Below are positions 1-64,000 of a DNA stretch of 64,000 nt, in pieces. The notes beneath the pieces are model-generated. The model searched no databases. It was not told the origin of the DNA and saw only the letters and a program-made list of their open reading frames with translations. The first letter of the stretch is position 1. Every line of letters begins with the position of its first letter. Made by a program: the position numbers and the translations under genes. The stretch is from Alphaproteobacteria bacterium (GTDB lineage: Bacteria > Pseudomonadota > Alphaproteobacteria > UBA8366 > Aestuariispiraceae), in the NCBI GenBank assembly GCA_033344895.1, contig JAWPMN010000001.1, positions 1,674,001-1,738,000 on the forward strand. Reading direction: 5' to 3'.

Positions 1-183
1 GCCCATATCCGGAACATGGACGGTACGGGGTTGGGGCTGAACATCGCCCGGTCTCTGACAGGTCTGCATGGCGGGGACCTCATCGTGGAGTCCGCGCCGG
101 ACAAGGGCACGACCGTGACCATTCGCCTGCCGGCGTCACGGGTGATTTCCGGGGCTGCGACGCGCTCGGAACCCGCCGCGTGA
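1..183 (+). CDS. Sensor histidine kinase, C-terminal end (partial)
   Basis: The window opens inside this gene; only the last 60 codons are present, ending in TGA at 181-183. The translation contains GTGLGLNIARSL, the G2 box of a HATPase_c ATP-binding domain, followed by the usual final beta strands (VESAPDKGTTVTIRLPA). This is the C-terminal catalytic end of a two-component histidine kinase. The sensor and dimerisation domains lie outside the window, so the signal and partner are unknown. A PAS protein follows on the same strand, but the link is only positional. Confidence 0.8.
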   Translation, partial: AHIRNMDGTGLGLNIARSLTGLHGGDLIVESAPDKGTTVTIRLPASRVISGAATRSEPAA

Positions 184-298
184 CCGGCCCGGCCCCGTGC
201 CGTCGATGTTTCGTTTTGCGGCATTAACCAAATCACGGCATTCTCGGCGCTCATCGTGCCGCCGGAAACGGCGGGTTCCCCAACGGGCCAGAGGAAGC

Positions 299-877
299 GT
301 GACGGAAAGTTTCGATCCCAATGCCGGTGTCCCTGTTTCGACCGAGGCCGCGACGCAATTCCTGTCCGTCTGGCAGGAGTTGACGCGCGACAGCGCGCCC
401 GCCCTGCCGCGCAAGGCCGCCTTGGACCCGGCCGCCATGACGACGGCGCTGCCGCATTTCTGGCTTTATCGACGGATGCCGGACCGGACTATCCTGTGCC
501 ATTTCACCGGAGAGGATGTCACCGCCGCCTGGGGGGCACCGACGCGCGGCCGGCCGTTGCGCCAGATCATTCGCAACGGTTTGCACGGCGTGGTCGAGGC
601 ACGCTTCAACCTGATCATCGACCGCCGCCTGCTGGTCCATGGCATCAATCACGCGCCCGGTGACGAATACTCCTATGCCGAACGCATCTACGGGCCGCTG
701 CAGGGCGATGACGGTGAATTCTACGTTGCCGGCGTCTCGGTCTATCGAAGTGCCGGACCGGAGCTGCTGGATAACGCGTTGCAGAGCCTGGAAATGGACG
801 CCCTTCGGGTCTATGACGCCTTCACCCTGGACTATATCGGCCGATTTGACGGCCCGACTCTGCGGGAGGAGGCCTGA
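299..877 (+). CDS. PAS-domain protein (PAS_5-like), about 192 aa
   Basis: A soluble protein with no membrane segment. Residues about 40-170 look like the PAS_5 type found in many alphaproteobacteria: PHFWLYRRMPD, then a hydrophobic strand with FTGEDV, then a run ending YAERIYGPL. There is no kinase, GGDEF or HTH domain, so it may be a stand-alone sensory or scaffold module. I prefer the GTG start at 299, which has gagga just upstream. The frame is open back to 197, but the extra N-terminus is arginine-rich and shadow-like. Function is unassigned. Confidence 0.7.
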   Translation: MTESFDPNAGVPVSTEAATQFLSVWQELTRDSAPALPRKAALDPAAMTTALPHFWLYRRMPDRTILCHFTGEDVTAAWGAPTRGRPLRQIIRNGLHGVVEARFNLIIDRRLLVHGINHAPGDEYSYAERIYGPLQGDDGEFYVAGVSVYRSAGPELLDNALQSLEMDALRVYDAFTLDYIGRFDGPTLREEA

Positions 878-883
878 TTCCAA

Positions 884-1357
884 TCAGGCCGGACCCGCTG
901 CTGCCGCATTCTGCCGGCGAACCGCAAACCACCAGGCCCAGCCGATCAGGATGGCCTGCATCGGTATGCGGATCAGCAGATAGGACAGCCCCCATTCATG
1001 GCCGCCGATCGGTACCTGCGCGATCGCCGCATAGACATTGAACGGCAGGAACCCGATCAGCACCGCAATCGCGGCCAGGCCCGCCAGTCGGCGAGTGGCG
1101 GGCAGCAGCAATCCCACGGCAATGGCGAGCTCCACCACACCGGTCGCCAGGACCAGGAATTCCCGCTGCGGAAACACCGGCGGGATCATCTGCGCCAGAA
1201 GATCGGTCAGGAAGAAATGCCCGGCGCCGGTCATCAGGAACACCAGCGCCAGCCCCGCCGCGCCGGCCGCCCGGTGCCAGACCGCCCAGCGCCGCATCAG
1301 CGCAACGACGATCAACGGTAAGCCCAGCAGGGCCAGCATCAGGATCAGGTTGGACAT
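884..1357 (-). CDS. DoxX-like small membrane protein
   Basis: About 157 aa with four hydrophobic segments: N-terminal SNLILMLALLGLPLIVVALM, then segments around residues 40-60, 75-95 and 100-120, with a final helix near the C-terminus. The TGAGHFF and VVELAIAVGLLLPATRRLAG stretches are typical of the DoxX/DoxD-like family of inner-membrane proteins, several of which are linked to redox or thiol stress. The ATG at 1357 is chosen because the open frame upstream encodes no membrane protein and lies in the promoter and operator DNA. Two inverted repeats sit directly upstream. Confidence 0.75.
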   Translation of the reverse strand: MSNLILMLALLGLPLIVVALMRRWAVWHRAAGAAGLALVFLMTGAGHFFLTDLLAQMIPPVFPQREFLVLATGVVELAIAVGLLLPATRRLAGLAAIAVLIGFLPFNVYAAIAQVPIGGHEWGLSYLLIRIPMQAILIGWAWWFAVRRQNAAAAGPA

Positions 1358-1373
1358 GGCGGCGTCTCCAATT

Positions 1374-1422
1374 CTTGACACCGTCAAGATAATGGCGATC
1401 TTTTCGCTGTCAAGATATTGAC
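1374..1422 (-). promoter_or_regulatory. doxX promoter with two palindromic operators
   Basis: Read on the minus strand, TTGACA (1413-1408) and TATCTT (1391-1386) are separated by 16 bp and form a good sigma-70-type promoter for the DoxX gene. Two inverted repeats overlap it: CTTGAC-ACC-GTCAAG at 1374-1388 and GTCAA-GATA-TTGAC at 1409-1422. Both contain TCAAGATA-like half sites, as in MarR/HxlR-type operators. No such regulator gene is adjacent, so the regulator would act in trans. Confidence 0.55.
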
Positions 1423-1440
1423 TTTCACCGGAAGATTGGA

Positions 1441-1530
1441 TCAATGCGCCGCGATCACGTCAATTTCGACCGGATAGCCAGACGCACCCAGCTTCGGGGC
1501 CCGGACGCGCCGCTTCGAAAGGCCGTGATG
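1441..1530 (-). pseudogene. ridA-like C-terminal remnant
   Basis: The minus-strand reading ends with GYPVEIDVIAAH then TGA at 1443-1441. This closely resembles the last strand of the RidA/YjgF/UK114 family (…VEIDVIA). An in-frame TAA at 1533-1531 cuts off anything upstream, so fewer than 30 codons of a ~130-codon family remain. I read it as the decayed 3' end of a ridA-like gene lost by deletion. The match is short, so this is tentative. Confidence 0.45.
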
Positions 1531-1544
1531 TTAGGAACCGGCCA

Positions 1545-2228
1545 TTAGGGTGATATGGGGATGGCTGATGGGCTTATGGGGAATATCGAATCAATCTCTC
1601 CTCGGACATGTGCTGTCTGATTAGGATTGATGGGCCGTTTCTCAATTTCCTCATTTACTCTTTTGGCGGTCGCCCGGACCAGCCTTTCAAACGCGCGATG
1701 CGCCGCCTTCTTGTGAAGCGGTTCGAACACCGTGGCGGCCGAGAAGAAACTATCATCCGATGCCGTGCCGGTGCTGTTGACACTCACCGGTTTGCCGGAC
1801 CCTTCGCCATGGTCGACGGACAGCCATGCCGAAAACTTGACGGTCTGAGAACAGGAATAGGGGGTTCCGTTTATCGTATGGCAAAAGCCACTGGCGTAAA
1901 TTCTGTCCACCGCGATCATGACATGGGGAGTGCCTTTCGCCGGCGACGTGATTTCGAAGGGTATGGACAATCCTGACTTCAGGGAGTCCACCAGGGCGGC
2001 TGAATAGTCGAAATGCATATCAGCAAATCTTGAGTAGGTCATAGAGATCTTCTGCCGTTGCGGCGGCGCGATTTCGAGACTGATTTTTCGGCTGCCCTCT
2101 ATGTCCTCCAAGGCGGCAAGATCGATAAGATCGGCGTTGGTCAAAACGCTGTCGGCGACGGTCAAACAGCCCGGCAAGAAAATCATTGCCGTCAGGCATA
2201 CCAGCTTCTTCAGCCCAAAAACGTTCAT
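1545..2228 (-). CDS. Hypothetical lipoprotein
   Basis: 227 aa. The N-terminus is a lipoprotein signal peptide (two lysines, a hydrophobic core and lipobox LPGC around residues 18-21), so the mature protein is likely membrane-anchored in the periplasm or outer membrane. The rest has mixed alpha/beta character, with a cysteine pair around FCHTINGTPYSC and no catalytic motif I recognise. It could be a host-adapted LPS-assembly or pilus-associated lipoprotein, but nothing proves that. It lies upstream of hslU on the same strand with a ~90-bp gap. Its GC content is lower than that of the neighbours. Confidence 0.6.
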   Translation of the reverse strand: MNVFGLKKLVCLTAMIFLPGCLTVADSVLTNADLIDLAALEDIEGSRKISLEIAPPQRQKISMTYSRFADMHFDYSAALVDSLKSGLSIPFEITSPAKGTPHVMIAVDRIYASGFCHTINGTPYSCSQTVKFSAWLSVDHGEGSGKPVSVNSTGTASDDSFFSAATVFEPLHKKAAHRAFERLVRATAKRVNEEIEKRPINPNQTAHVRGEIDSIFPISPSAIPISP

Positions 2229-2317
2229 TGTTCCCCTCTCAAACCGCAGCCGTTCAAGGGGAGTATCCGGGTGTCATCCCGCATCCGCAATGCCGAATGG
2301 CAAGCGGATCATCGGTG

Positions 2318-3646
2318 CTACAAAATGAACTTCGACAGATCCGCGTTCTTGGCCAGGTTGCCGACCTGGGCGTGGACATAGGCGGCGTCGATTTCGACGG
2401 TTTCGCCGTCCGGCTTGTCCGAAGCGGAGTAGGAGATTTCCTCCAGCAACTTCTCCAGCACCGTATGCAGGCGGCGGGCGCCGATATTCTCGACCGACGC
2501 GTTGATCTCCGCGGCCTGCCTGGCCAGCGCGTCGATGGCGTCCTCGGTGAAGCTCAGGGTCAGTGCCTCGGTCGCCATCAGGGCGACATACTGCTTGATC
2601 AGGCTGTTGTCCGGTTCGGTCAGAATGCGGCGGAAATCCTCTTCGGTCAGCGCGTTCAGGCTGACCCGGATCGGCAGGCGGCCCTGCAGTTCCGGCAGCA
2701 GGTCGGCCGGTTTCGCCAGATGGAACGCGCCGGACGCGATGAACAGGATATGGTCGGTTTTCACCGCGCCGTGCTTGGTCGCGACCGTCGTGCCCTCGAT
2801 CAGCGGCAGCAGGTCGCGCTGCACGCCTTCGCGGCTGACATCGCCGCCGGAGCGTTCGGACCGGACGGTGATCTTGTCGATCTCGTCGATGAAGGCGATG
2901 CCGTTCTGCTCGACATTGTCGATCGCGGCCAGCTTGATCGCCTCGTGGTCGACCAGCTTGTCGGCTTCCTCTGCGACCAGCACCTCATAGCTTTCGCGCA
3001 CCGTCATCTTGCGGGCCTTGGTGCGGCCGCCGCCCAGCGCCTTCCCGAAGATGTCGTTCAGGTTCAGCATGCCCATCTGGGCGCCCGGCATGCCGGGAAT
3101 GTCCATGGTCGGCAGGCCGATGCCGCCGGTATCCTGGACATGAATCTCGATTTCCTTGTCGTCCAGCGAGCCTTCGCGCAGCTTCTTGCGGAAGGTCTGG
3201 CGCGTCGACTCCCCGGCCTTGTCGCCGACCAGCGCGTCGATCACGCGCTCCTCGGCGGCCAGCTCGGCCTTGGAATGCACTTCGCGGCGCTGGCGCTCGG
3301 TCTCCATCTGGATCGCGACCTCGACCAAATCGCGCACGATCTGCTCCACATCGCGGCCGACATAGCCGACCTCGGTGAATTTCGTCGCTTCGACCTTGAT
3401 GAAGGGCGCGCGGGCCAACTTGGCCAGGCGGCGGGCGATTTCGGTCTTGCCGCAGCCGGTCGGGCCGATCATCAGGATGTTCTTCGGCAGCACCTCGTCG
3501 CGCATTTCCGGCTCCAGCTGCTGCCGGCGCCAGCGGTTGCGCAGTGCAATGGCGACGGCCTTCTTGGCGTCGTTCTGGCCGACGATGAACCGGTCGAGTT
3601 CTGAGACAATTTCGCGGGGGCTGAAACTCGGGCTGTTGTCGCTCAC
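2318..3646 (-). CDS. hslU: ATP-dependent protease ATPase subunit HslU
   Basis: 442 aa, the normal length for HslU. It is the AAA+ unfoldase that feeds proteins into the HslV peptidase chamber in the cytoplasm. Walker A GPTGCGKT is at about residues 61-68, Walker B FIDEID near 255, and the I-domain lies between them. The C-terminus ends in NADLSKFIL, like the tail that docks into HslV. The start overlaps the hslV stop by four bases (ATGA at 3646-3643), so the two genes are translationally coupled in the order hslV-hslU. Confidence 0.97.
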
Positions 3647-4209
3647 GTGTCCAGACTTTCCAGGGTAATGTTCTCGTTCGTGTAGATGCAGATATCGGCC
3701 GCGACCTTCATCGCGCGGCGGGCGATATCCTCGGCGCTCATATCCTCCCGGTCGGCCAGCGCGCGGGCGGCGGCCAGGGCATAGGCCCCGCCGGAGCCAA
3801 TCCCGATCAGCCCGTCCTCGGGCTCCAGCACGTCGCCGGTCCCGCTGAGGATCAGCGAGACATCCTTGTCGACCACGGCCATCATCGCCTCAAGGCGGCG
3901 CAGATAGCGGTCGGTGCGCCAATCCTTCGCCAGCTCGACACAGGCGCGGGTCAGCTGGGCCGGATACTGTTCCAGCTTCGCTTCCAGGCGCTCGAACAGG
4001 GTGAAGGCGTCGGCGGTCGCACCGGCGAAGCCGACGATGACCCGCCCGTCGGCCAGCGGCCGGACCTTGCGCGCATTGGATTTGAACACGGTGTTGCCCA
4101 GGCTGACCTGGCCGTCACCGGCGATGACCACCTTGTCGCCCTTGCGGACGGACAGGATCGTGGTGCCGTGAAAGACCGGCGCGTCGCCGGCGGAGGATTG
4201 CTGAGTCAT
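3643..4209 (-). CDS. hslV: ATP-dependent protease peptidase subunit HslV
   Basis: About 188 aa. It is the N-terminal threonine peptidase that forms the core of the HslUV protease. After a short pro-segment, the sequence [28 protein letters not shown] carries the catalytic Thr and the highly conserved [23 protein letters not shown] and the C-terminal [12 protein letters not shown] are family hallmarks. The ATG at 4209 is preferred over the upstream frame, which would extend into the promoter. It is followed directly by overlapping hslU. Heat-shock control is expected for the family; a possible sigma-32-like promoter is listed separately. Confidence 0.96.
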
Positions 4210-4217
4210 GCCCGCCG

Positions 4218-4245
4218 ATATGGGCGACCTCGCCCGGAAGGTCAA
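4218..4245 (-). promoter_or_regulatory. Possible sigma-32-like promoter of hslVU
   Basis: On the minus strand TTGACC (4245-4240) is followed after 15 bp by CCCATAT (4224-4218), resembling the heat-shock consensus CTTGAA/CCCCATNT. The implied start point is only a few bases from the hslV ATG at 4209, which would make the transcript nearly leaderless, so the assignment is weak. Confidence 0.3.
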
Positions 4246-4265
4246 CTCCGGGCGGGATGGAGATT

Positions 4266-5696
4266 TCAGGAGGCCGGTGCGCTGCCGACGGTGATGTTCA
4301 GGTATTCCAGTGCCGAGGCGATCGGGATGAACAGGCTCAGGGAATCCGTGGCCTGCCCGCCGGAAACCGCGACCGCCACGGTAACGCCCAGAATATTGCC
4401 GTTCTCGTCGACCAGGGCTCCGCCGCTATTGCCGCCATGAACCGCCGCATCGGCCTGAATCAGCGGCGGTTCGCGGCCGTTCAGGCCGTTCGGCCGGATG
4501 CTGCTGACGATCCCGCGTGTCACGGTGGCTTCCAGAACCCGGTGGGCCGGCGTGCCGATGACGAAGACCGGCGCGGCGATCTTCGGATAGTCAAGATGCA
4601 GCGCCAGCGGTTTCAGCCCGCTGACCGGTGCCCGCAGCAGCGCGACATCCCGGACCTTGTGACGGCGGATCACATCGGCCGCCATCTCCAGCCCGGACGG
4701 GAAGCGCACCCGCACCGTCTCCGCCTCGCCCACGACGTGATAATTGGTCAGGATGTGACCGTCCTCGCGCACGACAAAGCCGGATCCATGGCCGGACGTG
4801 CCGACCAGGACCGTAACCACGGACCCGATGATCCGGTCGGAATTCTCGTGGAATGGCCGTTGCGACAGGGGCAGGTCGGGCAGGACGAAGACGGGGTCGG
4901 CACCGGGCGCGGCAGACGCCGTTTCCGGGGTTGTGTCGATGGAGGCCGCCGCGGTCCCGGCGCTCCCGGATATGGTCGCGACGAAATCCCGGTTCGAGGC
5001 CAGCCGGTCCGCCGACGCCGCGAAGGCGCCGCGCAAGGATTCCATGATACCGGTATCCGTGGCCTTGGCCTTCAGATAATAGCCGTCGGCCTGGAACTGG
5101 GCGATCTCGCGCTGCTGGACCACGTCATAGACGCTCCAGGTGACATTCAGATAGATTTCCCCGGCATACCGGCCCAGCGGCCGCCCGTCCCACCAGTGGT
5201 GTTCCTCGCAGAAATTGCCCCGCATCTCGTCGATGCGGGCGGCAATACGATACTGCGCCCGGTCGATCTCGTCCGGAATGTCGAACAGCCGCCCCGGATC
5301 GGTGGTGACATCGAAGCCGCGTCCGGTCAGGACATCGAAGAAGGCGATGCCCAGATCGCCCCGCCAGTCGCCGAGCTGCTGCGAGGCGCCGACCCAGGTT
5401 TCCGTGGCTTCGCCGGCATAGCCGTAATTGCACAGCGAGACGCTGGTACCGGGCACGCTGCGGGCCGGATAATGAAGGATGACGGTTCCGGAGCGGATCC
5501 CCGACACGACCTTTTCGAAGGCGATCGGTTTGGTGCCTTTCACGCTGATGGGGCCGGAGGGTGCCGCCGCCGAGACGGGAATGTCCATCCTGGCCGTCGT
5601 GTTGCATGCCGCCAGGGCGGCGCAGACGGCGAAAAGCCCGGCCCGGAACCAATGCCTTCGGGCAAAACCGGCAATTCCGAATTCACCAGAAACCAT
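4266..5696 (-). CDS. Trypsin-like serine protease lipoprotein
   Basis: About 476 aa. The N-terminus has a signal peptide ending in a lipobox (LAAC), so the protein should be lipidated in the periplasm. Residues about 40-230 form an unassigned domain. The C-terminal half is an S1C/HtrA-like protease: GHGSGFVV, catalytic His in NYHVV, Asp in RDVALL and Ser in GGNSGGAL. No PDZ domain follows. The ATG at 5696 is chosen because GGGAGG lies at ideal spacing. It sits just upstream of hslVU on the same strand, which suggests a cell-envelope proteostasis role by context only. Confidence 0.85.
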
Positions 5697-5813
5697 ATGC
5701 GCCTCCCGAAAAAGCAATCGGGAGGAGAATATGGAACAAATGTCGAACCGCCAAGATAAAACTGACGGTTGAACCTGTCGGGCCGGGGCCGCTGGTACGC
5801 GTCGGCGAAATTG

Positions 5814-6443
5814 TTACGCGGAGGTGTCGACCTTCTCCGTGTCGTCCGGCGGCGGGGCGGCGTCGCCCTTGGCGACCAGAACCATGGCCGGGCGCAGCAG
5901 CCGGTCATGCAGCTTGTAGCCGGATTGCAGAACCTGGACGACCGTGCCGGCGGGTTTGCCGGTACCGGGGACTTCCTGGATCGCCTGATGCTCCGCGTAG
6001 TTGAATTTCTCGTCCAGCGGGTCGATCCGGGCGATGCCGTTCTTCTGGAAAGCGTCCAGCAGCATCTTCTCGGTCATTTCGACCCCGACCAGAAGGTTCT
6101 TCATGACCTCGTTATCGGCGCGGTGTTCCTCCGGCACGGCCTCGACGGCCCGGCGCAGATTGTCGACCACCGGCAACAATTCCTTCGCCAGGCCCGATGC
6201 CGCGTATTTCAGCGTGTCGCTGCGTTCCTTGTCGGCCCGGCGGCGCACATTCTCGGCCTCGGCCACGGCGCGCAGCGCCTTGTCGCGCATCGCCGCCAGT
6301 TCGGATTTCAGCTGAACGACCTCGTCGCTGTCCTCCGGCGCGGTCTCGACATCGGCACCGGCCTCTTCCAGCGCGGCCTCCACGGCCGCTTCCACCGTTT
6401 CCTGCTCGGTTTCGTCCGACTGGGTCTTCTTGTCCTCGCTCAT
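5814..6443 (-). CDS. grpE: Nucleotide exchange factor GrpE
   Basis: About 209 aa. The acidic N-terminal tail and long helix (QLKSELAAMRDKALRAVAEAENVRRRADKE) are followed by the C-terminal beta domain with NYAEHQAIQEVP and VVQVLQSGYKLHDRLLRPAMVLVAKG, the GrpE signature. It drives ADP release from DnaK. The ATG at 6443 has a ggcggtgag ribosome site; the longer frame to 6497 is not GrpE-like. It lies downstream of hrcA on the same strand, a common alphaproteobacterial order. Confidence 0.96.
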   Translation of the reverse strand: MSEDKKTQSDETEQETVEAAVEAALEEAGADVETAPEDSDEVVQLKSELAAMRDKALRAVAEAENVRRRADKERSDTLKYAASGLAKELLPVVDNLRRAVEAVPEEHRADNEVMKNLLVGVEMTEKMLLDAFQKNGIARIDPLDEKFNYAEHQAIQEVPGTGKPAGTVVQVLQSGYKLHDRLLRPAMVLVAKGDAAPPPDDTEKVDTSA

Positions 6444-6560
6444 ACTCACCGCCTGTTGCGTTTCATGCCTAAAAAGGGTTGCGGGGGCGTAGCCCATTCC
6501 AGGTGCTGCCTCAAGTCCCGCCTCGGGTTCCGCTGCGCAAAATCCTCGATTTCCGCCGGA

Positions 6561-7616
6561 TCAGGTTCTGTTGCCGCCGACCAGCCGGCCGATCACCTTG
6601 GCCGTGTAGTCGACCATCGGGATGATCCGCGCATAGTTCATGCGGGTCGGGCCCAGGACGCCGATCGCCCCGACGATCTTCTGGCCGTCCTCGCCGCCGC
6701 GATATGGGGCGACGATCATGGAACAGCCGGCCAGCGAAAACAGGTCGTTCTCGGCGCCGATGAAAATCTGGACGCCCTGTGCGCCCTCCGCCGCGTCCAG
6801 AAGCTTCCACAGGTTCTCTTTAGCCTCCAGGGCCGAGAACAGGCTGCGAATGCGCTCCAGGTCGGCAATGGCCGTGACGTCCTCCAGCAGGTTCGACTGG
6901 CCGGACACGATCAGCACGCCATCGCCGGACGTGACATCCGACCAGGTCGCCAGGCCGGTCTCGACCACCTTCGCCGTCAGCTCGTCGATCTGCGCGCGAT
7001 GGGCCTGGATCTCCTCGGCGATGACATTGCGCGCATCTGCTATGGACCGGCCGACGAGCTTGGCCGTCAGGTAGTTCGTCGCCTCGATCAGGGTCGAGGA
7101 GGGCAGGCCCATGGGAAGGTCGATGACCCGGTTCTCCACCATGCCGCTTTCGGTGACCATGACGACCAGCGCCCGGCCCGGACCCAGCGGCACGAATTCG
7201 ATGTGCTTCAGAACACCGTCGGTCTTCGGCGCGGTGACCAGTCCGGCGCAACGGCTCAGCCCCGACATCAGGGTCGAGGTTTCTTCCAGCATCTGGGTGA
7301 CCGATCGGCCGGCGGTGGCGCATTGCTGCTCGATCGCGACCCGGTCCTCCTGGCTCAACTGCCCGCTTTGCAGCAGGCCGTCGACGAACAGGCGAACGCC
7401 CATATCGGTCGGCAGCCGGCCGGCGGAGGTGTGCGGCGCATAGAGCAGCCCGGCATCCTCCAGGTCGGCCATCACATTGCGGATCGTCGCCGGCGACAGG
7501 CCCATGTCCAGGCGCCGCGACAGCGTACGCGAGCCGACCGGTTCGCCGGTTTCGACGAAAGCCTCCACCACTAGGCGCAGGATGTCTCTGGATCGATCAT
7601 TCAGCTCGGTAATCAT
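6561..7616 (-). CDS. hrcA: Heat-inducible transcription repressor HrcA
   Basis: 351 aa. The N-terminal winged helix contains GEPVGSRTLSRRLDMGLSPATIRNVMADLEDAGLL, and the C-terminal part has the GAF-like effector fold typical of HrcA (IGAENDLFSLAGCSMIVAPY…GAIGVLGPTRMNYARIIPMVDYTA). The family represses groESL/dnaK-type operons at CIRCE sites. I found no CIRCE sequence upstream of this gene. It is divergent from rph with about 130 bp between the start codons and is followed by grpE. Confidence 0.96.
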   Translation of the reverse strand: MITELNDRSRDILRLVVEAFVETGEPVGSRTLSRRLDMGLSPATIRNVMADLEDAGLLYAPHTSAGRLPTDMGVRLFVDGLLQSGQLSQEDRVAIEQQCATAGRSVTQMLEETSTLMSGLSRCAGLVTAPKTDGVLKHIEFVPLGPGRALVVMVTESGMVENRVIDLPMGLPSSTLIEATNYLTAKLVGRSIADARNVIAEEIQAHRAQIDELTAKVVETGLATWSDVTSGDGVLIVSGQSNLLEDVTAIADLERIRSLFSALEAKENLWKLLDAAEGAQGVQIFIGAENDLFSLAGCSMIVAPYRGGEDGQKIVGAIGVLGPTRMNYARIIPMVDYTAKVIGRLVGGNRT

Positions 7617-7747
7617 GGCAGCGCAAATGTAGGTAGGGGTCGGTGGACCGTCAATTGTCCCGCTCTGGACGGAACCTTCGGGAAAGGCTAAAGCGTAGGT
7701 TGCTTAACCATAGTTCCAACCGTTGCCAATTGTCCCAGGGAGAAACA

Positions 7748-8461
7748 ATGCGTCCGTCCGGCCGTGCCGCAGATCAGCTCAGAGATATCGTCCTCGAACC
7801 GGATGTCGCGCGCTATGCCGAAGGCTCGTGCCTGGCGAAATTCGGACATACCCATGTCCTGTGCACGGCCTCGGTCGAAGATGGGGTGCCGCCGTTTCTG
7901 CGCAATACCGGCAAGGGTTGGGTCACCGCGGAATACGGCATGCTGCCGCGCTCGACCCACAGCCGCATGGATCGCCGCCGCACCGCCGACAGCGGCCGAT
8001 CCCAGGAGATTTCCCGCCTGATCGGACGGTCCCTGCGGGCCGTTACGGATACGAAACGTCTGGGCGAACGGCAGATCCGGGTCGATTGCGACGTCATCCA
8101 GGCCGATGGCGGCACGCGGACCGCCGCCACGACGGGCGGCTATGTGGCGCTCGCCCTGGCAATCCAGCATATGGTCAAATTGGGCGCGGTGAACAAATCG
8201 CCGCTGACCGGGTCGATCGCCGCGATTTCCTGCGGTCTCTACAAGGGTGAGGCGGTTCTGGATCTCGATTATGACGAGGATTCGACGGCCCAGGCCGATG
8301 CCAACTTCGTTCTGACCGGCGCGGGCGGTCTGGTCGAGATTCAGGGTACGGCGGAAGGTGACCCGTTCAGCGAGGAGCAGTTCCTGGCGCTGTTGCGCTT
8401 GGCGCGCAAGGGCTGCGCGGAGCTGACGGCGGCACAGAACGCCGTTCTGGCTGCCGGCTGA
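7748..8461 (+). CDS. rph: Ribonuclease PH
   Basis: 237 aa, the full length for RNase PH. It is the phosphorolytic exonuclease that trims tRNA 3' ends. Family sequences visible are [36 protein letters not shown] and [16 protein letters not shown]-like (here [18 protein letters not shown]). The ATG at 7748 is preceded by gggagaaac. rdgB follows after 22 bp and hemW overlaps rdgB, so rph-rdgB-hemW form one transcription unit. Confidence 0.96.
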
Positions 8462-8483
8462 CCGGGGCGGAGGCGAAGACCGA

Positions 8484-9083
8484 ATGGCGCGGCATTTCGA
8501 CGGGGACAAGCTGGTCATCGCCAGCCATAACGAAGGCAAGGTGCGTGAAATCGCGGACCTGTTGCGGCCCTTCAACATCACCGTGTTCTCCGCCGCGATG
8601 CTTGAGCTGCCGGAGCCGGAAGAGACCGGCTACACCTTTCTGGCCAATGCCGAACTGAAGGCCCGCGCGGCCGCGACCGGCGCCAACATGCCGGCCCTGG
8701 CCGACGATTCCGGTCTGGCCGTGGCCGCACTGGACGGTGCGCCCGGCATCTATTCCGCGCGCTGGGGCGGCAAGACAAAGAATTTCGATCTGGCGATGAA
8801 CCGTGTCCATCGGGCCCTGGCAGGCAAGGACGACAAATCAGCCGCCTTCATCTGCGCCTTGGCGCTGGTCTGGCCGGATGGGCATCTGGAGGCCTTCGAG
8901 GGCCGCGTCGAGGGTACGATCGTGGAGCCGGGACGGGGCGACCGGGGCTTCGGCTATGACCCGATCTTTGTCCCGACCGGCGATACCCGCACCTTCGGTG
9001 AGATGGATCCCGACGAAAAGCACGCGATCAGCCACCGCGCCGACGCCTTCAACCAGCTGGTCGCGGCCTGCTTCTCGAAATGA
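8484..9083 (+). CDS. rdgB: Non-canonical purine NTP pyrophosphatase (RdgB/HAM1)
   Basis: 199 aa. It hydrolyses dITP/XTP to monophosphates and so cleans the nucleotide pool. The N-terminal [12 protein letters not shown], central [24 protein letters not shown] and C-terminal [20 protein letters not shown]…[11 protein letters not shown] are the HAM1/RdgB signatures. The stop overlaps the start of hemW by four bases. Gene order rph-rdgB-hemW is conserved in alphaproteobacteria. Confidence 0.96.
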
Positions 9084-10264
9084 GCCCGCAGAAGCAGACG
9101 GCAGCGGAGGCGGCGGCCCGCACGCCGCTGGCGCTCTATATCCACTGGCCCTTCTGCAAGGCCAAGTGCCCCTATTGCGATTTCAACAGCCATGTCCGCG
9201 ACGGCATCGACCAGGCGCGCTGGCGCAAGGCGCTGCTGACCGAGCTGGACGGGGCGCTGGACGGGTTCGCGGATCGCCGACTGACATCGATCTTCTTCGG
9301 CGGCGGCACGCCGTCGCTTATGGACCCGGAAACGACAGGCGCCCTGATCGAAGCGGCAAAAGGTGCAGTGCCGCCCGCCGACGACATCGAAATCACGCTG
9401 GAAGCCAACCCGACCTCCGTCGAGGCAGGCAAATTCGCAGCCTATGCCGATGCCGGGGTGAACCGCGTGTCGCTGGGCATTCAGGCCCTGGACGATGCAT
9501 CGCTCAAGTTTCTCGGCCGGGAGCATTCGGCGGCCGAGGCGCGGGGTGCCATCGACCTCGCCCACAGGCATTTCCCGCGCCGGTCCTTCGACCTGATCTA
9601 TGCCCGCGCCGGTCAGACGCCCGAAGCCTGGGCGGCGGAGCTGGGTCAGGCGATCGATCTCGCCGCCGACCATCTGTCGCTCTATCAGCTGACCATCGAG
9701 GAAGGGACGCATTTCCACACGCTGGCGCGGCTTGGACAGCCCCTGACGGCAGAGGAAGAGGTCGCCGCCGCACTCTACGAGGCGACGCAGGCGCGTCTCG
9801 ATGCGCTCGGCCTGCCCGCCTATGAGGTATCGAACCATGCCCGCCCCGGTGCCGAAAGCCGTCACAACCTCGCCTATTGGCGCTATTGGGACTATGTCGG
9901 CATCGGCCCCGGCGCCCATGGCCGTGAGACCAGGGCCGGCACCAAGCGCGCGACCATCCGCGAACGCCTGCCCGAACGCTGGCTGGACGCCGTCGAACGC
10001 CAGGGCCATGCCCTGAGGGAGGTGGAGGAGATCGGCCCCGACCGCCGCCTGCAGGAACTGCTGCTGATGGGCCTGCGCCTGTCGGAGGGTGTTCCCGAAA
10101 GCCGCCTGATCGCCGAGACGGGGCGGGGCTTCGAGGCGCTGGAGCAGGACCGGCTGCAAGCATTGCTGGACGAAGGCTATCTGGAGCGCCACGACGACAT
10201 CCTGCGTGCCACGCCCGAAGGCCGCCTGCGTCTGAACACGGTGCTGGGTTACCTGCTGGCATAG
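9080..10264 (+). CDS. hemW: Radical SAM heme chaperone HemW
   Basis: 394 aa. [20 protein letters not shown] near residues 16-35 carries the CX3CX2C radical-SAM [4Fe-4S] motif with the HemW-type surroundings. GGGTPS and the C-terminal HemN_C-like winged helix ([12 protein letters not shown]) follow. HemW is a heme-binding homologue of coproporphyrinogen dehydrogenase rather than HemN itself. The gene overlaps rdgB. A REP-like inverted repeat lies about 15-80 bp downstream. Confidence 0.95.
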
Positions 10265-10277
10265 TTGTACCGATGGC

Positions 10278-10348
10278 CCTGCGAAAGCAGAAACCTTCTT
10301 CAACCCGGCACCATGCCGAAGCGCCGAAGGCTCCCGCTTTCGCAGGAG
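10278..10348. repeat. REP-like inverted repeat downstream of hemW
   Basis: CCTGCGAAAGCAG at 10278-10290 pairs with CCGCTTTCGCAGG at 10334-10346 (one mismatch). The right unit is also a small hairpin by itself. The same core, GCTTTCGCAGGA then CACG, recurs at 59362-59382, also just after a gene. This suggests a dispersed repetitive extragenic element that may act as a terminator or mRNA stabiliser. Confidence 0.45.
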
Positions 10349-10456
10349 CACGGCATAGGGGGTCGCGGCGTCAGACGCTCACGTTCCTTGTATCTGCCGC
10401 ACCTGTCCGGATAGCGAACGGATCGAGTGTTTCCAGTTCGCGTCATAACACATTCG

Positions 10457-10471
10457 GCCAATTGGCAATTG
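10457..10471. promoter_or_regulatory. Palindrome upstream of the TRAP operon
   Basis: GCCAATTGGC (10457-10466) is a perfect palindrome overlapping the repeat CAATTG-G-CAATTG (10459-10471), about 70 bp before dctP. It could be an operator for the TRAP genes. The remaining DNA between hemW and dctP holds the REP-like repeat and nothing else I recognise. Confidence 0.3.
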
Positions 10472-10536
10472 TGCCTGCGCGCGGATTCCGCAATCCTTGG
10501 TCCTACCAATAAGAACGCCCTTCGGGAGGACCTGAC

Positions 10537-11529
10537 ATGAAGCGTATTCTCTGTGCGGCCGGTCTGGCCGCGACCATGGCCTTCGGGGCCGCCACGGCCC
10601 AGGCCGCCGATGTGACGATGCGGATTTCGCTGCAATTGCCGCTGAAGAGCCATCTCGGCCAGAACCTGCTGATGTTCAAGGAAGAGGTCGAGAAGACGAC
10701 CAATGGCGAAGTCGCGGTCGAGATCTATGACAGCGCGCAGCTCTACAAGGACAAGGAAGTGCCCGCCGCCGTCGGCTCCGGCGCGATCGAGGCCGGGGTC
10801 GCCTCGCTGACGCGCTATGTCGGCGACATTCCGGCGGTCGACATCTTCTACCAGCCCTTCATCTTCGACAGCGAGGAGAAGGTCCGCGCGGCGGTGGCCA
10901 AGGGCTCCGACATCCGCGGTCCGATCGACGAGGCGATCAAGGACACCGGTTCCACGGTCCTGTGGTGGCAGGCCTATGGCGGCGCGATCATGCTGTCCAA
11001 TGGCGGCCCGATCAAAACGCCGGCCGACATGGAGGGCAAGAAGGTCCGCGTCTTCGGCAAGACGCTGGGTGATTTCGTCACCGCCGCCGGTGGCGCGCCG
11101 ACGCTCATTTCGGGATCGGAACAATATCTCGCCTATCAGCGCGGTACGGTCGACATCGGCATGACCGGTGTGTCCGGCGTCAAATCCCGCAAGCTGTGGG
11201 AGGTCATGGATACGATCACGGTGACCAACCATGCCGACATCGAATTCATCGTCGTGGTGAACAATGAGTTCTGGGCCGGTCTGTCCGACGATCACCGTGC
11301 CAAGATCGAGGCCGCGGCGATGAAGGCCGAGGCCCATGTGCGCGACAAGATGTCGTCGATCGAAGCCGAAGCCTACACGGCGGCGCAGGAAAACGGCATG
11401 ACCGTCTACACGCCGACCGCCGACGAACTGGCGGCCTGGCGGGATGTCAGCCAGCCGGTCTATGACGCGTATAAGGAGAAGGCCGGCGATCTCGGTCGCA
11501 AGCTGTTCTCCGCCGCGACGGGCATGTAA
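10537..11529 (+). CDS. TRAP transporter solute-binding protein (DctP family)
   Basis: 330 aa. A Sec signal peptide ends at AQA-AD (residues about 1-23), so this is a periplasmic binding protein. The body is a DctP fold with QLPLKSHLGQN, ALYKDKEVPAAV-like (here QLYKDKEVPAAVGSG) and the conserved GGAPTLISGSEQYLAYQRGTVDIGMTG region near the substrate-binding Arg segment (GKKVRVFGKT). It delivers a carboxylate, probably, to the DctQM membrane pair encoded next. The ligand cannot be read from the sequence. Downstream, a strong hairpin separates it from dctQ. Confidence 0.92.
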   Translation: MKRILCAAGLAATMAFGAATAQAADVTMRISLQLPLKSHLGQNLLMFKEEVEKTTNGEVAVEIYDSAQLYKDKEVPAAVGSGAIEAGVASLTRYVGDIPAVDIFYQPFIFDSEEKVRAAVAKGSDIRGPIDEAIKDTGSTVLWWQAYGGAIMLSNGGPIKTPADMEGKKVRVFGKTLGDFVTAAGGAPTLISGSEQYLAYQRGTVDIGMTGVSGVKSRKLWEVMDTITVTNHADIEFIVVVNNEFWAGLSDDHRAKIEAAAMKAEAHVRDKMSSIEAEAYTAAQENGMTVYTPTADELAAWRDVSQPVYDAYKEKAGDLGRKLFSAATGM

Positions 11530-11550
11530 TCCTCGGGGATCACGGAAACC

Positions 11551-11584
11551 GGGGCCGTGCCGTGTGACCGGCGCGGCCCCCTTT
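11551..11584 (+). terminator. Intercistronic hairpin between dctP and dctQ
   Basis: GGGGCCG (11551-11557) pairs with CGGCCCC (11574-11580), with an inner GCCG/CGGC stem, and is followed by CTTT. Such hairpins after binding-protein genes commonly attenuate transcription and stabilise the upstream mRNA, giving more binding protein than permease. Confidence 0.6.
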
Positions 11585-11598
11585 CGCGGATGGGACTC

Positions 11599-12093
11599 AT
11601 GATTGACCGGTTCGTATCGGGGCTGGCCTGGATCGCCGCGGCGCTGTTCACGGCATCGGGCTGCATGCTGACCTATGAAGTGATCGCGCGCTACTTCTTC
11701 ACCCTTCCGACGGTCTGGGCGGCGGAACTGAGCCAGCTCTGCCTGATCTGGGGGTCGCTGATCGCCATGGCCTGGGCGCTGCGCTTTCACCGCCATATCG
11801 TCGTCGACGCGCTGGCGGTGCGGCTGCCGGCCCGGGTGCTGCGCTACACGGACGCCTTCGCCATGGTCGTCGTCGCAGTGTTCAGCGCGGCGCTGGTCTG
11901 GAAGGGCTGGCCGATCTTCTGGGATTCCTTCGAACGCGGCCGGACGACCGGGTCCATGCTGGATCTGCCGTCCTGGGTCACGGAACTGGCGGTGCCCTTC
12001 GGCTTCGCCGTGCTGTTCGTGCAGGCGGTCATCGAGACCGTGGAAACACTCCGGGGCAACCGGCCCGGCCATTGGGAGGCACCCCACGAATGA
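11599..12093 (+). CDS. TRAP transporter small permease (DctQ family)
   Basis: About 164 aa with four membrane helices (residues about 8-30, 40-60, 82-102, 122-145). TYEVIARYFFTLPTVWAAELSQLCLIWGSLIAMAWALRFHRHIVVD is a typical DctQ segment. ATG codons at 11590 and 11599 are both possible; 11599 starts directly at MIDRF and is preceded by a weak GGGA site. The stop overlaps the start of dctM (ATGA), so the two are coupled. Confidence 0.9.
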   Translation: MIDRFVSGLAWIAAALFTASGCMLTYEVIARYFFTLPTVWAAELSQLCLIWGSLIAMAWALRFHRHIVVDALAVRLPARVLRYTDAFAMVVVAVFSAALVWKGWPIFWDSFERGRTTGSMLDLPSWVTELAVPFGFAVLFVQAVIETVETLRGNRPGHWEAPHE

Positions 12094-13364
12094 CGGTCCT
12101 TCTGATTCTCGTGGCCCTGTTCGGGCTGCTGCTGCTGCGGGTGCCGGTCGCCTTCGCGCTGGGCGGGTTGGGTCTGGCGCTGCTGCTGATCGGCGGCTTC
12201 TCGCCGCTGATGGCGCCGCAGGCGGTCTTGTCGACGCTGGACGGGTTCATCCTGCTGGCCGTGCCGCTGTTCCTGTTGATGTCGAATGTCCTGCTGAAAG
12301 GCGGGGTCGGACGCGATCTGTTCGCCGCCGTCCATGCCTGGGTCGGCCACTGGCCGGGCGGGCTGGCCGTGGCGACGATCCTGTCCTGCGGAATCTTCGC
12401 GGCGATTTCCGGTTCCTCCGTCGCCACGGCGGCGACCATCGGCACCGTCGCCATTCCGGAAATGATCAATCGCGGCTATGAGAAGCGCTTCGTCTACGGA
12501 CTGCTGGCCGCCGGCGGGACGCTGGGCATCCTGATCCCGCCGTCGATCCCGATGATCGTCTATGGCTTCGTGACGGAGGAATCCGTCATCGCCCTGTTCC
12601 TGGCAGGGATCGGACCGGGTATCGCGCTCCTGACGCTTTTCATCGTGCTGGCAATGATCCAGGCACGTTTCTTCGGCGGCTACACGCCGGAAAAGCCGGT
12701 CTCCTGGCCCGAGCGCTGGCGCGCCACCGCGCGTGCCGTGCCCAGCCTGGCCCTGGCCGCGCTGATCATTCTGGGCATCTATTCCGGCGCGTTCACCCCG
12801 ACGGAAGCCGCCGCGGTCGGTTTCGCCGCCGCCGTGGTGATCACCGCCGGCATTCTGCGGACCCTGACCTGGAAGGATTTCCGCGCCGCCGCCTTCGAGG
12901 CGATGGCGACCACGGTGGCGATCCTGCTGATCATCGCCGGTGCCAAGGTCTTCGGAAAGGCGATCACCCTCTATCGCCTGCCGCAGGACATCTCGCTGTT
13001 TCTCAGCCAGAACCTGGATACGGCGCTGCTGTTCATCCTGGTTGTCAGCGCGGTGCTGCTGCTGATGGGTCTGGTCTTCGAGGCATTGTCCATGGTGTTG
13101 ATCATGACGCCGGTGCTGCTGCCCTCGGCGATCCAGATGGGCTTCGACCCGATCTGGTTCGGGGTCTTCATGGTCGTCATGGTGGAATGCGCCCTGATCA
13201 CCCCACCGGTCGGGCTGAATCTCTACGTGATACAATCCGTGGCCCGGGCGCCCCTGTCGGATGTGGCGCGGGGCGTGCTGCCCTTCCTCGTGCTGATGCT
13301 GGCGGTGGCGGCGCTGCTCTATGTCTGGACCGATCTGGCGCTCTACATACCGTTCAAGCTGTGA
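12090..13364 (+). CDS. TRAP transporter large permease (DctM family)
   Basis: 424 aa with about twelve hydrophobic helices. Family stretches include PLFLLMSNVLLKGGVGRDLFAAVHAWVGHWPGGLAVATI, GSSVATAATIGTVAIPEM, GGTLGILIPPSIPMIVYG and TPVLLPSAIQMGFDPIWFGV…ECALITPPVGLNLYV. It is the ion-coupled transport channel in the inner membrane and acts with DctP and DctQ. It is followed after 8 bp by a PEP-mutase-family enzyme, which probably uses the imported substrate. Confidence 0.94.
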   Translation: MTVLLILVALFGLLLLRVPVAFALGGLGLALLLIGGFSPLMAPQAVLSTLDGFILLAVPLFLLMSNVLLKGGVGRDLFAAVHAWVGHWPGGLAVATILSCGIFAAISGSSVATAATIGTVAIPEMINRGYEKRFVYGLLAAGGTLGILIPPSIPMIVYGFVTEESVIALFLAGIGPGIALLTLFIVLAMIQARFFGGYTPEKPVSWPERWRATARAVPSLALAALIILGIYSGAFTPTEAAAVGFAAAVVITAGILRTLTWKDFRAAAFEAMATTVAILLIIAGAKVFGKAITLYRLPQDISLFLSQNLDTALLFILVVSAVLLLMGLVFEALSMVLIMTPVLLPSAIQMGFDPIWFGVFMVVMVECALITPPVGLNLYVIQSVARAPLSDVARGVLPFLVLMLAVAALLYVWTDLALYIPFKL

Positions 13365-13372
13365 GGTAATCC

Positions 13373-14242
13373 ATGTCCGCCCCCGATAAGCTGCGCGCCC
13401 TCCTCAATCGCGGCGGCCTGTCCGTCATGCCCTGCTGTTTCGACGCCCTGTCGGCGAAGCTGATCGAGCAGGAGGGTTTTCCGCTGACCTTCATGTCCGG
13501 CTTTGCCGCCTCCGCCTCCAGGATCGGAGAGCCGGATCTGGGGCTGATGAGCTATGGCGAGGTCGTCGATCAGGCGCGCAACATCTGTGATTCCGTGACC
13601 ATCCCCGTGATCGGCGACGGCGATACCGGCTATGGCAATGCGATGAACGTGATCCGCACGGTCCAGGGCTTTGCCAAGGCCGGTTGCGGCGCGGTGATGA
13701 TCGAGGATCAGGTCGCGCCCAAGCGCTGCGGCCACACGCCGGGCAAGGCCGTGGTCGGCCGCGAGGAAGCCTATGACCGGATCCGCGCCGCCAGCGATGC
13801 CCGGGCCGAGAACGATATCCTGATCCTGGCCCGGACCGACGCGCGGCACGAACACGGCCTGGGTGAAGCGATCGAACGGGCGGCGAAGTTCCATGAACTG
13901 GGCGCCGACATCCTGTTCGTCGAGGCGCCGAAGACGGTGGAGGAGATGCGCCGGGTCTGCGACGACCTGCCGGGCCCGAAGATGGCCAATATCGTCGAGG
14001 GCGGAGAGACGCCGGATCTCAGTCACAAGGAACTGGCCGATATCGGCTATGCCATCGCCGCCTATCCCCTGACCCTGATGGCGTCGGCGATGCAGGCCAT
14101 GGTCAACACGCTGGCCGACCTGAAACAGGACGCCCCGCGCGACGGCATCATGGATTTCAAGGATCTGCGCCGCCGCATCGGCTTCGATTCCTATTACGAG
14201 GCTTCGTCGGTCTATACCTCGTCCCAACGCAAGATGGATTGA
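13373..14242 (+). CDS. Isocitrate lyase/PEP mutase family enzyme
   Basis: 289 aa alpha/beta-barrel enzyme. PCCFDALSAKLIEQEGF, GDGDTGYGNAMNV, MIEDQVAPKRCGH (with the Mg-binding and catalytic-loop Cys) and ARTDARHEHG are hallmarks of the 2-methylisocitrate lyase/carboxyphosphonoenolpyruvate mutase group. It probably cleaves a substituted malate or citrate (for example 2-methylisocitrate or dimethylmalate); the exact substrate is not determinable. It is the last gene of the TRAP operon, which argues that its substrate, or a derivative, is imported by that transporter. Confidence 0.85.
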   Translation: MSAPDKLRALLNRGGLSVMPCCFDALSAKLIEQEGFPLTFMSGFAASASRIGEPDLGLMSYGEVVDQARNICDSVTIPVIGDGDTGYGNAMNVIRTVQGFAKAGCGAVMIEDQVAPKRCGHTPGKAVVGREEAYDRIRAASDARAENDILILARTDARHEHGLGEAIERAAKFHELGADILFVEAPKTVEEMRRVCDDLPGPKMANIVEGGETPDLSHKELADIGYAIAAYPLTLMASAMQAMVNTLADLKQDAPRDGIMDFKDLRRRIGFDSYYEASSVYTSSQRKMD

Positions 14243-14299
14243 CGGCTCGGCCAGAGCGCGCCCACCCATCGATAGCGGCTGCGCGGCCGGACGGTCCGG

Positions 14300-15487
14300 C
14301 TATCCCGCCGCGACGGCGCGCAGCGGCTCTGCCATGCTGGAGACCACCTGGTTCCGGCCCTGCTTCTTTGCGCGGTAGAGCGCCTCGTCGGCGCGGTGCA
14401 TCAGGGTGTCGAGCGTGTCGCCGCGATCCCGGGCGGCGATGCCGACGCTGAGCGTGGCGGTGAAGGCCCCGGCGGCGCCGCCGTCAAAGGTCAGTGTTTC
14501 GATGCGTCGGCGGATTCGTTCCGCCACGGAATGCGCCGTCTCGGCATGGGCGCGGGACAGCAGGATCGCGAATTCCTCGCCGCCCAGCCGGGCCGACAGG
14601 TCGGTCTCGCGCACCGTCGCCAGAATGGTTTCGGCCAGACCCTGAATGACCCGGTCGCCGGCGGAATGTCCGAACCGGTCGTTGATCGACTTGAAATGAT
14701 CGAGATCGAGAAACAGCAGGAACAGCGGGTCGCCGTGCCGTTCCGCCGCCTGCATCGCGCGCCGGGCCTGACGGTCGAAGGCACGGCGGTTCAGCAGGCC
14801 GGTCAGCGGGTCGGTCTCCGCCTGCTGCCGCAGATCCGCCTGCAAATGTTCCGTCACCATGGTGATATAGGTCGACGCGATCAGGACCGATGCGGCGGTG
14901 CCTTCCAGCATCACCAGCACGATATCGCCGACCGGATCGGGCGGCGGGGCCAGACCCAGTGCGGCGGCCCCGTACCGGCCGGCCCGGACCAGAAAGAACA
15001 GGCCGGTGACCCCGTAGATGCCCGCCATGACACGGGGCGAGAACTGAACCAGATTGCTGCGCCGCGGCCAGAGCGACCAGACATTGACGAAGGACAGCAC
15101 GAACAGCGCCGTCGAGACGACGATATGCCGGTACGGTTCATCGGGCGCCGAGATCGTGAGCACTCCCAGCAATGGCCAGTAGAGGGCGAAAAAGGCCGCC
15201 GCCCAGAACCAGGGAATGGGCGGCCGGTCCATGAACCGGCGGGACCCGGCGATGGCCAGGATGTGCCCGAACAGAATGAGCGTCGTGCTGATCAGTGTCG
15301 AGGCGACCAGCGGGATGTCGAAGCGCAGCAGAAACAGCAGCAGCCCCAGACCCAGCGACACCCGTGCCAGAACCCACAGGCCGATTCCGGGCACGCCGCG
15401 GTTGATGAACCAGACCGCAATCAGGGCAATGGTTCCGGCGCATTGCGCGGTGAAGAAGGTGAATACCAGTGTGGCGGGATCGAGCAT
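14300..15487 (-). CDS. Membrane diguanylate cyclase (GGDEF)
   Basis: About 395 aa. Six or seven hydrophobic segments occupy residues 5-215 and form an unassigned sensor region. The C-terminus is a GGDEF domain with DPLTGLLNRRAF, DLDHFKSINDRFGHSAGD and the active-site GGEEF. An inhibitory I-site, RETD, sits exactly five residues before GGEEF, so product inhibition by c-di-GMP is likely. The ATG at 15487 begins directly at the first membrane helix; the open frame extends 12 codons further upstream. Confidence 0.92.
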   Translation of the reverse strand: MLDPATLVFTFFTAQCAGTIALIAVWFINRGVPGIGLWVLARVSLGLGLLLFLLRFDIPLVASTLISTTLILFGHILAIAGSRRFMDRPPIPWFWAAAFFALYWPLLGVLTISAPDEPYRHIVVSTALFVLSFVNVWSLWPRRSNLVQFSPRVMAGIYGVTGLFFLVRAGRYGAAALGLAPPPDPVGDIVLVMLEGTAASVLIASTYITMVTEHLQADLRQQAETDPLTGLLNRRAFDRQARRAMQAAERHGDPLFLLFLDLDHFKSINDRFGHSAGDRVIQGLAETILATVRETDLSARLGGEEFAILLSRAHAETAHSVAERIRRRIETLTFDGGAAGAFTATLSVGIAARDRGDTLDTLMHRADEALYRAKKQGRNQVVSSMAEPLRAVAAG

Positions 15488-15570
15488 CGGGGAACGCGAA
15501 CTCCGGAAGGAACTGCGCGTCAACTATGCCGTGTTGCCCCGCGAAACTTCAACAAACAACTGAGGCCCGG

Positions 15571-16185
15571 CTAGGCGGCCGGCGAACGGAAGTTGCGTCT
15601 GGCGTCGGCCACGGCTTCCCGGGTGATGCAGCCCTCGGCATGGTCGTTGATCAGACCCATCGCCTGCAGGAAGGCGAACACTGTTGTCGGCCCGACGAAT
15701 TTCCAGCCGCGCTTCTTCAGTTCCTTCGAAATCGCTACGGATTCCGGCGAAGTCGTCTGTGACTGGGGCTCGGGCAGGGTGGCCGGATCGGGTTCATAGC
15801 GCCAGAAGAACGCGGCCAGGGAGCCCTCCCTTTCCACCATCTCGCAGGCGCGTTTGGCGTTGTTGATCGTTGCCTCGATCTTGCCGCGATGGCGAATGAT
15901 GCCGGCATCCTGCAGCAGGCGCTCGACATCGCTTTCCCCGAAATCCGCGACCTTGCGGAAATCGAAACCCACAAAGGCGGCGCGGAAATTCTCGCGCTTG
16001 TCCAGGATCGTCCGCCAGGACAGGCCGGACTGGAACCCTTCCAGGCAGATTTTCTCGAACAGGCGGATGTCGTTGTCGACCGGAAAGCCCCATTCGGTGT
16101 CGTGATAGGTGAAGAAATCTGGCGCCGACCCGGCCCAGCGACAGCGCGGCAACCCGTCGGGTCCGGGGATCGTCTTGTCGGTCAT
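15571..16185 (-). CDS. tag: DNA-3-methyladenine glycosylase I
   Basis: 204 aa, the standard Tag length. It excises 3-methyladenine from alkylated DNA. CRWAGSAPDFFTYHDTEWGFPV near the N-terminus, FEKICLEGFQSGLSWRTILDKRENFR, IIRHRGKIEATINNAK and the C-terminal KKRGWKFVGPTTVFAFLQAMGLINDH define the family. The ATG at 16185 follows aggaaagacc. AlkB, another alkylation repair enzyme, is elsewhere in the window (32.7 kb). Confidence 0.95.
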   Translation of the reverse strand: MTDKTIPGPDGLPRCRWAGSAPDFFTYHDTEWGFPVDNDIRLFEKICLEGFQSGLSWRTILDKRENFRAAFVGFDFRKVADFGESDVERLLQDAGIIRHRGKIEATINNAKRACEMVEREGSLAAFFWRYEPDPATLPEPQSQTTSPESVAISKELKKRGWKFVGPTTVFAFLQAMGLINDHAEGCITREAVADARRNFRSPAA

Positions 16186-16318
16186 GGTCTTGCCTTTCCT
16201 GCAGTGAAATCCCCGCCGGGACGGAACTCGCAAATCAGTGCGCGCCCCGTGCCGCCCGACGCAACCCGTTTCTTGCGCTGCGCGGCATGCAGGCGCCGGG
16301 AAGGGTGTTTCGGACCGA

Positions 16319-16606
16319 TCAGCCGAGAAGGAAATTCAGCCGGTCATCGGCCCGGTTCGGTGCGATTTCCAAGATTTCGGCTGTGACGATGCCTTCGGCG
16401 ACGAAGGGGTCTCGTGCCACCCGCTCCTCCAGGGCCGAAAGGCTGGTGCCATGGGCCAGGACGGCCCCGCCCCGGTTTGGTGCGATGCTGCCGACCAGCA
16501 GGAAGACCCCGTCGTCGAACCCCTGCTGGATCCAGGCCTTGTGGCCGGCCATGAAATCGCCCGCGCGGGCCCTGTTTTCGGCAAAACTCAGCTGTACGAC
16601 GAACAT
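16319..16606 (-). CDS. YciI-like protein
   Basis: 95 aa. The sequence FVVQLSFAENRARAGDFMAGHKAWIQQGFDDGVFLLVGSIAP…GGAVLAHG and a conserved …DPFVAEGIVTAEILEI end match the YCII family, a ferredoxin-like fold with a His/Asp pair implicated in small-molecule reactions. The role is unknown. It lies 52 bp downstream of a TetR gene on the same strand and could be its target. Confidence 0.8.
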   Translation of the reverse strand: MFVVQLSFAENRARAGDFMAGHKAWIQQGFDDGVFLLVGSIAPNRGGAVLAHGTSLSALEERVARDPFVAEGIVTAEILEIAPNRADDRLNFLLG

Positions 16607-16658
16607 GCGTTCTCGTCCTTTCACGGTGTCAGGATTGTCGTTTGGTCGGTTGGGGATC

Positions 16659-17225
16659 TCAGGCGGCCTGGGCGCCCACCCATTCGACCATCTGGTCTAC
16701 CTCGTGCCGGACGAAGGCCTCGTCCTTGAAGGCGGCGGCAAGAGTGGCGACCCCTTGGCTGCGCATCAGCAGATGCATCGCCAGTTCATCGGCCTTTTCA
16801 GCCCGCCCCATCGTCGCGAACTGCCGTGACAGCCAGAGCCGGAACAGGGTGAACAGTTCATTGGCGCCTGACAGGGCCGGATGGCCCAGCTTCGCCAGTT
16901 CGGAGGTCAGGGTCCCGACCGGGCAGCCGAACTGTCGGATCTTGTCGCCGTTGACGAGCAGGATGTGGATGAAGCTGCGGATGCGTTCTTCCGGCGTGTC
17001 GCCCGCAATCTCCCATTTATCCAGCATGGCCCGGGTGTTGACCACCCGCTGCTCGATCACGGCATCCAGGATCTCGTCCTTGGTCTTGAAATGATAATAG
17101 AAATTGCCCCGGGAAATCCCGACCGCATCAGCGATATCCGCGAAGGAGGTGTGATCGAACCCCTGCTGATAGAACAGCCGGTCCGCCGCCTCCACGATCT
17201 GTGCCCGTTTCGATGACTGGTTCAT
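16659..17225 (-). CDS. TetR family regulator
   Basis: 188 aa. The N-terminal HTH reads IVEAADRLFYQQGFDHTSFADIADAVGISRGNFYYHFKTKDEIL, the TetR signature. The C-terminal domain with a TLTSELAK stretch resembles the AcrR/YcdC-like C-terminus common in this group. Palindromic TAGGAC/GTCCTA sites lie 30-60 bp upstream, fitting autoregulation. The YciI gene and tag follow on the same strand. Confidence 0.9.
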   Translation of the reverse strand: MNQSSKRAQIVEAADRLFYQQGFDHTSFADIADAVGISRGNFYYHFKTKDEILDAVIEQRVVNTRAMLDKWEIAGDTPEERIRSFIHILLVNGDKIRQFGCPVGTLTSELAKLGHPALSGANELFTLFRLWLSRQFATMGRAEKADELAMHLLMRSQGVATLAAAFKDEAFVRHEVDQMVEWVGAQAA

Positions 17226-17255
17226 CTCACGCCCTCTAAGAGGTTTAGGTCAAAT

Positions 17256-17286
17256 GTCCTAGACTTGATATAGGACAATCGTCCTA
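17256..17286 (-). promoter_or_regulatory. Operator of the TetR gene
   Basis: GTCCTA (17256-17261), TAGGAC (17271-17276) and GTCCTA (17281-17286) form overlapping inverted repeats; the tightest is TAGGAC-AATC-GTCCTA. They lie just upstream of the TetR start and are probably its autoregulatory site. Confidence 0.55.
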
Positions 17287-17334
17287 ATCGGTCAACGGGG
17301 ATTTGAATGAGAAGGGGATCACGGCGCCCCGCCC

Positions 17335-18096
17335 CTATTCCTGTTCCGCGATATAGGATTTGAACGCATTCAGCAGCGCCGGCACGTTGGGGTTCAACGC
17401 GTCCCACTCGTCCGCCACGGTCAGCCCTTCGGCCAAGGTCCAGCGCCGGAAGTCGTCGCACCAGTGATAGTCGGTTGCCTGACGCAGGGCTATGGCTTCG
17501 TCCGTCGTCTTGTCGGCGCCGATATCCTGGTTCGCCTGTTCATGGACCAGATACGCCTCGCATTCTGCGTCCAGAATCCGCATGCCCAGCAGACGGCCCT
17601 CCATGCGCTGATAGGCATGTCCGGCCAGTTCATGCGCGACGGCTGCGGCCAGTTCGACCGAACTCCACTGAATCCCCGTCCGGCCGATCAGGACCAGGAA
17701 AACATGCTCGCCCTGATCCGGATCGTAGAATTTCGGAACGAAGGACGCGATGTTTACCTCAGTCATGACGTCTTCGGGGTGCCGGGCGTCATAGAGGAAC
17801 TGGATATCCCCCTTCCCCTGCAGCATATCGATCCGTTCCCGGGTGAAAGGCGATCTGCGATAGGCTAGGTCGATGGCCGCGCCGATGGCCTGCAGTGCCG
17901 TCTCCGCATCGGTCGTGCGGACATTGCCGATCCGGTCGGAATCGGGATGCAGGGCGAAGATCGTCATGCCGTGAATCTCGCCGGCGATATAGTCCGGCTC
18001 CTCCGCCATCCCCGTCGAAGACAAAGCCGCAATGGCTGCCAGTGCGACGGCGGCCGCGCGGATCGATGCCTTCTGAAACAACGATAGCTGAAACAC
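17335..18096 (-). CDS. Secreted HExxH putative metallopeptidase
   Basis: About 253 aa from a GTG start at 18096, which puts a clean signal peptide at the N-terminus (AAAVALAAIAALSSTGMA). The mature part carries AVAHELAGHAYQR, an HExxH zinc-peptidase motif, and about 20 residues later DAECEAYLVHEQAN, which could supply the third zinc ligand. No other family is recognised. It is probably a small periplasmic or secreted hydrolase. The start is uncertain, since the frame is open to 18153. Confidence 0.6.
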   Translation of the reverse strand: MFQLSLFQKASIRAAAVALAAIAALSSTGMAEEPDYIAGEIHGMTIFALHPDSDRIGNVRTTDAETALQAIGAAIDLAYRRSPFTRERIDMLQGKGDIQFLYDARHPEDVMTEVNIASFVPKFYDPDQGEHVFLVLIGRTGIQWSSVELAAAVAHELAGHAYQRMEGRLLGMRILDAECEAYLVHEQANQDIGADKTTDEAIALRQATDYHWCDDFRRWTLAEGLTVADEWDALNPNVPALLNAFKSYIAEQE

Positions 18097-18151
18097 GGTC
18101 GGGCCTTCCCTGATTTTCCGTCCGGATGGTAACGCCCAAACCGGGGCGCAC

Positions 18152-18188
18152 AAACGAAACCGCCCGCCGGATTGCTCCGACGGGCGGT
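18152..18188 (-). terminator. Rho-independent terminator of aceA
   Basis: On the minus strand ACCGCCCG pairs with CGGGCGGT, with an inner CGGA/TCCG stem and GCAA loop, and is followed by TTCGTTTG. It lies about 55 bp after the aceA stop. Confidence 0.8.
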
Positions 18189-18243
18189 GTTCGGTTTCCC
18201 CGCTAAACCGGGCCGCAGGTCCTTGTATGGACCCTTGTCAGCC

Positions 18244-19563
<1,320 letters not shown>

Positions 19564-19612
19564 TGGTCTGTCCTCTCGTTCAAATCCGATGATCGATCGG
19601 CGCTGTCAATGT

Positions 19613-19751
19613 CTTTACAAACGATGTAAAGCCGACGTGGTCGCCGCTGACACTTGGGATACGGGGAATTGGTGCGGCGCACAACGCTAACCGTCATGAC
19701 CGATTGTAAAGATTTCCAGAAAATGCTTTACTATATGTAAATGGAGTAAAG
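19613..19751. promoter_or_regulatory. GTAAAG/CTTTAC boxes between aceA and the RamB-like gene
   Basis: CTTTAC-N7-GTAAAG occurs at 19613-19631, just before aceA. GTAAAG (19706-19711), CTTTAC (19726-19731), GTAAAT (19737-19742) and GTAAAG (19746-19751) precede the divergent regulator. The repeated hexamer on both sides suggests one regulator, plausibly the RamB-like protein, controlling aceA and itself. Confidence 0.6.
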
Positions 19752-19753
19752 TC

Positions 19754-21280
19754 ATGGCCCGCAAACCCGCGAAAGACGCGCCGAAAATCGGTCCGAAGAT
19801 CCGTCGGCTTCGGCGCGAACACAGTCTCAGCCAGGCCGCCCTGGCCGAAAAACTCGAGGTCAGTGCCAGTTATTTGAACCTGATCGAGCATAACCGGCGC
19901 AAGCTGACCGTGCCACTTTTGCTCAAACTGTCCGAATTGTTCGAGGTGCCGGTCGATCAGTTGGCGGAGGAGGAGGAGAGCCGCCTCTATTCCGATGTCA
20001 TGGAGGCGCTGGCCGATCCGATCTTCGAGGAATTCGACGTTCGCAACACCGATGTCCGCGATCTGGTGGAGGTCAGCCCGGAATCCGCCCGGGCGCTGCT
20101 GCATGTCTGCGACGCCTATCACACGACCCTGACCGACGCGCGCAGCCTGGCCGCGTCGGCCGCCGACGACCCGGACGGGCGCGGCAGTCTGGGCGGGTTG
20201 ATCGGCGGGATCGGCGCCAGCGCGCAATCCGCGGCCGATGTCGTCTCCGACATGGTGCAGGCCAACAGCAACTACTTCGGGGATCTGGAGGATGAGGCAG
20301 ACCGGGTCCGGCGCGAGATCGGCACGGTCGGCGGTTCCGCGCGCTCGCTCGATGCGTTGACCGAATATCTGCATCAGGCCCATGAGGTGCGGGTCAATTT
20401 CGTCGAGCCGCAGGAAGGCGGAAAGGGCGACCTGCCCATGGTCCGGCGGTTCCACCCGCAACAGCGTTTGCTGGAGGTCTCCCAGCGCCTGACCGGGGCC
20501 AGCCGGTCCTTCCAGCTTGCCTATCAGATCGCGCTGCTGTCGGCCGGTTCGGTGATCGACATGCTGCTGATAGAAAAGGGGCTGAAGGAGGGGCAGGCCC
20601 GGGCGCTCGGCCGGGTCGCGCTGGCCAATTACTTCGCCGCCGCGCTGCTGCTGCCCTATGAAGAGTTCCTGAAAAGCGCCCGCGAAAGCCGCTATGACAT
20701 CGAATTGCTGCAGCACCGCTGGCGCGCCGGGTTCGAACAGATCTGCCACCGCCTGACCACGCTCAACCGGCCGGAGAACCGGGGCATCCCGCTGCACATG
20801 CTGCGGGTCGATCTGGCCGGCAATATCTCCAAGCGGTTCACGCTGTCCGGCCTGCCGATCCCGCGCCATGGCGGCGCCTGCAGCCGCTGGAACATCTATT
20901 CGGCCTTCCTCAACCCCGGTCAGATCCAGGCCCAGGTCTCCAAACTGCCCGACGGGACGGCCTATTTCTGCATCGCGCGGACGGTGGTGAAGGGCGGCAT
21001 CGGCTTCGGTGCCCAGCGCAATGTCCTGTCCATCGGCCTGGGCTGCGACGTGCGCTATGCCCGGGAAATGGTCTATGCCGACGGGCTGGAGACCGGCAAT
21101 CCCGACCGCTTCGCTGAAATCGGCGTCGCGTGCCGCATCTGCGAGCGCATGGACTGCACCCAGCGCGCCTTCCCGCCGGTCCACCTGCGCTACAAGATCG
21201 AAGAAAACATCCGCGGCCCCAGCCCCTACACCGCCCCCGGCTGGCCCCACCACCACGAACGGCCGGGCGGCACGCGGTAG
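19754..21280 (+). CDS. XRE/RamB-type short-chain fatty acyl regulator
   Basis: 508 aa. The N-terminal HTH (IRRLRREHSLSQAALAEKLEVSASYLNLIEHNRRKLTVPLLLKLSEL) is of the XRE class. The middle contains an ImmA/IrrE-like region (SVIDMLLIEKGLKEGQARALGRVALANYFAAALLLPYEEF), and the C-terminus a cysteine-rich DUF2083 domain (IGVACRICERMDCTQRAFPP). This architecture defines the RamB/PrpR/ScfR regulators of acetate and propionate metabolism. Being divergent from aceA strongly supports control of the glyoxylate shunt. Confidence 0.9.
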   Translation: MARKPAKDAPKIGPKIRRLRREHSLSQAALAEKLEVSASYLNLIEHNRRKLTVPLLLKLSELFEVPVDQLAEEEESRLYSDVMEALADPIFEEFDVRNTDVRDLVEVSPESARALLHVCDAYHTTLTDARSLAASAADDPDGRGSLGGLIGGIGASAQSAADVVSDMVQANSNYFGDLEDEADRVRREIGTVGGSARSLDALTEYLHQAHEVRVNFVEPQEGGKGDLPMVRRFHPQQRLLEVSQRLTGASRSFQLAYQIALLSAGSVIDMLLIEKGLKEGQARALGRVALANYFAAALLLPYEEFLKSARESRYDIELLQHRWRAGFEQICHRLTTLNRPENRGIPLHMLRVDLAGNISKRFTLSGLPIPRHGGACSRWNIYSAFLNPGQIQAQVSKLPDGTAYFCIARTVVKGGIGFGAQRNVLSIGLGCDVRYAREMVYADGLETGNPDRFAEIGVACRICERMDCTQRAFPPVHLRYKIEENIRGPSPYTAPGWPHHHERPGGTR

Positions 21281-21285
21281 GTGGT

Positions 21286-21312
21286 ACCATACGGCCTCAA
21301 CACTTGTATGGT
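21286..21312. repeat. Inverted repeat after the RamB-like gene
   Basis: ACCATAC (21286-21292) and GTATGGT (21306-21312) form a 7-bp inverted repeat 5 bp after the regulator's stop. It could be a weak terminator or part of the palindrome cluster that follows. Confidence 0.35.
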
Positions 21313-21325
21313 AAGGAATCTTGAT

Positions 21326-21360
21326 ACATACCACACAAAAATTATTTTTGTGTGGTATGT
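21326..21360. promoter_or_regulatory. Perfect 16-bp-arm palindrome before the nucleotidyltransferase gene
   Basis: ACATACCACACAAAAA (21326-21341) and its exact reverse complement (21345-21360) flank a 3-bp centre, TTA. A second palindrome 12 bp downstream shares the TACCACACA half-site. No T-tract follows in the plus direction, so an operator or structured leader is more likely than a simple terminator. Confidence 0.6.
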
Positions 21361-21372
21361 CGTTCTTTGCTA

Positions 21373-21401
21373 TACCACACAAAATATTTTAATGTGTGGT
21401 A
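21373..21401. promoter_or_regulatory. Second palindrome with TACCACACA half-sites
   Basis: TACCACACA (21373-21381) and TGTGTGGTA (21393-21401) flank an AT-rich 11-bp centre and end 4 bp before the ATG at 21406. Binding here would block translation initiation or transcription, fitting autorepression of the downstream gene. Confidence 0.6.
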
Positions 21402-21405
21402 AACC

Positions 21406-22425
21406 ATGAACATCACATCGCTATCGACATCGGCACACACCGCCTACCATGACTTGAGAAATCTAGTGCTCAACGAAACAGTCATGGAGATTCGCGGAAA
21501 GCCGGTGAAACGTGACATCAACGGAAAAACCTATTGGTACGATCACTATCGCGTCGGCACCACGACCAAGGATCGATATATCGGCGAGGATTGCCCTGAA
21601 ATCGAGATGCGGCTGAAGCGTGCAACACGGTTGAAGCAAGCCCTGCCCGCACAAATGAGTAAAAGATCGACTTTGGTACGGTTGCTGCGAGCAGAGGGGA
21701 TGTTGAGTGTCGACCGCAAAACAGGGTCGTTGCTGAAGGCCTTCTCGGAGGCAGGGGTTTTTCGGGTCGGCGGCGTGCTAGTTGGTACACAAGCATTCCG
21801 CCTTTATGAGGGAGAATTGGGGGTCAAACTGCCGGCGGGCGATGCCTCCGTCACGGACGACATAGATATCGCCGGTTTTGAAAGGCTCACGCTGGCGATT
21901 GGCGACTGCACGGACAGAACGCCAGGCTCAATCCTGGAAGACCTGGAGTTCGAGCCTATTCCCACCCTCGACAACCAAGCTGTTTGGAAGTGGCGACAAA
22001 GCGGAAGTGGTGCGGAGGTTGAGTTCCTCACACCTTCTTTTGAAGAAAACGAAGGGATTCGCCCGCTAAAATCCCTGAATGTCAGCGCGCGCGCACTCCA
22101 CCATCTCAATTTTCTGATAGCAGAGCCAATCTATGTCGTTGGACTTTATCGGGAGGGCATTCTTGTTCGCGCGCCGAGACCCGAACGATACGCCATTCAT
22201 AAGCTCATAATCGCTGATCGAAGACGACGGGGCCCGGATTCCTTGAAATCCCGCAAGGACCGGGCCCAGGCAGCCTTCCTGATCCGCGTGCTGGCGGAGG
22301 ACCGGCCCTATGAGCTGAAAGACGCCTGGGACACCGCCCGCGCCGCTGGCCCGAAATGGCGCGAACGTCTGGACGCCTCCCTGGCGCGCATGCCGGCGGA
22401 GAAGGCGATCCTGGACGGGATGTAA
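21406..22425 (+). CDS. GSU2403-family nucleotidyltransferase-fold protein
   Basis: 339 aa. The middle section, FRVGGVLVGTQAFRLYEGELGVKLPAG…TDDIDIAGFERL (residues about 120-165), is the signature of the GSU2403/NTP_transf_8 family: a minimal nucleotidyltransferase with the G-T motif and an acidic DDxD-like metal site. KRSTLVRLLRAEGM… upstream is also typical. Related NTases include AbiEii/MenT toxins, but a toxin role is not shown for this family. No antitoxin gene is adjacent. The first ~800 bp have lower GC and different codon use from the host, while the last ~200 bp look host-like. Two palindromes precede it. Confidence 0.75.
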   Translation: MNITSLSTSAHTAYHDLRNLVLNETVMEIRGKPVKRDINGKTYWYDHYRVGTTTKDRYIGEDCPEIEMRLKRATRLKQALPAQMSKRSTLVRLLRAEGMLSVDRKTGSLLKAFSEAGVFRVGGVLVGTQAFRLYEGELGVKLPAGDASVTDDIDIAGFERLTLAIGDCTDRTPGSILEDLEFEPIPTLDNQAVWKWRQSGSGAEVEFLTPSFEENEGIRPLKSLNVSARALHHLNFLIAEPIYVVGLYREGILVRAPRPERYAIHKLIIADRRRRGPDSLKSRKDRAQAAFLIRVLAEDRPYELKDAWDTARAAGPKWRERLDASLARMPAEKAILDGM

Positions 22426-22514
22426 AGTACAGGTTTATGGACTAACATTTGGATCAATCTGGACACATGGTTCGCCTCAAAAGAGCGTAGTCATGCAACA
22501 AAATTGGGGAAAGT

Positions 22515-23165
22515 ATGCGAATCCTTCGAGGCGGTATCGCCGGTCCATTGCTTCTGTCGCTGACAGCATGCGTTGGGGCGGCCGGTCTGAAACCCGGCGC
22601 AACATATAACGGCGATGCGGAGACCGGGCTCGTACTTATCAAAACATGGGCCGGTGCAGAAAATCGTCTACTTGCGCTCAGAACCTTTGATACGACGCAG
22701 AAGCGCTTAGTGCCATATGCCGGCGAAACGCTCCGTCATTCTCATGGATATGTTCTGGAAGCGGACGGTACCTTGCAAAAGCCGGATGATATTACGAAAC
22801 CCCGCTACCACCTGCTCCCTCTTAAGGTTGCGGATTATGTAATTGCCTCGCTCTACGTTACGGAAAAAGCGCGCAACACGAAGATCTGCTTCTCAAATGG
22901 GACATACGCCTTCCGTGCGAATTCCGGTGAGGTTCTGGTGCTGGGTGCGATCAACATCAACGGACCGACCACGACGCAGATAGGAGGAATGGGTACCAGC
23001 CCCAGCTCCATGTTCGATATCGCCTTACCAGAGGACGAGGCGGAAAAAGTGCTGAATGCGTTTGGAACTGCGGGCGTTCCGGCCCGCTACTACACCGAAC
23101 GCCCAACCAGTTTTGCGAATGGGACAAGTCTGCTCGGGTCGAAGGACGTTTGCGGCGGGTTCTAG
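22515..23165 (+). CDS. Hypothetical lipoprotein
   Basis: 216 aa. MRILRGGIAGPLLLSLTAC is a lipoprotein signal with the lipobox Cys at residue 19. The mature domain contains YNGDAETGLVLIKTWAG and beta-rich segments up to a C-terminal KDVCGGF; no known family is recognised. It follows the nucleotidyltransferase gene on the same strand but is probably separately transcribed, and it has a similar lower GC content. Confidence 0.55.
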   Translation: MRILRGGIAGPLLLSLTACVGAAGLKPGATYNGDAETGLVLIKTWAGAENRLLALRTFDTTQKRLVPYAGETLRHSHGYVLEADGTLQKPDDITKPRYHLLPLKVADYVIASLYVTEKARNTKICFSNGTYAFRANSGEVLVLGAININGPTTTQIGGMGTSPSSMFDIALPEDEAEKVLNAFGTAGVPARYYTERPTSFANGTSLLGSKDVCGGF

Positions 23166-23180
23166 TCCGCGCTTTCCGAA

Positions 23181-23654
23181 CTACCCCTTCCCCGGCATAA
23201 TCGCTGCGAGGGTGCGCTGGATGCGCTGGGCCATTTCGTCGACGGTGGGGTCGCCGGCGACGGCCTTGTCCCGGACCGAAATCCCGGCTTCATGCACCGT
23301 GTTCGGGTCGCCGGAGACCAGCGGGTGCCACCAGTCCAGCGGCTTGCCGTCGGCTAGCTTGCGGTAGGCGCAGGTTTCCGGAAGCCAGTCGGTCTCGTAG
23401 ACCTTCTTCGGGGTCAGCTGGACGCAGTCCGGGATGGTGGCGAAGCGGTCGGCATAGTCGCTGCAGCGGCAGGATCGACAGTCGAGAAGCTGGCAGGCGA
23501 TGTCGGTGACGTAATAGTCGCCGGTATCATAGTCCTGCAGCTTGTGCAGGCAGCACTGGCCGCAGCCGTCGCACAGGCTTTCCCATTCCGTGCGGGTCAT
23601 CTGCGCCAGGGTTTTGCGTTCCCAGAAGGGTTTGTCCATCGTCCGCGCGCTCAT
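23181..23654 (-). CDS. YcgN/UPF0260 cysteine-cluster protein
   Basis: About 157 aa, with an alternative start at the second Met 15 bp in. It belongs to the UPF0260/YkgJ-type zinc or iron-chelating group: [30 protein letters not shown] and [26 protein letters not shown]. Eight or more conserved cysteines suggest metal binding. Molecular role unknown. It lies downstream of cobB on the same strand. Confidence 0.88.
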
Positions 23655-23660
23655 TCGGGG

Positions 23661-24995
23661 TTATCGGCCCCGGTCTATCAGATGCAGGAAGGACCCGGAA
23701 ACCCGTCCGATCGACAGGCCCTGCCGGCCCTTGTCCTCGCCCAGCGCATCCTGGGCGTGGAACAGCGGCGGGGCGTGCGGATCCTCATGCCGTGTCGTCG
23801 CATAGTGGAACTCATGGGCGGCGAGCCGCGTCCCCTTGGGCCAGGGCGCGGTATCGGCCACCGTTTCCGCCCGACGATACCCCAGATGCAGGCGGCGCAG
23901 GGAGAAATCCGTTTCCACCGGCAGCAGATCCGCCATCCCATGGTCGGTTCCGTCGGCATCGCGCAGCGACCGGCCCAGCACCATGTAGCCGCCGCATTCC
24001 CCGAAGACGGCCGACCCGCCGCGCGCCTTGCGCCGAAGGCCGTCCATGAAGACAGCATTCGATGCCAGACGGCCGGCATGCAGTTCGGGATAGCCGCCGG
24101 GCAGATAGACCGCGTCGGCAATCTCCGAGGGCGCCTCGTCGGCCAGCGGGCTGAATGGCAGGATTTCCGCCCCGGCCGTGCGCCAGCCCTGCAGGATGTG
24201 CGGATAGACAAAGTCGAAGGCCGCGTCCCGTGCCACGGCAATCCGTTGCCCCAGCGGCGGCACCGGCACCGGGGGGTCGAAATCGACGCGGCTGCTGGGG
24301 GCGGCGGCCGACAGGATTGCGTCCAGATCGGCATTTTCGACCATCCAGTCCGCGGCGCGTTCCAGCAGAAGCTCCAGATCGGTGCGCTCGCGTGCCTGGA
24401 CCAGACCCAGATGGCGGCTTTCCAGGGTCAGCCCTTCCGCCCGCGGCAGACAACCCAGCACCGGCACGCCCAGCCCGGTTTCCGCCATGGCCCGGCGCAG
24501 CATGTCCGCATGGCGCCTGCCGCCGACACGGTTGAACAGGATGCCGGCGAAGCGGATGTCGTCGCGATGGGTGACCAGCCCGCGCACCACGGCGGCGGCC
24601 GTCGCCGCCTGCCCTTTCACATCGATGACCAGCAGCACCGGCCACCCGGTTTCCTCCGCCAGATCGGCACTGGAGCCGCGCCCGTCGGCAGCGCCGTCGA
24701 ACAGGCCCATGACGCCTTCCGCCAGAATCAGATCGCTTTCGAAATGAAGCTGATCTATCAGGGCGGCGCGGGTTTCCGCCCGCATGGCCCAGAGGTCGAG
24801 ATTGACCGACGGATGCCCGCAGGCCGCGGCATGAAAGCCGGGATCGATATAGTCCGGGCCGATCTTCGCCGGGGCGATGCGCAGCCCGGATCGGCGCAGG
24901 GCGCGCATCAGCGCCAGGGATATCGTGGTCTTGCCGCTGCCGGAGGAGGGGGCGGCGATGATCAGACCGGGTACGGGCCGCGACGGAATACTCAA
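23661..24995 (-). CDS. cobB: Cobyrinate a,c-diamide synthase
   Basis: 444 aa. It amidates the a and c side chains of (hydrogeno)cobyrinate using glutamine and ATP. The N-terminal P-loop-type APSSGSGKTT is followed by PAKIGPDYIDPGFHAAACGHPSVNLDLW, EGVMGLFDG and, in the C-terminal glutaminase domain, FGECGGYMVLGRSL with the catalytic Cys and LHLGYRRAE…HEFHYA. The start overlaps the cobA stop by four bases. Confidence 0.95.
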   Translation of the reverse strand: MSIPSRPVPGLIIAAPSSGSGKTTISLALMRALRRSGLRIAPAKIGPDYIDPGFHAAACGHPSVNLDLWAMRAETRAALIDQLHFESDLILAEGVMGLFDGAADGRGSSADLAEETGWPVLLVIDVKGQAATAAAVVRGLVTHRDDIRFAGILFNRVGGRRHADMLRRAMAETGLGVPVLGCLPRAEGLTLESRHLGLVQARERTDLELLLERAADWMVENADLDAILSAAAPSSRVDFDPPVPVPPLGQRIAVARDAAFDFVYPHILQGWRTAGAEILPFSPLADEAPSEIADAVYLPGGYPELHAGRLASNAVFMDGLRRKARGGSAVFGECGGYMVLGRSLRDADGTDHGMADLLPVETDFSLRRLHLGYRRAETVADTAPWPKGTRLAAHEFHYATTRHEDPHAPPLFHAQDALGEDKGRQGLSIGRVSGSFLHLIDRGR

Positions 24996-25843
24996 CTGGC
25001 GACGTCCCGGTCAGCCTGTCCGAAAGGGTCCGGGTCCAGCACGCGCCCCTCCATCCGGCCGACCCAGTCCAGGGCGGCGCGCAGCTTCACCACCGGGCCG
25101 ATGGCGATGACTGCCGGCGGCTCGACCGAGGCCGCGGTGGCGCCGGCCTCCTCCAGGGTGCATTCGACGACCGTCATGCGCTCCGTCGCCGCATTGGACA
25201 CGAAGGCGACGGCATCCTGCGGGTCGCGGCCGCCGTCGATCAGGCGCTGGGCGATACGCGGCATGTGCTTGACGGCCATGTAAAGGACAATGACAGGGGC
25301 GCCGGTTGCCAGCGCATTCCAGTTCAGATTGTCCGGCACCTCCCCGGTTACCGAATGGCCGGTGATGAAGGTGACGGAGGAATTGGTGTCGCGATGGGTT
25401 GCCGGGATTCCGGCATAGGCCAGCCCGCCGATCCCGGCGGTCACGCCGGGCACGATGCGGAAGGGGATGCCGGCGCCGGTCAGTTCCAGCGCTTCCTCGC
25501 CGCCCCGGCCGAAGACGAAGGGGTCGCCACCCTTCAGGCGCAGCACCCGTTTGCCGGCCCGGGCCAGCTCGATCAGGCGCAGAGAAATCGACCGCTGGGT
25601 CGGGCTCGGCTTGCCGCCGCGCTTGCCGGCATAGATCAGTTCCGCCGTGTCCGGCGCATGGTCCAGAATGCGCTGGTCGACCAGCGCGTCATAGACGATG
25701 GCATCCGCCTGGCGCAGCGCGTTGACGCCGTGCAGGGTCAGCAGACCGGGATCGCCCGGTCCGGCACCGACCAGCCAGACCCAGCCCGGTTCGAATTCCG
25801 GCAGGCCGTCCAGCAGGTCCCGTGTTGCACTGTCGCGTGTCAT
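24992..25843 (-). CDS. cobA: Uroporphyrinogen-III C-methyltransferase
   Basis: 283 aa. It makes precorrin-2 from uroporphyrinogen III with two SAM, the entry to cobalamin and siroheme. VWLVGAGPGDPGLLTLHG, YAGKRGGKPSPTQRSI, RLKGGDPFVFGRGGEEAL and the C-terminal PAVIAIGPVVKLR are SUMT signatures. It is a stand-alone CobA, not a CysG fusion. cobB follows with overlap; cbiD starts divergently 95 bp away. No cobalamin riboswitch is apparent in that gap. Confidence 0.95.
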   Translation of the reverse strand: MTRDSATRDLLDGLPEFEPGWVWLVGAGPGDPGLLTLHGVNALRQADAIVYDALVDQRILDHAPDTAELIYAGKRGGKPSPTQRSISLRLIELARAGKRVLRLKGGDPFVFGRGGEEALELTGAGIPFRIVPGVTAGIGGLAYAGIPATHRDTNSSVTFITGHSVTGEVPDNLNWNALATGAPVIVLYMAVKHMPRIAQRLIDGGRDPQDAVAFVSNAATERMTVVECTLEEAGATAASVEPPAVIAIGPVVKLRAALDWVGRMEGRVLDPDPFGQADRDVAS

Positions 25844-25938
25844 GACAAATATCTACGCTCTTCCATGCTCGAATGCCTTTTCCGAATGCGACATGGATGC
25901 ATGACGGAAAAGACAAAGCCTAATAAGGTCCTGCGGTC

Positions 25939-27024
25939 ATGTCACGCAAGCCCGGGGATACCCGCCTGCGGTCCGGATGGACCACGGGCGCCTGCGCCGC
26001 CGCCGCCGCGCGGGCGGCGCTGGCCGCATTGCGGTCCGGTACTTTCGCGGAATCCGTGACCATTCGCCTGCCGAAAGGCCAGACGCCGTGTTTCGATCTG
26101 GTCGAAAAATCCCTGGGCGACGGCTGGGCACGGGCGGCGGTGGTCAAGGATGCGGGCGACGATCCGGACATAACCCACGGCGCGACCATCCGCGCCACTA
26201 TCCGGCCTGCTGCGCCCGGAAGCGGCCTTGTATTTCGGGCCGGCGAGGGTGTCGGGACGGTGACGAAACCCGGACTGCCGGTGCCGCCGGGTGAACCGGC
26301 AATCAATCCGAAACCGCGCGAGATCATCGCCGACAATCTGGCCGACGTTGCCGGGGGGGCGCTGGATCTGGAAGTGGAGATCTCCATCGACGACGGGGCG
26401 GCGCTTGCCGAAAAAACCTGGAATCCGCGGCTGGGCATTGTCGGCGGCCTGTCGGTCCTCGGTACCACCGGGGTGGTCATTCCCTATTCCTGCGCCGCCT
26501 GGATTCATTCGATACATCGCGGCATCGATGTCGCCCGTGCCACCGGTCTGACCCATGTCGCCGCGGCGACCGGCAAGACGTCGGAGGCCGCGGTGCGCGC
26601 CCGCTATGGCCTGCCGCTGGAGGCCATGATCGATATGGGCGATTTCGCCGGCGGAATGCTGAAATACCTGCGCCGGAATCCGTTGCCGACGGTCACCATT
26701 GCCGGCGGCTTCGCCAAGCTGGCGAAACTGGCCCAGGGGCATATGGACCTGCATTCGTCGCGCAGCACCCTGGATCTGTCGAAACTGGCACTGACCGCCG
26801 GGACGATCGGCGCGGGTCCGCGTCTCCAGGCTGCGATCGCCGGGGCCAATACCGGGGCGGAGGCCCTGGGCCTCTGCCGGGAGGCCGGAATACCGCTTGC
26901 GGAGACCATTGCCCGGCAGGCACGTGACACGGCGCTGGCATCGGCCGGCGCGACGGGGATCGCGGTCATGGTGGTCGGCCGCACCGGAGAGATTCTGGCG
27001 GAAACCGGCGGGCCGGACTCATGA
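25939..27024 (+). CDS. cbiD: Cobalt-precorrin-5B C1-methyltransferase
   Basis: 361 aa. CbiD methylates C1 of cobalt-precorrin-5B in cobalamin ring synthesis. LRSGWTTGACAAAAARAAL near the N-terminus, VGTVTKPGLPVPPGEPAINPKPREII, GGTTGVV-like LGTTGVVIPYSCAAWIHSI and LDMGDF-like IDMGDFAGGMLKYL are characteristic. The stop overlaps cobK by four bases. Confidence 0.95.
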   Translation: MSRKPGDTRLRSGWTTGACAAAAARAALAALRSGTFAESVTIRLPKGQTPCFDLVEKSLGDGWARAAVVKDAGDDPDITHGATIRATIRPAAPGSGLVFRAGEGVGTVTKPGLPVPPGEPAINPKPREIIADNLADVAGGALDLEVEISIDDGAALAEKTWNPRLGIVGGLSVLGTTGVVIPYSCAAWIHSIHRGIDVARATGLTHVAAATGKTSEAAVRARYGLPLEAMIDMGDFAGGMLKYLRRNPLPTVTIAGGFAKLAKLAQGHMDLHSSRSTLDLSKLALTAGTIGAGPRLQAAIAGANTGAEALGLCREAGIPLAETIARQARDTALASAGATGIAVMVVGRTGEILAETGGPDS

Positions 27025-27773
27025 CCGGTCCGGTCCTGATCCTTGGCGGCACGGCGGAGGCGCGGCGGCTTGCCGATCGGTTGGCCGCGGTTCGGCCGGT
27101 CGTGACCTCTCTGGCCGGCCGCACGGCAATGCCTGGACGGCTGGCGGGGGAGGTGCGCATCGGCGGTTTCGGCGGCATGGCGGGGTTGGCGCATTATCTG
27201 CGGTCCGAACATGTTTCCGCCCTGATCGACGCGACGCATCCCTATGCCGCCCGCATGGCCGCCAACGCCGCCGGGGCGGCGGCCGAGACCGGCGTGCCGA
27301 TCCTGCGCTTCGACCGGCCGGGATGGACGGCCGAACCGGGTGACCGATGGATCGAATTCGACGATCTGGAAGGCTTGGCGTCTGCCCTGCCGGGCCTGGG
27401 CCGCCATGCACTGGTGACCCTCGGCGGCGCGGACCTCGCAGCCTTTTCGGCGGCGCGCGGCATGCGGTTGACGATCCGCGCGATCGACCCGCCGTCCCAC
27501 CTGCCGGATCACCCGGAGGTTGAGGTCATTCTGGACCGGGGACCGTTTGACTTGGCGGGGGAGCGCACCTTACTGTCGCAGCGCGGGATCGATGTGCTTG
27601 TGTCCCGCAATGCCGGCGGCGTATCGACGCGGGCCAAGCTGGACGCGGCGCGGGCGCTGGGAATACCGGTTGCCATGCTGCGCCGTCCCGTTCGGCCGGC
27701 CCTGGCCTTTGCGACGGAAATTGAGGCGGTGCTGCGTTGGTTGGAAGAGACCGCGCCGATCGAGGGAGACTGA
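27021..27773 (+). CDS. cobK: Precorrin-6A reductase
   Basis: 250 aa. It reduces precorrin-6A (or the cobalt form) with NADPH. LILGGTAEARRLADRL at the N-terminus, GRTAMPG-like, GFGGMAGLAHYL, IDATHPYAARMAANAAGAA, RFDRPGW and the C-terminal VSRNAGGVSTRAKLDAARALGIPVAMLRRP define CobK/CbiJ. It is coupled to cbiD; an ankyrin gene starts 3 bp downstream. Confidence 0.94.
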   Translation: MTGPVLILGGTAEARRLADRLAAVRPVVTSLAGRTAMPGRLAGEVRIGGFGGMAGLAHYLRSEHVSALIDATHPYAARMAANAAGAAAETGVPILRFDRPGWTAEPGDRWIEFDDLEGLASALPGLGRHALVTLGGADLAAFSAARGMRLTIRAIDPPSHLPDHPEVEVILDRGPFDLAGERTLLSQRGIDVLVSRNAGGVSTRAKLDAARALGIPVAMLRRPVRPALAFATEIEAVLRWLEETAPIEGD

Positions 27774-27776
27774 CGA

Positions 27777-28352
27777 ATGTTGCGCTTATCCTGTCTGGCT
27801 GTTGTTGTGGCATTCGTCGTCGCGGCGTTCGGACTGGTCCGGGCGCCGGAGGTGGTTGCCCAGACGGTGATCGGCGTCGAATCGGAGATGGTTCGGGCTG
27901 TGCGGTCCGGCGATCTGACGCGGGTCAAAACTCTTGTCATCCAGGGCGAAAACCCGTCCTCGTCGGATTCTGCCGGGATGAACGGCATCGCCATTGCCGC
28001 CCGGAACGGCGATTACGCCATGGTCGAATATCTGCTGACCGTCGACGTGCCGATCAATGCTCAGGACGAGATCGGCAACAGCGCGCTGCTCTGGACGACG
28101 GAAGACGGCGATTATGACATGGCCAAATTCCTGATCGAGAACGGAGCGGATGTGAATGTTCGCAACCGGCGCGGTTTGACGCCGACAATGGTTGCGGCCC
28201 GGGCGGGATTCCGCGATCTGGTGGAGCTCTATATCAGGGAAGAGGCGGACCTGAACGTCCGGGACTATACCGGGCGCAGCGCGTTGGACTGGGCCCGCGA
28301 CAGCCGAACCCCGGGCATGGAGCAGACTTTGCTGGACGCCGGCGCTCAGTAG
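27777..28352 (+). CDS. Secreted ankyrin-repeat protein
   Basis: 191 aa. A signal peptide (hydrophobic core, residues about 5-22, ending near VVA) precedes four ankyrin repeats, with consensus fragments such as GMNGIAIAARNGDYAMVEYLL, FLIENGADVNVRNRRGLTPTMVAARAG and DYTGRSALDWARD. It is likely a periplasmic protein-interaction module. It starts 3 bp after cobK and may share its transcript, but a cobalamin role is not implied. Confidence 0.85.
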   Translation: MLRLSCLAVVVAFVVAAFGLVRAPEVVAQTVIGVESEMVRAVRSGDLTRVKTLVIQGENPSSSDSAGMNGIAIAARNGDYAMVEYLLTVDVPINAQDEIGNSALLWTTEDGDYDMAKFLIENGADVNVRNRRGLTPTMVAARAGFRDLVELYIREEADLNVRDYTGRSALDWARDSRTPGMEQTLLDAGAQ

Positions 28353-28375
28353 CAGGCGATCCGCGCCTGCGCCGA

Positions 28376-30058
28376 TCAGGCCTCTGCCGCTTCGCCATCC
28401 AGGGTCGTCGCATCGGTGACCGCAACGACATGGATCGGCCGTGCACGACCACGGATCTGGATTTCGTGCTCCCCCCAGTCGCGGTCGCGATACGCAACCC
28501 CGGCGGCCCGAAAGACCGCCCGCGATGCCACCAGCTGGGCCGAAAACTCCTTTGTCGTGGCTTCCAGTCGGCTGGCCGTGTTGACCGCGTCGCCGATGGC
28601 GGTCAGCTGGGTCGCCCGGCCGTAGCCCATTTCGCCGACGATCACGGTTCCGACATGTATGCCGATGCCGATGCGCAGGGGTTCGTCGAGATCCTGGGAC
28701 AGGCCGTCATTCAGGGATTTGAGTCGCTCCGCCATGCGCCGCGCGGCGGTGAGGGCGTTGCGGCAACCGGTTTCCTCCCCCTGTTCGATGCCGAACAGCG
28801 CCATGATGCCGTCGCCGATGAACTTGTCGAGATGCCCGCCGCTTTCCTCGATTGCCCGGCCCATCGCATCGAAATACCGGTTCAGCAGAAACACCGTGTC
28901 ATAGGGCAGACGATCCTCACTGAGCCGTGTGAACCCGCGCAGGTCGCAGAACATGACCGCGATGGTCGCTTCCTTGCCTTCCAGCATGGCGGACCGGGGG
29001 TGGCCCTGTTTCGCGGTGGCGTTCGGCGGCAGCAGCGGCGTGACCTCAAGTCGCCCCGGTGCGGGGATCGCCTGACAGGCCAGACGCACATCGTCCGCCG
29101 CACGCACCCGGCGCAGGACGCGCCTTTCGGCGTCGCTGGCCGGGGGCAGCAGGTCCATGCCGTGGCGCACTCGCACCCGGCAGGTCGAACATCGGCCGCG
29201 CCCACCGCATACGCTGGCATGGGGATAGCGGCATTCCCGGCTGGCCTCCAGGATCGTCAGGCCCTGATTGAAGCGATATTCGCGCCCATCCTCATAGCGC
29301 AGGGTCACCATGCCGCGCCGCTTCTCATGCTGTTGACGCAGCCATCTTGCCGCCAGCGCGCCCAGCAGCAGGGTCCCCAGCCCGATCAGGATCCAGTCCT
29401 CGATCCGATACAGATCGGCCTGGGCCGCGCGGTCCAGATTGCCGACATAGCGCAGCACCATGTCGACCCAGCCCGGATCGATGGTCAGTTCCGCCGCCTC
29501 GCTGCCCGCCTTGTAGAATCCGGTCATGGCCAGCGCGGGCCACAACAGGGATGCGGTGTAGAGGCCGAACCGGACGTTCGGCCAGCTCGGCTTCAGGCGC
29601 AGCCAGTAGTAGAGCCCCATGCAGCCATGGGTCCAGGCGACCAGAAACACCGTCGCCTGCCGCCAGCCGGCAACAGGGTCGTATTTCAGATAGATCGCCA
29701 TGATCCAGGGATAGGACGGCTCGATCCCGTACTGCAGGGCGGCGATCCGCGTGCTGACCAGATGAAGCGCCAGCAGGGCCGGCACAGACAGGCCGAACAG
29801 CAGCTGGATGGCCTCGCCCCGGGGAATACCGCTCCAGCGCCGGCGCCGGTAGATGGCGTAGAGACCCAGGGACATATGGGTCAGAAGGGCGCCATAGAGC
29901 GTCAGCTGGCCCAGCCAGGTTTCCCACGGGGCGTGCCAGTAGGGGCGGATCGCCTCCATCACCGCCAGCGAGTGATTGCCCAGGATCAGCGGAAAGGTAT
30001 GGGTCGCGATATAGACGAACAGCGTCAGTCCGGTGATCAGGCGAAGGCGGCGCAGCAT
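28376..30058 (-). CDS. Adenylate cyclase with cytochrome-b-like membrane and [2Fe-2S] domains
   Basis: 560 aa. Residues 1-240 hold several membrane helices with histidines placed as in SdhC/D-type heme-b bundles (THTFPLILGNH, LLTHMSLGLYAIYRRRRW, ALHLVSTRI, WTHGCMGLYYW). Residues about 255-340 are a ferredoxin domain with CGGRGRCSTC and a later CQA, the CX5CX2C…C [2Fe-2S] pattern. The C-terminal class III cyclase domain has metal sites FCDLRGFTRLSED and GDGIMALFG and the transition-state GDAVNTASRLE. This layout suggests cAMP output controlled by electron or redox state. A lone cNMP-binding protein lies upstream on the same strand. Confidence 0.85.
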   Translation of the reverse strand: MLRRLRLITGLTLFVYIATHTFPLILGNHSLAVMEAIRPYWHAPWETWLGQLTLYGALLTHMSLGLYAIYRRRRWSGIPRGEAIQLLFGLSVPALLALHLVSTRIAALQYGIEPSYPWIMAIYLKYDPVAGWRQATVFLVAWTHGCMGLYYWLRLKPSWPNVRFGLYTASLLWPALAMTGFYKAGSEAAELTIDPGWVDMVLRYVGNLDRAAQADLYRIEDWILIGLGTLLLGALAARWLRQQHEKRRGMVTLRYEDGREYRFNQGLTILEASRECRYPHASVCGGRGRCSTCRVRVRHGMDLLPPASDAERRVLRRVRAADDVRLACQAIPAPGRLEVTPLLPPNATAKQGHPRSAMLEGKEATIAVMFCDLRGFTRLSEDRLPYDTVFLLNRYFDAMGRAIEESGGHLDKFIGDGIMALFGIEQGEETGCRNALTAARRMAERLKSLNDGLSQDLDEPLRIGIGIHVGTVIVGEMGYGRATQLTAIGDAVNTASRLEATTKEFSAQLVASRAVFRAAGVAYRDRDWGEHEIQIRGRARPIHVVAVTDATTLDGEAAEA

Positions 30059-30065
30059 GAAAGGG

Positions 30066-31622
30066 CTAGACCAGTCCCAGCTTCTCGGCCAGGCCGATGC
30101 GTTGCAGCTTGCCGGTCGCGCCTTTCGGAATCTCTTCGACGATCAGGATGCGGCGCGGGACCTTGAAATCCGCCAGCCGCTGCGCCGCGAAATCCTTCAG
30201 CTCCTGATCCGCCGCCGCCGCTCCTTCCTTCAGGACGATGGCGCAGGCTACTTCCTCACCCAGCTTGTCATGGGGCATGGCGAAGGTGACGGCCTGGGCA
30301 ACGGCAGGGTGGTCCATCAGCACCTCGTCGACCTCGCGCGGGGCGATCTTTTCACCGCCACGGTTGATGATCTCCTTCAGGCGCCCGGTGATCCAGAGAT
30401 AACCGTCCTCGTCCAGCCGGCCCTGATCGCCGGTGCGAAACCAGACCCCGCCCTGACCATCCGGATCGGGCGGGAAGCTTTCCGCGTTGGCCTTGGGATT
30501 GTTTTCGTATCCGGCGGTGACGTTCGGCCCGCGGATCACGATCTCGCCTTCGCCGCCCTGCGCGACGAAACCGCCATCCGGATCCATGATGCGGACCTCC
30601 GGCCCCGCCGGCAGGCCGACACAGCCCGGCTTGCGCGCGCCGGGCGGCAGCGGGCTGGACGCCATCTGATGGGCGGCCTCCGTCATGCCGTAGCTTTCAA
30701 TCACCGGACAGCCGAAGGTCGCTTCCAGATCCGTCATCACCTGTGGCGGCAGCGACGAGCTGGAGGACCGGATCAGACGTAGTTGCAGTTTCGAAACGAT
30801 ATCGGGATTGCGGGCCGCGCGGCCCAGGATTGCCTGATGCATGGTCGGGACCGCCGTGTACCAGGTCGGATTCACCTGTTCCAGCCACTGAAAGACCTTC
30901 AACGCGTTGAACCCGGGCGCGCAATGTACCGACCCGCCCGCCGCGACGGAGCTCAGAACCGCTGCAATCAGCCCGTGAATATGAAACAGCGGCATGATGT
31001 TGAGGCATCGATCCGCCGGTTTCAGGGCCAGTGTGGCGCCGATATGCGCGGCGGAAGCGCAGATATTGGCGCCGCTCAACGGCACGATCTTCGGTCGGGA
31101 TGTCGTGCCGGACGTATGCAGGACCAGCGCCGTATCACCCGGCGCGGCGCGGCGTGCAGTGCCCTCCGGTGCGCCGGTATTCAGGGTAAAGGCGCCGGCG
31201 GGCCCGGCGGGTGGTTCGGCCAGGGTCAGGATCCTGGCGCCGTGGCGTTCGGCGACGGCGATGGCGGGCGTATCCGACCCTTCGGCGACGATCAGCGCCT
31301 TTGCGCCCAGGTCGGAGATGTAGAAATCGAATTCGTCCTCGCGATAGGCGGGGTTTAGCGGGGCGGCGCAGGCATGGGTCGCGACGGCCAGAAAGCAACT
31401 CGCCATGGCAGGCCCGTTGGGCAGCACGATGGCGACACGGTCCCCCGGTCCGATCCCGGCCCCGGCCAGTGCCGCGCCGCAGCGTGTGAGCTGATCCTGC
31501 AGGGCCCCGAAAGACAGATCGTCCCGCTCCGGTGCGCCGATTGCCGGCGCCTCCGGATTCCTGCCTGTTGCCCTGTCGATCAGATCACCGACCGTCCCTG
31601 CCGCCTGCACCATGACGCTCAC
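30066..31622 (-). CDS. Acyl-CoA synthetase (AAE3/Pcs60-like, oxalate-CoA ligase candidate)
   Basis: 518 aa ANL-superfamily ligase. The AMP-binding P-loop HTSGTTSRPKIVPLS, MPLFHIHGLIAAVLSS, ESYGMTEAAHQM, WFRTGDQGRLDEDGYLWITGRLKEIINRGGEKIAPREVDEVL and the catalytic Lys near GATGKLQR are clear. The PLNPAY and IHGLIA variants resemble the AAE3/Pcs60 branch that includes oxalyl-CoA synthetases, but substrate assignment from sequence is not secure. The start is at one of two nearby Met codons. It lies 7 bp upstream of the cyclase gene. Confidence 0.85.
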   Translation of the reverse strand: MSVMVQAAGTVGDLIDRATGRNPEAPAIGAPERDDLSFGALQDQLTRCGAALAGAGIGPGDRVAIVLPNGPAMASCFLAVATHACAAPLNPAYREDEFDFYISDLGAKALIVAEGSDTPAIAVAERHGARILTLAEPPAGPAGAFTLNTGAPEGTARRAAPGDTALVLHTSGTTSRPKIVPLSGANICASAAHIGATLALKPADRCLNIMPLFHIHGLIAAVLSSVAAGGSVHCAPGFNALKVFQWLEQVNPTWYTAVPTMHQAILGRAARNPDIVSKLQLRLIRSSSSSLPPQVMTDLEATFGCPVIESYGMTEAAHQMASSPLPPGARKPGCVGLPAGPEVRIMDPDGGFVAQGGEGEIVIRGPNVTAGYENNPKANAESFPPDPDGQGGVWFRTGDQGRLDEDGYLWITGRLKEIINRGGEKIAPREVDEVLMDHPAVAQAVTFAMPHDKLGEEVACAIVLKEGAAAADQELKDFAAQRLADFKVPRRILIVEEIPKGATGKLQRIGLAEKLGLV

Positions 31623-31688
31623 TCCCCCGATTGTTTGTCGTGTCAGGGTTGCGAGTTTGCCCGTGCGGTCAAAGGCTTTCCAGCACGA

Positions 31689-32078
31689 TCAACGGATTTT
31701 GACCACTTCGTCGACATGTTGCTCTGACATGTCGCGCAGTTTCCGGGTCAGGGTCTGGAGAACCCGGGACATGACCGGGTCCATGGCGGTGATCCGGGAT
31801 TCGAAATCGCTGCGCGGGATGACGATCACGGTGACGTCGCTCAGGGCCACGGCCGAGGCGATGCGCGCCTGGCCCGAAATCAATGCCATTTCGCCGACCA
31901 ACTCGCCTCGCCCCAGCACGCCGAGCGGAACCCGCCGGTCGGTGCGGCCGCGCTTGGCGATTTCCACCCGACCGCTTTCAATCAGGTAGGCCTCGTTCCC
32001 TTCCTGCCCTTCCTTGAACAGGATGGACCCGCTGCCGAAGGCGCGTCGCTCGAAGGGTGATTTCGACATATCGCTCAT
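31689..32078 (-). CDS. Single-domain cyclic-nucleotide-binding protein
   Basis: 129 aa comprising only a cNMP-binding beta-roll: GSILFKEGQEGNEAYLIESGRVEIAKR, LGRGELVGEMALISGQARIASAVALSDVTVIVI. The phosphate-binding cassette GELVGEMALISGQARIAS is intact. There is no HTH, so it is not a CRP-type regulator; it may transmit a cAMP signal by partner binding. A class III cyclase is encoded nearby on the same strand. Confidence 0.88.
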   Translation of the reverse strand: MSDMSKSPFERRAFGSGSILFKEGQEGNEAYLIESGRVEIAKRGRTDRRVPLGVLGRGELVGEMALISGQARIASAVALSDVTVIVIPRSDFESRITAMDPVMSRVLQTLTRKLRDMSEQHVDEVVKIR

Positions 32079-32105
32079 GCCTGATCCCTTCCGGCCATCA
32101 CCGTG

Positions 32106-32609
32106 TCAGCCGGAATTGCCGACCGGGTGAAGGGCATCGGAATCCTCCACGCCATTCTCCCGCCGTGCCAGGACCCGCTTCCGGGCTTCGCCGCTTTCGA
32201 TATCGGTCAGGCCCAGCATGCTGGACACGCGCCGGATCAGATTGGCCTCGTGGTCATGCAGTTCGCCGTCCGCGTAGACCACGTCCCACAACATCTCAAC
32301 CAGCGCGATGCGTTCGTCATGGTCGAAATGCTCGTTGACGACACGCAGGAAGGAATAGATGTCCACCGCGGCTTCGGCCTTGGCCTCGCTCTCGACCAGA
32401 ATTTGCTCGACATCGGTGCGCGAGACACCGAAATGACGCTCGATCAGCACGCCGATGCGCTCACGTTCGACCGAATCCACCTGGCCGTCCGTCATTGCGG
32501 CCTCGATCAGCATGGCCGCCGCCGCGATGTGAAGCTCGCGTTCGTCATGTTGGCCGCTTTTGTGACTCTGGGCCTCGGATTTGAAGAAATCGACTATCTT
32601 GTTCAGCAT
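32106..32609 (-). CDS. TerB-like protein
   Basis: 167 aa, helical. AAAAMLIEAAMTDGQVDSVERERIGVLIERHFG and VEMLWDVVYADGELHDHEANLIRRVSSMLGL are two TerB-type repeats with the conserved acidic residues of the tellurite-resistance TerB fold. No tellurite gene neighbours are present; function unknown. It is followed 27 bp downstream by the cNMP-binding gene. Confidence 0.8.
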   Translation of the reverse strand: MLNKIVDFFKSEAQSHKSGQHDERELHIAAAAMLIEAAMTDGQVDSVERERIGVLIERHFGVSRTDVEQILVESEAKAEAAVDIYSFLRVVNEHFDHDERIALVEMLWDVVYADGELHDHEANLIRRVSSMLGLTDIESGEARKRVLARRENGVEDSDALHPVGNSG

Positions 32610-32699
32610 ATCCGTCGTCGTTTGCTCGGGTTCCCGATCATTCGACGCAAAGGGCGCCTCATACCGGCATTCGGGTTCAGTCTTTAAATATTAGGCACG

Positions 32700-33305
32700 A
32701 TGATCGACGGGTTCAAACTGCATGCGGGGTTTTTCGACCGCACCGCCCAGGAAGATCTGGTCGCGGCCGTTCGCCGCTGCCTGATCGAGGCACCGCTCTA
32801 TACGCCCGTCATGCCGCGATCCGGCAAGGCATTCAGCGTGAGGATGAGCAATGCCGGCGCCCTCGGCTGGGTCTCCGACCGGACGGGCGGCTATCGCTAT
32901 CAGGCGCATCATCCGGTGACGGACCGGCCCTGGCCGTCGATCCCCGAACCGTTGCTGGAGGCCTGGGCGGAACTTTCCGGTTATCGCGCGCCGCCGGAAG
33001 CCTGCCTGATCAACTGGTATGCGCCGGGTGCCCGGATGGGACTGCACCGGGACAGCGACGAGGCGGCGCGCGATGCGCCGGTCCTGTCGGTTTCCCTGGG
33101 TGACACGGCAATCTTCCGTCTCGGCCCGGCCCGAAAGGGGGCGAAGACTGGGTCGGTGCGGCTGTCTTCCGGTGATGTCGCCCTGCTGACGGGCCCGGCC
33201 CGGGAGTCACGCCACGGCGTGGACAGGATCCTGCCAGGCACATCGACCCTGCTGGACGCGCCGGGCCGGATCAACCTGACCCTGCGGCGGGTGACGGTAC
33301 CTTGA
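32700..33305 (+). CDS. alkB: Alpha-ketoglutarate-dependent dioxygenase AlkB
   Basis: 201 aa. It demethylates 1-meA and 3-meC in DNA by oxidation. The iron site is LHRDSDE (HxD) and the distal His in SRHGVDR; the 2-oxoglutarate-binding arginines are in RINLTLRR. NWYAPGARMGLHRD and VSLGDTAIFRLG are AlkB signatures. It stands alone and is divergent from the TerB-like gene. No Ada box was identified in the 90-bp gap. Confidence 0.93.
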   Translation: MIDGFKLHAGFFDRTAQEDLVAAVRRCLIEAPLYTPVMPRSGKAFSVRMSNAGALGWVSDRTGGYRYQAHHPVTDRPWPSIPEPLLEAWAELSGYRAPPEACLINWYAPGARMGLHRDSDEAARDAPVLSVSLGDTAIFRLGPARKGAKTGSVRLSSGDVALLTGPARESRHGVDRILPGTSTLLDAPGRINLTLRRVTVP

Positions 33306-33318
33306 GCGCCGCCGCGCC

Positions 33319-34881
33319 CTAGTCCGCGCGCGTCAGATAGATGCGGCCGCTGCAATTGCTGCCGCTGACGTAGAAATCCAGGGCAAATGATCCGTCCTGC
33401 TGCCGCTTTACCCGGTTCTTCGTGCGGTTGATCCCGAACCAGTCCCGAAAGGCCACTGTGATCGTGCCGGTTCCGTCCGCCGCCACCTTTCCGTCGAGGG
33501 AGAAGTGGTCGTTCGCCCCGGATTCGTTGATATCGGCGTCGATCCGGCCGTCGGTGATCACGATCCGGCCCTCCAATGACGATTGTTTGCAGATGTGGTT
33601 GGCGGATGATGCCTGTCGCGTACGCAGTTCCGTGCGGACCAGATAGGTGCCGTCGACCGGATTGCCGGGGGGAGCCGGCAGGGTGGTTTGCGGCGACGTC
33701 GCCTGCGGCGTTAACGCCGCCACCTGTGGGACGGACGATGGGACGGGCGCCGCCGCCGGCGGCTTTTCGAGTGCCTCTAGCTTGACCTGGGCGAGTTCGC
33801 CATAAACGGTGTCGCCGAACCGCTCGGCAATGGAACGCAGCAGCGCCGCGTCGTCACTGTCCTTTACCGCCGCCCAGGCGGTTCTGGCTTCGGCTTCGCG
33901 TTCCCGCCGTGCGCTGAGCGCGGCAGACTGCTGCCGTTGAGCCTCCAATGTGGCAATCCGCTGCCGCGCGATGTTGCTGAACAGGCCGTTCGGGTAAGCC
34001 TCCAGATAGCCGCGGAAGACGTCCGGGTCCTCCGCCACCGCAATCGATGTCCAGAGTTGGATTTCAGCGGTGTTGTCGGGGGGCGGCGGCGTGGTGTCGA
34101 CCACGGTTTCCGGCAGCGCATCGATGAAGACGAAGTCACCGGTAAGGGACGAGCTTTCCCAGGGCACCTGGCGTTCGCCGGTCTTTTCCATCACTTCGAT
34201 GCGGACGCGCTTGAAGACCTGTTCCACCGGCAGGCCCGGCGTGCGCATGGCCCGTGCCAGGGCGGCGGTATAAGGTGAATTGCGTCCCGTCCCGTCGGCG
34301 GCTACGGCACCGGGCGCTGTCGAATAGGCCAGCAGCGTGCCCGACGCCGCCTCGATCTTGGCCAGGCCGCGGCTGGCCGACCGATCGAGGGCCGCGAACG
34401 GATTGTTCCGGCAGGCGTCCAGGACGACCAGGTTCAATCGGTTTCCAGCCTTATCGAGGGCGGACATCATCGTCGGGACGGCCAGGGTCGAGATTTGCAG
34501 ATCCAGCTCATCCTGAATATCCGCGTCGACAGGAATAAGGTAGTTCACGCCGTCCGACTGAACGGCATGGCCGGCGTAATAGACCATGCCGACCGCATCC
34601 GGACCTGCGCTGCGGAGGGCCAGACCAAAAGCGACCACGGTGCGCTGCAGATCGCGATATGCCAGATTCTCCGCATGGGTGACCTCGAACCCGGCTTCCT
34701 CCAGGACAGCGACCATCAAGGCGGCATCGTTCACCGGATTCTTGAGGGGGCCGATGGCATAGTCGGAATTGCCAATCACAAGCGCCATCCGGCGATCGGC
34801 ATGGGCCCCGGCCGCGACCGTCAGGGACAGCAGAATTGCGACCATGCCGAGCCCCAACTTCCGTCCAGCGCCAGTTCGCAT
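33319..34881 (-). CDS. Secreted caspase-like (C14) protein
   Basis: 520 aa. A signal peptide precedes a caspase/metacaspase domain (RRMALVIGNSDYAIGPLKNPVNDAALM…) with the catalytic His in MVYYAGHAVQ and Cys in LVVLDACRNNPF. A helical charged segment follows around residues 290-370 (LEAQRQQSAALSARREREAEARTAW), and a beta-rich C-terminal domain of about 110 residues with a cysteine pair. It is probably periplasmic. It lies downstream of the SigZ-like sigma gene on the same strand. Confidence 0.88.
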   Translation of the reverse strand: MRTGAGRKLGLGMVAILLSLTVAAGAHADRRMALVIGNSDYAIGPLKNPVNDAALMVAVLEEAGFEVTHAENLAYRDLQRTVVAFGLALRSAGPDAVGMVYYAGHAVQSDGVNYLIPVDADIQDELDLQISTLAVPTMMSALDKAGNRLNLVVLDACRNNPFAALDRSASRGLAKIEAASGTLLAYSTAPGAVAADGTGRNSPYTAALARAMRTPGLPVEQVFKRVRIEVMEKTGERQVPWESSSLTGDFVFIDALPETVVDTTPPPPDNTAEIQLWTSIAVAEDPDVFRGYLEAYPNGLFSNIARQRIATLEAQRQQSAALSARREREAEARTAWAAVKDSDDAALLRSIAERFGDTVYGELAQVKLEALEKPPAAAPVPSSVPQVAALTPQATSPQTTLPAPPGNPVDGTYLVRTELRTRQASSANHICKQSSLEGRIVITDGRIDADINESGANDHFSLDGKVAADGTGTITVAFRDWFGINRTKNRVKRQQDGSFALDFYVSGSNCSGRIYLTRAD

Positions 34882-34995
34882 GGTTTCGCCTCCCGTCTGT
34901 TCCCGAAACTATATGAAAAGATCAGAACGGTTTCAAATTCAGGCATGGGTTGCGATCCCACCGAAGACGGTTGCCGTGGGCGGAAGGGGCGCGTT

Positions 34996-35595
34996 TCAGG
35001 ACTGGCTGCAACCGCATTGCCGGGCGTCGACCGGTCGATAGTCGAGGATGTCGCCGCGGGCATTGGTTTCGACCTTGCAGCAGCGCAACAGGGCGTGTTT
35101 GAGCAGCCTGCGGCCGCGCTGCACACGGGACTTGATCCCGGATTGAGAGAGGCCGAGCCGCGCCGCCGCCGCGTCCCGGCTCATCCCCTCGATCTCCGTC
35201 AGCATGAGGGCTTCGGCGTAGCGTTCCGGCAGGCCGCGGATCAGCGGGACAAGGCAGGTCGCCAGCGCTTCCGACGGCGCCATTTCGACATTGACGGGTG
35301 CGTCGGAGGCGAGTTCCAGAAGCGCCGCGCCTTCGGTGGCCCGGCGTTCGGCGGCGCGGCGGCGGTACAGGTCCGTGATCGCGTTGCGGGCGACGCCATG
35401 CATATAGGCGACCGGGTTTCGCGCCCCGGTCAGGGCGTCCTGATGCCGGACCAGCCGAAGCAGAACGTCGCCCGTCACTTCCTCCACCTCGGCCGGGCCG
35501 ACATGGCGGCGGACAAACTGCGCCAGCCGGGTCCTGAATTCCGACCAGTCCGGTTCTTCGCGTTCGCCGCGACGGGCATGTGCGGTCTCGGTCAC
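34996..35595 (-). CDS. SigZ-like ECF sigma factor with Cys-rich tail
   Basis: 199 aa. Region 2 (DVLLRLVRHQDALTGARNPVAYMHGVARNAITDLYRRR) and region 4 (LPERYAEALMLTEIEGMSRDAAAARLGLSQSGIKSRVQRGRRLLKHAL) are intact. The C-terminal tail, RCCKVETNARGDILDYRP…CGC, carries four cysteines, as in SigZ-type sigma factors, which probably sense a metal or thiol agent directly. No anti-sigma gene is adjacent. An ArsI/CadI-like gene lies immediately upstream on the same strand. Confidence 0.88.
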   Translation of the reverse strand: MTETAHARRGEREEPDWSEFRTRLAQFVRRHVGPAEVEEVTGDVLLRLVRHQDALTGARNPVAYMHGVARNAITDLYRRRAAERRATEGAALLELASDAPVNVEMAPSEALATCLVPLIRGLPERYAEALMLTEIEGMSRDAAAARLGLSQSGIKSRVQRGRRLLKHALLRCCKVETNARGDILDYRPVDARQCGCSQS

Positions 35596-35651
35596 GGATT
35601 CCTCATCCCGCTTGCCGGCCGATTGGCGCCCGGTCGTCCATCTGCCGGGCC

Positions 35652-36050
35652 TCAGGCACAGCAGGTTTTGTCATTGGGCCGGGCCATCGGCTGATCGTCG
35701 GTGATAATATACCATTCCCAGTTCAGCCCGTCCGGCCCGTCGGACCACAGCTTGTCCTGGGTCGCGTGACAACAGGTCGACTGATCGACCACGCGGTTCA
35801 GGATGCCGTTTCCGGACAGCCGCTCCCGAACCACGGGCATGTCCGCCGGATCCAGGACTTCGACGCCGATATGGTTGAGGTGTTCCGGCGCATCCGCCGC
35901 TTCGAACAGAACCAGCTTCAGTGCCGGATCGTCGATCGCGAAATTGGCATAGCCGGGTCGTCTCTTGTGCGGTTCCGTCCCGAACAGGCGGCTGTAATAC
36001 GCCACCGCCGCATCGATGTCCGAAACATTCAGGGCCAGTTGCAGTCTCAT
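35652..36050 (-). CDS. ArsI/CadI-family glyoxalase-fold enzyme
   Basis: 132 aa VOC-fold protein. MRLQLALNVSDIDAAVAYYSRLFGTEPHKRRPGYANFAIDDPALKLVLFE and LNHIGVEV are the ArsI/CadI signature, STCCHATQDKLW carries the vicinal cysteines that bind trivalent arsenicals in ArsI, and a second KTCCA pair ends the protein. The predicted reaction is oxygen-dependent C-As bond cleavage of methylarsenite, or metal resistance. The ATG at 36050 has GGAG upstream. It precedes the sigZ-like gene. Confidence 0.85.
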   Translation of the reverse strand: MRLQLALNVSDIDAAVAYYSRLFGTEPHKRRPGYANFAIDDPALKLVLFEAADAPEHLNHIGVEVLDPADMPVVRERLSGNGILNRVVDQSTCCHATQDKLWSDGPDGLNWEWYIITDDQPMARPNDKTCCA

Positions 36051-36146
36051 GTCGCGTCTCCATTTCGCGGGAAGTGTCACCCGGTAAGACGAAGATGCTG
36101 CAAAACGGACGCAAAATTCTTGTGGGGCGCGCGAACGCTGATTGCT

Positions 36147-36662
36147 CTAGGTCCCGACCGCGGCTGCGACAGCCGGCTCGGCCGCGTTCAGCCGCTCGAT
36201 CTCGCGGATCGCCTGGCCGGCCAGTTCCGACAGCAACAGGCGCTTGCCCTGCGACATGGCTTCCCCACGCGGTTTGTCGTCGATGATGCACAGGGTGCCG
36301 AGCCGGTCCCCGTCCTGTGTGATCAGCGGCGCGCCGCAATAGTAGCGGATGTCGGGCGGTCCGGTGACAAGCGGGTTCTCCCGGAAGCGCGGGTCTGCCC
36401 GGGCGTCCAGAACCTCCATCACGTCGGCGCTGCGGATCGCATGATCGCAGAAAGCCCATTCCCTTGGCGTCTCCGTGGCGTCCAGACCGCAGCGGGACTT
36501 GAACCATTGCCGGTTCTCATCGACCAGGGACACCAGCGCGATGGGGGCGCCGAAAATACGCGACGCCAGGCCGGTGATCCGGTCAAGCTCCGGCGAAGGG
36601 CCGGTATCCAGGACATTCAGGTCCCGCAGCGCCTGCAATCTCTTCTGTTCAAGCGAATCCAC
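36147..36662 (-). CDS. GAF-domain protein
   Basis: 171 aa consisting of one GAF domain: EQKRLQALRDLNVLDTGPSPELDRITGLASRIFGAPIALVSLVDENRQWFKSRCGLDATETPREWAFCDHAI…YYCGAPLITQDGDRLGTLCIID is the standard stand-alone or N-terminal GAF of alphaproteobacterial sensors. No output domain is attached; the open frame ends cleanly. The signal is unknown. Confidence 0.85.
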   Translation of the reverse strand: MDSLEQKRLQALRDLNVLDTGPSPELDRITGLASRIFGAPIALVSLVDENRQWFKSRCGLDATETPREWAFCDHAIRSADVMEVLDARADPRFRENPLVTGPPDIRYYCGAPLITQDGDRLGTLCIIDDKPRGEAMSQGKRLLLSELAGQAIREIERLNAAEPAVAAAVGT

Positions 36663-36826
36663 GCATCACCCGTTTCAATACGCCCCTGAGCCGCACGATG
36701 CGCCGGACCGGCGCCGGTGGCAAGGAGCTGGATTGATCCGTGCAGAATCGCACGAAAAATTTAAGACAATCTGAAGGACGGTGATTTTGCACTGACAGCG
36801 TGTCGGGCTTGGGGCATAACCGACCT

Positions 36827-37462
36827 ATGGTCGCACATGTCACAACCGTTGCCTTCCAGGGCGTCGAAACGATGCCGATCGACGTCCAGGTCCAGCTGAC
36901 CTCGGGCCTACCGGCCTTCAACGTGGTCGGGCTGCCCGACAAGGCCGTGGCCGAAAGCCGGGAACGGGTGCGTGGTGCGCTGGCGGCCATCGGTCTGGCC
37001 CAGCCGCCGAAGCGGATCACGGTCAACCTGTCGCCGGCCGATGTCCTGAAGGAGGGCAGTCACTACGACCTGCCCATCGCGCTGGGCCTGCTGCTGGCGA
37101 TGGAGGCGATTCCCAGCGACGCGCTGGACGGTCATCTGGCGCTGGGGGAACTGGGTCTGGACGGCCGCATCGCGCCGGTCGCCGGGGTACTGCCCGCGGC
37201 CATGGCGGCGGTCGGCATGGACAAGGCATTGATCTGCCCGGCCAGCCAGGGCGGCGAGGCCGCCTGGGCGGGTGAGATGGACATCGCCGCCGCGCCGGAC
37301 CTGATTGCCCTAATCAACCATCTGAACGGCAGCCAGGTCATGCCGGTGCCGGAACCGAAACTGGCCCCGCCGATGCAGGACCCGCCGGACCTCGCCGATA
37401 TCAAGGGGCAGGAAACCGCCAAGCGGGTGCTGGAAGTCGCGGCGGCGGGCGGTCACAACCTG
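36827..37462 (+). pseudogene. comM: comM/yifB, N-terminal half (interrupted)
   Basis: The first 212 codons of ComM (YifB, Mg-chelatase-like AAA+ protein, a branch-migration helicase of natural transformation). FQGVETMPIDVQVQLTSGLPAFNVVGLPDKAVAESRERVRGAL and TVNLSPADVLKEGSHYDLPIALGLL are the N-terminal Lon-S5-like domain. The homology stops at AAGGHNL, directly before the Walker A motif. The open frame runs on into the mobile element to 37576 with unrelated residues. The rest of the gene resumes at 45804. Rejoining at the shared TG gives 506 codons in frame. Confidence 0.95.
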
Positions 37463-37486
37463 TTCATATTATATCTCCAATACCCG
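37444..37486. other. attL junction of the comM element
   Basis: Chromosomal GGCGGGC (37444-37450), then comM codons for GHNL ending in the probable TG crossover (37461-37462), then the element end. The element side carries TTATATCT (37469-37476) and AATACCCG (37479-37486), the left half of an imperfect 18-bp inverted repeat matched at the right end. Confidence 0.75.
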
Positions 37487-37554
37487 GCCTTTCGCTGCGG
37501 TTTGTCCTTGGGTAGAGTTGTTGCCTGGTCGTCAAAGGTAAACGAGGGAGGGAG

Positions 37555-38391
37555 ATGTTCGGAGATTTCAAAGTAGGTGAGACCTATAATAGACGAGCGG
37601 ACATACATGCGTTGTTTCGCGGTCAGCAGCAGGGTGGGATTGCAACGCCAGCGAAACATCCTGTGATTTTCGCCTTCACAGGCAGCAGCGGTGCTCAGCA
37701 TGGCTATGCCGACGGTTGGACGGATCACGGAGTCTTTCGCTATTTTGGTGAAGGGCAAGAAGGCAACATGCGCTGGAAGGGAGGGAACAAAGCAATCCGC
37801 GACCACGTTCCAGATGGCAAGGACCTGCTCCTTTTTGAGACGCTTGGGGGCGGACAGGTCCGTTGTATGGGTCAATTCGTGGCTGCCGGTCATGAGTGGG
37901 TTGAAGCCCCTGACCGTCGTAATGCGCCCCGACAGGCGATAGTATTCAACCTGGTTCCTCTCGAGCGCATTGGCGAGGGTGAGGCTGATCTGGAAGAGTT
38001 GCCAACTGACTTGCTGGAACTGCGTCGAAGGGCCACCGATGCCGCTACGGGTGGCGGCGCCGGCAAGCCATCAGATGCTAAGCGTAGTTGCTACACCCGT
38101 AGCGCCATCGTCAAAGCCTATGTTCTCTCCCGAGCAAAGGGAGTCTGCGAGTCTTGTGGTCGTCCAGCTCCGTTCAAGACGCAGAAGGGTGCCCCTTACC
38201 TTGAACCGCATCACATCCGGCGGCTGAGCGACGGTGGCCCTGATCACCCGAGCTACGTGGGAGCCGTATGCCCCAACTGCCATCGGGAGATCCACTACGG
38301 CCAAAATGGTATGTTGCTCAACGCGAAGCTCGCGGACTCCGTACAGGCAGCGGAGGCCCTTCTTGAGCAATCCGGTTCATCCGATGAGTAG
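37555..38391 (+). CDS. HNH endonuclease with SRA-like N-terminal domain
   Basis: 278 aa. Residues 1-150 (GDFKVGETYNRRADIHALFRGQQQGGIATP…GYADGW…FRYFGEGQEGNM) resemble the SRA-like modified-base-reading domain that accompanies HNH nucleases such as ScoMcrA. The C-terminal HNH is well formed: CESCGRPAP, LEPHHIRRLSDGGPDHP, and VCPNCHREIHYG. This is the layout of a type IV, modification-dependent restriction enzyme that cuts foreign modified DNA. gagggaggg lies just before the ATG. No methylase is nearby, as expected for type IV. The SRA assignment is from pattern memory, not a search. Confidence 0.75.
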   Translation: MFGDFKVGETYNRRADIHALFRGQQQGGIATPAKHPVIFAFTGSSGAQHGYADGWTDHGVFRYFGEGQEGNMRWKGGNKAIRDHVPDGKDLLLFETLGGGQVRCMGQFVAAGHEWVEAPDRRNAPRQAIVFNLVPLERIGEGEADLEELPTDLLELRRRATDAATGGGAGKPSDAKRSCYTRSAIVKAYVLSRAKGVCESCGRPAPFKTQKGAPYLEPHHIRRLSDGGPDHPSYVGAVCPNCHREIHYGQNGMLLNAKLADSVQAAEALLEQSGSSDE

Positions 38392-38579
38392 CGACGCTTT
38401 GGAGACGTATCTTTGAGCTTCTGGTATGCAAGACGAAGTGAGTTCGGCAGTCTATCGCTGGTCGTTTGAGATAATGAACCGAGCGTCTTGAGCCAAATAC
38501 AAAACCGTGCACCTGTTCGCACGACCTATAACGAGCATCCTCTTTACAAAGCTGACGCAGAATAGGTGTCTGGGTCGCC

Positions 38580-38618
38580 GGGAGAAGGAGGGCCAAACAA
38601 CCCTCCTCTTCCCGTTTT
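38580..38618. terminator. Terminator between HNH and ParB-domain genes
   Basis: GGGAGAAGGAGGG (38580-38592) and CCCTCCTCTTCCC (38601-38613) form an imperfect hairpin followed by GTTTT on the plus strand. It separates convergent genes. The rest of 38392-38663 contains a short palindrome, CCTGCA-TTA-TGCAGG (38626-38640), and no gene. Confidence 0.6.
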
Positions 38619-38663
38619 GAGATTGCCTGCATTATGCAGGTCCCAGGAGGTGCATGGTGATTG

Positions 38664-39473
38664 TCAAAAATCCTCGTTTTCTTCCATTGCATCCTCGCTG
38701 ACGTAGTGCAGTAGTTCCTTTACCACGTCCTCAAGCCGTCGCCCCAAGTGAAACGCGAGGGCTCTTGCGGCAACCTCTGGGTTTTGCCCGAGTATGGTTC
38801 CAAAAGCCTTGTGCAAGCGGTCGGCGTATTCGTTCGCCAGAGCCTCCAGGTATGCCTCCCTCTCATCGTCATCCATTGGCTTCCGGCTGTTCATCTGATG
38901 GTGGTTCAGGGCTTCTTGCCATACGGTGAAATCATAGGCGGCGTCGCCCAGTTCGCGCTTCAAACGGCGCATCTTGCCGAGTTGCCCATCCGAAGCGCCG
39001 GATGCTTCCATCATTTCAGGCTTGGTGTACCTATCGAGGAGCACAAGTCGCCAAGCGTAGTTCATGCGCTCTTGTGTGCCCATCACCAGACGCACCTTGC
39101 TGTTGATCCGCCCAGCTTCCAGGACGGCCTCTTCCACTGACCCACAGAACCAGTTCACCGGGACAGTGTTGGTCACACAGGCGAGTTTGTAAGCCTCCAA
39201 CCGATGATGTCCATCTATCACCACGCCCCGCTGACCCACAGGTAGCAAGAGGATGGGATCAAGGTCACCCTGCCTCTTAATCGTCCGAGCCAACTCTTGT
39301 ACGTGATGCTCATCCAAGACCTCGTGTCGAGGCTGGAAGAGGTCCGGGTGAAGGTCGATCAGTCCGAATTCGAGCCGGTTGGGCAGGCTCATGGGCTCGT
39401 TGGTGTTTTTCAGTTTGCTGGAAAGAAGCTCAAGGGTTTCTGAGGCGCCGGTCATGGTTTGCTTCTCGATCAC
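38664..39473 (-). CDS. ParB/Srx-fold nuclease-domain protein
   Basis: 269 aa. Residues about 30-130 are a ParB/sulfiredoxin-like domain: LIDLHPDLFQPRHEVLDEHHVQELARTIKRQGDLDPILLLPVGQRGVVIDGHHRLEAYKLA, with the GHHR motif. A helical DNA-binding part follows (YTKPEMMEASGASDGQLGKMRRLKRELGD). No ParA partner is present, so it is not an obvious partition pair; it may regulate the element. The start overlaps the stop of the upstream Zn-motif gene. Confidence 0.75.
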   Translation of the reverse strand: MIEKQTMTGASETLELLSSKLKNTNEPMSLPNRLEFGLIDLHPDLFQPRHEVLDEHHVQELARTIKRQGDLDPILLLPVGQRGVVIDGHHRLEAYKLACVTNTVPVNWFCGSVEEAVLEAGRINSKVRLVMGTQERMNYAWRLVLLDRYTKPEMMEASGASDGQLGKMRRLKRELGDAAYDFTVWQEALNHHQMNSRKPMDDDEREAYLEALANEYADRLHKAFGTILGQNPEVAARALAFHLGRRLEDVVKELLHYVSEDAMEENEDF

Positions 39474-40135
39474 CGCAGTTCCTCCAAAGCGTTCTTCAGG
39501 TTCTCTCGCTGTTTCTTTTCGTGCTCACGTCTTCTCTGATCCGTTCTCGCCACCACGAGGCCCACCGGCCCAAGGATTTCGGCTATCATCTGGCCAAGAG
39601 TGATGACTGTGCGTGGCGGAAGGTCTCGATAGACGCGCTTCATCTTTCCAGTTGCGTGATCGTACCAAGTACCGGCGTTGGCCTCTGTCAGCCCCCTGCA
39701 ACGTCGAACGAGTTGATGGGTAAAGGCATTGTCGGACTGGAAGGTTCGGGGTCGATGCTCGGCCAGAAGATAGATCGCGCATACTGTGCGAATAACTTCC
39801 TGCACCTTTACGTTCTCGGAAAGCCGGATCACTTCGCGAGCTGCTTGTACCTCGAACTTGATCATTGGTGTGCCGTTCAGGTAGGCCGCCTCGATCGCCC
39901 GGCAGCGGTGGACCAAGGCTCCCCATCGCTGGCTGGCAATGTCCCAGGTGGAATTGTCCCGGTTGCGCTCAATGACTTCATCGACCAGCGCCAAGTAATG
40001 CTTCAAGTCACCCTTGGTCACACCCTGTTGCAAGGGATGGCCGTGGCGGCGCAGTCTGGTCTTGTGAGTCGGGCAGTATCGCCCATAGGCGCTCGTCGTC
40101 CCCGAGCACCCGCTGATTTGGCAGGGTCTTTTCAT
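39470..40135 (-). CDS. Hypothetical protein with CxxxC…CxxH zinc motif
   Basis: 221 aa. The N-terminus, CQISGCSGTTSAYGRYCPTHKTRLRRHG, is the small zinc knuckle common at the start of phage HNH and DNA-binding proteins. The remainder is helical, with a lysine/arginine/glutamate-rich C-terminal end (RTDQRRREHEKKQRENLKNAL), and has no catalytic motif I recognise. It is translationally coupled to the ParB-domain gene. Function unknown. Confidence 0.6.
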   Translation of the reverse strand: MKRPCQISGCSGTTSAYGRYCPTHKTRLRRHGHPLQQGVTKGDLKHYLALVDEVIERNRDNSTWDIASQRWGALVHRCRAIEAAYLNGTPMIKFEVQAAREVIRLSENVKVQEVIRTVCAIYLLAEHRPRTFQSDNAFTHQLVRRCRGLTEANAGTWYDHATGKMKRVYRDLPPRTVITLGQMIAEILGPVGLVVARTDQRRREHEKKQRENLKNALEELR

Positions 40136-40186
40136 TGTCGTCCTTTTGATGATGTTGATGGATTTCGCGTCCGTCCCCCGAGGGAC

Positions 40187-40231
40187 AGAGACAAAAAGAA
40201 AATCCGGCCAGATCGTCTCTGATCTGACCGG
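40187..40231 (-). terminator. Rho-independent terminator of the resolvase gene
   Basis: On the minus strand CCGGTCAGATC pairs with GATCTGGCCGG around an AGAGAC loop, followed by ATTTTCTTTTTGT. It lies about 40 bp after the resolvase stop. Confidence 0.8.
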
Positions 40232-40269
40232 TTCTCTGCCCTAGGGTGGAACCTAATCGAAACTCAGGC

Positions 40270-40965
40270 TCAAACGGCTTGATCCAGGACCCTCTGCACC
40301 TGGACGGCTTGCCACTTCCCGCCTCTCGCGGTGGTTATGCCTCTTTCGTTCAGAGCCTTGGCAATCCCACCGAACGACGCGACCCCACTCTCTCGAATTT
40401 CTTGAATAACAGGAAGAAGGTCGGAGGCTCGTGCCTTTGCCTTTTCCTGTCGGGCCTTGGTGGCAGCTTCCCGCCCTGCTCCAGGCACAAGGTGATGGGA
40501 GGCATTTCGATCCCACTGTCCATCCCGCTCGACTTTGGCTCGCAAGGCCGCCTTTGTTCGTTCCGAAATCAAGCCTGCTTCGAGTTGGGCGATGTTCGCC
40601 ATTTGCCTGAGAATGAACTCCCCAACAGCTCCTTCCACGCCTGGAAGGTCGCAGAAGACTACCGGGACGCCAGAGGCAAGGACTGTCTCCAGAAAGGATG
40701 CAGACCGAGTGAGCCTGTCCACTTTGGCGACAATGAGGGTTCCGCCCATAACGCGACAGCGGGCAAGCGCCTTGCCCAACTCGGGGCGGTCGTTGCGCTT
40801 CCCGCTCTCTACCTCGATGAATGGCGGTGCGATCAATTCGTCCCCGGGCTTCATATGCCGGGCCACGGTCGCTTCCTGGGCTTCCAGGCCCAAACCGCTC
40901 TGTCCTTGTTTGGTGGTCGATACTCGGTAATAGGCTACATACCGGGTCACGTCGTTACATTCCAT
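40270..40965 (-). CDS. Small serine recombinase/resolvase
   Basis: 231 aa. YVAYYRVSTTKQGQSGLGLEAQ contains the catalytic serine (about residue 16). ALARCRVMGGTLIVAKVDRLTRSASFLE and IAQLEAGLISERTKAALRAKVERDGQWDR are the catalytic-domain and helix E signatures, and the C-terminus has an HTH (FGGIAKALNERGITTARGGKWQAVQVQRVL). It is of the resolvase/invertase class and could resolve dimers or invert a segment. A TTACG-N6-CGTAA dyad lies 10-30 bp upstream. Confidence 0.9.
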   Translation of the reverse strand: MECNDVTRYVAYYRVSTTKQGQSGLGLEAQEATVARHMKPGDELIAPPFIEVESGKRNDRPELGKALARCRVMGGTLIVAKVDRLTRSASFLETVLASGVPVVFCDLPGVEGAVGEFILRQMANIAQLEAGLISERTKAALRAKVERDGQWDRNASHHLVPGAGREAATKARQEKAKARASDLLPVIQEIRESGVASFGGIAKALNERGITTARGGKWQAVQVQRVLDQAV

Positions 40966-40976
40966 CGCTATGTCCG

Positions 40977-40992
40977 TTACGATGAAACGTAA
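40977..40992. promoter_or_regulatory. Dyad upstream of the resolvase gene
   Basis: TTACG-ATGAAA-CGTAA lies 11-27 bp upstream of the resolvase ATG and is a possible res subsite or operator. Confidence 0.35.
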
Positions 40993-41086
40993 TAAACTAC
41001 GAAACAGTTTGTCAATCAGTCTCGGGCTGGCATGACAGAAAGTGACTACCTCTGCGCCCTTGTATGGTGCCCTTGACCCCCCACCC

Positions 41087-41653
41087 CTATACCGGGGGAA
41101 AGCCGCATCTTCTATAGTAGGATAACCCGCTCAGATTTTTTCGCTGAAACACCTGGAGCCTTTGATCTCATAGACTTACTCGACGGCCTCTTGAGAGAAC
41201 AGAGCGATGAATGCGGCAGGTGTTGGGGTGTCGTGGAAGACTATGACTACAGGGTAGTGACGACGGTGAAGGTAGTGCCCACGATGGTGACAGATTTTGA
41301 ACTCTATCGCTTTCTCGACGGTGTAGCTCATGCCCTACGGCGCAAAGACTTCACGGGCCGTGTTGATAGGAGTTGGTTCCCGAAGTTACACATCCTCACC
41401 CTACCAATACGGTAACCGCATCCTGAACTGGGATGCGTTCAATTCTGAACTGAACTATTTCACGTCTCATCTCGCGACTTTGAGTTACCTCATGAAGTGG
41501 TTCGCCACGCAGTCCCCGCTGGTGAGTGTCTTCGATCTTTGGTGTTTACATAAGAGTTTGAAAACAGAGGAGGTGAATACCAAAAGTGGTGATATTTTGC
41601 GTTGCTCTATTGAATTGAGGAGAACGCAAAAGGATGCTGGTTTCCATACTTGA
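41087..41653 (+). pseudogene. Possible frame-shifted hypothetical gene
   Basis: Two overlapping open frames look protein-like but lack good starts. The first, open from 41087 to TAA at 41413-41415, reads …SDFFAETPGAFDLIDLLDGLLREQSDECGRCWGVVEDYDYRVV…. The second, +1 relative and open from 41330 to 41653, reads …YQYGNRILNWDAFNSELNYFTSHLATLSYLMKWF…. Joining them between 41327 and 41413 would give one ~185-residue protein with CGRC. This accounts for most of the ~670-bp gap before the CoiA-like gene. Low certainty. Confidence 0.3.
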
Positions 41654-42455
41654 AGGCCAACGCATGGAGGCAGATGCAGCGGAAAAGGGCCCTGAGTACA
41701 GGTGTCCAAACTGTCATGCTGTTGTGGTTCTCAAGAAGGGCAGGATCAAAATTCACCACTTCGCCCACAAGCCCCCGGTCAACTGCACCTGGGGCAAGGG
41801 TGAAACCCATGAACACCGTGAAGCCAAAAAACTATTCAAGGAGGAGTTTGTTCGGCGCGGTCTCAGGGCGGAAGTGGAGCACGAAGTCCAAACTCTTCCC
41901 GATGACAGACGGGCAGATGTACTGGTGTGGTCCCCCCGGGGGCAACGGTTTGCTCTCGAACTTCAGCACACAGGGGTTGACTATGACAACCTCGAGCACC
42001 GCACCCGAAGTTACATTCAAGCCGGGGTGCCGGTTATATGGATACCCTTCCTGCATCCGAAGAACTGGGGGTCTACAGAACGTCTCGGTCCCGGCGACGA
42101 CGGAGACTACCGGATTGAACGCTTCACGGCTCGTCCCTTGGAAAAGTGGGTTCATGGGTTCTACTACGGGGAACCCTGGATGTACGATCCCAAGGCCAAG
42201 GCGCTGTGGAGGTACAAACTCGATAAGCACCAAATCTACGTTGACCATTCATCTTGGTATGACTCGGACGGTAACGAACAGAGTACCGGGGGCTACTGGA
42301 AGACCTCCAAGCGGTGGAGGGAGTTGACCTTGTGGGGACCATACCGCCTGGATCAAATCCGCATTGGCGTCCTGAACAGGCAGGAAACCTCAATAGGGAA
42401 CCACCACTATCCGGGCGGGTCTGTGGGCAAGCTGGTGTTGCAGGAGGATCAATGA
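41634..42455 (+). CDS. CoiA-like competence/nuclease protein
   Basis: 273 aa. RCPNCHAVVVLKKGRIKIHHFAHKP is the N-terminal zinc-ribbon/treble-clef region of CoiA-like proteins, followed by GETHEHREAKKLFKEEF and a PD-(D/E)xK-type nuclease core: RADVLVWSPRGQRFALELQHTGVDYDNLEHRTRSYIQAGVPVIWI (catalytic D, then ExQ). CoiA promotes recombination in transformation in Gram-positives; CoiA-like nucleases also occur on mobile elements in many phyla. The next gene overlaps the stop (ATGA at 42452-42455). Confidence 0.8.
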   Translation: MLVSILEGQRMEADAAEKGPEYRCPNCHAVVVLKKGRIKIHHFAHKPPVNCTWGKGETHEHREAKKLFKEEFVRRGLRAEVEHEVQTLPDDRRADVLVWSPRGQRFALELQHTGVDYDNLEHRTRSYIQAGVPVIWIPFLHPKNWGSTERLGPGDDGDYRIERFTARPLEKWVHGFYYGEPWMYDPKAKALWRYKLDKHQIYVDHSSWYDSDGNEQSTGGYWKTSKRWRELTLWGPYRLDQIRIGVLNRQETSIGNHHYPGGSVGKLVLQEDQ

Positions 42456-43156
42456 TGGAACCGCAAATCTATCTGTGGTCCGGCGAGCGGGAGTTGCTTC
42501 TGGCTCGCCATGATTTCTACATGGAGCAGACGAAGGCCCGCGTCCTTGGCAACTTCAACAACATGGAGGAGGAGGCGAACCGGTTTTCAGAGGAGGTGTA
42601 TGAACGGATTGGCTCGATGCCTTCCTATGGCGACGGGGATATGTCTGTTGCTGCCGAGGCCGCTTTTGAGCACGGGGCGGACTTCTACATGATGCTCAGT
42701 GACTTGAAGACACAGACGACTCTCGGGGCCCTGGCTTCCTTGTTTCACCAATGGGACAAAGACTTCCGCGACTTCATGGAAAGGCAACTTGCCCATTCCT
42801 TTGACCGTGCCGAAGTGGAAAGAAACTGCTGGCAACCCAACATTGGGAAGCTATTTGACGTTCTGGAGGAATGGGGATGGCCGCTCCGTCAGGCTCCTTG
42901 GTTCCCGCTGGTCAGCGCCTGTCGGCTGATTGTGAACGTCCATAAGCACGGCAAAGGCCGGTCGCTGGATGAACTGGCCCAAGACTATCCCCAATACTTC
43001 AAGGGGCCATTTGATAACCTCGGGGCGGGCTCCTGGCTCAAAGCCCCGGACCATGAAAACCTGAGCGTTTCCGAAGCGGAGTTCGATCAAATAGCCGATG
43101 CTCTGAGGCAGTTTTGGGCTGATTTCCCAGAGCGGCTTTTCATGCCCAACCCATGA
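42452..43156 (+). CDS. Unknown protein with Rx5H motif, coupled to the CoiA-like gene
   Basis: 234 aa from tandem ATGs at 42452/42455 with caggagg upstream. It is helical and acidic. CRLIVNVHKHGKG near residue 175 contains R-x5-H followed by KHG, reminiscent of HEPN ribonuclease active sites (Rx4-6H), but the fold is not established. No other domain is recognised. The four-base overlap with the CoiA-like gene implies a two-gene functional unit. The gene ends 3 bp from the convergent Abi_C gene. Confidence 0.65.
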   Translation: MMEPQIYLWSGERELLLARHDFYMEQTKARVLGNFNNMEEEANRFSEEVYERIGSMPSYGDGDMSVAAEAAFEHGADFYMMLSDLKTQTTLGALASLFHQWDKDFRDFMERQLAHSFDRAEVERNCWQPNIGKLFDVLEEWGWPLRQAPWFPLVSACRLIVNVHKHGKGRSLDELAQDYPQYFKGPFDNLGAGSWLKAPDHENLSVSEAEFDQIADALRQFWADFPERLFMPNP

Positions 43157-43159
43157 CGG

Positions 43160-43927
43160 TCATCCGCCCCGGCCCTGCCAAGTCTCCACCAGGAAGGTCG
43201 CCATAGACCCAGCAAGATTGACCGCAAGGGCCGCATGGCGTGGCGCTGGTCTGACCGGGTTCCGTCCCTGCCCATGAGCATCCCCGATCCTGTTACGAAG
43301 GGTTCCGAGGTTCTGGACCACGTTATGACACCCGCCAAGGATGGCCTTGAAGGTCTCCTCGGTGTGCTGCGAGGGAGACAGGTTCAGCACCTTGGCTGTC
43401 TTGCTGTACAGCTTGGGAAGGTCATCGTCCCCGTAGGTCTCCCCGGCTTCGTCCAGGATGCGTTTACAGACGGTCTCAAGGAGCGTCCGGGCGGCGGTGA
43501 TGGCTCCCTCGGGGTCTTCATGCCGTCTGGCCAAAGCCTTCTCCCATGCCCGGTGGACTCCATCGGGATTGAAGGAAGACAGGGCCTCGGAAATGGCCGT
43601 GTCCGCCGGGGCCTTGTTGCGGCCCTCCAGGTGATCCAGGAGCGGTTGGAAGGCTTCGTAGATGTGTTTCTTCCGCTGCGCCCATGATCCCGCACCGGAG
43701 GCAACCTGCCTGAGGTGTCCCCATAGCTGCCCCTGGTCACGGCAAGTCCGGATGAAGGTGGGGAGCAGGGAGCGGGCCTCGCCTTCTATGAACTCGGAGC
43801 GGAGTTGGTGATAGGTGGTCTGATCCAAGTCGCCGTTCTGTGCCACGGCAATCAACATGTTCTGGAGCATCAAGGCCCGCTCCAGCGGCGTATCCGGTAG
43901 GTCCGGGGGATCAAGGTTCCAGGTCAT
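43160..43927 (-). CDS. Abortive-infection Abi_C/HEPN family protein
   Basis: 255 aa. The C-terminal ~90 residues, PEGAITAARTLLETVCKRILDEAGETY…LGTLRNRIGDAHGQGRNPVRPAPRHAALAVNLAGSMATFLVETW, match the Abi_C domain, with the HEPN-type RNRIGDAH (R-N-x5-H). The N-terminal half is helical and unassigned. Family members are linked to abortive phage infection. It starts 14 bp after the serine recombinase stop on the same strand, so it is probably expressed with the integrase. Confidence 0.8.
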   Translation of the reverse strand: MTWNLDPPDLPDTPLERALMLQNMLIAVAQNGDLDQTTYHQLRSEFIEGEARSLLPTFIRTCRDQGQLWGHLRQVASGAGSWAQRKKHIYEAFQPLLDHLEGRNKAPADTAISEALSSFNPDGVHRAWEKALARRHEDPEGAITAARTLLETVCKRILDEAGETYGDDDLPKLYSKTAKVLNLSPSQHTEETFKAILGGCHNVVQNLGTLRNRIGDAHGQGRNPVRPAPRHAALAVNLAGSMATFLVETWQGRGG

Positions 43928-43941
43928 TCCGCTTTGTCTCC

Positions 43942-45756
43942 CTACGCAACCTCACACGCGGCTTCTTGAACTGTACCGCCGTCTTCCAGGCCATAGGAGC
44001 GAACACTCCCGGGCACCAGTTCACCGGAGACCACCTTGAAGCCCCATGCGGCCTTCTGTCCGGCCTCAAGCCAAAGGTGGCGTTGAATGCCCTGGACGCT
44101 GATGAACTCTATCTCAATCATCCCGTGCCAGTCCTTACCCTCGGTCTCCGGGGTCTCGGGGACGAACATGAAGAAATGATCCTCGGGCACGGGCGTGTTC
44201 TCAGCATCCCATTCCCACTCCGTCTCCCGGTAGGAGATATGCCGGAAGGTGAGGGAGCGGAGGGTCCGTTTCAGGAGTTGATGGAGGCGACTACGGAGCC
44301 GGAACGCCTCATTGTCATCCCCGTGCCGCTGTACCTCCCGGAGACGCTCCAAGGCGTCTTTGGTCTCCCCGTGGTCATGCTGGAGGCTTTCCAACCTGTC
44401 GCGCTCTTGGTCCACCCGTTGCCGAAGGGCCGAGACCTCCTGTTCCATATAAGCCCTTTCTTGCTCCAGGTTATCCAGCTTCGCAATCAAGGCAGGACTG
44501 TCCGGGCGACAGACCAACAGGGAGACTACATTGTCTATCTGTTCCACGATCCTGCGGAGGTCTTCCTCTTTCACCAGGAGGTCAGCATCAAGCCGTTTGA
44601 TGGTGTCAGTTGTGGCCTGATAGACGGAGGGGAAAAGTTCTCGATAGTCCACCTCCTGAAGCATTGATAAAATGAAGGCTTCAACCGGCCTGTGCTGCCA
44701 TGAAGGGGCGGCGCAGTTTCCTACTTTCCGCCGTGCATTGGAGCAGGTGAGGTAGTGCTCACCCTTCCCCTTGTTGATGAAATGCATTGCCCCGCCACAA
44801 ACACCACATTTCGCAAGGCCCGTGAATAGGTTGGAGAACCGCTCACCCCGCTTGCCCCCCTCGATCCGTTTGGAGATCCGCATCATCTTGGCTTTGAGGA
44901 AGGTCTCCCGATCAATAACGGCGGGGAAGTAGTTGGGGATTGGGTCTCCATCGGGAAGACGAACATAACCTCCGTCCGTGCGCTCCTTCCGCATAGGCTG
45001 AAACTCACCGGTGACAGACTCATTGCTCAGGATTTTTTTGATGTACGACTCCTGCCAGCCTTGAGAGCGACCGAATGTAGGAACTCTTTCTTCATTGAAG
45101 ATAGAGGCAATTTTCCCAGCCCCGATCCCTTCCAGTGTCAGAGAGAAAATCCTGCGGATCACCTCGGCCCGGTCATCGAGGATATTGAAGGAACGGCGAT
45201 CCTCGGCCAGCTTCAGCCATGCCGGGGCGCGGGCTGTCAGTTTCTTCCCGCCACCGTAGACGTCCTGCCGCTTCATGGCCCATGCCGCTTTCAGCCGTTT
45301 CGACTTCGTGAGGCTTTCTTCATGTGCGCGATACATCACTGACAAAGAGACCATAAGGTCGCCGAAGTTGTTGGAGAAAGTCTCGGGATGGTAGACTTTT
45401 CCATCTTGAAGGGTGGCTATCACGATGCCTTTCTCAAGGAGCGATGTGAACTGAAGGAATGCTTTGTGGACTTGATCACGACTGAGGCGGTCCAGGCTCT
45501 CCACGAGGAGATATGAGCCGCGACGGATACGGCCTTCATCCACGGCTTGGACAAACGCCCCCAACGCCCCCCCATCGATGTTTCGCCCGGTGAAAGCTGA
45601 CACGCCAAGGTCTTGGAAAGTGAGAGTTTCATCGAGTTCCAGGCGATGGTCTTGAACGAATTGTCGGCTCAATTCTGTCTGACGTCGGTAGCTGTCTCCA
45701 CGGCTTTGCTCTGGGGTAGAGAAGCGGACGTAGCTGTAAGCGCGTGTCTTTGTCAT
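43942..45756 (-). CDS. Large serine recombinase (integrase)
   Basis: 604 aa from ATG at 45756. YSYVRFSTPEQSRGDSYRRQTE carries the catalytic Ser (residue 13); YLLVESLDRLSRDQV and the Recombinase domain (ARAPAWLKLAEDRRSF…RIFSLTLEGIGAGKIASIFN) follow. A zinc ribbon (CGVCGGAMHF…LTCSNARRKVGNCA) is at about 340-375 and a long coiled coil at about 405-510 (DLRRIVEQIDNVVSLL…VSALRQRVDQERDRLESL). A ~100-residue tail of unknown role ends the protein. It lies at the right end of the element, beside attR, and is the likely enzyme for integration into comM. Confidence 0.95.
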   Translation of the reverse strand: MTKTRAYSYVRFSTPEQSRGDSYRRQTELSRQFVQDHRLELDETLTFQDLGVSAFTGRNIDGGALGAFVQAVDEGRIRRGSYLLVESLDRLSRDQVHKAFLQFTSLLEKGIVIATLQDGKVYHPETFSNNFGDLMVSLSVMYRAHEESLTKSKRLKAAWAMKRQDVYGGGKKLTARAPAWLKLAEDRRSFNILDDRAEVIRRIFSLTLEGIGAGKIASIFNEERVPTFGRSQGWQESYIKKILSNESVTGEFQPMRKERTDGGYVRLPDGDPIPNYFPAVIDRETFLKAKMMRISKRIEGGKRGERFSNLFTGLAKCGVCGGAMHFINKGKGEHYLTCSNARRKVGNCAAPSWQHRPVEAFILSMLQEVDYRELFPSVYQATTDTIKRLDADLLVKEEDLRRIVEQIDNVVSLLVCRPDSPALIAKLDNLEQERAYMEQEVSALRQRVDQERDRLESLQHDHGETKDALERLREVQRHGDDNEAFRLRSRLHQLLKRTLRSLTFRHISYRETEWEWDAENTPVPEDHFFMFVPETPETEGKDWHGMIEIEFISVQGIQRHLWLEAGQKAAWGFKVVSGELVPGSVRSYGLEDGGTVQEAACEVA

Positions 45757-45781
45757 AGTTTCTGAATAATCCAAATGCGTT

Positions 45782-45820
45782 CGGGTATTCAAGATATAAC
45801 GTGCTGATGATCGGCCCGCC
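45782..45820. other. attR junction of the comM element
   Basis: The element end CGGGTATT-CA-AGATATAA (45782-45799) is the inverted partner of the left end (16 of 18 bases match). The probable TG crossover is at 45802-45803. comM resumes with LMIGPPGSGKS, and GCCCGCC (45814-45820) is the right arm of the attB dyad. Confidence 0.75.
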
Positions 45821-46688
45821 GGGTTCGGGCAAGAGCATGCTGGCCGCGCGCCTGCCCGGCATTTTGCCGCCGATGACGCCGACCGAGGCGCTGGAAGTGT
45901 CGATGATCCATTCCGTCGCCGGGCTGATGATCGACAATGGCCTGTCCCATACGCGGCCGTTTCGCGACCCGCATCATTCCAGTTCCACTCCGGCTCTGGT
46001 TGGCGGCGGCCAGCGCGCGCGCCCGGGCGAGGTCTCGCTGGCCCATAACGGCGTGCTGTTTCTGGACGAATTGCCGGAATTCCAGCGCGGCGCGTTGGAA
46101 TCGCTCCGCCAGCCGCTGGAGACGGGCCGCGCGGTGGTCGCGCGGGTCAACGCCCATGTCACCTATCCGGCGCGGGTTCAGCTTGTTGCCGCGATGAATC
46201 CCTGCCGCTGCGGCCATCTGGACGATCCCGACCTAGCCTGCAGCCGCGCGCCACGCTGCGCCGCCGATTATCAGGCGAAGATTTCCGGGCCGCTGTTCGA
46301 CCGCATCGACCTGACCGTCGACGTGCCTGCCGTGCGCGCCAGCGACCTGGACCGCCCGCCGCCGGCCGAGGGCTCGCGGGAGGTCGCTGCTCGTGTTGCC
46401 GCCGCCCGCCTGCGCCAGACCCGCCGCTTCGCCGACTATCCGGTCGACGGCCGGCCGCGCACCAACGCCCAGGCCGACGGCCAGATCCTGCAGGACATCG
46501 CCACCCCGGATGCCGAGGGCCGCAAGCTCCTGACCGAAGCCGCCGACCGCCTCAAACTCTCCGCCCGCGCCTACCACCGCGTCCTGCGCGTCGCCCGCAC
46601 CCTTGCCGACCTGCAGGACGAAGGCACGGTGCGCCGCGTCCATGTGGCGGAGGCGCTGGGCTATCGACGGGTGCCGGTGCGGGGTTAA
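45804..46688 (+). pseudogene. comM: comM/yifB, C-terminal half (interrupted)
   Basis: 295 codons including stop. It begins LMIGPPGSGKSMLAARLPGILPPMT (Walker A), then SHTRPFRDPHHSSSTPALVGGG, GEVSLAHNGVLFLDELPEFQRGALESLRQPLE (Walker B), NPCRCGHLDDPDLACSRAPRC and the C-terminal Mg-chelatase-like helical domain. It has no credible start or ribosome site of its own, so it is not expected to be translated while the element is in place. Precise excision would restore the gene. Confidence 0.95.
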
Positions 46689-47257
46689 TCCCCCTTCGCC
46701 GCCGCGATCACATCCGCTGCAATCTCCGCAGCCCGTTCAGGTGAGCCGGTGGCGCGGGCGAGGGTCAGGCCGCCGATCAGGGTGCTGAGGAGTTGCCAGG
46801 CGCGGCGGCGGCGGTTGGCATCGGTGTCGCCGTCCAGGCCCTGCGCGATCAGGTCGACGATGCGGCCCATCTTTTCGTCATAGGCGGCTTTGATCTCCGG
46901 CCCGGCACGGGCGACGTCGGGGGACAGCGCGGTCATGGCGCATAACCGGTCGTCATCGCCGCGATGGGCGGCGCCCAGATAATAGTCGGCGAAGGCGGCG
47001 ACCCAGTCCGCGCCGTGTTCCGCCTGGAATACGGGCACGGCCTCGATCACTTCGTCCAGTCCGGCGCAGAGCGCGGCGGTAAAAGCGCCGTCCTTCGATC
47101 CGAAATGGTCGTAGAAGGCGCCGGAGGTCACCCCGGCTTCCTTCGCCACCCCTGCAACACCGATGCCGTCATAGCCGTTGCGGCGGAACAGGCGCGACGC
47201 CGCATCCACCATTTTCTGCTGTGTATCCCGCTTTCGGTCCGGATTTCTGGCCATCAT
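46685..47257 (-). CDS. TetR family regulator
   Basis: 190 aa. RDTQQKMVDAASRLFRRNGYDGIGVAGVAKEAGVTSGAFYDHFGSKDGAFTAAL is the TetR HTH. The C-terminal region (HRGDDDRLCAMTALSPDVARAGPEIKAAY) resembles the NemR/AcrR-like ligand-binding type. It is divergent from the Tat-exported YdhR-like gene, with two palindromes between them, and overlaps the end of comM by 4 bp (convergent). Confidence 0.9.
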   Translation of the reverse strand: MMARNPDRKRDTQQKMVDAASRLFRRNGYDGIGVAGVAKEAGVTSGAFYDHFGSKDGAFTAALCAGLDEVIEAVPVFQAEHGADWVAAFADYYLGAAHRGDDDRLCAMTALSPDVARAGPEIKAAYDEKMGRIVDLIAQGLDGDTDANRRRRAWQLLSTLIGGLTLARATGSPERAAEIAADVIAAAKGD

Positions 47258-47297
47258 CCACCAAAAAGATACCGATCACTATATTTCTCATTGAAAC

Positions 47298-47337
47298 ATA
47301 GCGACCGCTATATTAATTGACATAGCGATCGTTATGT
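47298..47337. promoter_or_regulatory. Operator pair between TetR and YdhR-like genes
   Basis: ATAGCG-AC-CGCTAT (47298-47311) is a perfect palindrome. ACATAGCGATCGTTATGT (47320-47337) is a near-perfect one sharing the ATAGCG half-site. They are about 22 bp apart centre to centre, suiting cooperative TetR binding that controls both genes. Confidence 0.6.
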
Positions 47338-47378
47338 TAATGCGCAGGACGGTCGTTTTCAACAATCGAGAGGTCACG

Positions 47379-48176
47379 ATGAATTCGAAATCCCCCGGAT
47401 CAAGTGCCGGGATCGACCGCCGCGGGGTCCTGAGGGCCGGTGCCGCCGGTCTCGGTCTCGGTCTTGGCGCGGCACTCGCCGGCATCCCGTTCCGCATGGC
47501 GGCGGCGGACATTCAGACGCAATCAAAGGAAGAGAGAATGAAACAGGAAGCCTTCGTTTACACGGAATTGCAGATTTCCGTGCCCTTCGACCAGGTCCCC
47601 TGGCGGGACATCAATGCCGCGATCCGCGCCCTGCCGGGATTCCGGAACAAGACCTGGCTCAGCGGTGTCGGCAACAACTCGGCCGGCGGCATCTACAGTT
47701 TCGAGACGGTGGCCGATGCCGAGGCCTTCGTGACCGGCTACTTCCCGGACGAGGCGCGGAAGTTCGGGGTTGCCCAGACAACGCGCATCTTCGACGCCGT
47801 CGCGACGGAAGAGGCCAGCCGGGAGATGAACTCGGTCCATTATCCGGGTGGCACGCTGGACGCGGAACCGGGCGCCTTCGTCTATACGGAGGTCTGGCTG
47901 AGCGCCCTGCCGTTCGACAATGCGCCCTGGCGCCAGTTCAATCCGGTCCTGAAACAGCAACCGGGCCTGATGTCGAAGACGTGGCTCAGCGGCCTGCATA
48001 CCGGCACGCCGGGCGGGATCTATGCTTTCGATACGGTCGAGAACGCGACTTCCTTCGCGCTGAACTATTTCCCGACCGAAGCAAAGGCGCTGAACGCCGC
48101 GTTCTACACGCGGGTCTTTGATGCCAAGCCGACGGCGGCGGCGAGCCGTGAGATGAATTCGCCCTTCTATATCTGA
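47379..48176 (+). CDS. Tat-exported tandem YdhR-like monooxygenase-fold protein
   Basis: 265 aa. The N-terminus, GIDRRGVLRAGAAGLGLGLGAALAG, is a twin-arginine signal. The mature part is two similar ~95-residue units: FVYTELQISVPFDQVPWR…KTWLSG…GGIYSFETV…REMNSVHY and FVYTEVWLSALPFDNAPWR…KTWLSG…GGIYAFDTV…REMNSPFY. Each resembles YdhR-type dimeric alpha-beta-barrel proteins, so the duplication would form an internal pseudo-dimer. A periplasmic oxidative role is possible. Probably controlled by the divergent TetR. Confidence 0.75.
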   Translation: MNSKSPGSSAGIDRRGVLRAGAAGLGLGLGAALAGIPFRMAAADIQTQSKEERMKQEAFVYTELQISVPFDQVPWRDINAAIRALPGFRNKTWLSGVGNNSAGGIYSFETVADAEAFVTGYFPDEARKFGVAQTTRIFDAVATEEASREMNSVHYPGGTLDAEPGAFVYTEVWLSALPFDNAPWRQFNPVLKQQPGLMSKTWLSGLHTGTPGGIYAFDTVENATSFALNYFPTEAKALNAAFYTRVFDAKPTAAASREMNSPFYI

Positions 48177-48302
48177 TGCGGAATCGGGGGGCCGGACCGG
48201 TCTCCCGAACCCTGCCGGGCTTTGGCCCTGTTGCATCCTGCGGGAAATGCGAACACCCTGACCATCGTGGAGCGCCAGGGAGTCGCGACAAGCGGAGGTT
48301 GC

Positions 48303-49601
48303 ATGAAACGGGGAGAAAGCCAGACCGGCGGGATGGCGTTGCGGGGGGCCCTGGCGCCGGTGGCGGCGTTGCTGGTCAGCGTGGCGTTGCTGCTGATGGG
48401 CAACGGGCTGCAGGGGACGCTGTTGCCGATCCGGGGCGTAGCGGAATCCTTCTCCAATCTGCAGATCGGCGTCCAGGGGACCTTCTATTTTCTGGGCTTC
48501 ACAATCGGCTGCTTCACCGGGCCCTATCTGTTGAGCCGCGGCGGGCATATCCGCACCTTCATGGCGATGGCGTCGCTGACCTCGGTAACGGCGCTGCTGC
48601 ATGCCATGATGCCGGAACCCTATCTTTGGGCCGCCCTGCGCGGGATCACCGGCTATTGCTTCGCCGTTCTGTACATCGTCATCGAAAGCTGGCTGAACGA
48701 GAAATCCACCAATGCCAATCGCGGGACGGTGTTTTCAGTCTATACCATCGTCAATCTGACGGTGGTGACGATCGGGCAGATGATGGTCGGGCTGGCATCG
48801 CCGGAGACGTTTCTGCTGTTCGCGGTCACATCGATCCTGATCTCGGTATCGGCGCTGCCGCTGGCCTTCACCACCTCGGCCTCACCGAGCCCGGCGACCC
48901 CGATCCGGGCCAATCTGAAGCGCCTCTACCGGATTTCTCCGGTGGGCTTCGTCGGCTGCGCGGCGGTCGGGTTCGCGAATGGCGCCTTCTGGGCGCTGGC
49001 GCCGCTCTTCGCCCAGTCGCACGGCCTCGACCCGTCCGGTGTCGGCCTGTTCATGAGCGCGATCGTGCTAGGCGGGGCGGTGGCGCAATGGCCCTTCGGG
49101 GCGCTGTCCGACCGGGTCGACCGCCGCTATGTCGTGATCGCCGCGGCGGCGCTGGCCTGCGTCGCCGGCCTCGCCCTGACCTTCCTTGCGGGGGACAATC
49201 TCTGGGCGCTGCTGGGCATCGGCGCCCTGCTGGGGGCCGGGGCGATGCCGGTCTATGCGCTGTCCGTCGCCCATGCCAACGACCATGCCAGACCCGACCA
49301 GATGGTCGAAGTGTCCAGCGGCCTGCTGCTGGTCTTCGGTGCCGGGGCGGCGATGGGGCCGGTGCTGGCGTCCCTGCTGCAATCCGGCCTGCCGTTTCCG
49401 GCGCTGTTCACCTATACCGCGCTGATCCACGGCGCGCTGGTCGCCTTCGTCCTGTGGCGCCTGCTGCGCCGCGGTCCGGTGGCGCGCGAGGATCGGGTCA
49501 CCTTCACGCGGTCTGCCGTCGCGGCGCAGACCCTGTCCGAAACGGGGACCGTCGCGGCGGAATCGATCGGCCGCGACAAGCAGCCGGACGAACGCTCCTG
49601 A
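48303..49601 (+). CDS. MFS transporter
   Basis: 432 aa with twelve predicted helices. GVQGTFYFLGFTIGCFTGPYLL, LRGITGYCFAVLYIVIESWLNEKS, and the mid-protein AQWPFGALSDRVDRRYVVIAAAA (the A-like loop 8-9 motif) mark the major facilitator family, of the YfcJ/UMF-like group that includes small-molecule efflux pumps. The ATG at 48303 is the first good start before helix 1; the frame is open further. Substrate unknown. Confidence 0.88.
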   Translation: MKRGESQTGGMALRGALAPVAALLVSVALLLMGNGLQGTLLPIRGVAESFSNLQIGVQGTFYFLGFTIGCFTGPYLLSRGGHIRTFMAMASLTSVTALLHAMMPEPYLWAALRGITGYCFAVLYIVIESWLNEKSTNANRGTVFSVYTIVNLTVVTIGQMMVGLASPETFLLFAVTSILISVSALPLAFTTSASPSPATPIRANLKRLYRISPVGFVGCAAVGFANGAFWALAPLFAQSHGLDPSGVGLFMSAIVLGGAVAQWPFGALSDRVDRRYVVIAAAALACVAGLALTFLAGDNLWALLGIGALLGAGAMPVYALSVAHANDHARPDQMVEVSSGLLLVFGAGAAMGPVLASLLQSGLPFPALFTYTALIHGALVAFVLWRLLRRGPVAREDRVTFTRSAVAAQTLSETGTVAAESIGRDKQPDERS

Positions 49602-49613
49602 AGGCGCGTTTCC

Positions 49614-49940
49614 TTAGCCCGCCTCATGATCGATCCGCGGCGCGGTAACGGCCGCCTGCGCGTCAAAATTGGCGGCAAGGCGCATTTCGCGCAGCGGACG
49701 GACCCGTTCGATGGACTGACGATAGATCGGATGCGCCTTGTAGGCCGCCAGGGCCGCCTCGTCGTCGAATTCGCCATAGACCACGATATCGACCTCGCGG
49801 CTCAGGGGGTCGGTCTTCTGGTTCAGGCCGACTTCCAGTAGGCGGGCATGGGGGATGTCGGTCAGGATCGACAGACCGTCGCGCAGGCGTTCGGCGTCGA
49901 CCCCGTCCCGGGCGGTGAAAAAGACGAAATGGCGGATCAT
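49614..49940 (-). CDS. Dabb-domain (stress-responsive alpha/beta barrel) protein
   Basis: 108 aa. MIRHFVFFTARDGVDAERLRDGLSIL…EVGLNQKTDPLSREVDIVVYGEFDDEAALAAYKAHPIYRQSIERVRPL is the Dabb ferredoxin-like fold. Members act as small binding or oxygenase proteins in some catabolic paths. It is the last gene of the minus-strand cluster headed by a glutathione transferase. Confidence 0.85.
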   Translation of the reverse strand: MIRHFVFFTARDGVDAERLRDGLSILTDIPHARLLEVGLNQKTDPLSREVDIVVYGEFDDEAALAAYKAHPIYRQSIERVRPLREMRLAANFDAQAAVTAPRIDHEAG

Positions 49941-49959
49941 CTGTCTTCAGCAACCCCAA

Positions 49960-50925
49960 TCACGGCGTGCGCAGGAAGGTCAGCGCCCCGGCGATGCGGT
50001 CTTCCGCCTGCCGGACGATGCGCTGCAGGATGTCGGCGGCGGGTTCGACGGCATGGACCAGATCGATCGCCTCGCCGACGATCACGGCCGCCTCGTTGAA
50101 GTCACCCTTGTCCAGGGCGGCATTGTAGGCGGCGCGGATGGTGTCGACCTGGGGCAGCATGGCGGCGGGGTCGTCATGCCAGCGGTCGGTGAAATCATTG
50201 CGCAGCGTGCGCAGATTCCAGTCCTTCGGCCAGTCCTTGTCACGGGCGATGTCGAAGACCGTGCTACGGATCGTGCGGTCGCCGCTGGCGGTTTCCATGG
50301 TCTTTTTGGCGCCGGGCCTGGCCAGCGATTCCTCGGCCGCGCAGAAGGCGGTACCGACCAGTACGCCCTGCGCCCCCAGCATCAGGGCGGCGGCCAGCCC
50401 GCGGCCGTCGGCGATGCCGCCCGCCGCCAGGACCGGTCGGTCGGGCACGGCATCGACCACGGCGGCGACCAGGGGCAGGGTGGCCCGCGCGCCGCCATGG
50501 CCGCCGGCTTCGGTCCCTTGCGCCACGATGATATCCGCGCCCTTGTCGGCGGCGTCTTTCGCGCCTTCGACGGTCTGAACCTGAGCGATCAGCGTGACGC
50601 CCGCATCGCGCACCTTGCCGGCATAGGGGGCGATGTCGCCGAAGGACAGGAACACCGCCTCCGGCCCATAGGACAAGGCGACGTCCAGGACGCCCGGATC
50701 CTGATCCAGGGCCCAGGTGATGGCGCCGAAGCCGAAACGCTTGCCGCGCAATGCGTCCAGTTCCTGACGGATCCAGGCGCTGTCGCAATAGCCGCCGCCC
50801 AGCAGGCCCAGTCCACCGGCGGTGGAGACCGCCGCGGCCAGTTCGGCGCCGCTGACGCCCGCCATGGGCGCCAGAACGACGGGGTGTTCGATCCCCAGAA
50901 GATCGGTCAGTCCGGTTTTCAACAT
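49960..50925 (-). CDS. Nitronate monooxygenase family FMN protein
   Basis: 321 aa. It is an FMN-dependent oxidoreductase that oxidises nitronates or related compounds. TDLLGIEHPVVLAPMAGVSGAELAAAVSTAGGLGLLGGG at the N-terminus, IIVAQGTEAGGHGG, and LAAGGIADGRGLAAALMLGAQGVLVGTAF are the flavin-binding signatures. The ATG at 50925 is followed by the conserved start TGLTDLLGIEHPV; upstream residues are shadow sequence. It lies 43 bp after the tautomerase gene. Confidence 0.92.
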   Translation of the reverse strand: MLKTGLTDLLGIEHPVVLAPMAGVSGAELAAAVSTAGGLGLLGGGYCDSAWIRQELDALRGKRFGFGAITWALDQDPGVLDVALSYGPEAVFLSFGDIAPYAGKVRDAGVTLIAQVQTVEGAKDAADKGADIIVAQGTEAGGHGGARATLPLVAAVVDAVPDRPVLAAGGIADGRGLAAALMLGAQGVLVGTAFCAAEESLARPGAKKTMETASGDRTIRSTVFDIARDKDWPKDWNLRTLRNDFTDRWHDDPAAMLPQVDTIRAAYNAALDKGDFNEAAVIVGEAIDLVHAVEPAADILQRIVRQAEDRIAGALTFLRTP

Positions 50926-50968
50926 GGCTGTTCCACCCTTTCGTTCCGACGCCCGTTGCGGCGTTGCT

Positions 50969-51193
50969 CTATCGGGCCTGCTGCGCCCGGTATTCGCGGG
51001 TCGGGATGCCCCGAAGCCCCCAGTTGTCGAGGCTGACCTCGTCGATGACCACAAAGGTCGTGGCCGGGTCCTTGTCAAGGACGCGGACCAGCAGATCGGT
51101 GACCCCGGCGATCAGCGCCTTCTTCTGCTCCACCGACGGGCCGGTGCCCGCCGGGCCGCCTTCGCGGGTTACCTTGATGTTCACATAGGGCAT
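50969..51193 (-). CDS. 4-oxalocrotonate tautomerase family protein
   Basis: 74 aa. MPYVNIKVTREG gives the catalytic Pro1 after Met removal, and the sequence VEQKKALIAGVTDLLVRVLDKDPATTFVVIDEV is typical of the 4-OT family. It probably isomerises an unsaturated keto acid in the pathway of this cluster. Confidence 0.9.
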   Translation of the reverse strand: MPYVNIKVTREGGPAGTGPSVEQKKALIAGVTDLLVRVLDKDPATTFVVIDEVSLDNWGLRGIPTREYRAQQAR

Positions 51194-51203
51194 GGATTTT
51201 CCT

Positions 51204-51584
51204 TCATGTTTCAGTTTCGAAATGAAATACCTTGGCCAGAATCCACCAGCGGTCCCGGTCGAAAACCAGCGTCAGGAAGTCGGTATAGACCCGGCCCATC
51301 ATCGCCATTTCGACCCTGGCAAAGGCCATGTTCGGGCCGCCGATCTGGATGGCCAGAACCCTGTCGCGGCGGACCTGTCCGGTCTGCGACGGCGGGGTCC
51401 GGGCGTCGACCAGGGCGAAATATTCCGGCACCGACAGGTTGGTGCGATGTCCGTCGACCGTGTTCACGTAACGGGCGTCCGGATGGAAGATCTCACCGAG
51501 GCGCTTGGTGTCGGCGTGATAGAGACCGTCGAAATAGGTCTGCATCAGGCCGAGAATGGCGCGATGGGCCGTGTCCGTATTCAT
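51204..51584 (-). CDS. SnoaL/NTF2-like protein
   Basis: 126 aa. ILGLMQTYFDGLYHADTKRLGEIFHPDARYVNTVDGHRTNLSVPEYFALVDAR and FARVEMAMMGRVYTDFLTLVFDRDRWWILAKVFHFE are the cone fold of putative lumazine-binding/SnoaL-like enzymes. It starts 3 bp after the GST stop and so is co-transcribed. Substrate unknown. Confidence 0.85.
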   Translation of the reverse strand: MNTDTAHRAILGLMQTYFDGLYHADTKRLGEIFHPDARYVNTVDGHRTNLSVPEYFALVDARTPPSQTGQVRRDRVLAIQIGGPNMAFARVEMAMMGRVYTDFLTLVFDRDRWWILAKVFHFETET

Positions 51585-51587
51585 CGC

Positions 51588-52196
51588 TCAGACCAGTCCC
51601 TCGGCGGTCAGCGCGGCCTGGGTGGTCGGACGGGCGGCCACCCGCGCGACGAAGGCCTTCAGCTTCGGCCAGCCCGCCAGGTCGATGCCGACGAAATTCG
51701 CCCAGTTCGACACGACGAACAGATAGGCGTCGGCAACCGTGAAGGCGCTGCCCAGCAGGTGGGCCCGACCGTCGGCCAGCAGGCTTTCGATATAATCGAA
51801 CTTCTGCGCCACGGCCTTGCCCGCGGACTGTCTGTCGGCGTCGCTGGCACCGGCATGGAAGAACGGGCCGAAGGCCTTGTGCAGTTCCGATGCGATATAG
51901 TTCAGGTGCTCCTGAAGGCGCGCCCGCTCGACGGTGCCGGCAGCCGGCGCCAGGCCGCTGCCGGGATTCGTATCGGCAATGTATTGCAGGATCGACGCGC
52001 CCTCGGTCAGGACCTCGCCGCTGTCCAGTTGCAGCGCCGGGACATAGCCCTTGGCATTGACGTTCCGGTAATCCGAACCGTCGGCGGTCGTCTTGGCGTC
52101 GGTGTCGACCTGGTCCAGATCGAACGCGGCGCCGACTTCGCGCAGCGCGATATGAGAGGCCAGGGAACAGGCACCGGGTTTCATATAAAGCTTCAT
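51588..52196 (-). CDS. Glutathione S-transferase (beta-like)
   Basis: 202 aa. KLYMKPGACSLASHIALREVGAAFDLDQVD is the beta-class N-terminus (Ser/Cys region), NAKGYVPALQLDSGEVLTEGASILQYIAD follows the cis-Pro and glutathione site, and AFTVADAYLFVVSNWANFVGIDLAGWPKL is the C-terminal helical domain. It heads a five-gene minus-strand cluster and is divergent from a LysR gene. Confidence 0.92.
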   Translation of the reverse strand: MKLYMKPGACSLASHIALREVGAAFDLDQVDTDAKTTADGSDYRNVNAKGYVPALQLDSGEVLTEGASILQYIADTNPGSGLAPAAGTVERARLQEHLNYIASELHKAFGPFFHAGASDADRQSAGKAVAQKFDYIESLLADGRAHLLGSAFTVADAYLFVVSNWANFVGIDLAGWPKLKAFVARVAARPTTQAALTAEGLV

Positions 52197-52272
52197 GATC
52201 GTCAGCCTTCCAGTAGTGAGACGGTTGAGGCCGGTCCGAATTCCGATCCGGCCCCCTCAATCTGGCGCGATA

Positions 52273-52307
52273 AATGATAGATAGATAATGATAGTTTCTG
52301 ATAAACT
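52273..52307. promoter_or_regulatory. LysR-type operator region
   Basis: AGTTT-CTGAT-AAACT (52293-52307) is a perfect T-N11-A-type LysR box in the GST/LysR divergent gap. An AATGATAG direct repeat (52273-52280 and 52287-52294) overlaps its edge. It is likely the LysR protein's site controlling both directions. Confidence 0.55.
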
Positions 52308-52341
52308 TGATAAAATGAACTAATCATATTGGGCGAGAACC

Positions 52342-53241
52342 GTGATCACCCACGAACAATTGCGCGTCCTGCAAGCCGTGGTCGGCGAGGGGACGTTCCG
52401 CGCCGCGGCGGAAAGGCTGCACAAGACCCAGCCGGCGGTCAGCCACATGATCAAGCAGCTGGAAACGGTGACGGGCGTGACCCTGCTGTCGCGCGACGGT
52501 TACCGACCGGTCCTGACGCCCGCGGGACGGGCCTTCCACCGTCAGGCCTGTATCGTGCTGAACCAGATGCAGGAGCTGCAGACCCTGGCGGACCGGCTGG
52601 CCGAACGGCAGGAGCCGGAAGTCGCGCTGTCCGTATCCGCCACCTGTCCGATGGCGCCGATCCTGTCGATTGTCGGCGATGTGGGACGCCGTTATCCGCA
52701 GACGCATATCAAGCTGGCGACGGATGTTCTGGGCGGTGCGGCAGACCGGCTGATGCATGGCACGGCGGATATCATCGTTGCCCCGGACAACAGCGCACCG
52801 CTGGACGAGGTCGAGGGCGTGCCCTTTCTGGAGCTCGACATCATTCCCGTTGCACGCCCGGGCTATGGTCCCGCGCCGGGCACCGGACCGATCGAAAACG
52901 CGGCCATGCGCGCCTTTGTTCAGGTCGTCGTGGCAGGGACCGGGCGCGGCGCCTATGACCAGACCCGCGACGTCCTGCCGGACGGGCTGCGCTGGACCGT
53001 GACGGACTTCGCAGCGAAGAGGGAGATTCTGTTGGCCGGCATGGGCTGGGGCGGCATGCCGGAACATATGATCCGGCAGGATCTGGAGTCAGGCGCGTTG
53101 GTCCGGCTCGACCTCGCCGGCTATCCGGTGCGCCATTCGCGCCTGATGGTAATGCGTCGACGAGACCGCCGGGGCGGCCTGGTGGGAGAGGCGCTGTGGC
53201 AGGCGCTGGCGGAGGCGGGAGAAATGTCGGAAAAGACGTGA
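52342..53241 (+). CDS. LysR family regulator
   Basis: 299 aa with a GTG start. The winged HTH reads LRVLQAVVGEGTFRAAAERLHKTQPAVSHMIKQLETVTGVTLLSR. The substrate-binding domain starts about residue 90. LAGMGWGGMPEHMI near the C-terminus is typical of LysR effector domains. It is divergent from the glutathione transferase cluster and probably its activator. Confidence 0.92.
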   Translation: MITHEQLRVLQAVVGEGTFRAAAERLHKTQPAVSHMIKQLETVTGVTLLSRDGYRPVLTPAGRAFHRQACIVLNQMQELQTLADRLAERQEPEVALSVSATCPMAPILSIVGDVGRRYPQTHIKLATDVLGGAADRLMHGTADIIVAPDNSAPLDEVEGVPFLELDIIPVARPGYGPAPGTGPIENAAMRAFVQVVVAGTGRGAYDQTRDVLPDGLRWTVTDFAAKREILLAGMGWGGMPEHMIRQDLESGALVRLDLAGYPVRHSRLMVMRRRDRRGGLVGEALWQALAEAGEMSEKT

Positions 53242-53294
53242 CGTCAAGGTGATCGCACCCTAGGGTCGCATCGATACGGTGAGGCGAGGAGACG

Positions 53295-54095
53295 ATGATG
53301 CTGGGGGATGCGGTGCCGATTGTGGAATCCTATGTACCGGAGCCGGTGGGCGACCGGCCGGCGCTGCCTTATGCGCCGTTCCCGATCCCGAAATTCCGCA
53401 AGGCCCAGGGCGCGAACTGGAAACTGTGGCAGGCCTATTTTCCGGCCGGTCCCGGCTATTTCCTAGGGCACCGTCAGATCCGGCACATGCAGTTCGGGCT
53501 GATGCGCAACAACGACGCCTGGATGACCGTCAACCCGATGGAAATCGAAAGCCAGTGGCCGCATCTGGAGGCCGCGTCGGGTCATGTACTGATCGGCGGA
53601 CTGGGCATGGCGATCATGGCCTATGCTGTCGCTGCCAAGCCGGAAGTCACCAAGGTAACCGTGGTCGAACGTGACGCCGAAGTCATCGCCCTGGCGCAGG
53701 ATTTCGCGGGCCTGGATGACTGGCCGACCCGCGACAAGGTCGAGATCGTCGAGCATGACCTGCTGACATATCGTCACGACCCGGCGGTGGTGCCGGTGGA
53801 TTTCCTCTACGTAGATATCTGGCGGACCTATCGGAACGACCCCAAGATCGCCCATATGCAGACGATCCACGGCAATGTTCCGGCCCCGCGCGTGGGCTAT
53901 TGGGGGCAGGAGATCGAGGCGGTCGACTGGGCCATCGCAAAGGGAGTCCCGGTGGAAAGCTTTACCGCCGAAACCTTCCGGGCCTTCCGGGAAGAGACCG
54001 GCCTGCCTCTGATCGGGCTGGAAGAACCGACCTATCCGCAGCTCTGCATCTGGGCGGCGACGAATCAGGCCATTGCAGGCGCTGCCGGCGCTTGA
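53295..54095 (+). CDS. Spermidine-synthase-fold methyltransferase-like protein
   Basis: 266 aa. HVLIGGLGMAIMAYAVAAKPEVTKVTVVERDAEVIALAQDF is the nucleotide-binding loop of the spermidine synthase/class I methyltransferase fold, followed by DFLYVDIWRTY at the acidic strand-4 end. The N-terminal ~90 residues lack a known domain. It may be an S-adenosyl ligand enzyme; no substrate is evident. Confidence 0.7.
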   Translation: MMLGDAVPIVESYVPEPVGDRPALPYAPFPIPKFRKAQGANWKLWQAYFPAGPGYFLGHRQIRHMQFGLMRNNDAWMTVNPMEIESQWPHLEAASGHVLIGGLGMAIMAYAVAAKPEVTKVTVVERDAEVIALAQDFAGLDDWPTRDKVEIVEHDLLTYRHDPAVVPVDFLYVDIWRTYRNDPKIAHMQTIHGNVPAPRVGYWGQEIEAVDWAIAKGVPVESFTAETFRAFREETGLPLIGLEEPTYPQLCIWAATNQAIAGAAGA

Positions 54096-54159
54096 TTTTC
54101 CGACCGTTACCCCCTTCTTATGCCGCGCAACATTGTGGGCGTGAGGAGGCCGCATTTTC

Positions 54160-54945
54160 ATGGACCGTATCAAGGCGCTGATTGAATCACGGGCGTTTCA
54201 GAACGCGATCACAGGGGTGATCGTGGCCAATGCCCTGATCCTCGGCCTGGAAACATCGCAAACGGCGATGGCCCATGCCGGCGGGCTGCTGAAGACACTG
54301 GACAAGATCGCACTGGCGATCTTCGTCGTCGAGATACTTCTGAAACTCGCGGTCTATCGCCTGTCCTTCTTCAAGAGCGCTTGGAACGTATTCGACTTTG
54401 TCATTGTCAGCGTGACCCTGGTGCCGGCGGGCGAGGGCGTGTCGGTATTGCGGGCGCTGCGCATCCTGCGCGCGCTGCGGCTGGTGTCGGTGGTGCCCTC
54501 CATGCGGCTGGTCGTGCAGGCCCTGCTGCGCGCCATTCCGGGCATGGGATCGGTCATCATGCTGCTGTCGCTGGTCTTCTACATCGCCTCGGTCATGGCG
54601 ACCAAGCTGTTCGGCGAGGCCTTTCCGGACTGGTTCGGGACCATCGGGGAATCCGTCTATTCCCTGTTCCAGATCATGACGCTGGAAAGCTGGTCCATGG
54701 GGATCGTCCGGCCGGTGATGGAAGTCTATCCCCAGGCCTGGCTGTTCTTCGTGGTCTTTATCCTGCTGACCACCTTCGCGGTCCTGAACCTGTTCATCGC
54801 CATCATCGTCGACAGCATGAGCCAAGAGCACAAGGCCGCCGAAGCCGAAACCCGCGGCGAGCTTGGAAGCGAGCATAAGGAGATCATGACCGAGCTGAAG
54901 GCGCTGCGCGCGGAAGTCCGGGCGATGCGCGGGGAACGCGGTTAG
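54160..54945 (+). CDS. NaChBac-type voltage-gated sodium channel
   Basis: 261 aa with six membrane segments. S4 carries regularly spaced arginines (LRALRILRALRLVSVVPSMRLV). The pore loop reads FQIMTLESWSMG, matching the TLESWSM selectivity filter of bacterial NaV channels. The cytoplasmic tail (SEHKEIMTELKALRAEVRAM) is a short coiled coil expected to tetramerise. It is full length. It conducts Na+ across the inner membrane, probably for motility or pH homeostasis. Confidence 0.93.
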   Translation: MDRIKALIESRAFQNAITGVIVANALILGLETSQTAMAHAGGLLKTLDKIALAIFVVEILLKLAVYRLSFFKSAWNVFDFVIVSVTLVPAGEGVSVLRALRILRALRLVSVVPSMRLVVQALLRAIPGMGSVIMLLSLVFYIASVMATKLFGEAFPDWFGTIGESVYSLFQIMTLESWSMGIVRPVMEVYPQAWLFFVVFILLTTFAVLNLFIAIIVDSMSQEHKAAEAETRGELGSEHKEIMTELKALRAEVRAMRGERG

Positions 54946-54954
54946 GGCCCCGTC

Positions 54955-56541
54955 TTATCCCTCTATCATCGCCGCCAGGGTCTCGACCCGGTCCGCCTCC
55001 ACCGCCGGCTTGTCGGTGCGCAGGCGGTGGATGCGCGGAAAGCGCATGGCAATGCCGGATTTGTGGCGTTTCGACGGGTGGACGGAATCGAATGCCACTT
55101 CCATCACGATCTCGGGTGTGACCGAGCGGACGGGGCCGAACTTCTCCACCGTGTTGCGGCGGATCCAGCGGTCGATCTCCCTGAGCTCCGCGTCGGTATA
55201 GCCTGAATAGGCCTTGCCGACCGGGACCAGTTCCGGGGCGCCGTCGGCCCCGTCGCGCCAGCAGCCGAAGGTGAAGTCGGAATACAGCGACGAGCGCTTT
55301 CCATGGCCGCGCTGGGCATACATCAGCACGCAATCGGCCGTCAGCGGCGCGCGCTTCCATTTGAACCAGGGTCCTTTCGGGCGCCCGGCGGTATAGGGCG
55401 CGTCGGCCCGTTTCAGCATTAACCCCTCGATCCCGGCCTCCCGCGTTCCGTCCCAGATCGCGCGCAGGACACCCCAGTCGTCGAAAGGCACCAGGGGCGA
55501 CAGGTCCAGCCAGTCGCGGTTCAGACCGGTGACGAAGGCTTCCAGTTCCGCGCGCCGGGTATCGAACGGGTCGGGCCGCAAATCCCGGTCGCCATGGAAC
55601 AGGATGTCGTAAACCCGCAGATGGGCCGGATAGTCGCGCAGCATGGCGGCCGTGACCGTCTTGCGGCCCAGGCGCTGCTGCAGATCGTTGAAGGGGCGAA
55701 TCTCGCCGTCCCGACGGACCAGCAGTTCGCCATCCAGCACCGCGTCGAAATCCGCCCGGGTGGCGATGTCCGGAAAGGCCGGGCCGATCTCGTCGCCGGT
55801 GCGGGTGAACAGGCGTGCCTCCCCGTGTTTCGCGGCCAGCTGGACGCGTATCCCGTCCCACTTCCATTCGGCGCGGTATTCCGCCGGGGCCAGGCGGTCC
55901 AGGTCTCCGTCCTCCAGCGGATTGGCCAGCATGACCGGGCGGAACAGCGTACTGGTATCGACCTGCGGTGCCGCGGTTCGGCCGTCCAGCCAGGCGAACA
56001 GATCGCCATAGGGCGGGGTCAGCCCGAACCACAACTCCTCGATTTCCTCGACCGGTTTGCCGCCATATTGCGCCAGGGCGGTCTTTGCCAGCCGGGCCGA
56101 TACGCCGACCCGCAATCCGCCCATCAGCAGTTTCAGCAGCGCATAGCGCCCGGACCCGTCCAGCCGGTCCAGCCAATCGGCCACATGCTGCGGCGCGCGG
56201 GCGCGGCTGGTCCCGGCCAGCGTGTCGATGACCTCGGACAGGGGCGGGGGATCGACGGGGCCTTCATCCGTGTCCGGCCAGATCAGCGCGGTCGTCTCGG
56301 CCAGGTCGCCGACATAATCGTAGGACAGGCGAAACAGCACCGGATCGGTCCGCGCCTCGGCCAGTTTGCGCACCGCCGCCGGGGTCAGAAGGCGCGTCTC
56401 ATAGCCGTCGGTCAGGGCGGCCAGCGCCCAGCCCCGGTCCGGGTCCGGCGTGGTGCGAAAATACTCCGCCAGGATCGCCAGCTTGGCGTTGCGCCCGCCG
56501 GTATAGACCAGCCGCTCCATCAGATCGGCGAAGCGCTTCAT
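54955..56541 (-). CDS. ATP-dependent DNA ligase
   Basis: 528 aa. Residues 1-200 are the helical DNA ligase N-domain. The nucleotidyltransferase motif I is EWKWDGIR (adenylated Lys), with LDGELLV, EGLMLKR and KWKR as motifs III-V; the OB-fold C-terminal domain contains MEVAFDSVHPSKRHKSGIAMRFPRI. Such ligases accompany an MBL-fold exonuclease and often Lhr-type helicase genes. The start overlaps the exonuclease stop by four bases, so the two are translated together. Confidence 0.93.
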   Translation of the reverse strand: MKRFADLMERLVYTGGRNAKLAILAEYFRTTPDPDRGWALAALTDGYETRLLTPAAVRKLAEARTDPVLFRLSYDYVGDLAETTALIWPDTDEGPVDPPPLSEVIDTLAGTSRARAPQHVADWLDRLDGSGRYALLKLLMGGLRVGVSARLAKTALAQYGGKPVEEIEELWFGLTPPYGDLFAWLDGRTAAPQVDTSTLFRPVMLANPLEDGDLDRLAPAEYRAEWKWDGIRVQLAAKHGEARLFTRTGDEIGPAFPDIATRADFDAVLDGELLVRRDGEIRPFNDLQQRLGRKTVTAAMLRDYPAHLRVYDILFHGDRDLRPDPFDTRRAELEAFVTGLNRDWLDLSPLVPFDDWGVLRAIWDGTREAGIEGLMLKRADAPYTAGRPKGPWFKWKRAPLTADCVLMYAQRGHGKRSSLYSDFTFGCWRDGADGAPELVPVGKAYSGYTDAELREIDRWIRRNTVEKFGPVRSVTPEIVMEVAFDSVHPSKRHKSGIAMRFPRIHRLRTDKPAVEADRVETLAAMIEG

Positions 56542-57563
56542 CCGTCCTCGCCCTCCTCGAACCCGACCAGCGACAGGGCCTCGGTCTGGAAGCCGGCCTG
56601 TTGCGCGTAATGGGCCAGTGCGTCCTCCCGGCCGTGGGTGATCCAGACCTGCGGCGCGCCGACATCGTGCAGGGTCTGCGTCAGCTCGTCCCAATCGGCA
56701 TGATCGGACAGGATCAGCGGCAGTTCGACGCCGCGCTGGCGGGCGCGCTGCCGGACCCGCATCCAGCCCGATGCCATGGCGGTGACCGGGTCGGGGAAGC
56801 CCGCCGCCCAGCGGTCGTTCAGCGCGCCCGGCGGGCACATCACGATCTCGCCCGCCTTGTCCTTCTTGTTCCCGGCGACCGGTTCCAGCGGTCCCAGCGC
56901 GACGCCCAGACCTTCATAAAGCGTGCACAAGGCCTCCAGCGCGCCGTGCAGATAGATCGTGCGGTCATACCCGGCCTCCCTCAGCAGGCGGATGACCCGC
57001 TGCGCCTTGCCCAGCGCATAGGCGCCGACCAGATGCGTGCGGTTCGGGAACAGGCGCAAGGAATCGAGCAGTTTCGCGATCTCGCCCGCATCGTCCGGAT
57101 GCCGGAAAACGGGCAGTGCGAAGGTCGCCTCGGTCACGAAGACATCGCAGGGCACCGGCTCGAATTCCGCGCAGGTCGGGTCGCGCCGCCTCTTGTAGTC
57201 GCCGGAAACGACGACCCGACCGCCGTCATGGTCCAGCACCGCCTGCGCGCTGCCCAGGACATGCCCGGCGGGGGCCAGGGAGACCGCCGCATTGCCGATC
57301 CCGACCTGCTCGCCGAAGCCGACCGCCTGTGCCGCGCCCCAGCAGTCCGCGCCGAACCGGCTCTGCATGATCGCCAGGGTTTCCGCCGTTGCCAGCACCT
57401 TGCCATGGCCCGCGCGGGCATGGTCGGCATGGCCATGGGTGATGACGGCCCGCTCCACCGGCCGCGTCGGATCGACATAGAAGTCGCCCGCCGCACAGTA
57501 CAATCCCTGCGGTGTCACCGTCAGCCAGCGTCTGGGGTCCCTGGACATCCTGCCCTCGCTCAT
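56538..57563 (-). CDS. Ligase-associated MBL-fold DNA exonuclease
   Basis: 341 aa. AVITHGHADHARAGHG is the metallo-beta-lactamase metal motif (HxHxDH). The downstream VVSGDYKRRRDPTCAEFEPVPCDVFVTEATFALP is typical of the beta-CASP/mRNA-processing-like exonucleases that pair with ATP-dependent ligases. LILSDHADW supplies a later metal ligand. It is coupled to the ligase gene. The start is either of two nearby Met codons. Confidence 0.9.
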   Translation of the reverse strand: MSEGRMSRDPRRWLTVTPQGLYCAAGDFYVDPTRPVERAVITHGHADHARAGHGKVLATAETLAIMQSRFGADCWGAAQAVGFGEQVGIGNAAVSLAPAGHVLGSAQAVLDHDGGRVVVSGDYKRRRDPTCAEFEPVPCDVFVTEATFALPVFRHPDDAGEIAKLLDSLRLFPNRTHLVGAYALGKAQRVIRLLREAGYDRTIYLHGALEALCTLYEGLGVALGPLEPVAGNKKDKAGEIVMCPPGALNDRWAAGFPDPVTAMASGWMRVRQRARQRGVELPLILSDHADWDELTQTLHDVGAPQVWITHGREDALAHYAQQAGFQTEALSLVGFEEGEDG

Positions 57564-57577
57564 CTTCCGGTGGGAAG

Positions 57578-58132
57578 CTAGGTCTCATCCCGGGGAAGGG
57601 AAGCGGCCAGAAAGGCCTTGCCGCGGGGCGACAGGCGGTAACCGATTTCCAGGCTGATTGTCAGGCCCATCGCCTTGAGCTTGCGGATGTCGGTCTTGAA
57701 CCGGTCCCGCTCCACCCCCGCCTCTGCCGCCAGTGACTTCGCGACCACGCCCGGCTGTTCTGCGATGCGGGTCAGGGCATCCATCGTCCAGGGACCGCGT
57801 GCCGAGGCCTTGTCCAGTCGCGCCAGTTTTGTCCGGATCCCGGCGATATCCGCTGATGTCAGATCGGCATCCTCCCGCAGGGCGATCCTTGGATCCGGCC
57901 CGGCAAGATGCAGGTCGATGCGATAGGCCTGGCCGTCGCGTCCGGCCAGTTGCGCCTGAACTGCGTCGGGCAGGGAGGCCAGGTCCACCGGCGTCACGGC
58001 GTCGATTGCCAGTTGTCCGATCCGCGTGTTCAGCGTCCCGCCCGCCTTCACCGTCGGCCGTCGCCAGACCCGGTGGACGGATGTTGGCCGGCCGTCCCGG
58101 ATGGCTTCCAACTCGTCGCGTTTCAACAGCAT
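57578..58132 (-). CDS. ASCH-like domain protein with winged-helix tail
   Basis: About 184 aa. MLLKRDELEAIRDGRPTSVHRVWRRPTVKAGGTLNTRIGQLAIDAV has the ASCH pattern (a basic N-terminal segment with a conserved pocket for nucleic acid or nucleoside). The C-terminal part (ALTRIAEQPGVVAKSLAAEAGVERDRFKTDIRKLKAMGLTISLEIGYRLSPRGKAFL) is a winged helix. The ATG at 58132 has gggaagg upstream. It lies 15 bp upstream of the ligase-associated exonuclease gene on the same strand, so it may belong to that unit. Confidence 0.65.
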   Translation of the reverse strand: MLLKRDELEAIRDGRPTSVHRVWRRPTVKAGGTLNTRIGQLAIDAVTPVDLASLPDAVQAQLAGRDGQAYRIDLHLAGPDPRIALREDADLTSADIAGIRTKLARLDKASARGPWTMDALTRIAEQPGVVAKSLAAEAGVERDRFKTDIRKLKAMGLTISLEIGYRLSPRGKAFLAASLPRDET

Positions 58133-58244
58133 CGTGACGCCTTCCCGTTTCCGTTTGCCGGAATGGTAGTCGATCCATACGCTTTTCAACACAGTTGCAA
58201 GGCGGCTAAGGTCGCCGCCGTTCCGCAGCCGCCTAGGGGTCGCC

Positions 58245-59348
58245 ATGAAAATCGCCCGTATCCGTCTCTATGCTGCGCCGCTGCCCATCAAGGGCGGGCC
58301 CTGGCGCTGGGGCAAGGGGTTCGAGATGCATGCCGGGACCGCCCATGTCGTGGCGCTGGACAGCGACACGGGCCTGACCGGCTGGGGGGAGAGCGCGCCG
58401 ATGGTCGCCTTCTATCTGCCGGCCCATGACAAGGGCATCCCGGCAGTGGTGGCGGAACTGGCGCCCCGCCTGCTGGGGCTCGATCCGCGCAATCCGGCGG
58501 CGGTGGATGCGGAAATGGACCGCTGGCTTCAGGGTCACGCCTATGCCAAATCCGCCATCGATGTCGCCTGCTGGGATCTGGCGGGACGGGCGCTGGGCGT
58601 GCCCTGCCATATGCTGCTGGGCGGGTGTCGGTCGGAGGCGCTGCCGATCTTCCGGTCTATCCCGCAGCCGCCGCATGACGATCTGGACGCACGGCTGGCC
58701 GACTACCGGGCGCAGGGCTTTAGGCATTTCCAGATGAAGGTCGGCGGCGACCCGTCGGCGGAGGCTGCACGGGTCCGTTCCGTCGCCGCACTGATGCGGC
58801 CGGGGGAATCGCTGATCGTCGATGCCAATCGTGGGTGGCGTCGGGATCAGGCCCTTCGTTTCGCATACGAAACGAGAGACCTGCATGTCACGTTCGAATA
58901 ACCCTGCGACAGCTATGACGACTGCCTGTCGGTGCGGCGCCGGACGTCCCATGCGCTGAAACTGGACGAGGCCATCAAGACCCCGGACGACCTGTTCCGG
59001 GCCATCGCCGACGATGCCTGCGACACGATCTGTGTGAAGATCGCCAAGCAGGGCGGGCTGACCAAGGCACGCCTGATCCGCGATATCTGCGCCGCACGCG
59101 GCCTGCCGATGACGGTTGAGGATGTCTGGGGCGGGGAGATCGCGTCGGCCGCCGTCGCCCATCTTGCCGCCTCGACCCCGCCGGACATGCTGCTGAACAC
59201 CACCGATCTGCAGAACTACAATGACGGTGAAATCGCTACCGGCGCGCCCACAATTGCCGACGGATGCCTGATCGTCTCCGACCGACCCGGCCTGGGGATC
59301 GAACCGGTGATGGATGTTCTAGGCGACCCTGTCGCGGTTTACGAATAG
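58245..59348 (+). pseudogene. Enolase-superfamily gene broken by in-frame TAA
   Basis: One open frame of 368 codons is cut by a single TAA at 58899-58901. The N-terminal part (MKIARIRLYAAPLPIKGGPWRWGKG…KSAIDVACWDLAGRALGVP…FQMKVGGD…LIVDANRGW) and the C-terminal part (PCDSYDDCLSVRRRTSHALKLDEAI…KIAKQGGLTKARLIRDI…PMTVEDVWGGEI) are the mandelate racemase/muconate lactonising type, closest by eye to the hydroxyproline dehydratase/dipeptide epimerase group. At the stop, family members read EQPC; here it is E-stop-PC, so CAA to TAA is a one-base change. Active-site Lys, Asp and Glu are all encoded, but only by the two halves together. Confidence 0.85.
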
Positions 59349-59361
59349 CCGGTTCGGGCGC

Positions 59362-59382
59362 TCCTGCTTTCGCAGGAACACG
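59362..59382. repeat. REP-like hairpin after the broken enolase gene
   Basis: TCCTGC-TTTC-GCAGGA is a perfect small hairpin with outer flanks that also pair (CCGG…CCGG). It shares GCTTTCGCAGGA and CACG with the element after hemW. It lies between convergent genes and may terminate both. Confidence 0.45.
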
Positions 59383-59391
59383 AAACCCGGC

Positions 59392-60342
59392 CTATCCCTT
59401 CACAGAACTCATCAGCGCGCCGGCGGCCTGTCGGCCGTTGACGAGGGCGAGCCCGGTGAAGATCAGCGCGGCGGCACCCCAGACCCAGCCGGAATGGCTC
59501 TCCCCGAAGAAGATCATCCCGAAGATCATGCCGGTCAGGGTGACGACATAGCCGACGACGCTGATGCTGACCGGACCGATCGCCCGGATCAGTTCGAAAT
59601 ACAGGAAGTAAGCCAGTGCCGTGACCAGGGTCACGATGGCGATGCACACCGTTGCCGTGTCCGGCGCGACGACATTCGGCAGATAGATCTGCGCCGTCAG
59701 CGCCGCGATCGGCCATAACAGGGCGGCTATGCAGACCAGCATGCCGCCCGCCAGGCCGACCGAACTGCCATTGTCGGGGCGCAGCCGGGCCGCCGCGATA
59801 GCGGAATAGGAATACAGGACGGGCGTGATCATACCGATCAGGAACCATGTCGTATCCTCTGCTTCCGGCAGGCTGGTGCGCGGCAGGACGATCATCGCGA
59901 CGCCGGCCAGGCCCAGCAGCACACCCAGGAAGCGGCCGATATCGAATCGCTCCATCCGCAGGGCGAGACTGCCGAGATAGGTCAGCAGCGGCACGGTCGC
60001 GATGGCCAGCACCATGACGCCGGCGGGCAGTTCGCGCAGCGTGTTGACCAGATTGACGCTGGGCACGGCCGTGCCGAGGATCCCGACATGCAGATAATAG
60101 GAGAGATGCGCCCGGTCGAAATGCAGACCGATCCCGCGCCAGCGGCAGAACAGCACCACGATGATGGCGGCGCCGGACATCTGCAGCGTCGACAGGCCGA
60201 TCGGCGGCACGCCCTCCAGTCCGGCCAGCTTGATCAACGAGGTGTTGAGACCCCACATGCTGCCGAGGATCAGCAGAACCAGGGGCGCAATACGTGGCGA
60301 AAGGCCGGATCGTCCGGCAGTGGGCGGGTCGGATACCGTCAT
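59392..60342 (-). CDS. EamA/DMT family transporter
   Basis: 316 aa with ten hydrophobic helices in two EamA repeats (GSMWGLNTSLIKLAGLEGVPPIGLSTLQMSGAAIIV…LGTAVPSVNLVNTLRELPAGVMVLAIATVPLLTYL…). It is an inner-membrane drug/metabolite transporter with unknown substrate. Read with the neighbouring broken enolase gene on the other strand, no functional link is visible. Confidence 0.88.
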   Translation of the reverse strand: MTVSDPPTAGRSGLSPRIAPLVLLILGSMWGLNTSLIKLAGLEGVPPIGLSTLQMSGAAIIVVLFCRWRGIGLHFDRAHLSYYLHVGILGTAVPSVNLVNTLRELPAGVMVLAIATVPLLTYLGSLALRMERFDIGRFLGVLLGLAGVAMIVLPRTSLPEAEDTTWFLIGMITPVLYSYSAIAAARLRPDNGSSVGLAGGMLVCIAALLWPIAALTAQIYLPNVVAPDTATVCIAIVTLVTALAYFLYFELIRAIGPVSISVVGYVVTLTGMIFGMIFFGESHSGWVWGAAALIFTGLALVNGRQAAGALMSSVKG

Positions 60343-60405
60343 GACGCCGGGACCTTATGCCGGAACGGCTTCCCGGACCAGTCCGATTCAGGCTAGACAG
60401 CGTCC

Positions 60406-61146
60406 ATGGGCTTTTTCCGCAGCATCGTCAAACGACCCCCGGAAGGACCGCGCGAGACACAGGTCCGCGTCGACCTGCACGGCCGGCCGGTCGACATCAT
60501 GCTGCGCCGGCATCCCCGGGCGCGGCGGATCAAGCTGACCGTCGATGCAACCCAGGGCATGCCGGTGCTGACCGTGCCGCCCGGCGTGGCGCAGGCGGAG
60601 GCCCTGCGCTTTCTCGACCGCAATGCCGGCTGGACGCTGAAGGCGCTGGATGGGCTGCCGGACAAGGTGGACTTCGTACCGGACGGGATCGTGCCCTATC
60701 GCGGCGAGGACCATCGCATCGTTCATATGCCGGAAGCGCGCGGCGTGGTTCGGGCGGAGGACGGGGCGTTGGTCGTGACCGGCGGGGCGGAGCATTTGTC
60801 GCGGCGCCTGACCGATTTCCTGAAGAGGCGGGCGCGTGCGGAAATCCGGCCTCTGGCGCTGGAGCGCGCTGCCGCTCTGGGTCGCAGGCCGGGCCGGATC
60901 AGTATCCGGGACCAGCGGACGCGCTGGGGTTCCTGCGCCGCCAATGGCGATCTGTCCTTCAACTGGCGGCTGATCCTTGCGCCGCCCCCGATCCTGGACT
61001 ACGTGGTTAGCCACGAGGTTGCGCATCTCGTCCACATGGACCATTCCCCGGCCTTCTGGCGCACCGTCGCCTCCGTCTATCCGGAGTATCGGACGGCGCG
61101 GGACTGGCTGGGCTCGGAAGGTGCGCGGCTGCACCGGATCGGCTGA
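60406..61146 (+). CDS. YgjP-type M48 metallopeptidase
   Basis: 246 aa. The C-terminal SHEVAHLVHMDHSPAFWRTVASVYPEY contains the HEVAH zinc motif and the HSPAFW that defines the YgjP/DUF45 group. RTRWGSCAANGDLSFNWRLILAPP is also characteristic. It is a cytoplasmic single-domain protein with unknown substrate. Confidence 0.9.
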   Translation: MGFFRSIVKRPPEGPRETQVRVDLHGRPVDIMLRRHPRARRIKLTVDATQGMPVLTVPPGVAQAEALRFLDRNAGWTLKALDGLPDKVDFVPDGIVPYRGEDHRIVHMPEARGVVRAEDGALVVTGGAEHLSRRLTDFLKRRARAEIRPLALERAAALGRRPGRISIRDQRTRWGSCAANGDLSFNWRLILAPPPILDYVVSHEVAHLVHMDHSPAFWRTVASVYPEYRTARDWLGSEGARLHRIG

Positions 61147-61194
61147 CCGACTGTCCCCTGTCGGCGGGTCGTACGACAGGAAAGGACGGGTCGC

Positions 61195-62382
61195 ATGGCG
61201 ACACGCATCGCGCCGGGATTCCTGGCGCTGATCACCGCTCTGGTCGCAATGGGCGTTGCCTCCATGGCGCTCTATGTCCCGTCGCTGCCCGCGATCCGCG
61301 AGGAGTTTTCCGTCGCGCCGAGCGAGACGCAGCTGACGCTGACCCTGTTCTTCCTCGGCTTTTCCGGCGCACAACTGCTGTTCGGTCCGCTGTCCGACCG
61401 CTATGGCCGCAAGCCGGTGCTGCTCTCCGGACTGGTTCTCTATGCCATTGTCAGCCTGGCCTGTGCCTTCGCCTGGGGGATCGAGGCGCTGCAGACCGGC
61501 CGGTTCCTGCAGGGGTTCGTTGCCTGCGTCGGGCCGGTGGTCGGCCGGGCCGTGGTGCGCGACATGTTCGACGGCCCGTCGGCGGCAGGGGCCTTTGCAA
61601 TTCTGGGGACGGCTCTGGCGGTTGTTCCGGCCTTGGCGCCGATGCTGGGCGGTCTGATCCAGACCCATATCGGATGGCGTGCCAGTTTCGTGCTGCTCAC
61701 CTGTCTGGCGCTGATTCTTCTGGCCGTCTGCGTCTTTCGCCTGAAAGAAACCAACGAGACGAAGAACCTGGAGGCGTTGCGGCCGGGGCGGCTGATCGGA
61801 ATTTATACTCACCTTCTGCGCACGCCTTTCTTCATGGGGCAGGTGCTGATTTCGGGCCTCGCCTTCGCCGGGTTCTTCGCCTATTTCACCGAAGCCCCTT
61901 TCCTGTTCATCGGGGAGCTGGGGATCGGAGCGGACACGTTCGGCTATCTGATGATCTTCACCGTCGCGGGCTATGCGACCGGCAGTTTTCTGGCCGGCCG
62001 GCTGGTGCCGCGCTGGGGGCCGCGCCGGGTCGTCCTGTTCGGATGCTGCTTCCTGCTGAGCGGGTCCGGGCTGCTGCTGGCCCTGTCCGGAGAGCTGACG
62101 CTGTTCCGCGTCATCGCGCCGATGAGCGTCTACACGATCGGTTTCGGCATGGTCATTCCGGGCAGTATGGCGGAGGCCCTGCGCCCGTTTCCGCGCGTCG
62201 CGGGCAGCGCCTCGGCGGTACTGGGCTTCTTTCAGTTCTTCTGCGCCGCCAGTACCAGCCTGATCGTTCAGCCGCTCTATGACGGAACGGCGCGATTGCT
62301 GGCGGTCGTCATCCTGCTGGTCGCGATCACCGCGCTGTGCCAGTTCCTGTTCCTCACCCGCAATGGACCGCCACAAGAATGA
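61195..62382 (+). CDS. Bcr/CflA family MFS drug transporter (first of pair)
   Basis: 395 aa with twelve helices. ALYVPSLPAIREEFSVAPSETQLTLTLFFLGFSGAQLLFGPLSDRYGRKPVLLSGL is the canonical N-terminal Bcr/CflA motif, and GRFLQGFVACVGPVVGRAVVRDMF follows. It is a proton-driven efflux pump for drugs or metabolites in the inner membrane. The stop overlaps the start of a paralogue by four bases. Confidence 0.9.
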   Translation: MATRIAPGFLALITALVAMGVASMALYVPSLPAIREEFSVAPSETQLTLTLFFLGFSGAQLLFGPLSDRYGRKPVLLSGLVLYAIVSLACAFAWGIEALQTGRFLQGFVACVGPVVGRAVVRDMFDGPSAAGAFAILGTALAVVPALAPMLGGLIQTHIGWRASFVLLTCLALILLAVCVFRLKETNETKNLEALRPGRLIGIYTHLLRTPFFMGQVLISGLAFAGFFAYFTEAPFLFIGELGIGADTFGYLMIFTVAGYATGSFLAGRLVPRWGPRRVVLFGCCFLLSGSGLLLALSGELTLFRVIAPMSVYTIGFGMVIPGSMAEALRPFPRVAGSASAVLGFFQFFCAASTSLIVQPLYDGTARLLAVVILLVAITALCQFLFLTRNGPPQE

Positions 62383-63584
62383 AGTTTCTTTCAGATCCCG
62401 CCAGCCGGGCCGCCACGGCCCTGCTGGTCCTGATCGTGGCCATCGGTCCGATCTCAACGGACCTCTATCTGCCCGCCCTGCCGGGTATTCAGGCGGCGTT
62501 CGATACCGATGTCGCGACCGTTCAGCTGACCCTGTCGGTCTACATGATCGCCTTCGCCTTCTCCCAGTTGATCTATGGGCCGCTGTCGGACCGGTTCGGG
62601 CGGCGGCCGGTCATCCTGTTCGGGCTGGCATTGTATTTCGCGGCCTCCATCGCCTGCATCATGGCCCCGACCATGGAGGTGCTGATCGGGGCGCGTTTCG
62701 TCCAGGCCGTCGGCGGTTGTGCCGGGCAGGTGATCGTGCGCGCCATCGTCCGCGACGTGCACGGCCCGGACGGATCCGGCCGGGTCCTGGCCAAGATCGC
62801 CGCGGCGATGGGCCTGGCGCCCCTGGTCGGGCCGATTCTGGGGGGCTATCTGACCGATGCCTTCGGCTGGCAGGCATGTTTCGTCGCCCTTTCGGCGGCG
62901 GGCGGGTTGGCCCTTCTGGGCGGTGCGCTGATGCTGTCCGAAACCAACCGGATGCGCGATCCGGCGGCGACCTCCCCGCGGCGCATCGCCCGCAATATCG
63001 GCAGCCTCACCGTCGACCCGCGGTTCATCAGCTATACGCTCTGCGCGGCGGGCAGCTATTCCGGCCTGTTCGCCTTCATTTCCGGCTCCAGCTTCGTCTT
63101 CATCTCCGTGTTGGGCCTTGAGCCGACCCAGTTCAGCTTCTGCTTCTCCGCCGCCGTGCTGGGTTTCATCATCGGGGCACGGACCGCATCCCGGATCGCG
63201 GACCGGCGCCGGGCGGTCGGCATCGGCGCAACGTTGAATGCCGTCGGCGGCCTGACAATGCTGCTGTTCCTGCTGGCCGGCGTGGAAAGCGTCGCCACGG
63301 TCCTGGCACCGATGGTGGTCTTCTCCATCGGCATGGGCATCGTATTGCCCCATGCCCAGGCGGGTGCGGTCGCGCCCTATCCCGAAAAGGCCGGTACGGC
63401 ATCGGCCCTTTACGGCACCTTCCAATACGCCATCGCCTCGGGGGTCGGCCTGCTGGTTGGTCATGGATTCGACGGCTCGGCCCTGCCCATGGCCTGGGCC
63501 ATCGCCCTGTCCGGGGTGATCACATTTGCGTGTTTCGCAACCCTGCTTTGGCGCGGCAGACTGGCCCGGATCGCCAGAAATTGA
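62379..63584 (+). CDS. Bcr/CflA family MFS drug transporter (second of pair)
   Basis: 401 aa with twelve helices. STDLYLPALPGIQAAFDTDVATVQLTLSVYMIAFAFSQLIYGPLSDRFGRRPVILFGLAL and GARFVQAVGGCAGQVIVRAIVRDV are the family motifs. It is coupled to the upstream paralogue through an ATGA overlap. The two differ throughout, so the duplication is old or the pair was assembled rather than recently amplified. Confidence 0.9.
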   Translation: MKFLSDPASRAATALLVLIVAIGPISTDLYLPALPGIQAAFDTDVATVQLTLSVYMIAFAFSQLIYGPLSDRFGRRPVILFGLALYFAASIACIMAPTMEVLIGARFVQAVGGCAGQVIVRAIVRDVHGPDGSGRVLAKIAAAMGLAPLVGPILGGYLTDAFGWQACFVALSAAGGLALLGGALMLSETNRMRDPAATSPRRIARNIGSLTVDPRFISYTLCAAGSYSGLFAFISGSSFVFISVLGLEPTQFSFCFSAAVLGFIIGARTASRIADRRRAVGIGATLNAVGGLTMLLFLLAGVESVATVLAPMVVFSIGMGIVLPHAQAGAVAPYPEKAGTASALYGTFQYAIASGVGLLVGHGFDGSALPMAWAIALSGVITFACFATLLWRGRLARIARN

Positions 63585-63801
63585 GGCGAAACTGTGGCAT
63601 TGCGCCGTCCCGCGGCCAGCCCGCATTGACGGCGCCCGGTTCGCGCACCAAATCGCAGAAGCGCATTTTTCCCGATGCGGCGACTGCCGGACCGGGGACC
63701 GGCCCGGGGAAAACCGGATGCACGTCCGACAGGCCATGTTATCGTAACCCGCGATCAGAGACGCGGCGGCACGCACCGGCGCGAGACTATAGAGGAAGCA
63801 C

Positions 63802-64000
63802 ATGACGCATCTCAGACAGCCCGAAACCTATCGCAGCGGTGTCGACCGGTCGCGGCCGCGCGCCCTGACCCAGGCCGCCGACGGGTCCGCCAGTCAGATC
63901 CGCCTGCTGCGCCTGCTGACCATCATGACGGTCTGCACGGCGGTTTTGTTCCTTGCCGCGCGCCCGGGTTTTGCCCGGGGGGCGCCGGAAAGCTTCGCCG
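63802..64000 (+). CDS. Do/DegP-type serine protease, N-terminal start (partial)
   Basis: The window ends 66 codons into this gene. agagga precedes the ATG. The readable N-terminus has an arginine-containing stretch, a hydrophobic signal or anchor segment (LLTIMTVCTAVLFLAARPGFA) and then RGAPESFA, which matches the mature start of many alphaproteobacterial DegP/Do proteases (APESFADL). The catalytic domain is outside the window. The 217-bp gap upstream shows no other gene. Confidence 0.65.
   Translation, partial: MTHLRQPETYRSGVDRSRPRALTQAADGSASQIRLLRLLTIMTVCTAVLFLAARPGFARGAPESFA

Follow-up and report, generated by a model that had tools for sequence, protein, structure and literature searches.

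An 8,341-bp element encoding a large serine recombinase interrupts comM ahead of Walker A in an alphaproteobacterium, at a site that recurs among related recombinases

In the 64,000-nt stretch of alphaproteobacterial DNA analysed here (contig JAWPMN010000001.1, positions 1,674,001 to 1,738,000; hereafter the window), comM is interrupted at positions 37463/45804 by an insert of 8,341 bp, and the genome holds no other copy of the gene. We consider it very probable that a large serine recombinase (LSR) drove site-specific integration of this element into comM, and hold the explanation set out below, as a whole, with the same high confidence. It draws on four features of the sequences: the precision of the insertion, the symmetry of the attachment sites, intact comM in relatives, and related LSRs at the same place in comM elsewhere. 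The gene and its insert are laid out as follows.

36827..37462, + strand: comM 5′ half (ChlI domain, up to GGHNL), from Pfam and NCBIfam matches and intact relatives
37463..45803, no strand assigned: integrative element, 8,341 bp, from the join of the flanks, intact relatives and att symmetry
45804..46688, + strand: comM 3′ half (Walker A onward), from Pfam and NCBIfam matches and intact relatives

The left half matches positions 3-214 of TIGR00368 together with Pfam ChlI, and the right half positions 215-499 together with Mg_chelatase and Mg_chelatase_C, so the ComM profile match runs unbroken across the split. Joined exactly and in frame, the halves give 1,521 nt, or 507 codons including the stop, open throughout. 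A search of the whole genome (one 4.64-Mb contig, 98.8% complete) returned these two halves and one other weak match (4.6e-4). Four of the five other same-genus genomes searched carry comM uninterrupted, while in the fifth, G002, an assembly of 320 contigs, the gene is fragmented across two of them. To comM of the nearest relative, G004, the joined flanks align ungapped (1385/1517 nt, 91%; 98% at the amino acid level), and comparison with the intact relatives reveals a precise insertion, with no comM base lost or duplicated. The initial annotation had described comM as split by an 8.34-kb insert of lower GC with an LSR beside the right junction, a description borne out by the ungapped alignment of the spliced halves and by the intact same-genus homologues without the insert. 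GC content is 0.562 within the insert versus 0.651 (30000-37462) and 0.665 (45804-52000) outside. The insert itself was not found in the 13 other genomes of the family, save for a 51-base match of 81% in G013.

Eight gene calls in the element were examined:

37555..38391, + strand: McrA-like HNH protein, a putative modification-dependent restriction enzyme (Pfam HNH, 2e-7)
38664..39473, − strand: protein with a ParB N-terminal domain (Pfam ParB_N, 6e-6; a 32% relative in the element of genome G396)
39470..40135, − strand: protein of unknown function (no Pfam, PADLOC or NCBIfam match; weak PHROGs HNH match, 0.0069)
40270..40965, − strand: second, small serine recombinase with a resolvase domain and a short Recombinase piece (Pfam Resolvase, 2.5e-23)
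41634..42455, + strand: CoiA-like nuclease (Pfam CoiA_N, 9.4e-14; CoiA_nuc, 1.1e-11)
42452..43156, + strand: unknown protein, phrog_19541 (PHROGs, 1.8e-42)
43160..43927, − strand: Abi_C/AbiJ-like protein, putative abortive infection (Pfam Abi_C, 2e-23; PADLOC AbiJ, 5.5e-20)
43942..45756, − strand: LSR, the integrase (Pfam Resolvase, Recombinase and Zn_ribbon_recom; phrog_95 integrase, 3.4e-72)

The LSR gene lies 47 bp from the right junction, and its product carries the catalytic serine motif, with Y9, R11, S13 and E86-R90 invariant across seven aligned LSRs. The closest solved LSR by sequence is the SPbeta integrase YokA (9dxh, 9dxd; 2.4e-10), a phage integrase with a different target. The cargo looks like a small defence set, given the McrA-like HNH protein, the Abi_C protein and the CoiA-like nuclease. 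For the first of these, a PADLOC mREase_IV match (3.9e-24) is confined to the HNH part, which also matches the E. coli McrA structure (PDB 6ghc, 3.2e-23), and the N terminus shows a weak match (0.004) to a region of ScoMcrA (5zmn) that is presumably its SRA domain. The small serine recombinase may be a recurring companion, because a 45% relative lies inside the comM element of G223. Part of its gene (window 40769-40821) has a 53-base match of 83% elsewhere in the genome. Gene calls that have no family match are uncertain, since 92 mechanical ORFs of at least 30 aa overlap the insert. No tRNA or Rfam match was found in 34000-50000, and no directionality factor for the LSR was recognised in the element.

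Where exactly did the strands exchange? For nine elements inserted at this place in comM, we reconstructed attP out of the attL and attR sequences and scored the symmetry of its arms at shifts of -8 to +8 bases, rescoring with half-base shifts; the zero point was set at bases 1 and 2 of the second Leu codon in GGHN-L|L. The best centre was shift 0, free of ties, in eight of the nine, with scores of 16 out of 20 for the window, 17 for L041, 13 for G223, 11 for G396, 18 for G756 and 16 each for G414, G052 and G738. None of 2,000 shuffles reached the observed symmetry in six elements, the window included; P was 0.0025 for G223 and 0.06 for G396. In G737, symmetry was best at +0.5 (14/20), and integer shifts were unremarkable there (P = 0.90). 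In the window, the two central dinucleotides are:

37463..37464, + strand: attL crossover dinucleotide TT, at the centre of attP symmetry
45804..45805, + strand: attR crossover dinucleotide CT, at the centre of attP symmetry

Judging from this symmetry, exchange probably took place at bases 1 and 2 of the second Leu codon before Walker A. The initial annotation had joined the halves at a shared TG; the resulting 507 codons and 8,341-bp size stand, but we rejected the TG as the exchange point, because the symmetry of attP is centred on the two bases that follow. Seven of the nine elements have CT at attL and attR alike; the window reads TT at attL and CT at attR, and G396 the reverse, CT and TT. 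LSRs normally do not tolerate differing dinucleotides at attL and attR, identity being usual though not strictly defining, so that for these two elements one has to assume either that a base mutated afterwards or that exchange took place across a mismatch. The difference in the window is the main weak point of the case; it would be explained by a transition after integration or by a mismatch that was tolerated.

The site is not peculiar to this genome. Relatives of the LSR (E ≤ 1e-20) are present in 8 of 385 genomes of the class, this one counted, and five of them (G000, which is this genome, G052, G223, G396 and G414) adjoin comM at ComM aa ~209-217. For two others, in G101 and G183, the stretches retrieved contain no comM. 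In G202 (L086 5200-10908), an LSR relative together with an N6/N4 DNA methylase sits at comM codon ~34-36, with both junctions reading ACC-CT and the remaining comM open: a second LSR site within the gene. When 398 genomes of the phylum were searched with a profile, 35 had matches at E ≤ 1e-50; among the 30 loci retrieved with about 1.5 kb of flank each, 7 adjoin comM at aa 209-216 and 23 do not. These seven comprise two repeats (G000 and G396), three further members of the class (G738, G756 and G708) and two genomes of other classes (G619 and G737). An LSR relative also stands beside comM, at the same place, in a Sphingobium MAG (L041) and in one (L134) of 68 IMG/VR loci; for many of the viral loci the target is unreadable because they begin close to the LSR.

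In total, 12 comM-adjacent LSR loci fall at aa ~209-217 (the window, G052, G223, G396, G414, L041, G738, G756, G708, G619, G737 and L134), and in 10 of these a single contig carries both comM halves. G708 retains just aa 344-499 of the right half, and L134 shows aa 50-215 only. The symmetry analysis covered nine of the twelve, since one junction is missing or unlocated in G619, G708 and L134. As in the window, the halves of other interrupted copies give continuous tblastn matches. Internal stops had suggested decay of the halves in G052, G756 and G619, a reading we rejected: the junction sequences show in-frame stops on the element side, which we take to be the stops in question (for G619 the right end was read, and two further stops there have no placement). 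A class-wide scan matched comM in 323 of 387 genomes; the 28 re-searched (26 plus 2 of the same genus) were picked by hand, and some splits may have been missed for that reason.

We also built a tree of 101 LSRs of 350 aa or more (E ≤ 1e-20), from which L092 and L093 were excluded as repeats and in which G101 is present twice, as L087 and L120; its comM-associated enzymes form two groups intermixed with others. A group of five has support of 0.996, and node support within the larger one runs from 0.07 to 0.95. The tree is compatible with a single ancestral capture of comM by the LSR family and with several. Relatives of the LSR occur in 190 of 50,697 phage records and 180 of 72,556 plasmid records, all at <60% identity, and ComM itself has matches in 32 phage records. 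When the plasmid records were searched with ComM of the nearest genus-mate, the nine best matches all came from alphaproteobacterial genera.

Taken together, these data fit the following course of events. A circular element with a near-palindromic attP (~46 bp by eye) would have recombined with a chromosomal attB overlapping the codons ahead of Walker A (GGHN-L|L-MIGPPGSGKS), the reaction being carried out most likely by the element's own LSR. Exchange at the leading dinucleotide of the second Leu codon would split comM with neither loss nor duplication, and the reverse reaction would restore the gene exactly. Excision by LSRs normally requires a directionality factor. Loss of ComM would probably reduce replacement, by transformation, of long heterologous DNA, and the element would thereby be shielded from curing. 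The LSR as actor, working excision, defence by the cargo and reduced transformation are what we infer beyond the sequence comparisons. Evidence on the other side consists of the attL/attR mismatch, the half-base offset in G737, the weak symmetry in G396, the many LSR relatives away from comM and the failure to recognise a directionality factor. The small serine recombinase of the insert could also act.

It is possible, if unlikely, that this is no compact element but what reduction has left of a prophage or an ICE/IME. The viral loci with LSR relatives, among them the one at the same place in comM, would fit such an origin, as would the relaxase carried by the G414 element. However, phage structural or packaging genes (Pfam, NCBIfam and PHROGs) and relaxases (Pfam and NCBIfam) gave no match in any of the eight element proteins. 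Relatives of the Abi_C and HNH proteins were sought in viral contigs, and none was found. As for the contents of the related elements, that of G414 encodes Vsr, a C5 methylase and a MobA-type relaxase with RepB primase; that of G396, an AIPR/AbiU-like protein; that of G052, a Fic protein (PADLOC SoFic); that of G223, a NUMOD4-HNH protein and the small recombinase 45% identical to the one in the window; and that of L041, regulators and a protein with a phage-integrase domain. This is a sketch and no census: the scans took in a selection of proteins (20 with Pfam, 10 with PADLOC) drawn from the five elements just named and from the G202 and G316 loci, and several had no match.

What has happened to comM since the insertion? 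On this branch we counted 2 nonsynonymous and 53 synonymous derived changes in the comM halves, compared with 2 and 36 in the intact sister (outgroups G003 and G005; G001 dropped for length); both halves are open and, by these counts, under purifying selection. Decay is thus absent, which points either to a recent insertion or to continued use of comM, two situations indistinguishable here. The latter would suit a regulated gene-intervening element, of which the comK prophages and skin-type elements are examples, in which the LSR excises the insert and rebuilds comM when competence is needed. The selection on both halves and the exact, in-frame join, paralleled by the continuous matches in other interrupted copies, speak for such a scheme. 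Yet a young insertion is expected to leave the same pattern, the insert is absent from the other same-genus genomes searched, and neither a directionality factor nor a regulatory tie to competence was found; we regard regulated excision as quite improbable.

The broader proposal, in which a single comM codon has become the specialised target of integrases from several proteobacterial lineages and their elements act as a reversible switch, strikes us as a long shot of about the same order. If true, the integrated element would block its own curing by transformation while supplying other defence, and would leave on cue to restore comM; exact excision of this kind would account for both halves lacking decay. 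An effect of ComM loss on transformation is plausible in this host, since the genome encodes DprA (above the NCBI cut-off) and a ComEC homologue (below the cut-off). ComM is described as a helicase for recombination of heterologous DNA, and its loss cut transformation by two orders of magnitude in the assay of the study concerned, according to the relevant passage (PMC11472951).

Other comM genes are broken in other ways. In G301 (L082 1873-6285 and L083), the comM halves part at aa ~280-286 across a gap of 73 kb, one end of which encodes TnsA, a TnsB-like protein, TniB and TniQ: a Tn7-like element in comM within the same class. Transposase genes of the IS1595/ISXO2 type separate the comM halves at aa ~302-307 in G025, G042 and G479 (L079 3244-4212, L080 1809-2441 and L081 3905-4858), and at aa ~240-245 in G394 (L078 3529-4494); a short target duplication is suggested at these insertions by a few codons present at both ends. 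In the viral locus L134 (8072-11530), comM aa 50-215 is flanked by the LSR and by an apparent tyrosine-integrase gene, named from reading the sequence, as if two elements had entered the gene. In G316 (L077 8263-8925) and G221 (L084 914-1558), comM is broken at the Walker A codon. The stretches fetched for these two held no LSR relative; the G221 contig ends ~0.9 kb past the junction, and the stretch fetched for G316 gave no match to ComM aa ~214-427.

A Tn7-like (Tn6022/AbaR-type) or Tsy-type insertion in the window can be practically dismissed, even though such elements use the same gene, in G301 too: Tns, TniQ and tyrosine recombinases gave no match among the eight element proteins (Pfam, PADLOC, NCBIfam and PHROGs), and the same method finds TnsA, TniB and TniQ in G301; no listed repeat of at least 14 nt pairs the element's two ends; and the junction lies ahead of Walker A, whereas those elements use the region of Walker B (PMC10293859). 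Unrelated machines converge on comM, LSRs before Walker A and Tn7-like and Tsy elements near Walker B, a list to which the Tn7-like case at aa ~280 and the IS1595-type insertions at aa ~305 in three genomes can be added. With their codon and dinucleotide in common, the LSR sites lend themselves to tests of LSR specificity, and of whether loss of comM protects mobile elements from replacement.

How does the element compare with known systems? Tn6022 (TnsF) and Tsy elements resemble it in being inserted in comM, but, as described in that part of PMC10293859, they use a Tn7-type transposase or a tyrosine recombinase at the Walker B region and no LSR, in contrast to the LSR and Walker A here. The disruption of comM by mobile elements in several species, and the argument that this prevents curing, are already in print (PMC4774983); as far as the relevant passages go, the elements of PMC4774983 and PMC11472951 share the interrupted comM, in some cases defence systems, and the same anti-curing argument, and unlike the present one depend on other integrases or are Tn7-like. 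Closer still, the LSR survey of PMC10083194 reports, in the section concerned, that 12.4% of predicted site-specific cases target a magnesium chelatase/ATP-dependent protease gene and that competence genes are enriched among LSR targets. Its elements share with ours an LSR, attL/attR and a target gene that we take, from the names, to be comM/YifB; that section does not place the site at a codon, nor does it treat small islands of Alphaproteobacteria separately. Most sr1WO recombinases of phage WO, according to the passage in PMC9203015, integrate into the Wolbachia magnesium chelatase gene, again LSR integration into a gene of the same name in an alphaproteobacterium, but by prophages and not by a compact island. 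The initial annotation had proposed an independent capture of the AbaR target gene, and LSR chemistry and the position at Walker A rather than Walker B do set this case apart; LSR use of the target, however, had been published (PMC10083194 and PMC9203015, the gene being equated by name). Our literature search on serine-recombinase comM hotspots in Alphaproteobacteria returned no matching paper. LSR insertion into a comM-type gene and the limit that comM loss sets on transformation were therefore known, and the element is new in detail: beyond the passages of the cited papers, it adds a codon-level site, its recurrence and a defence-like cargo.
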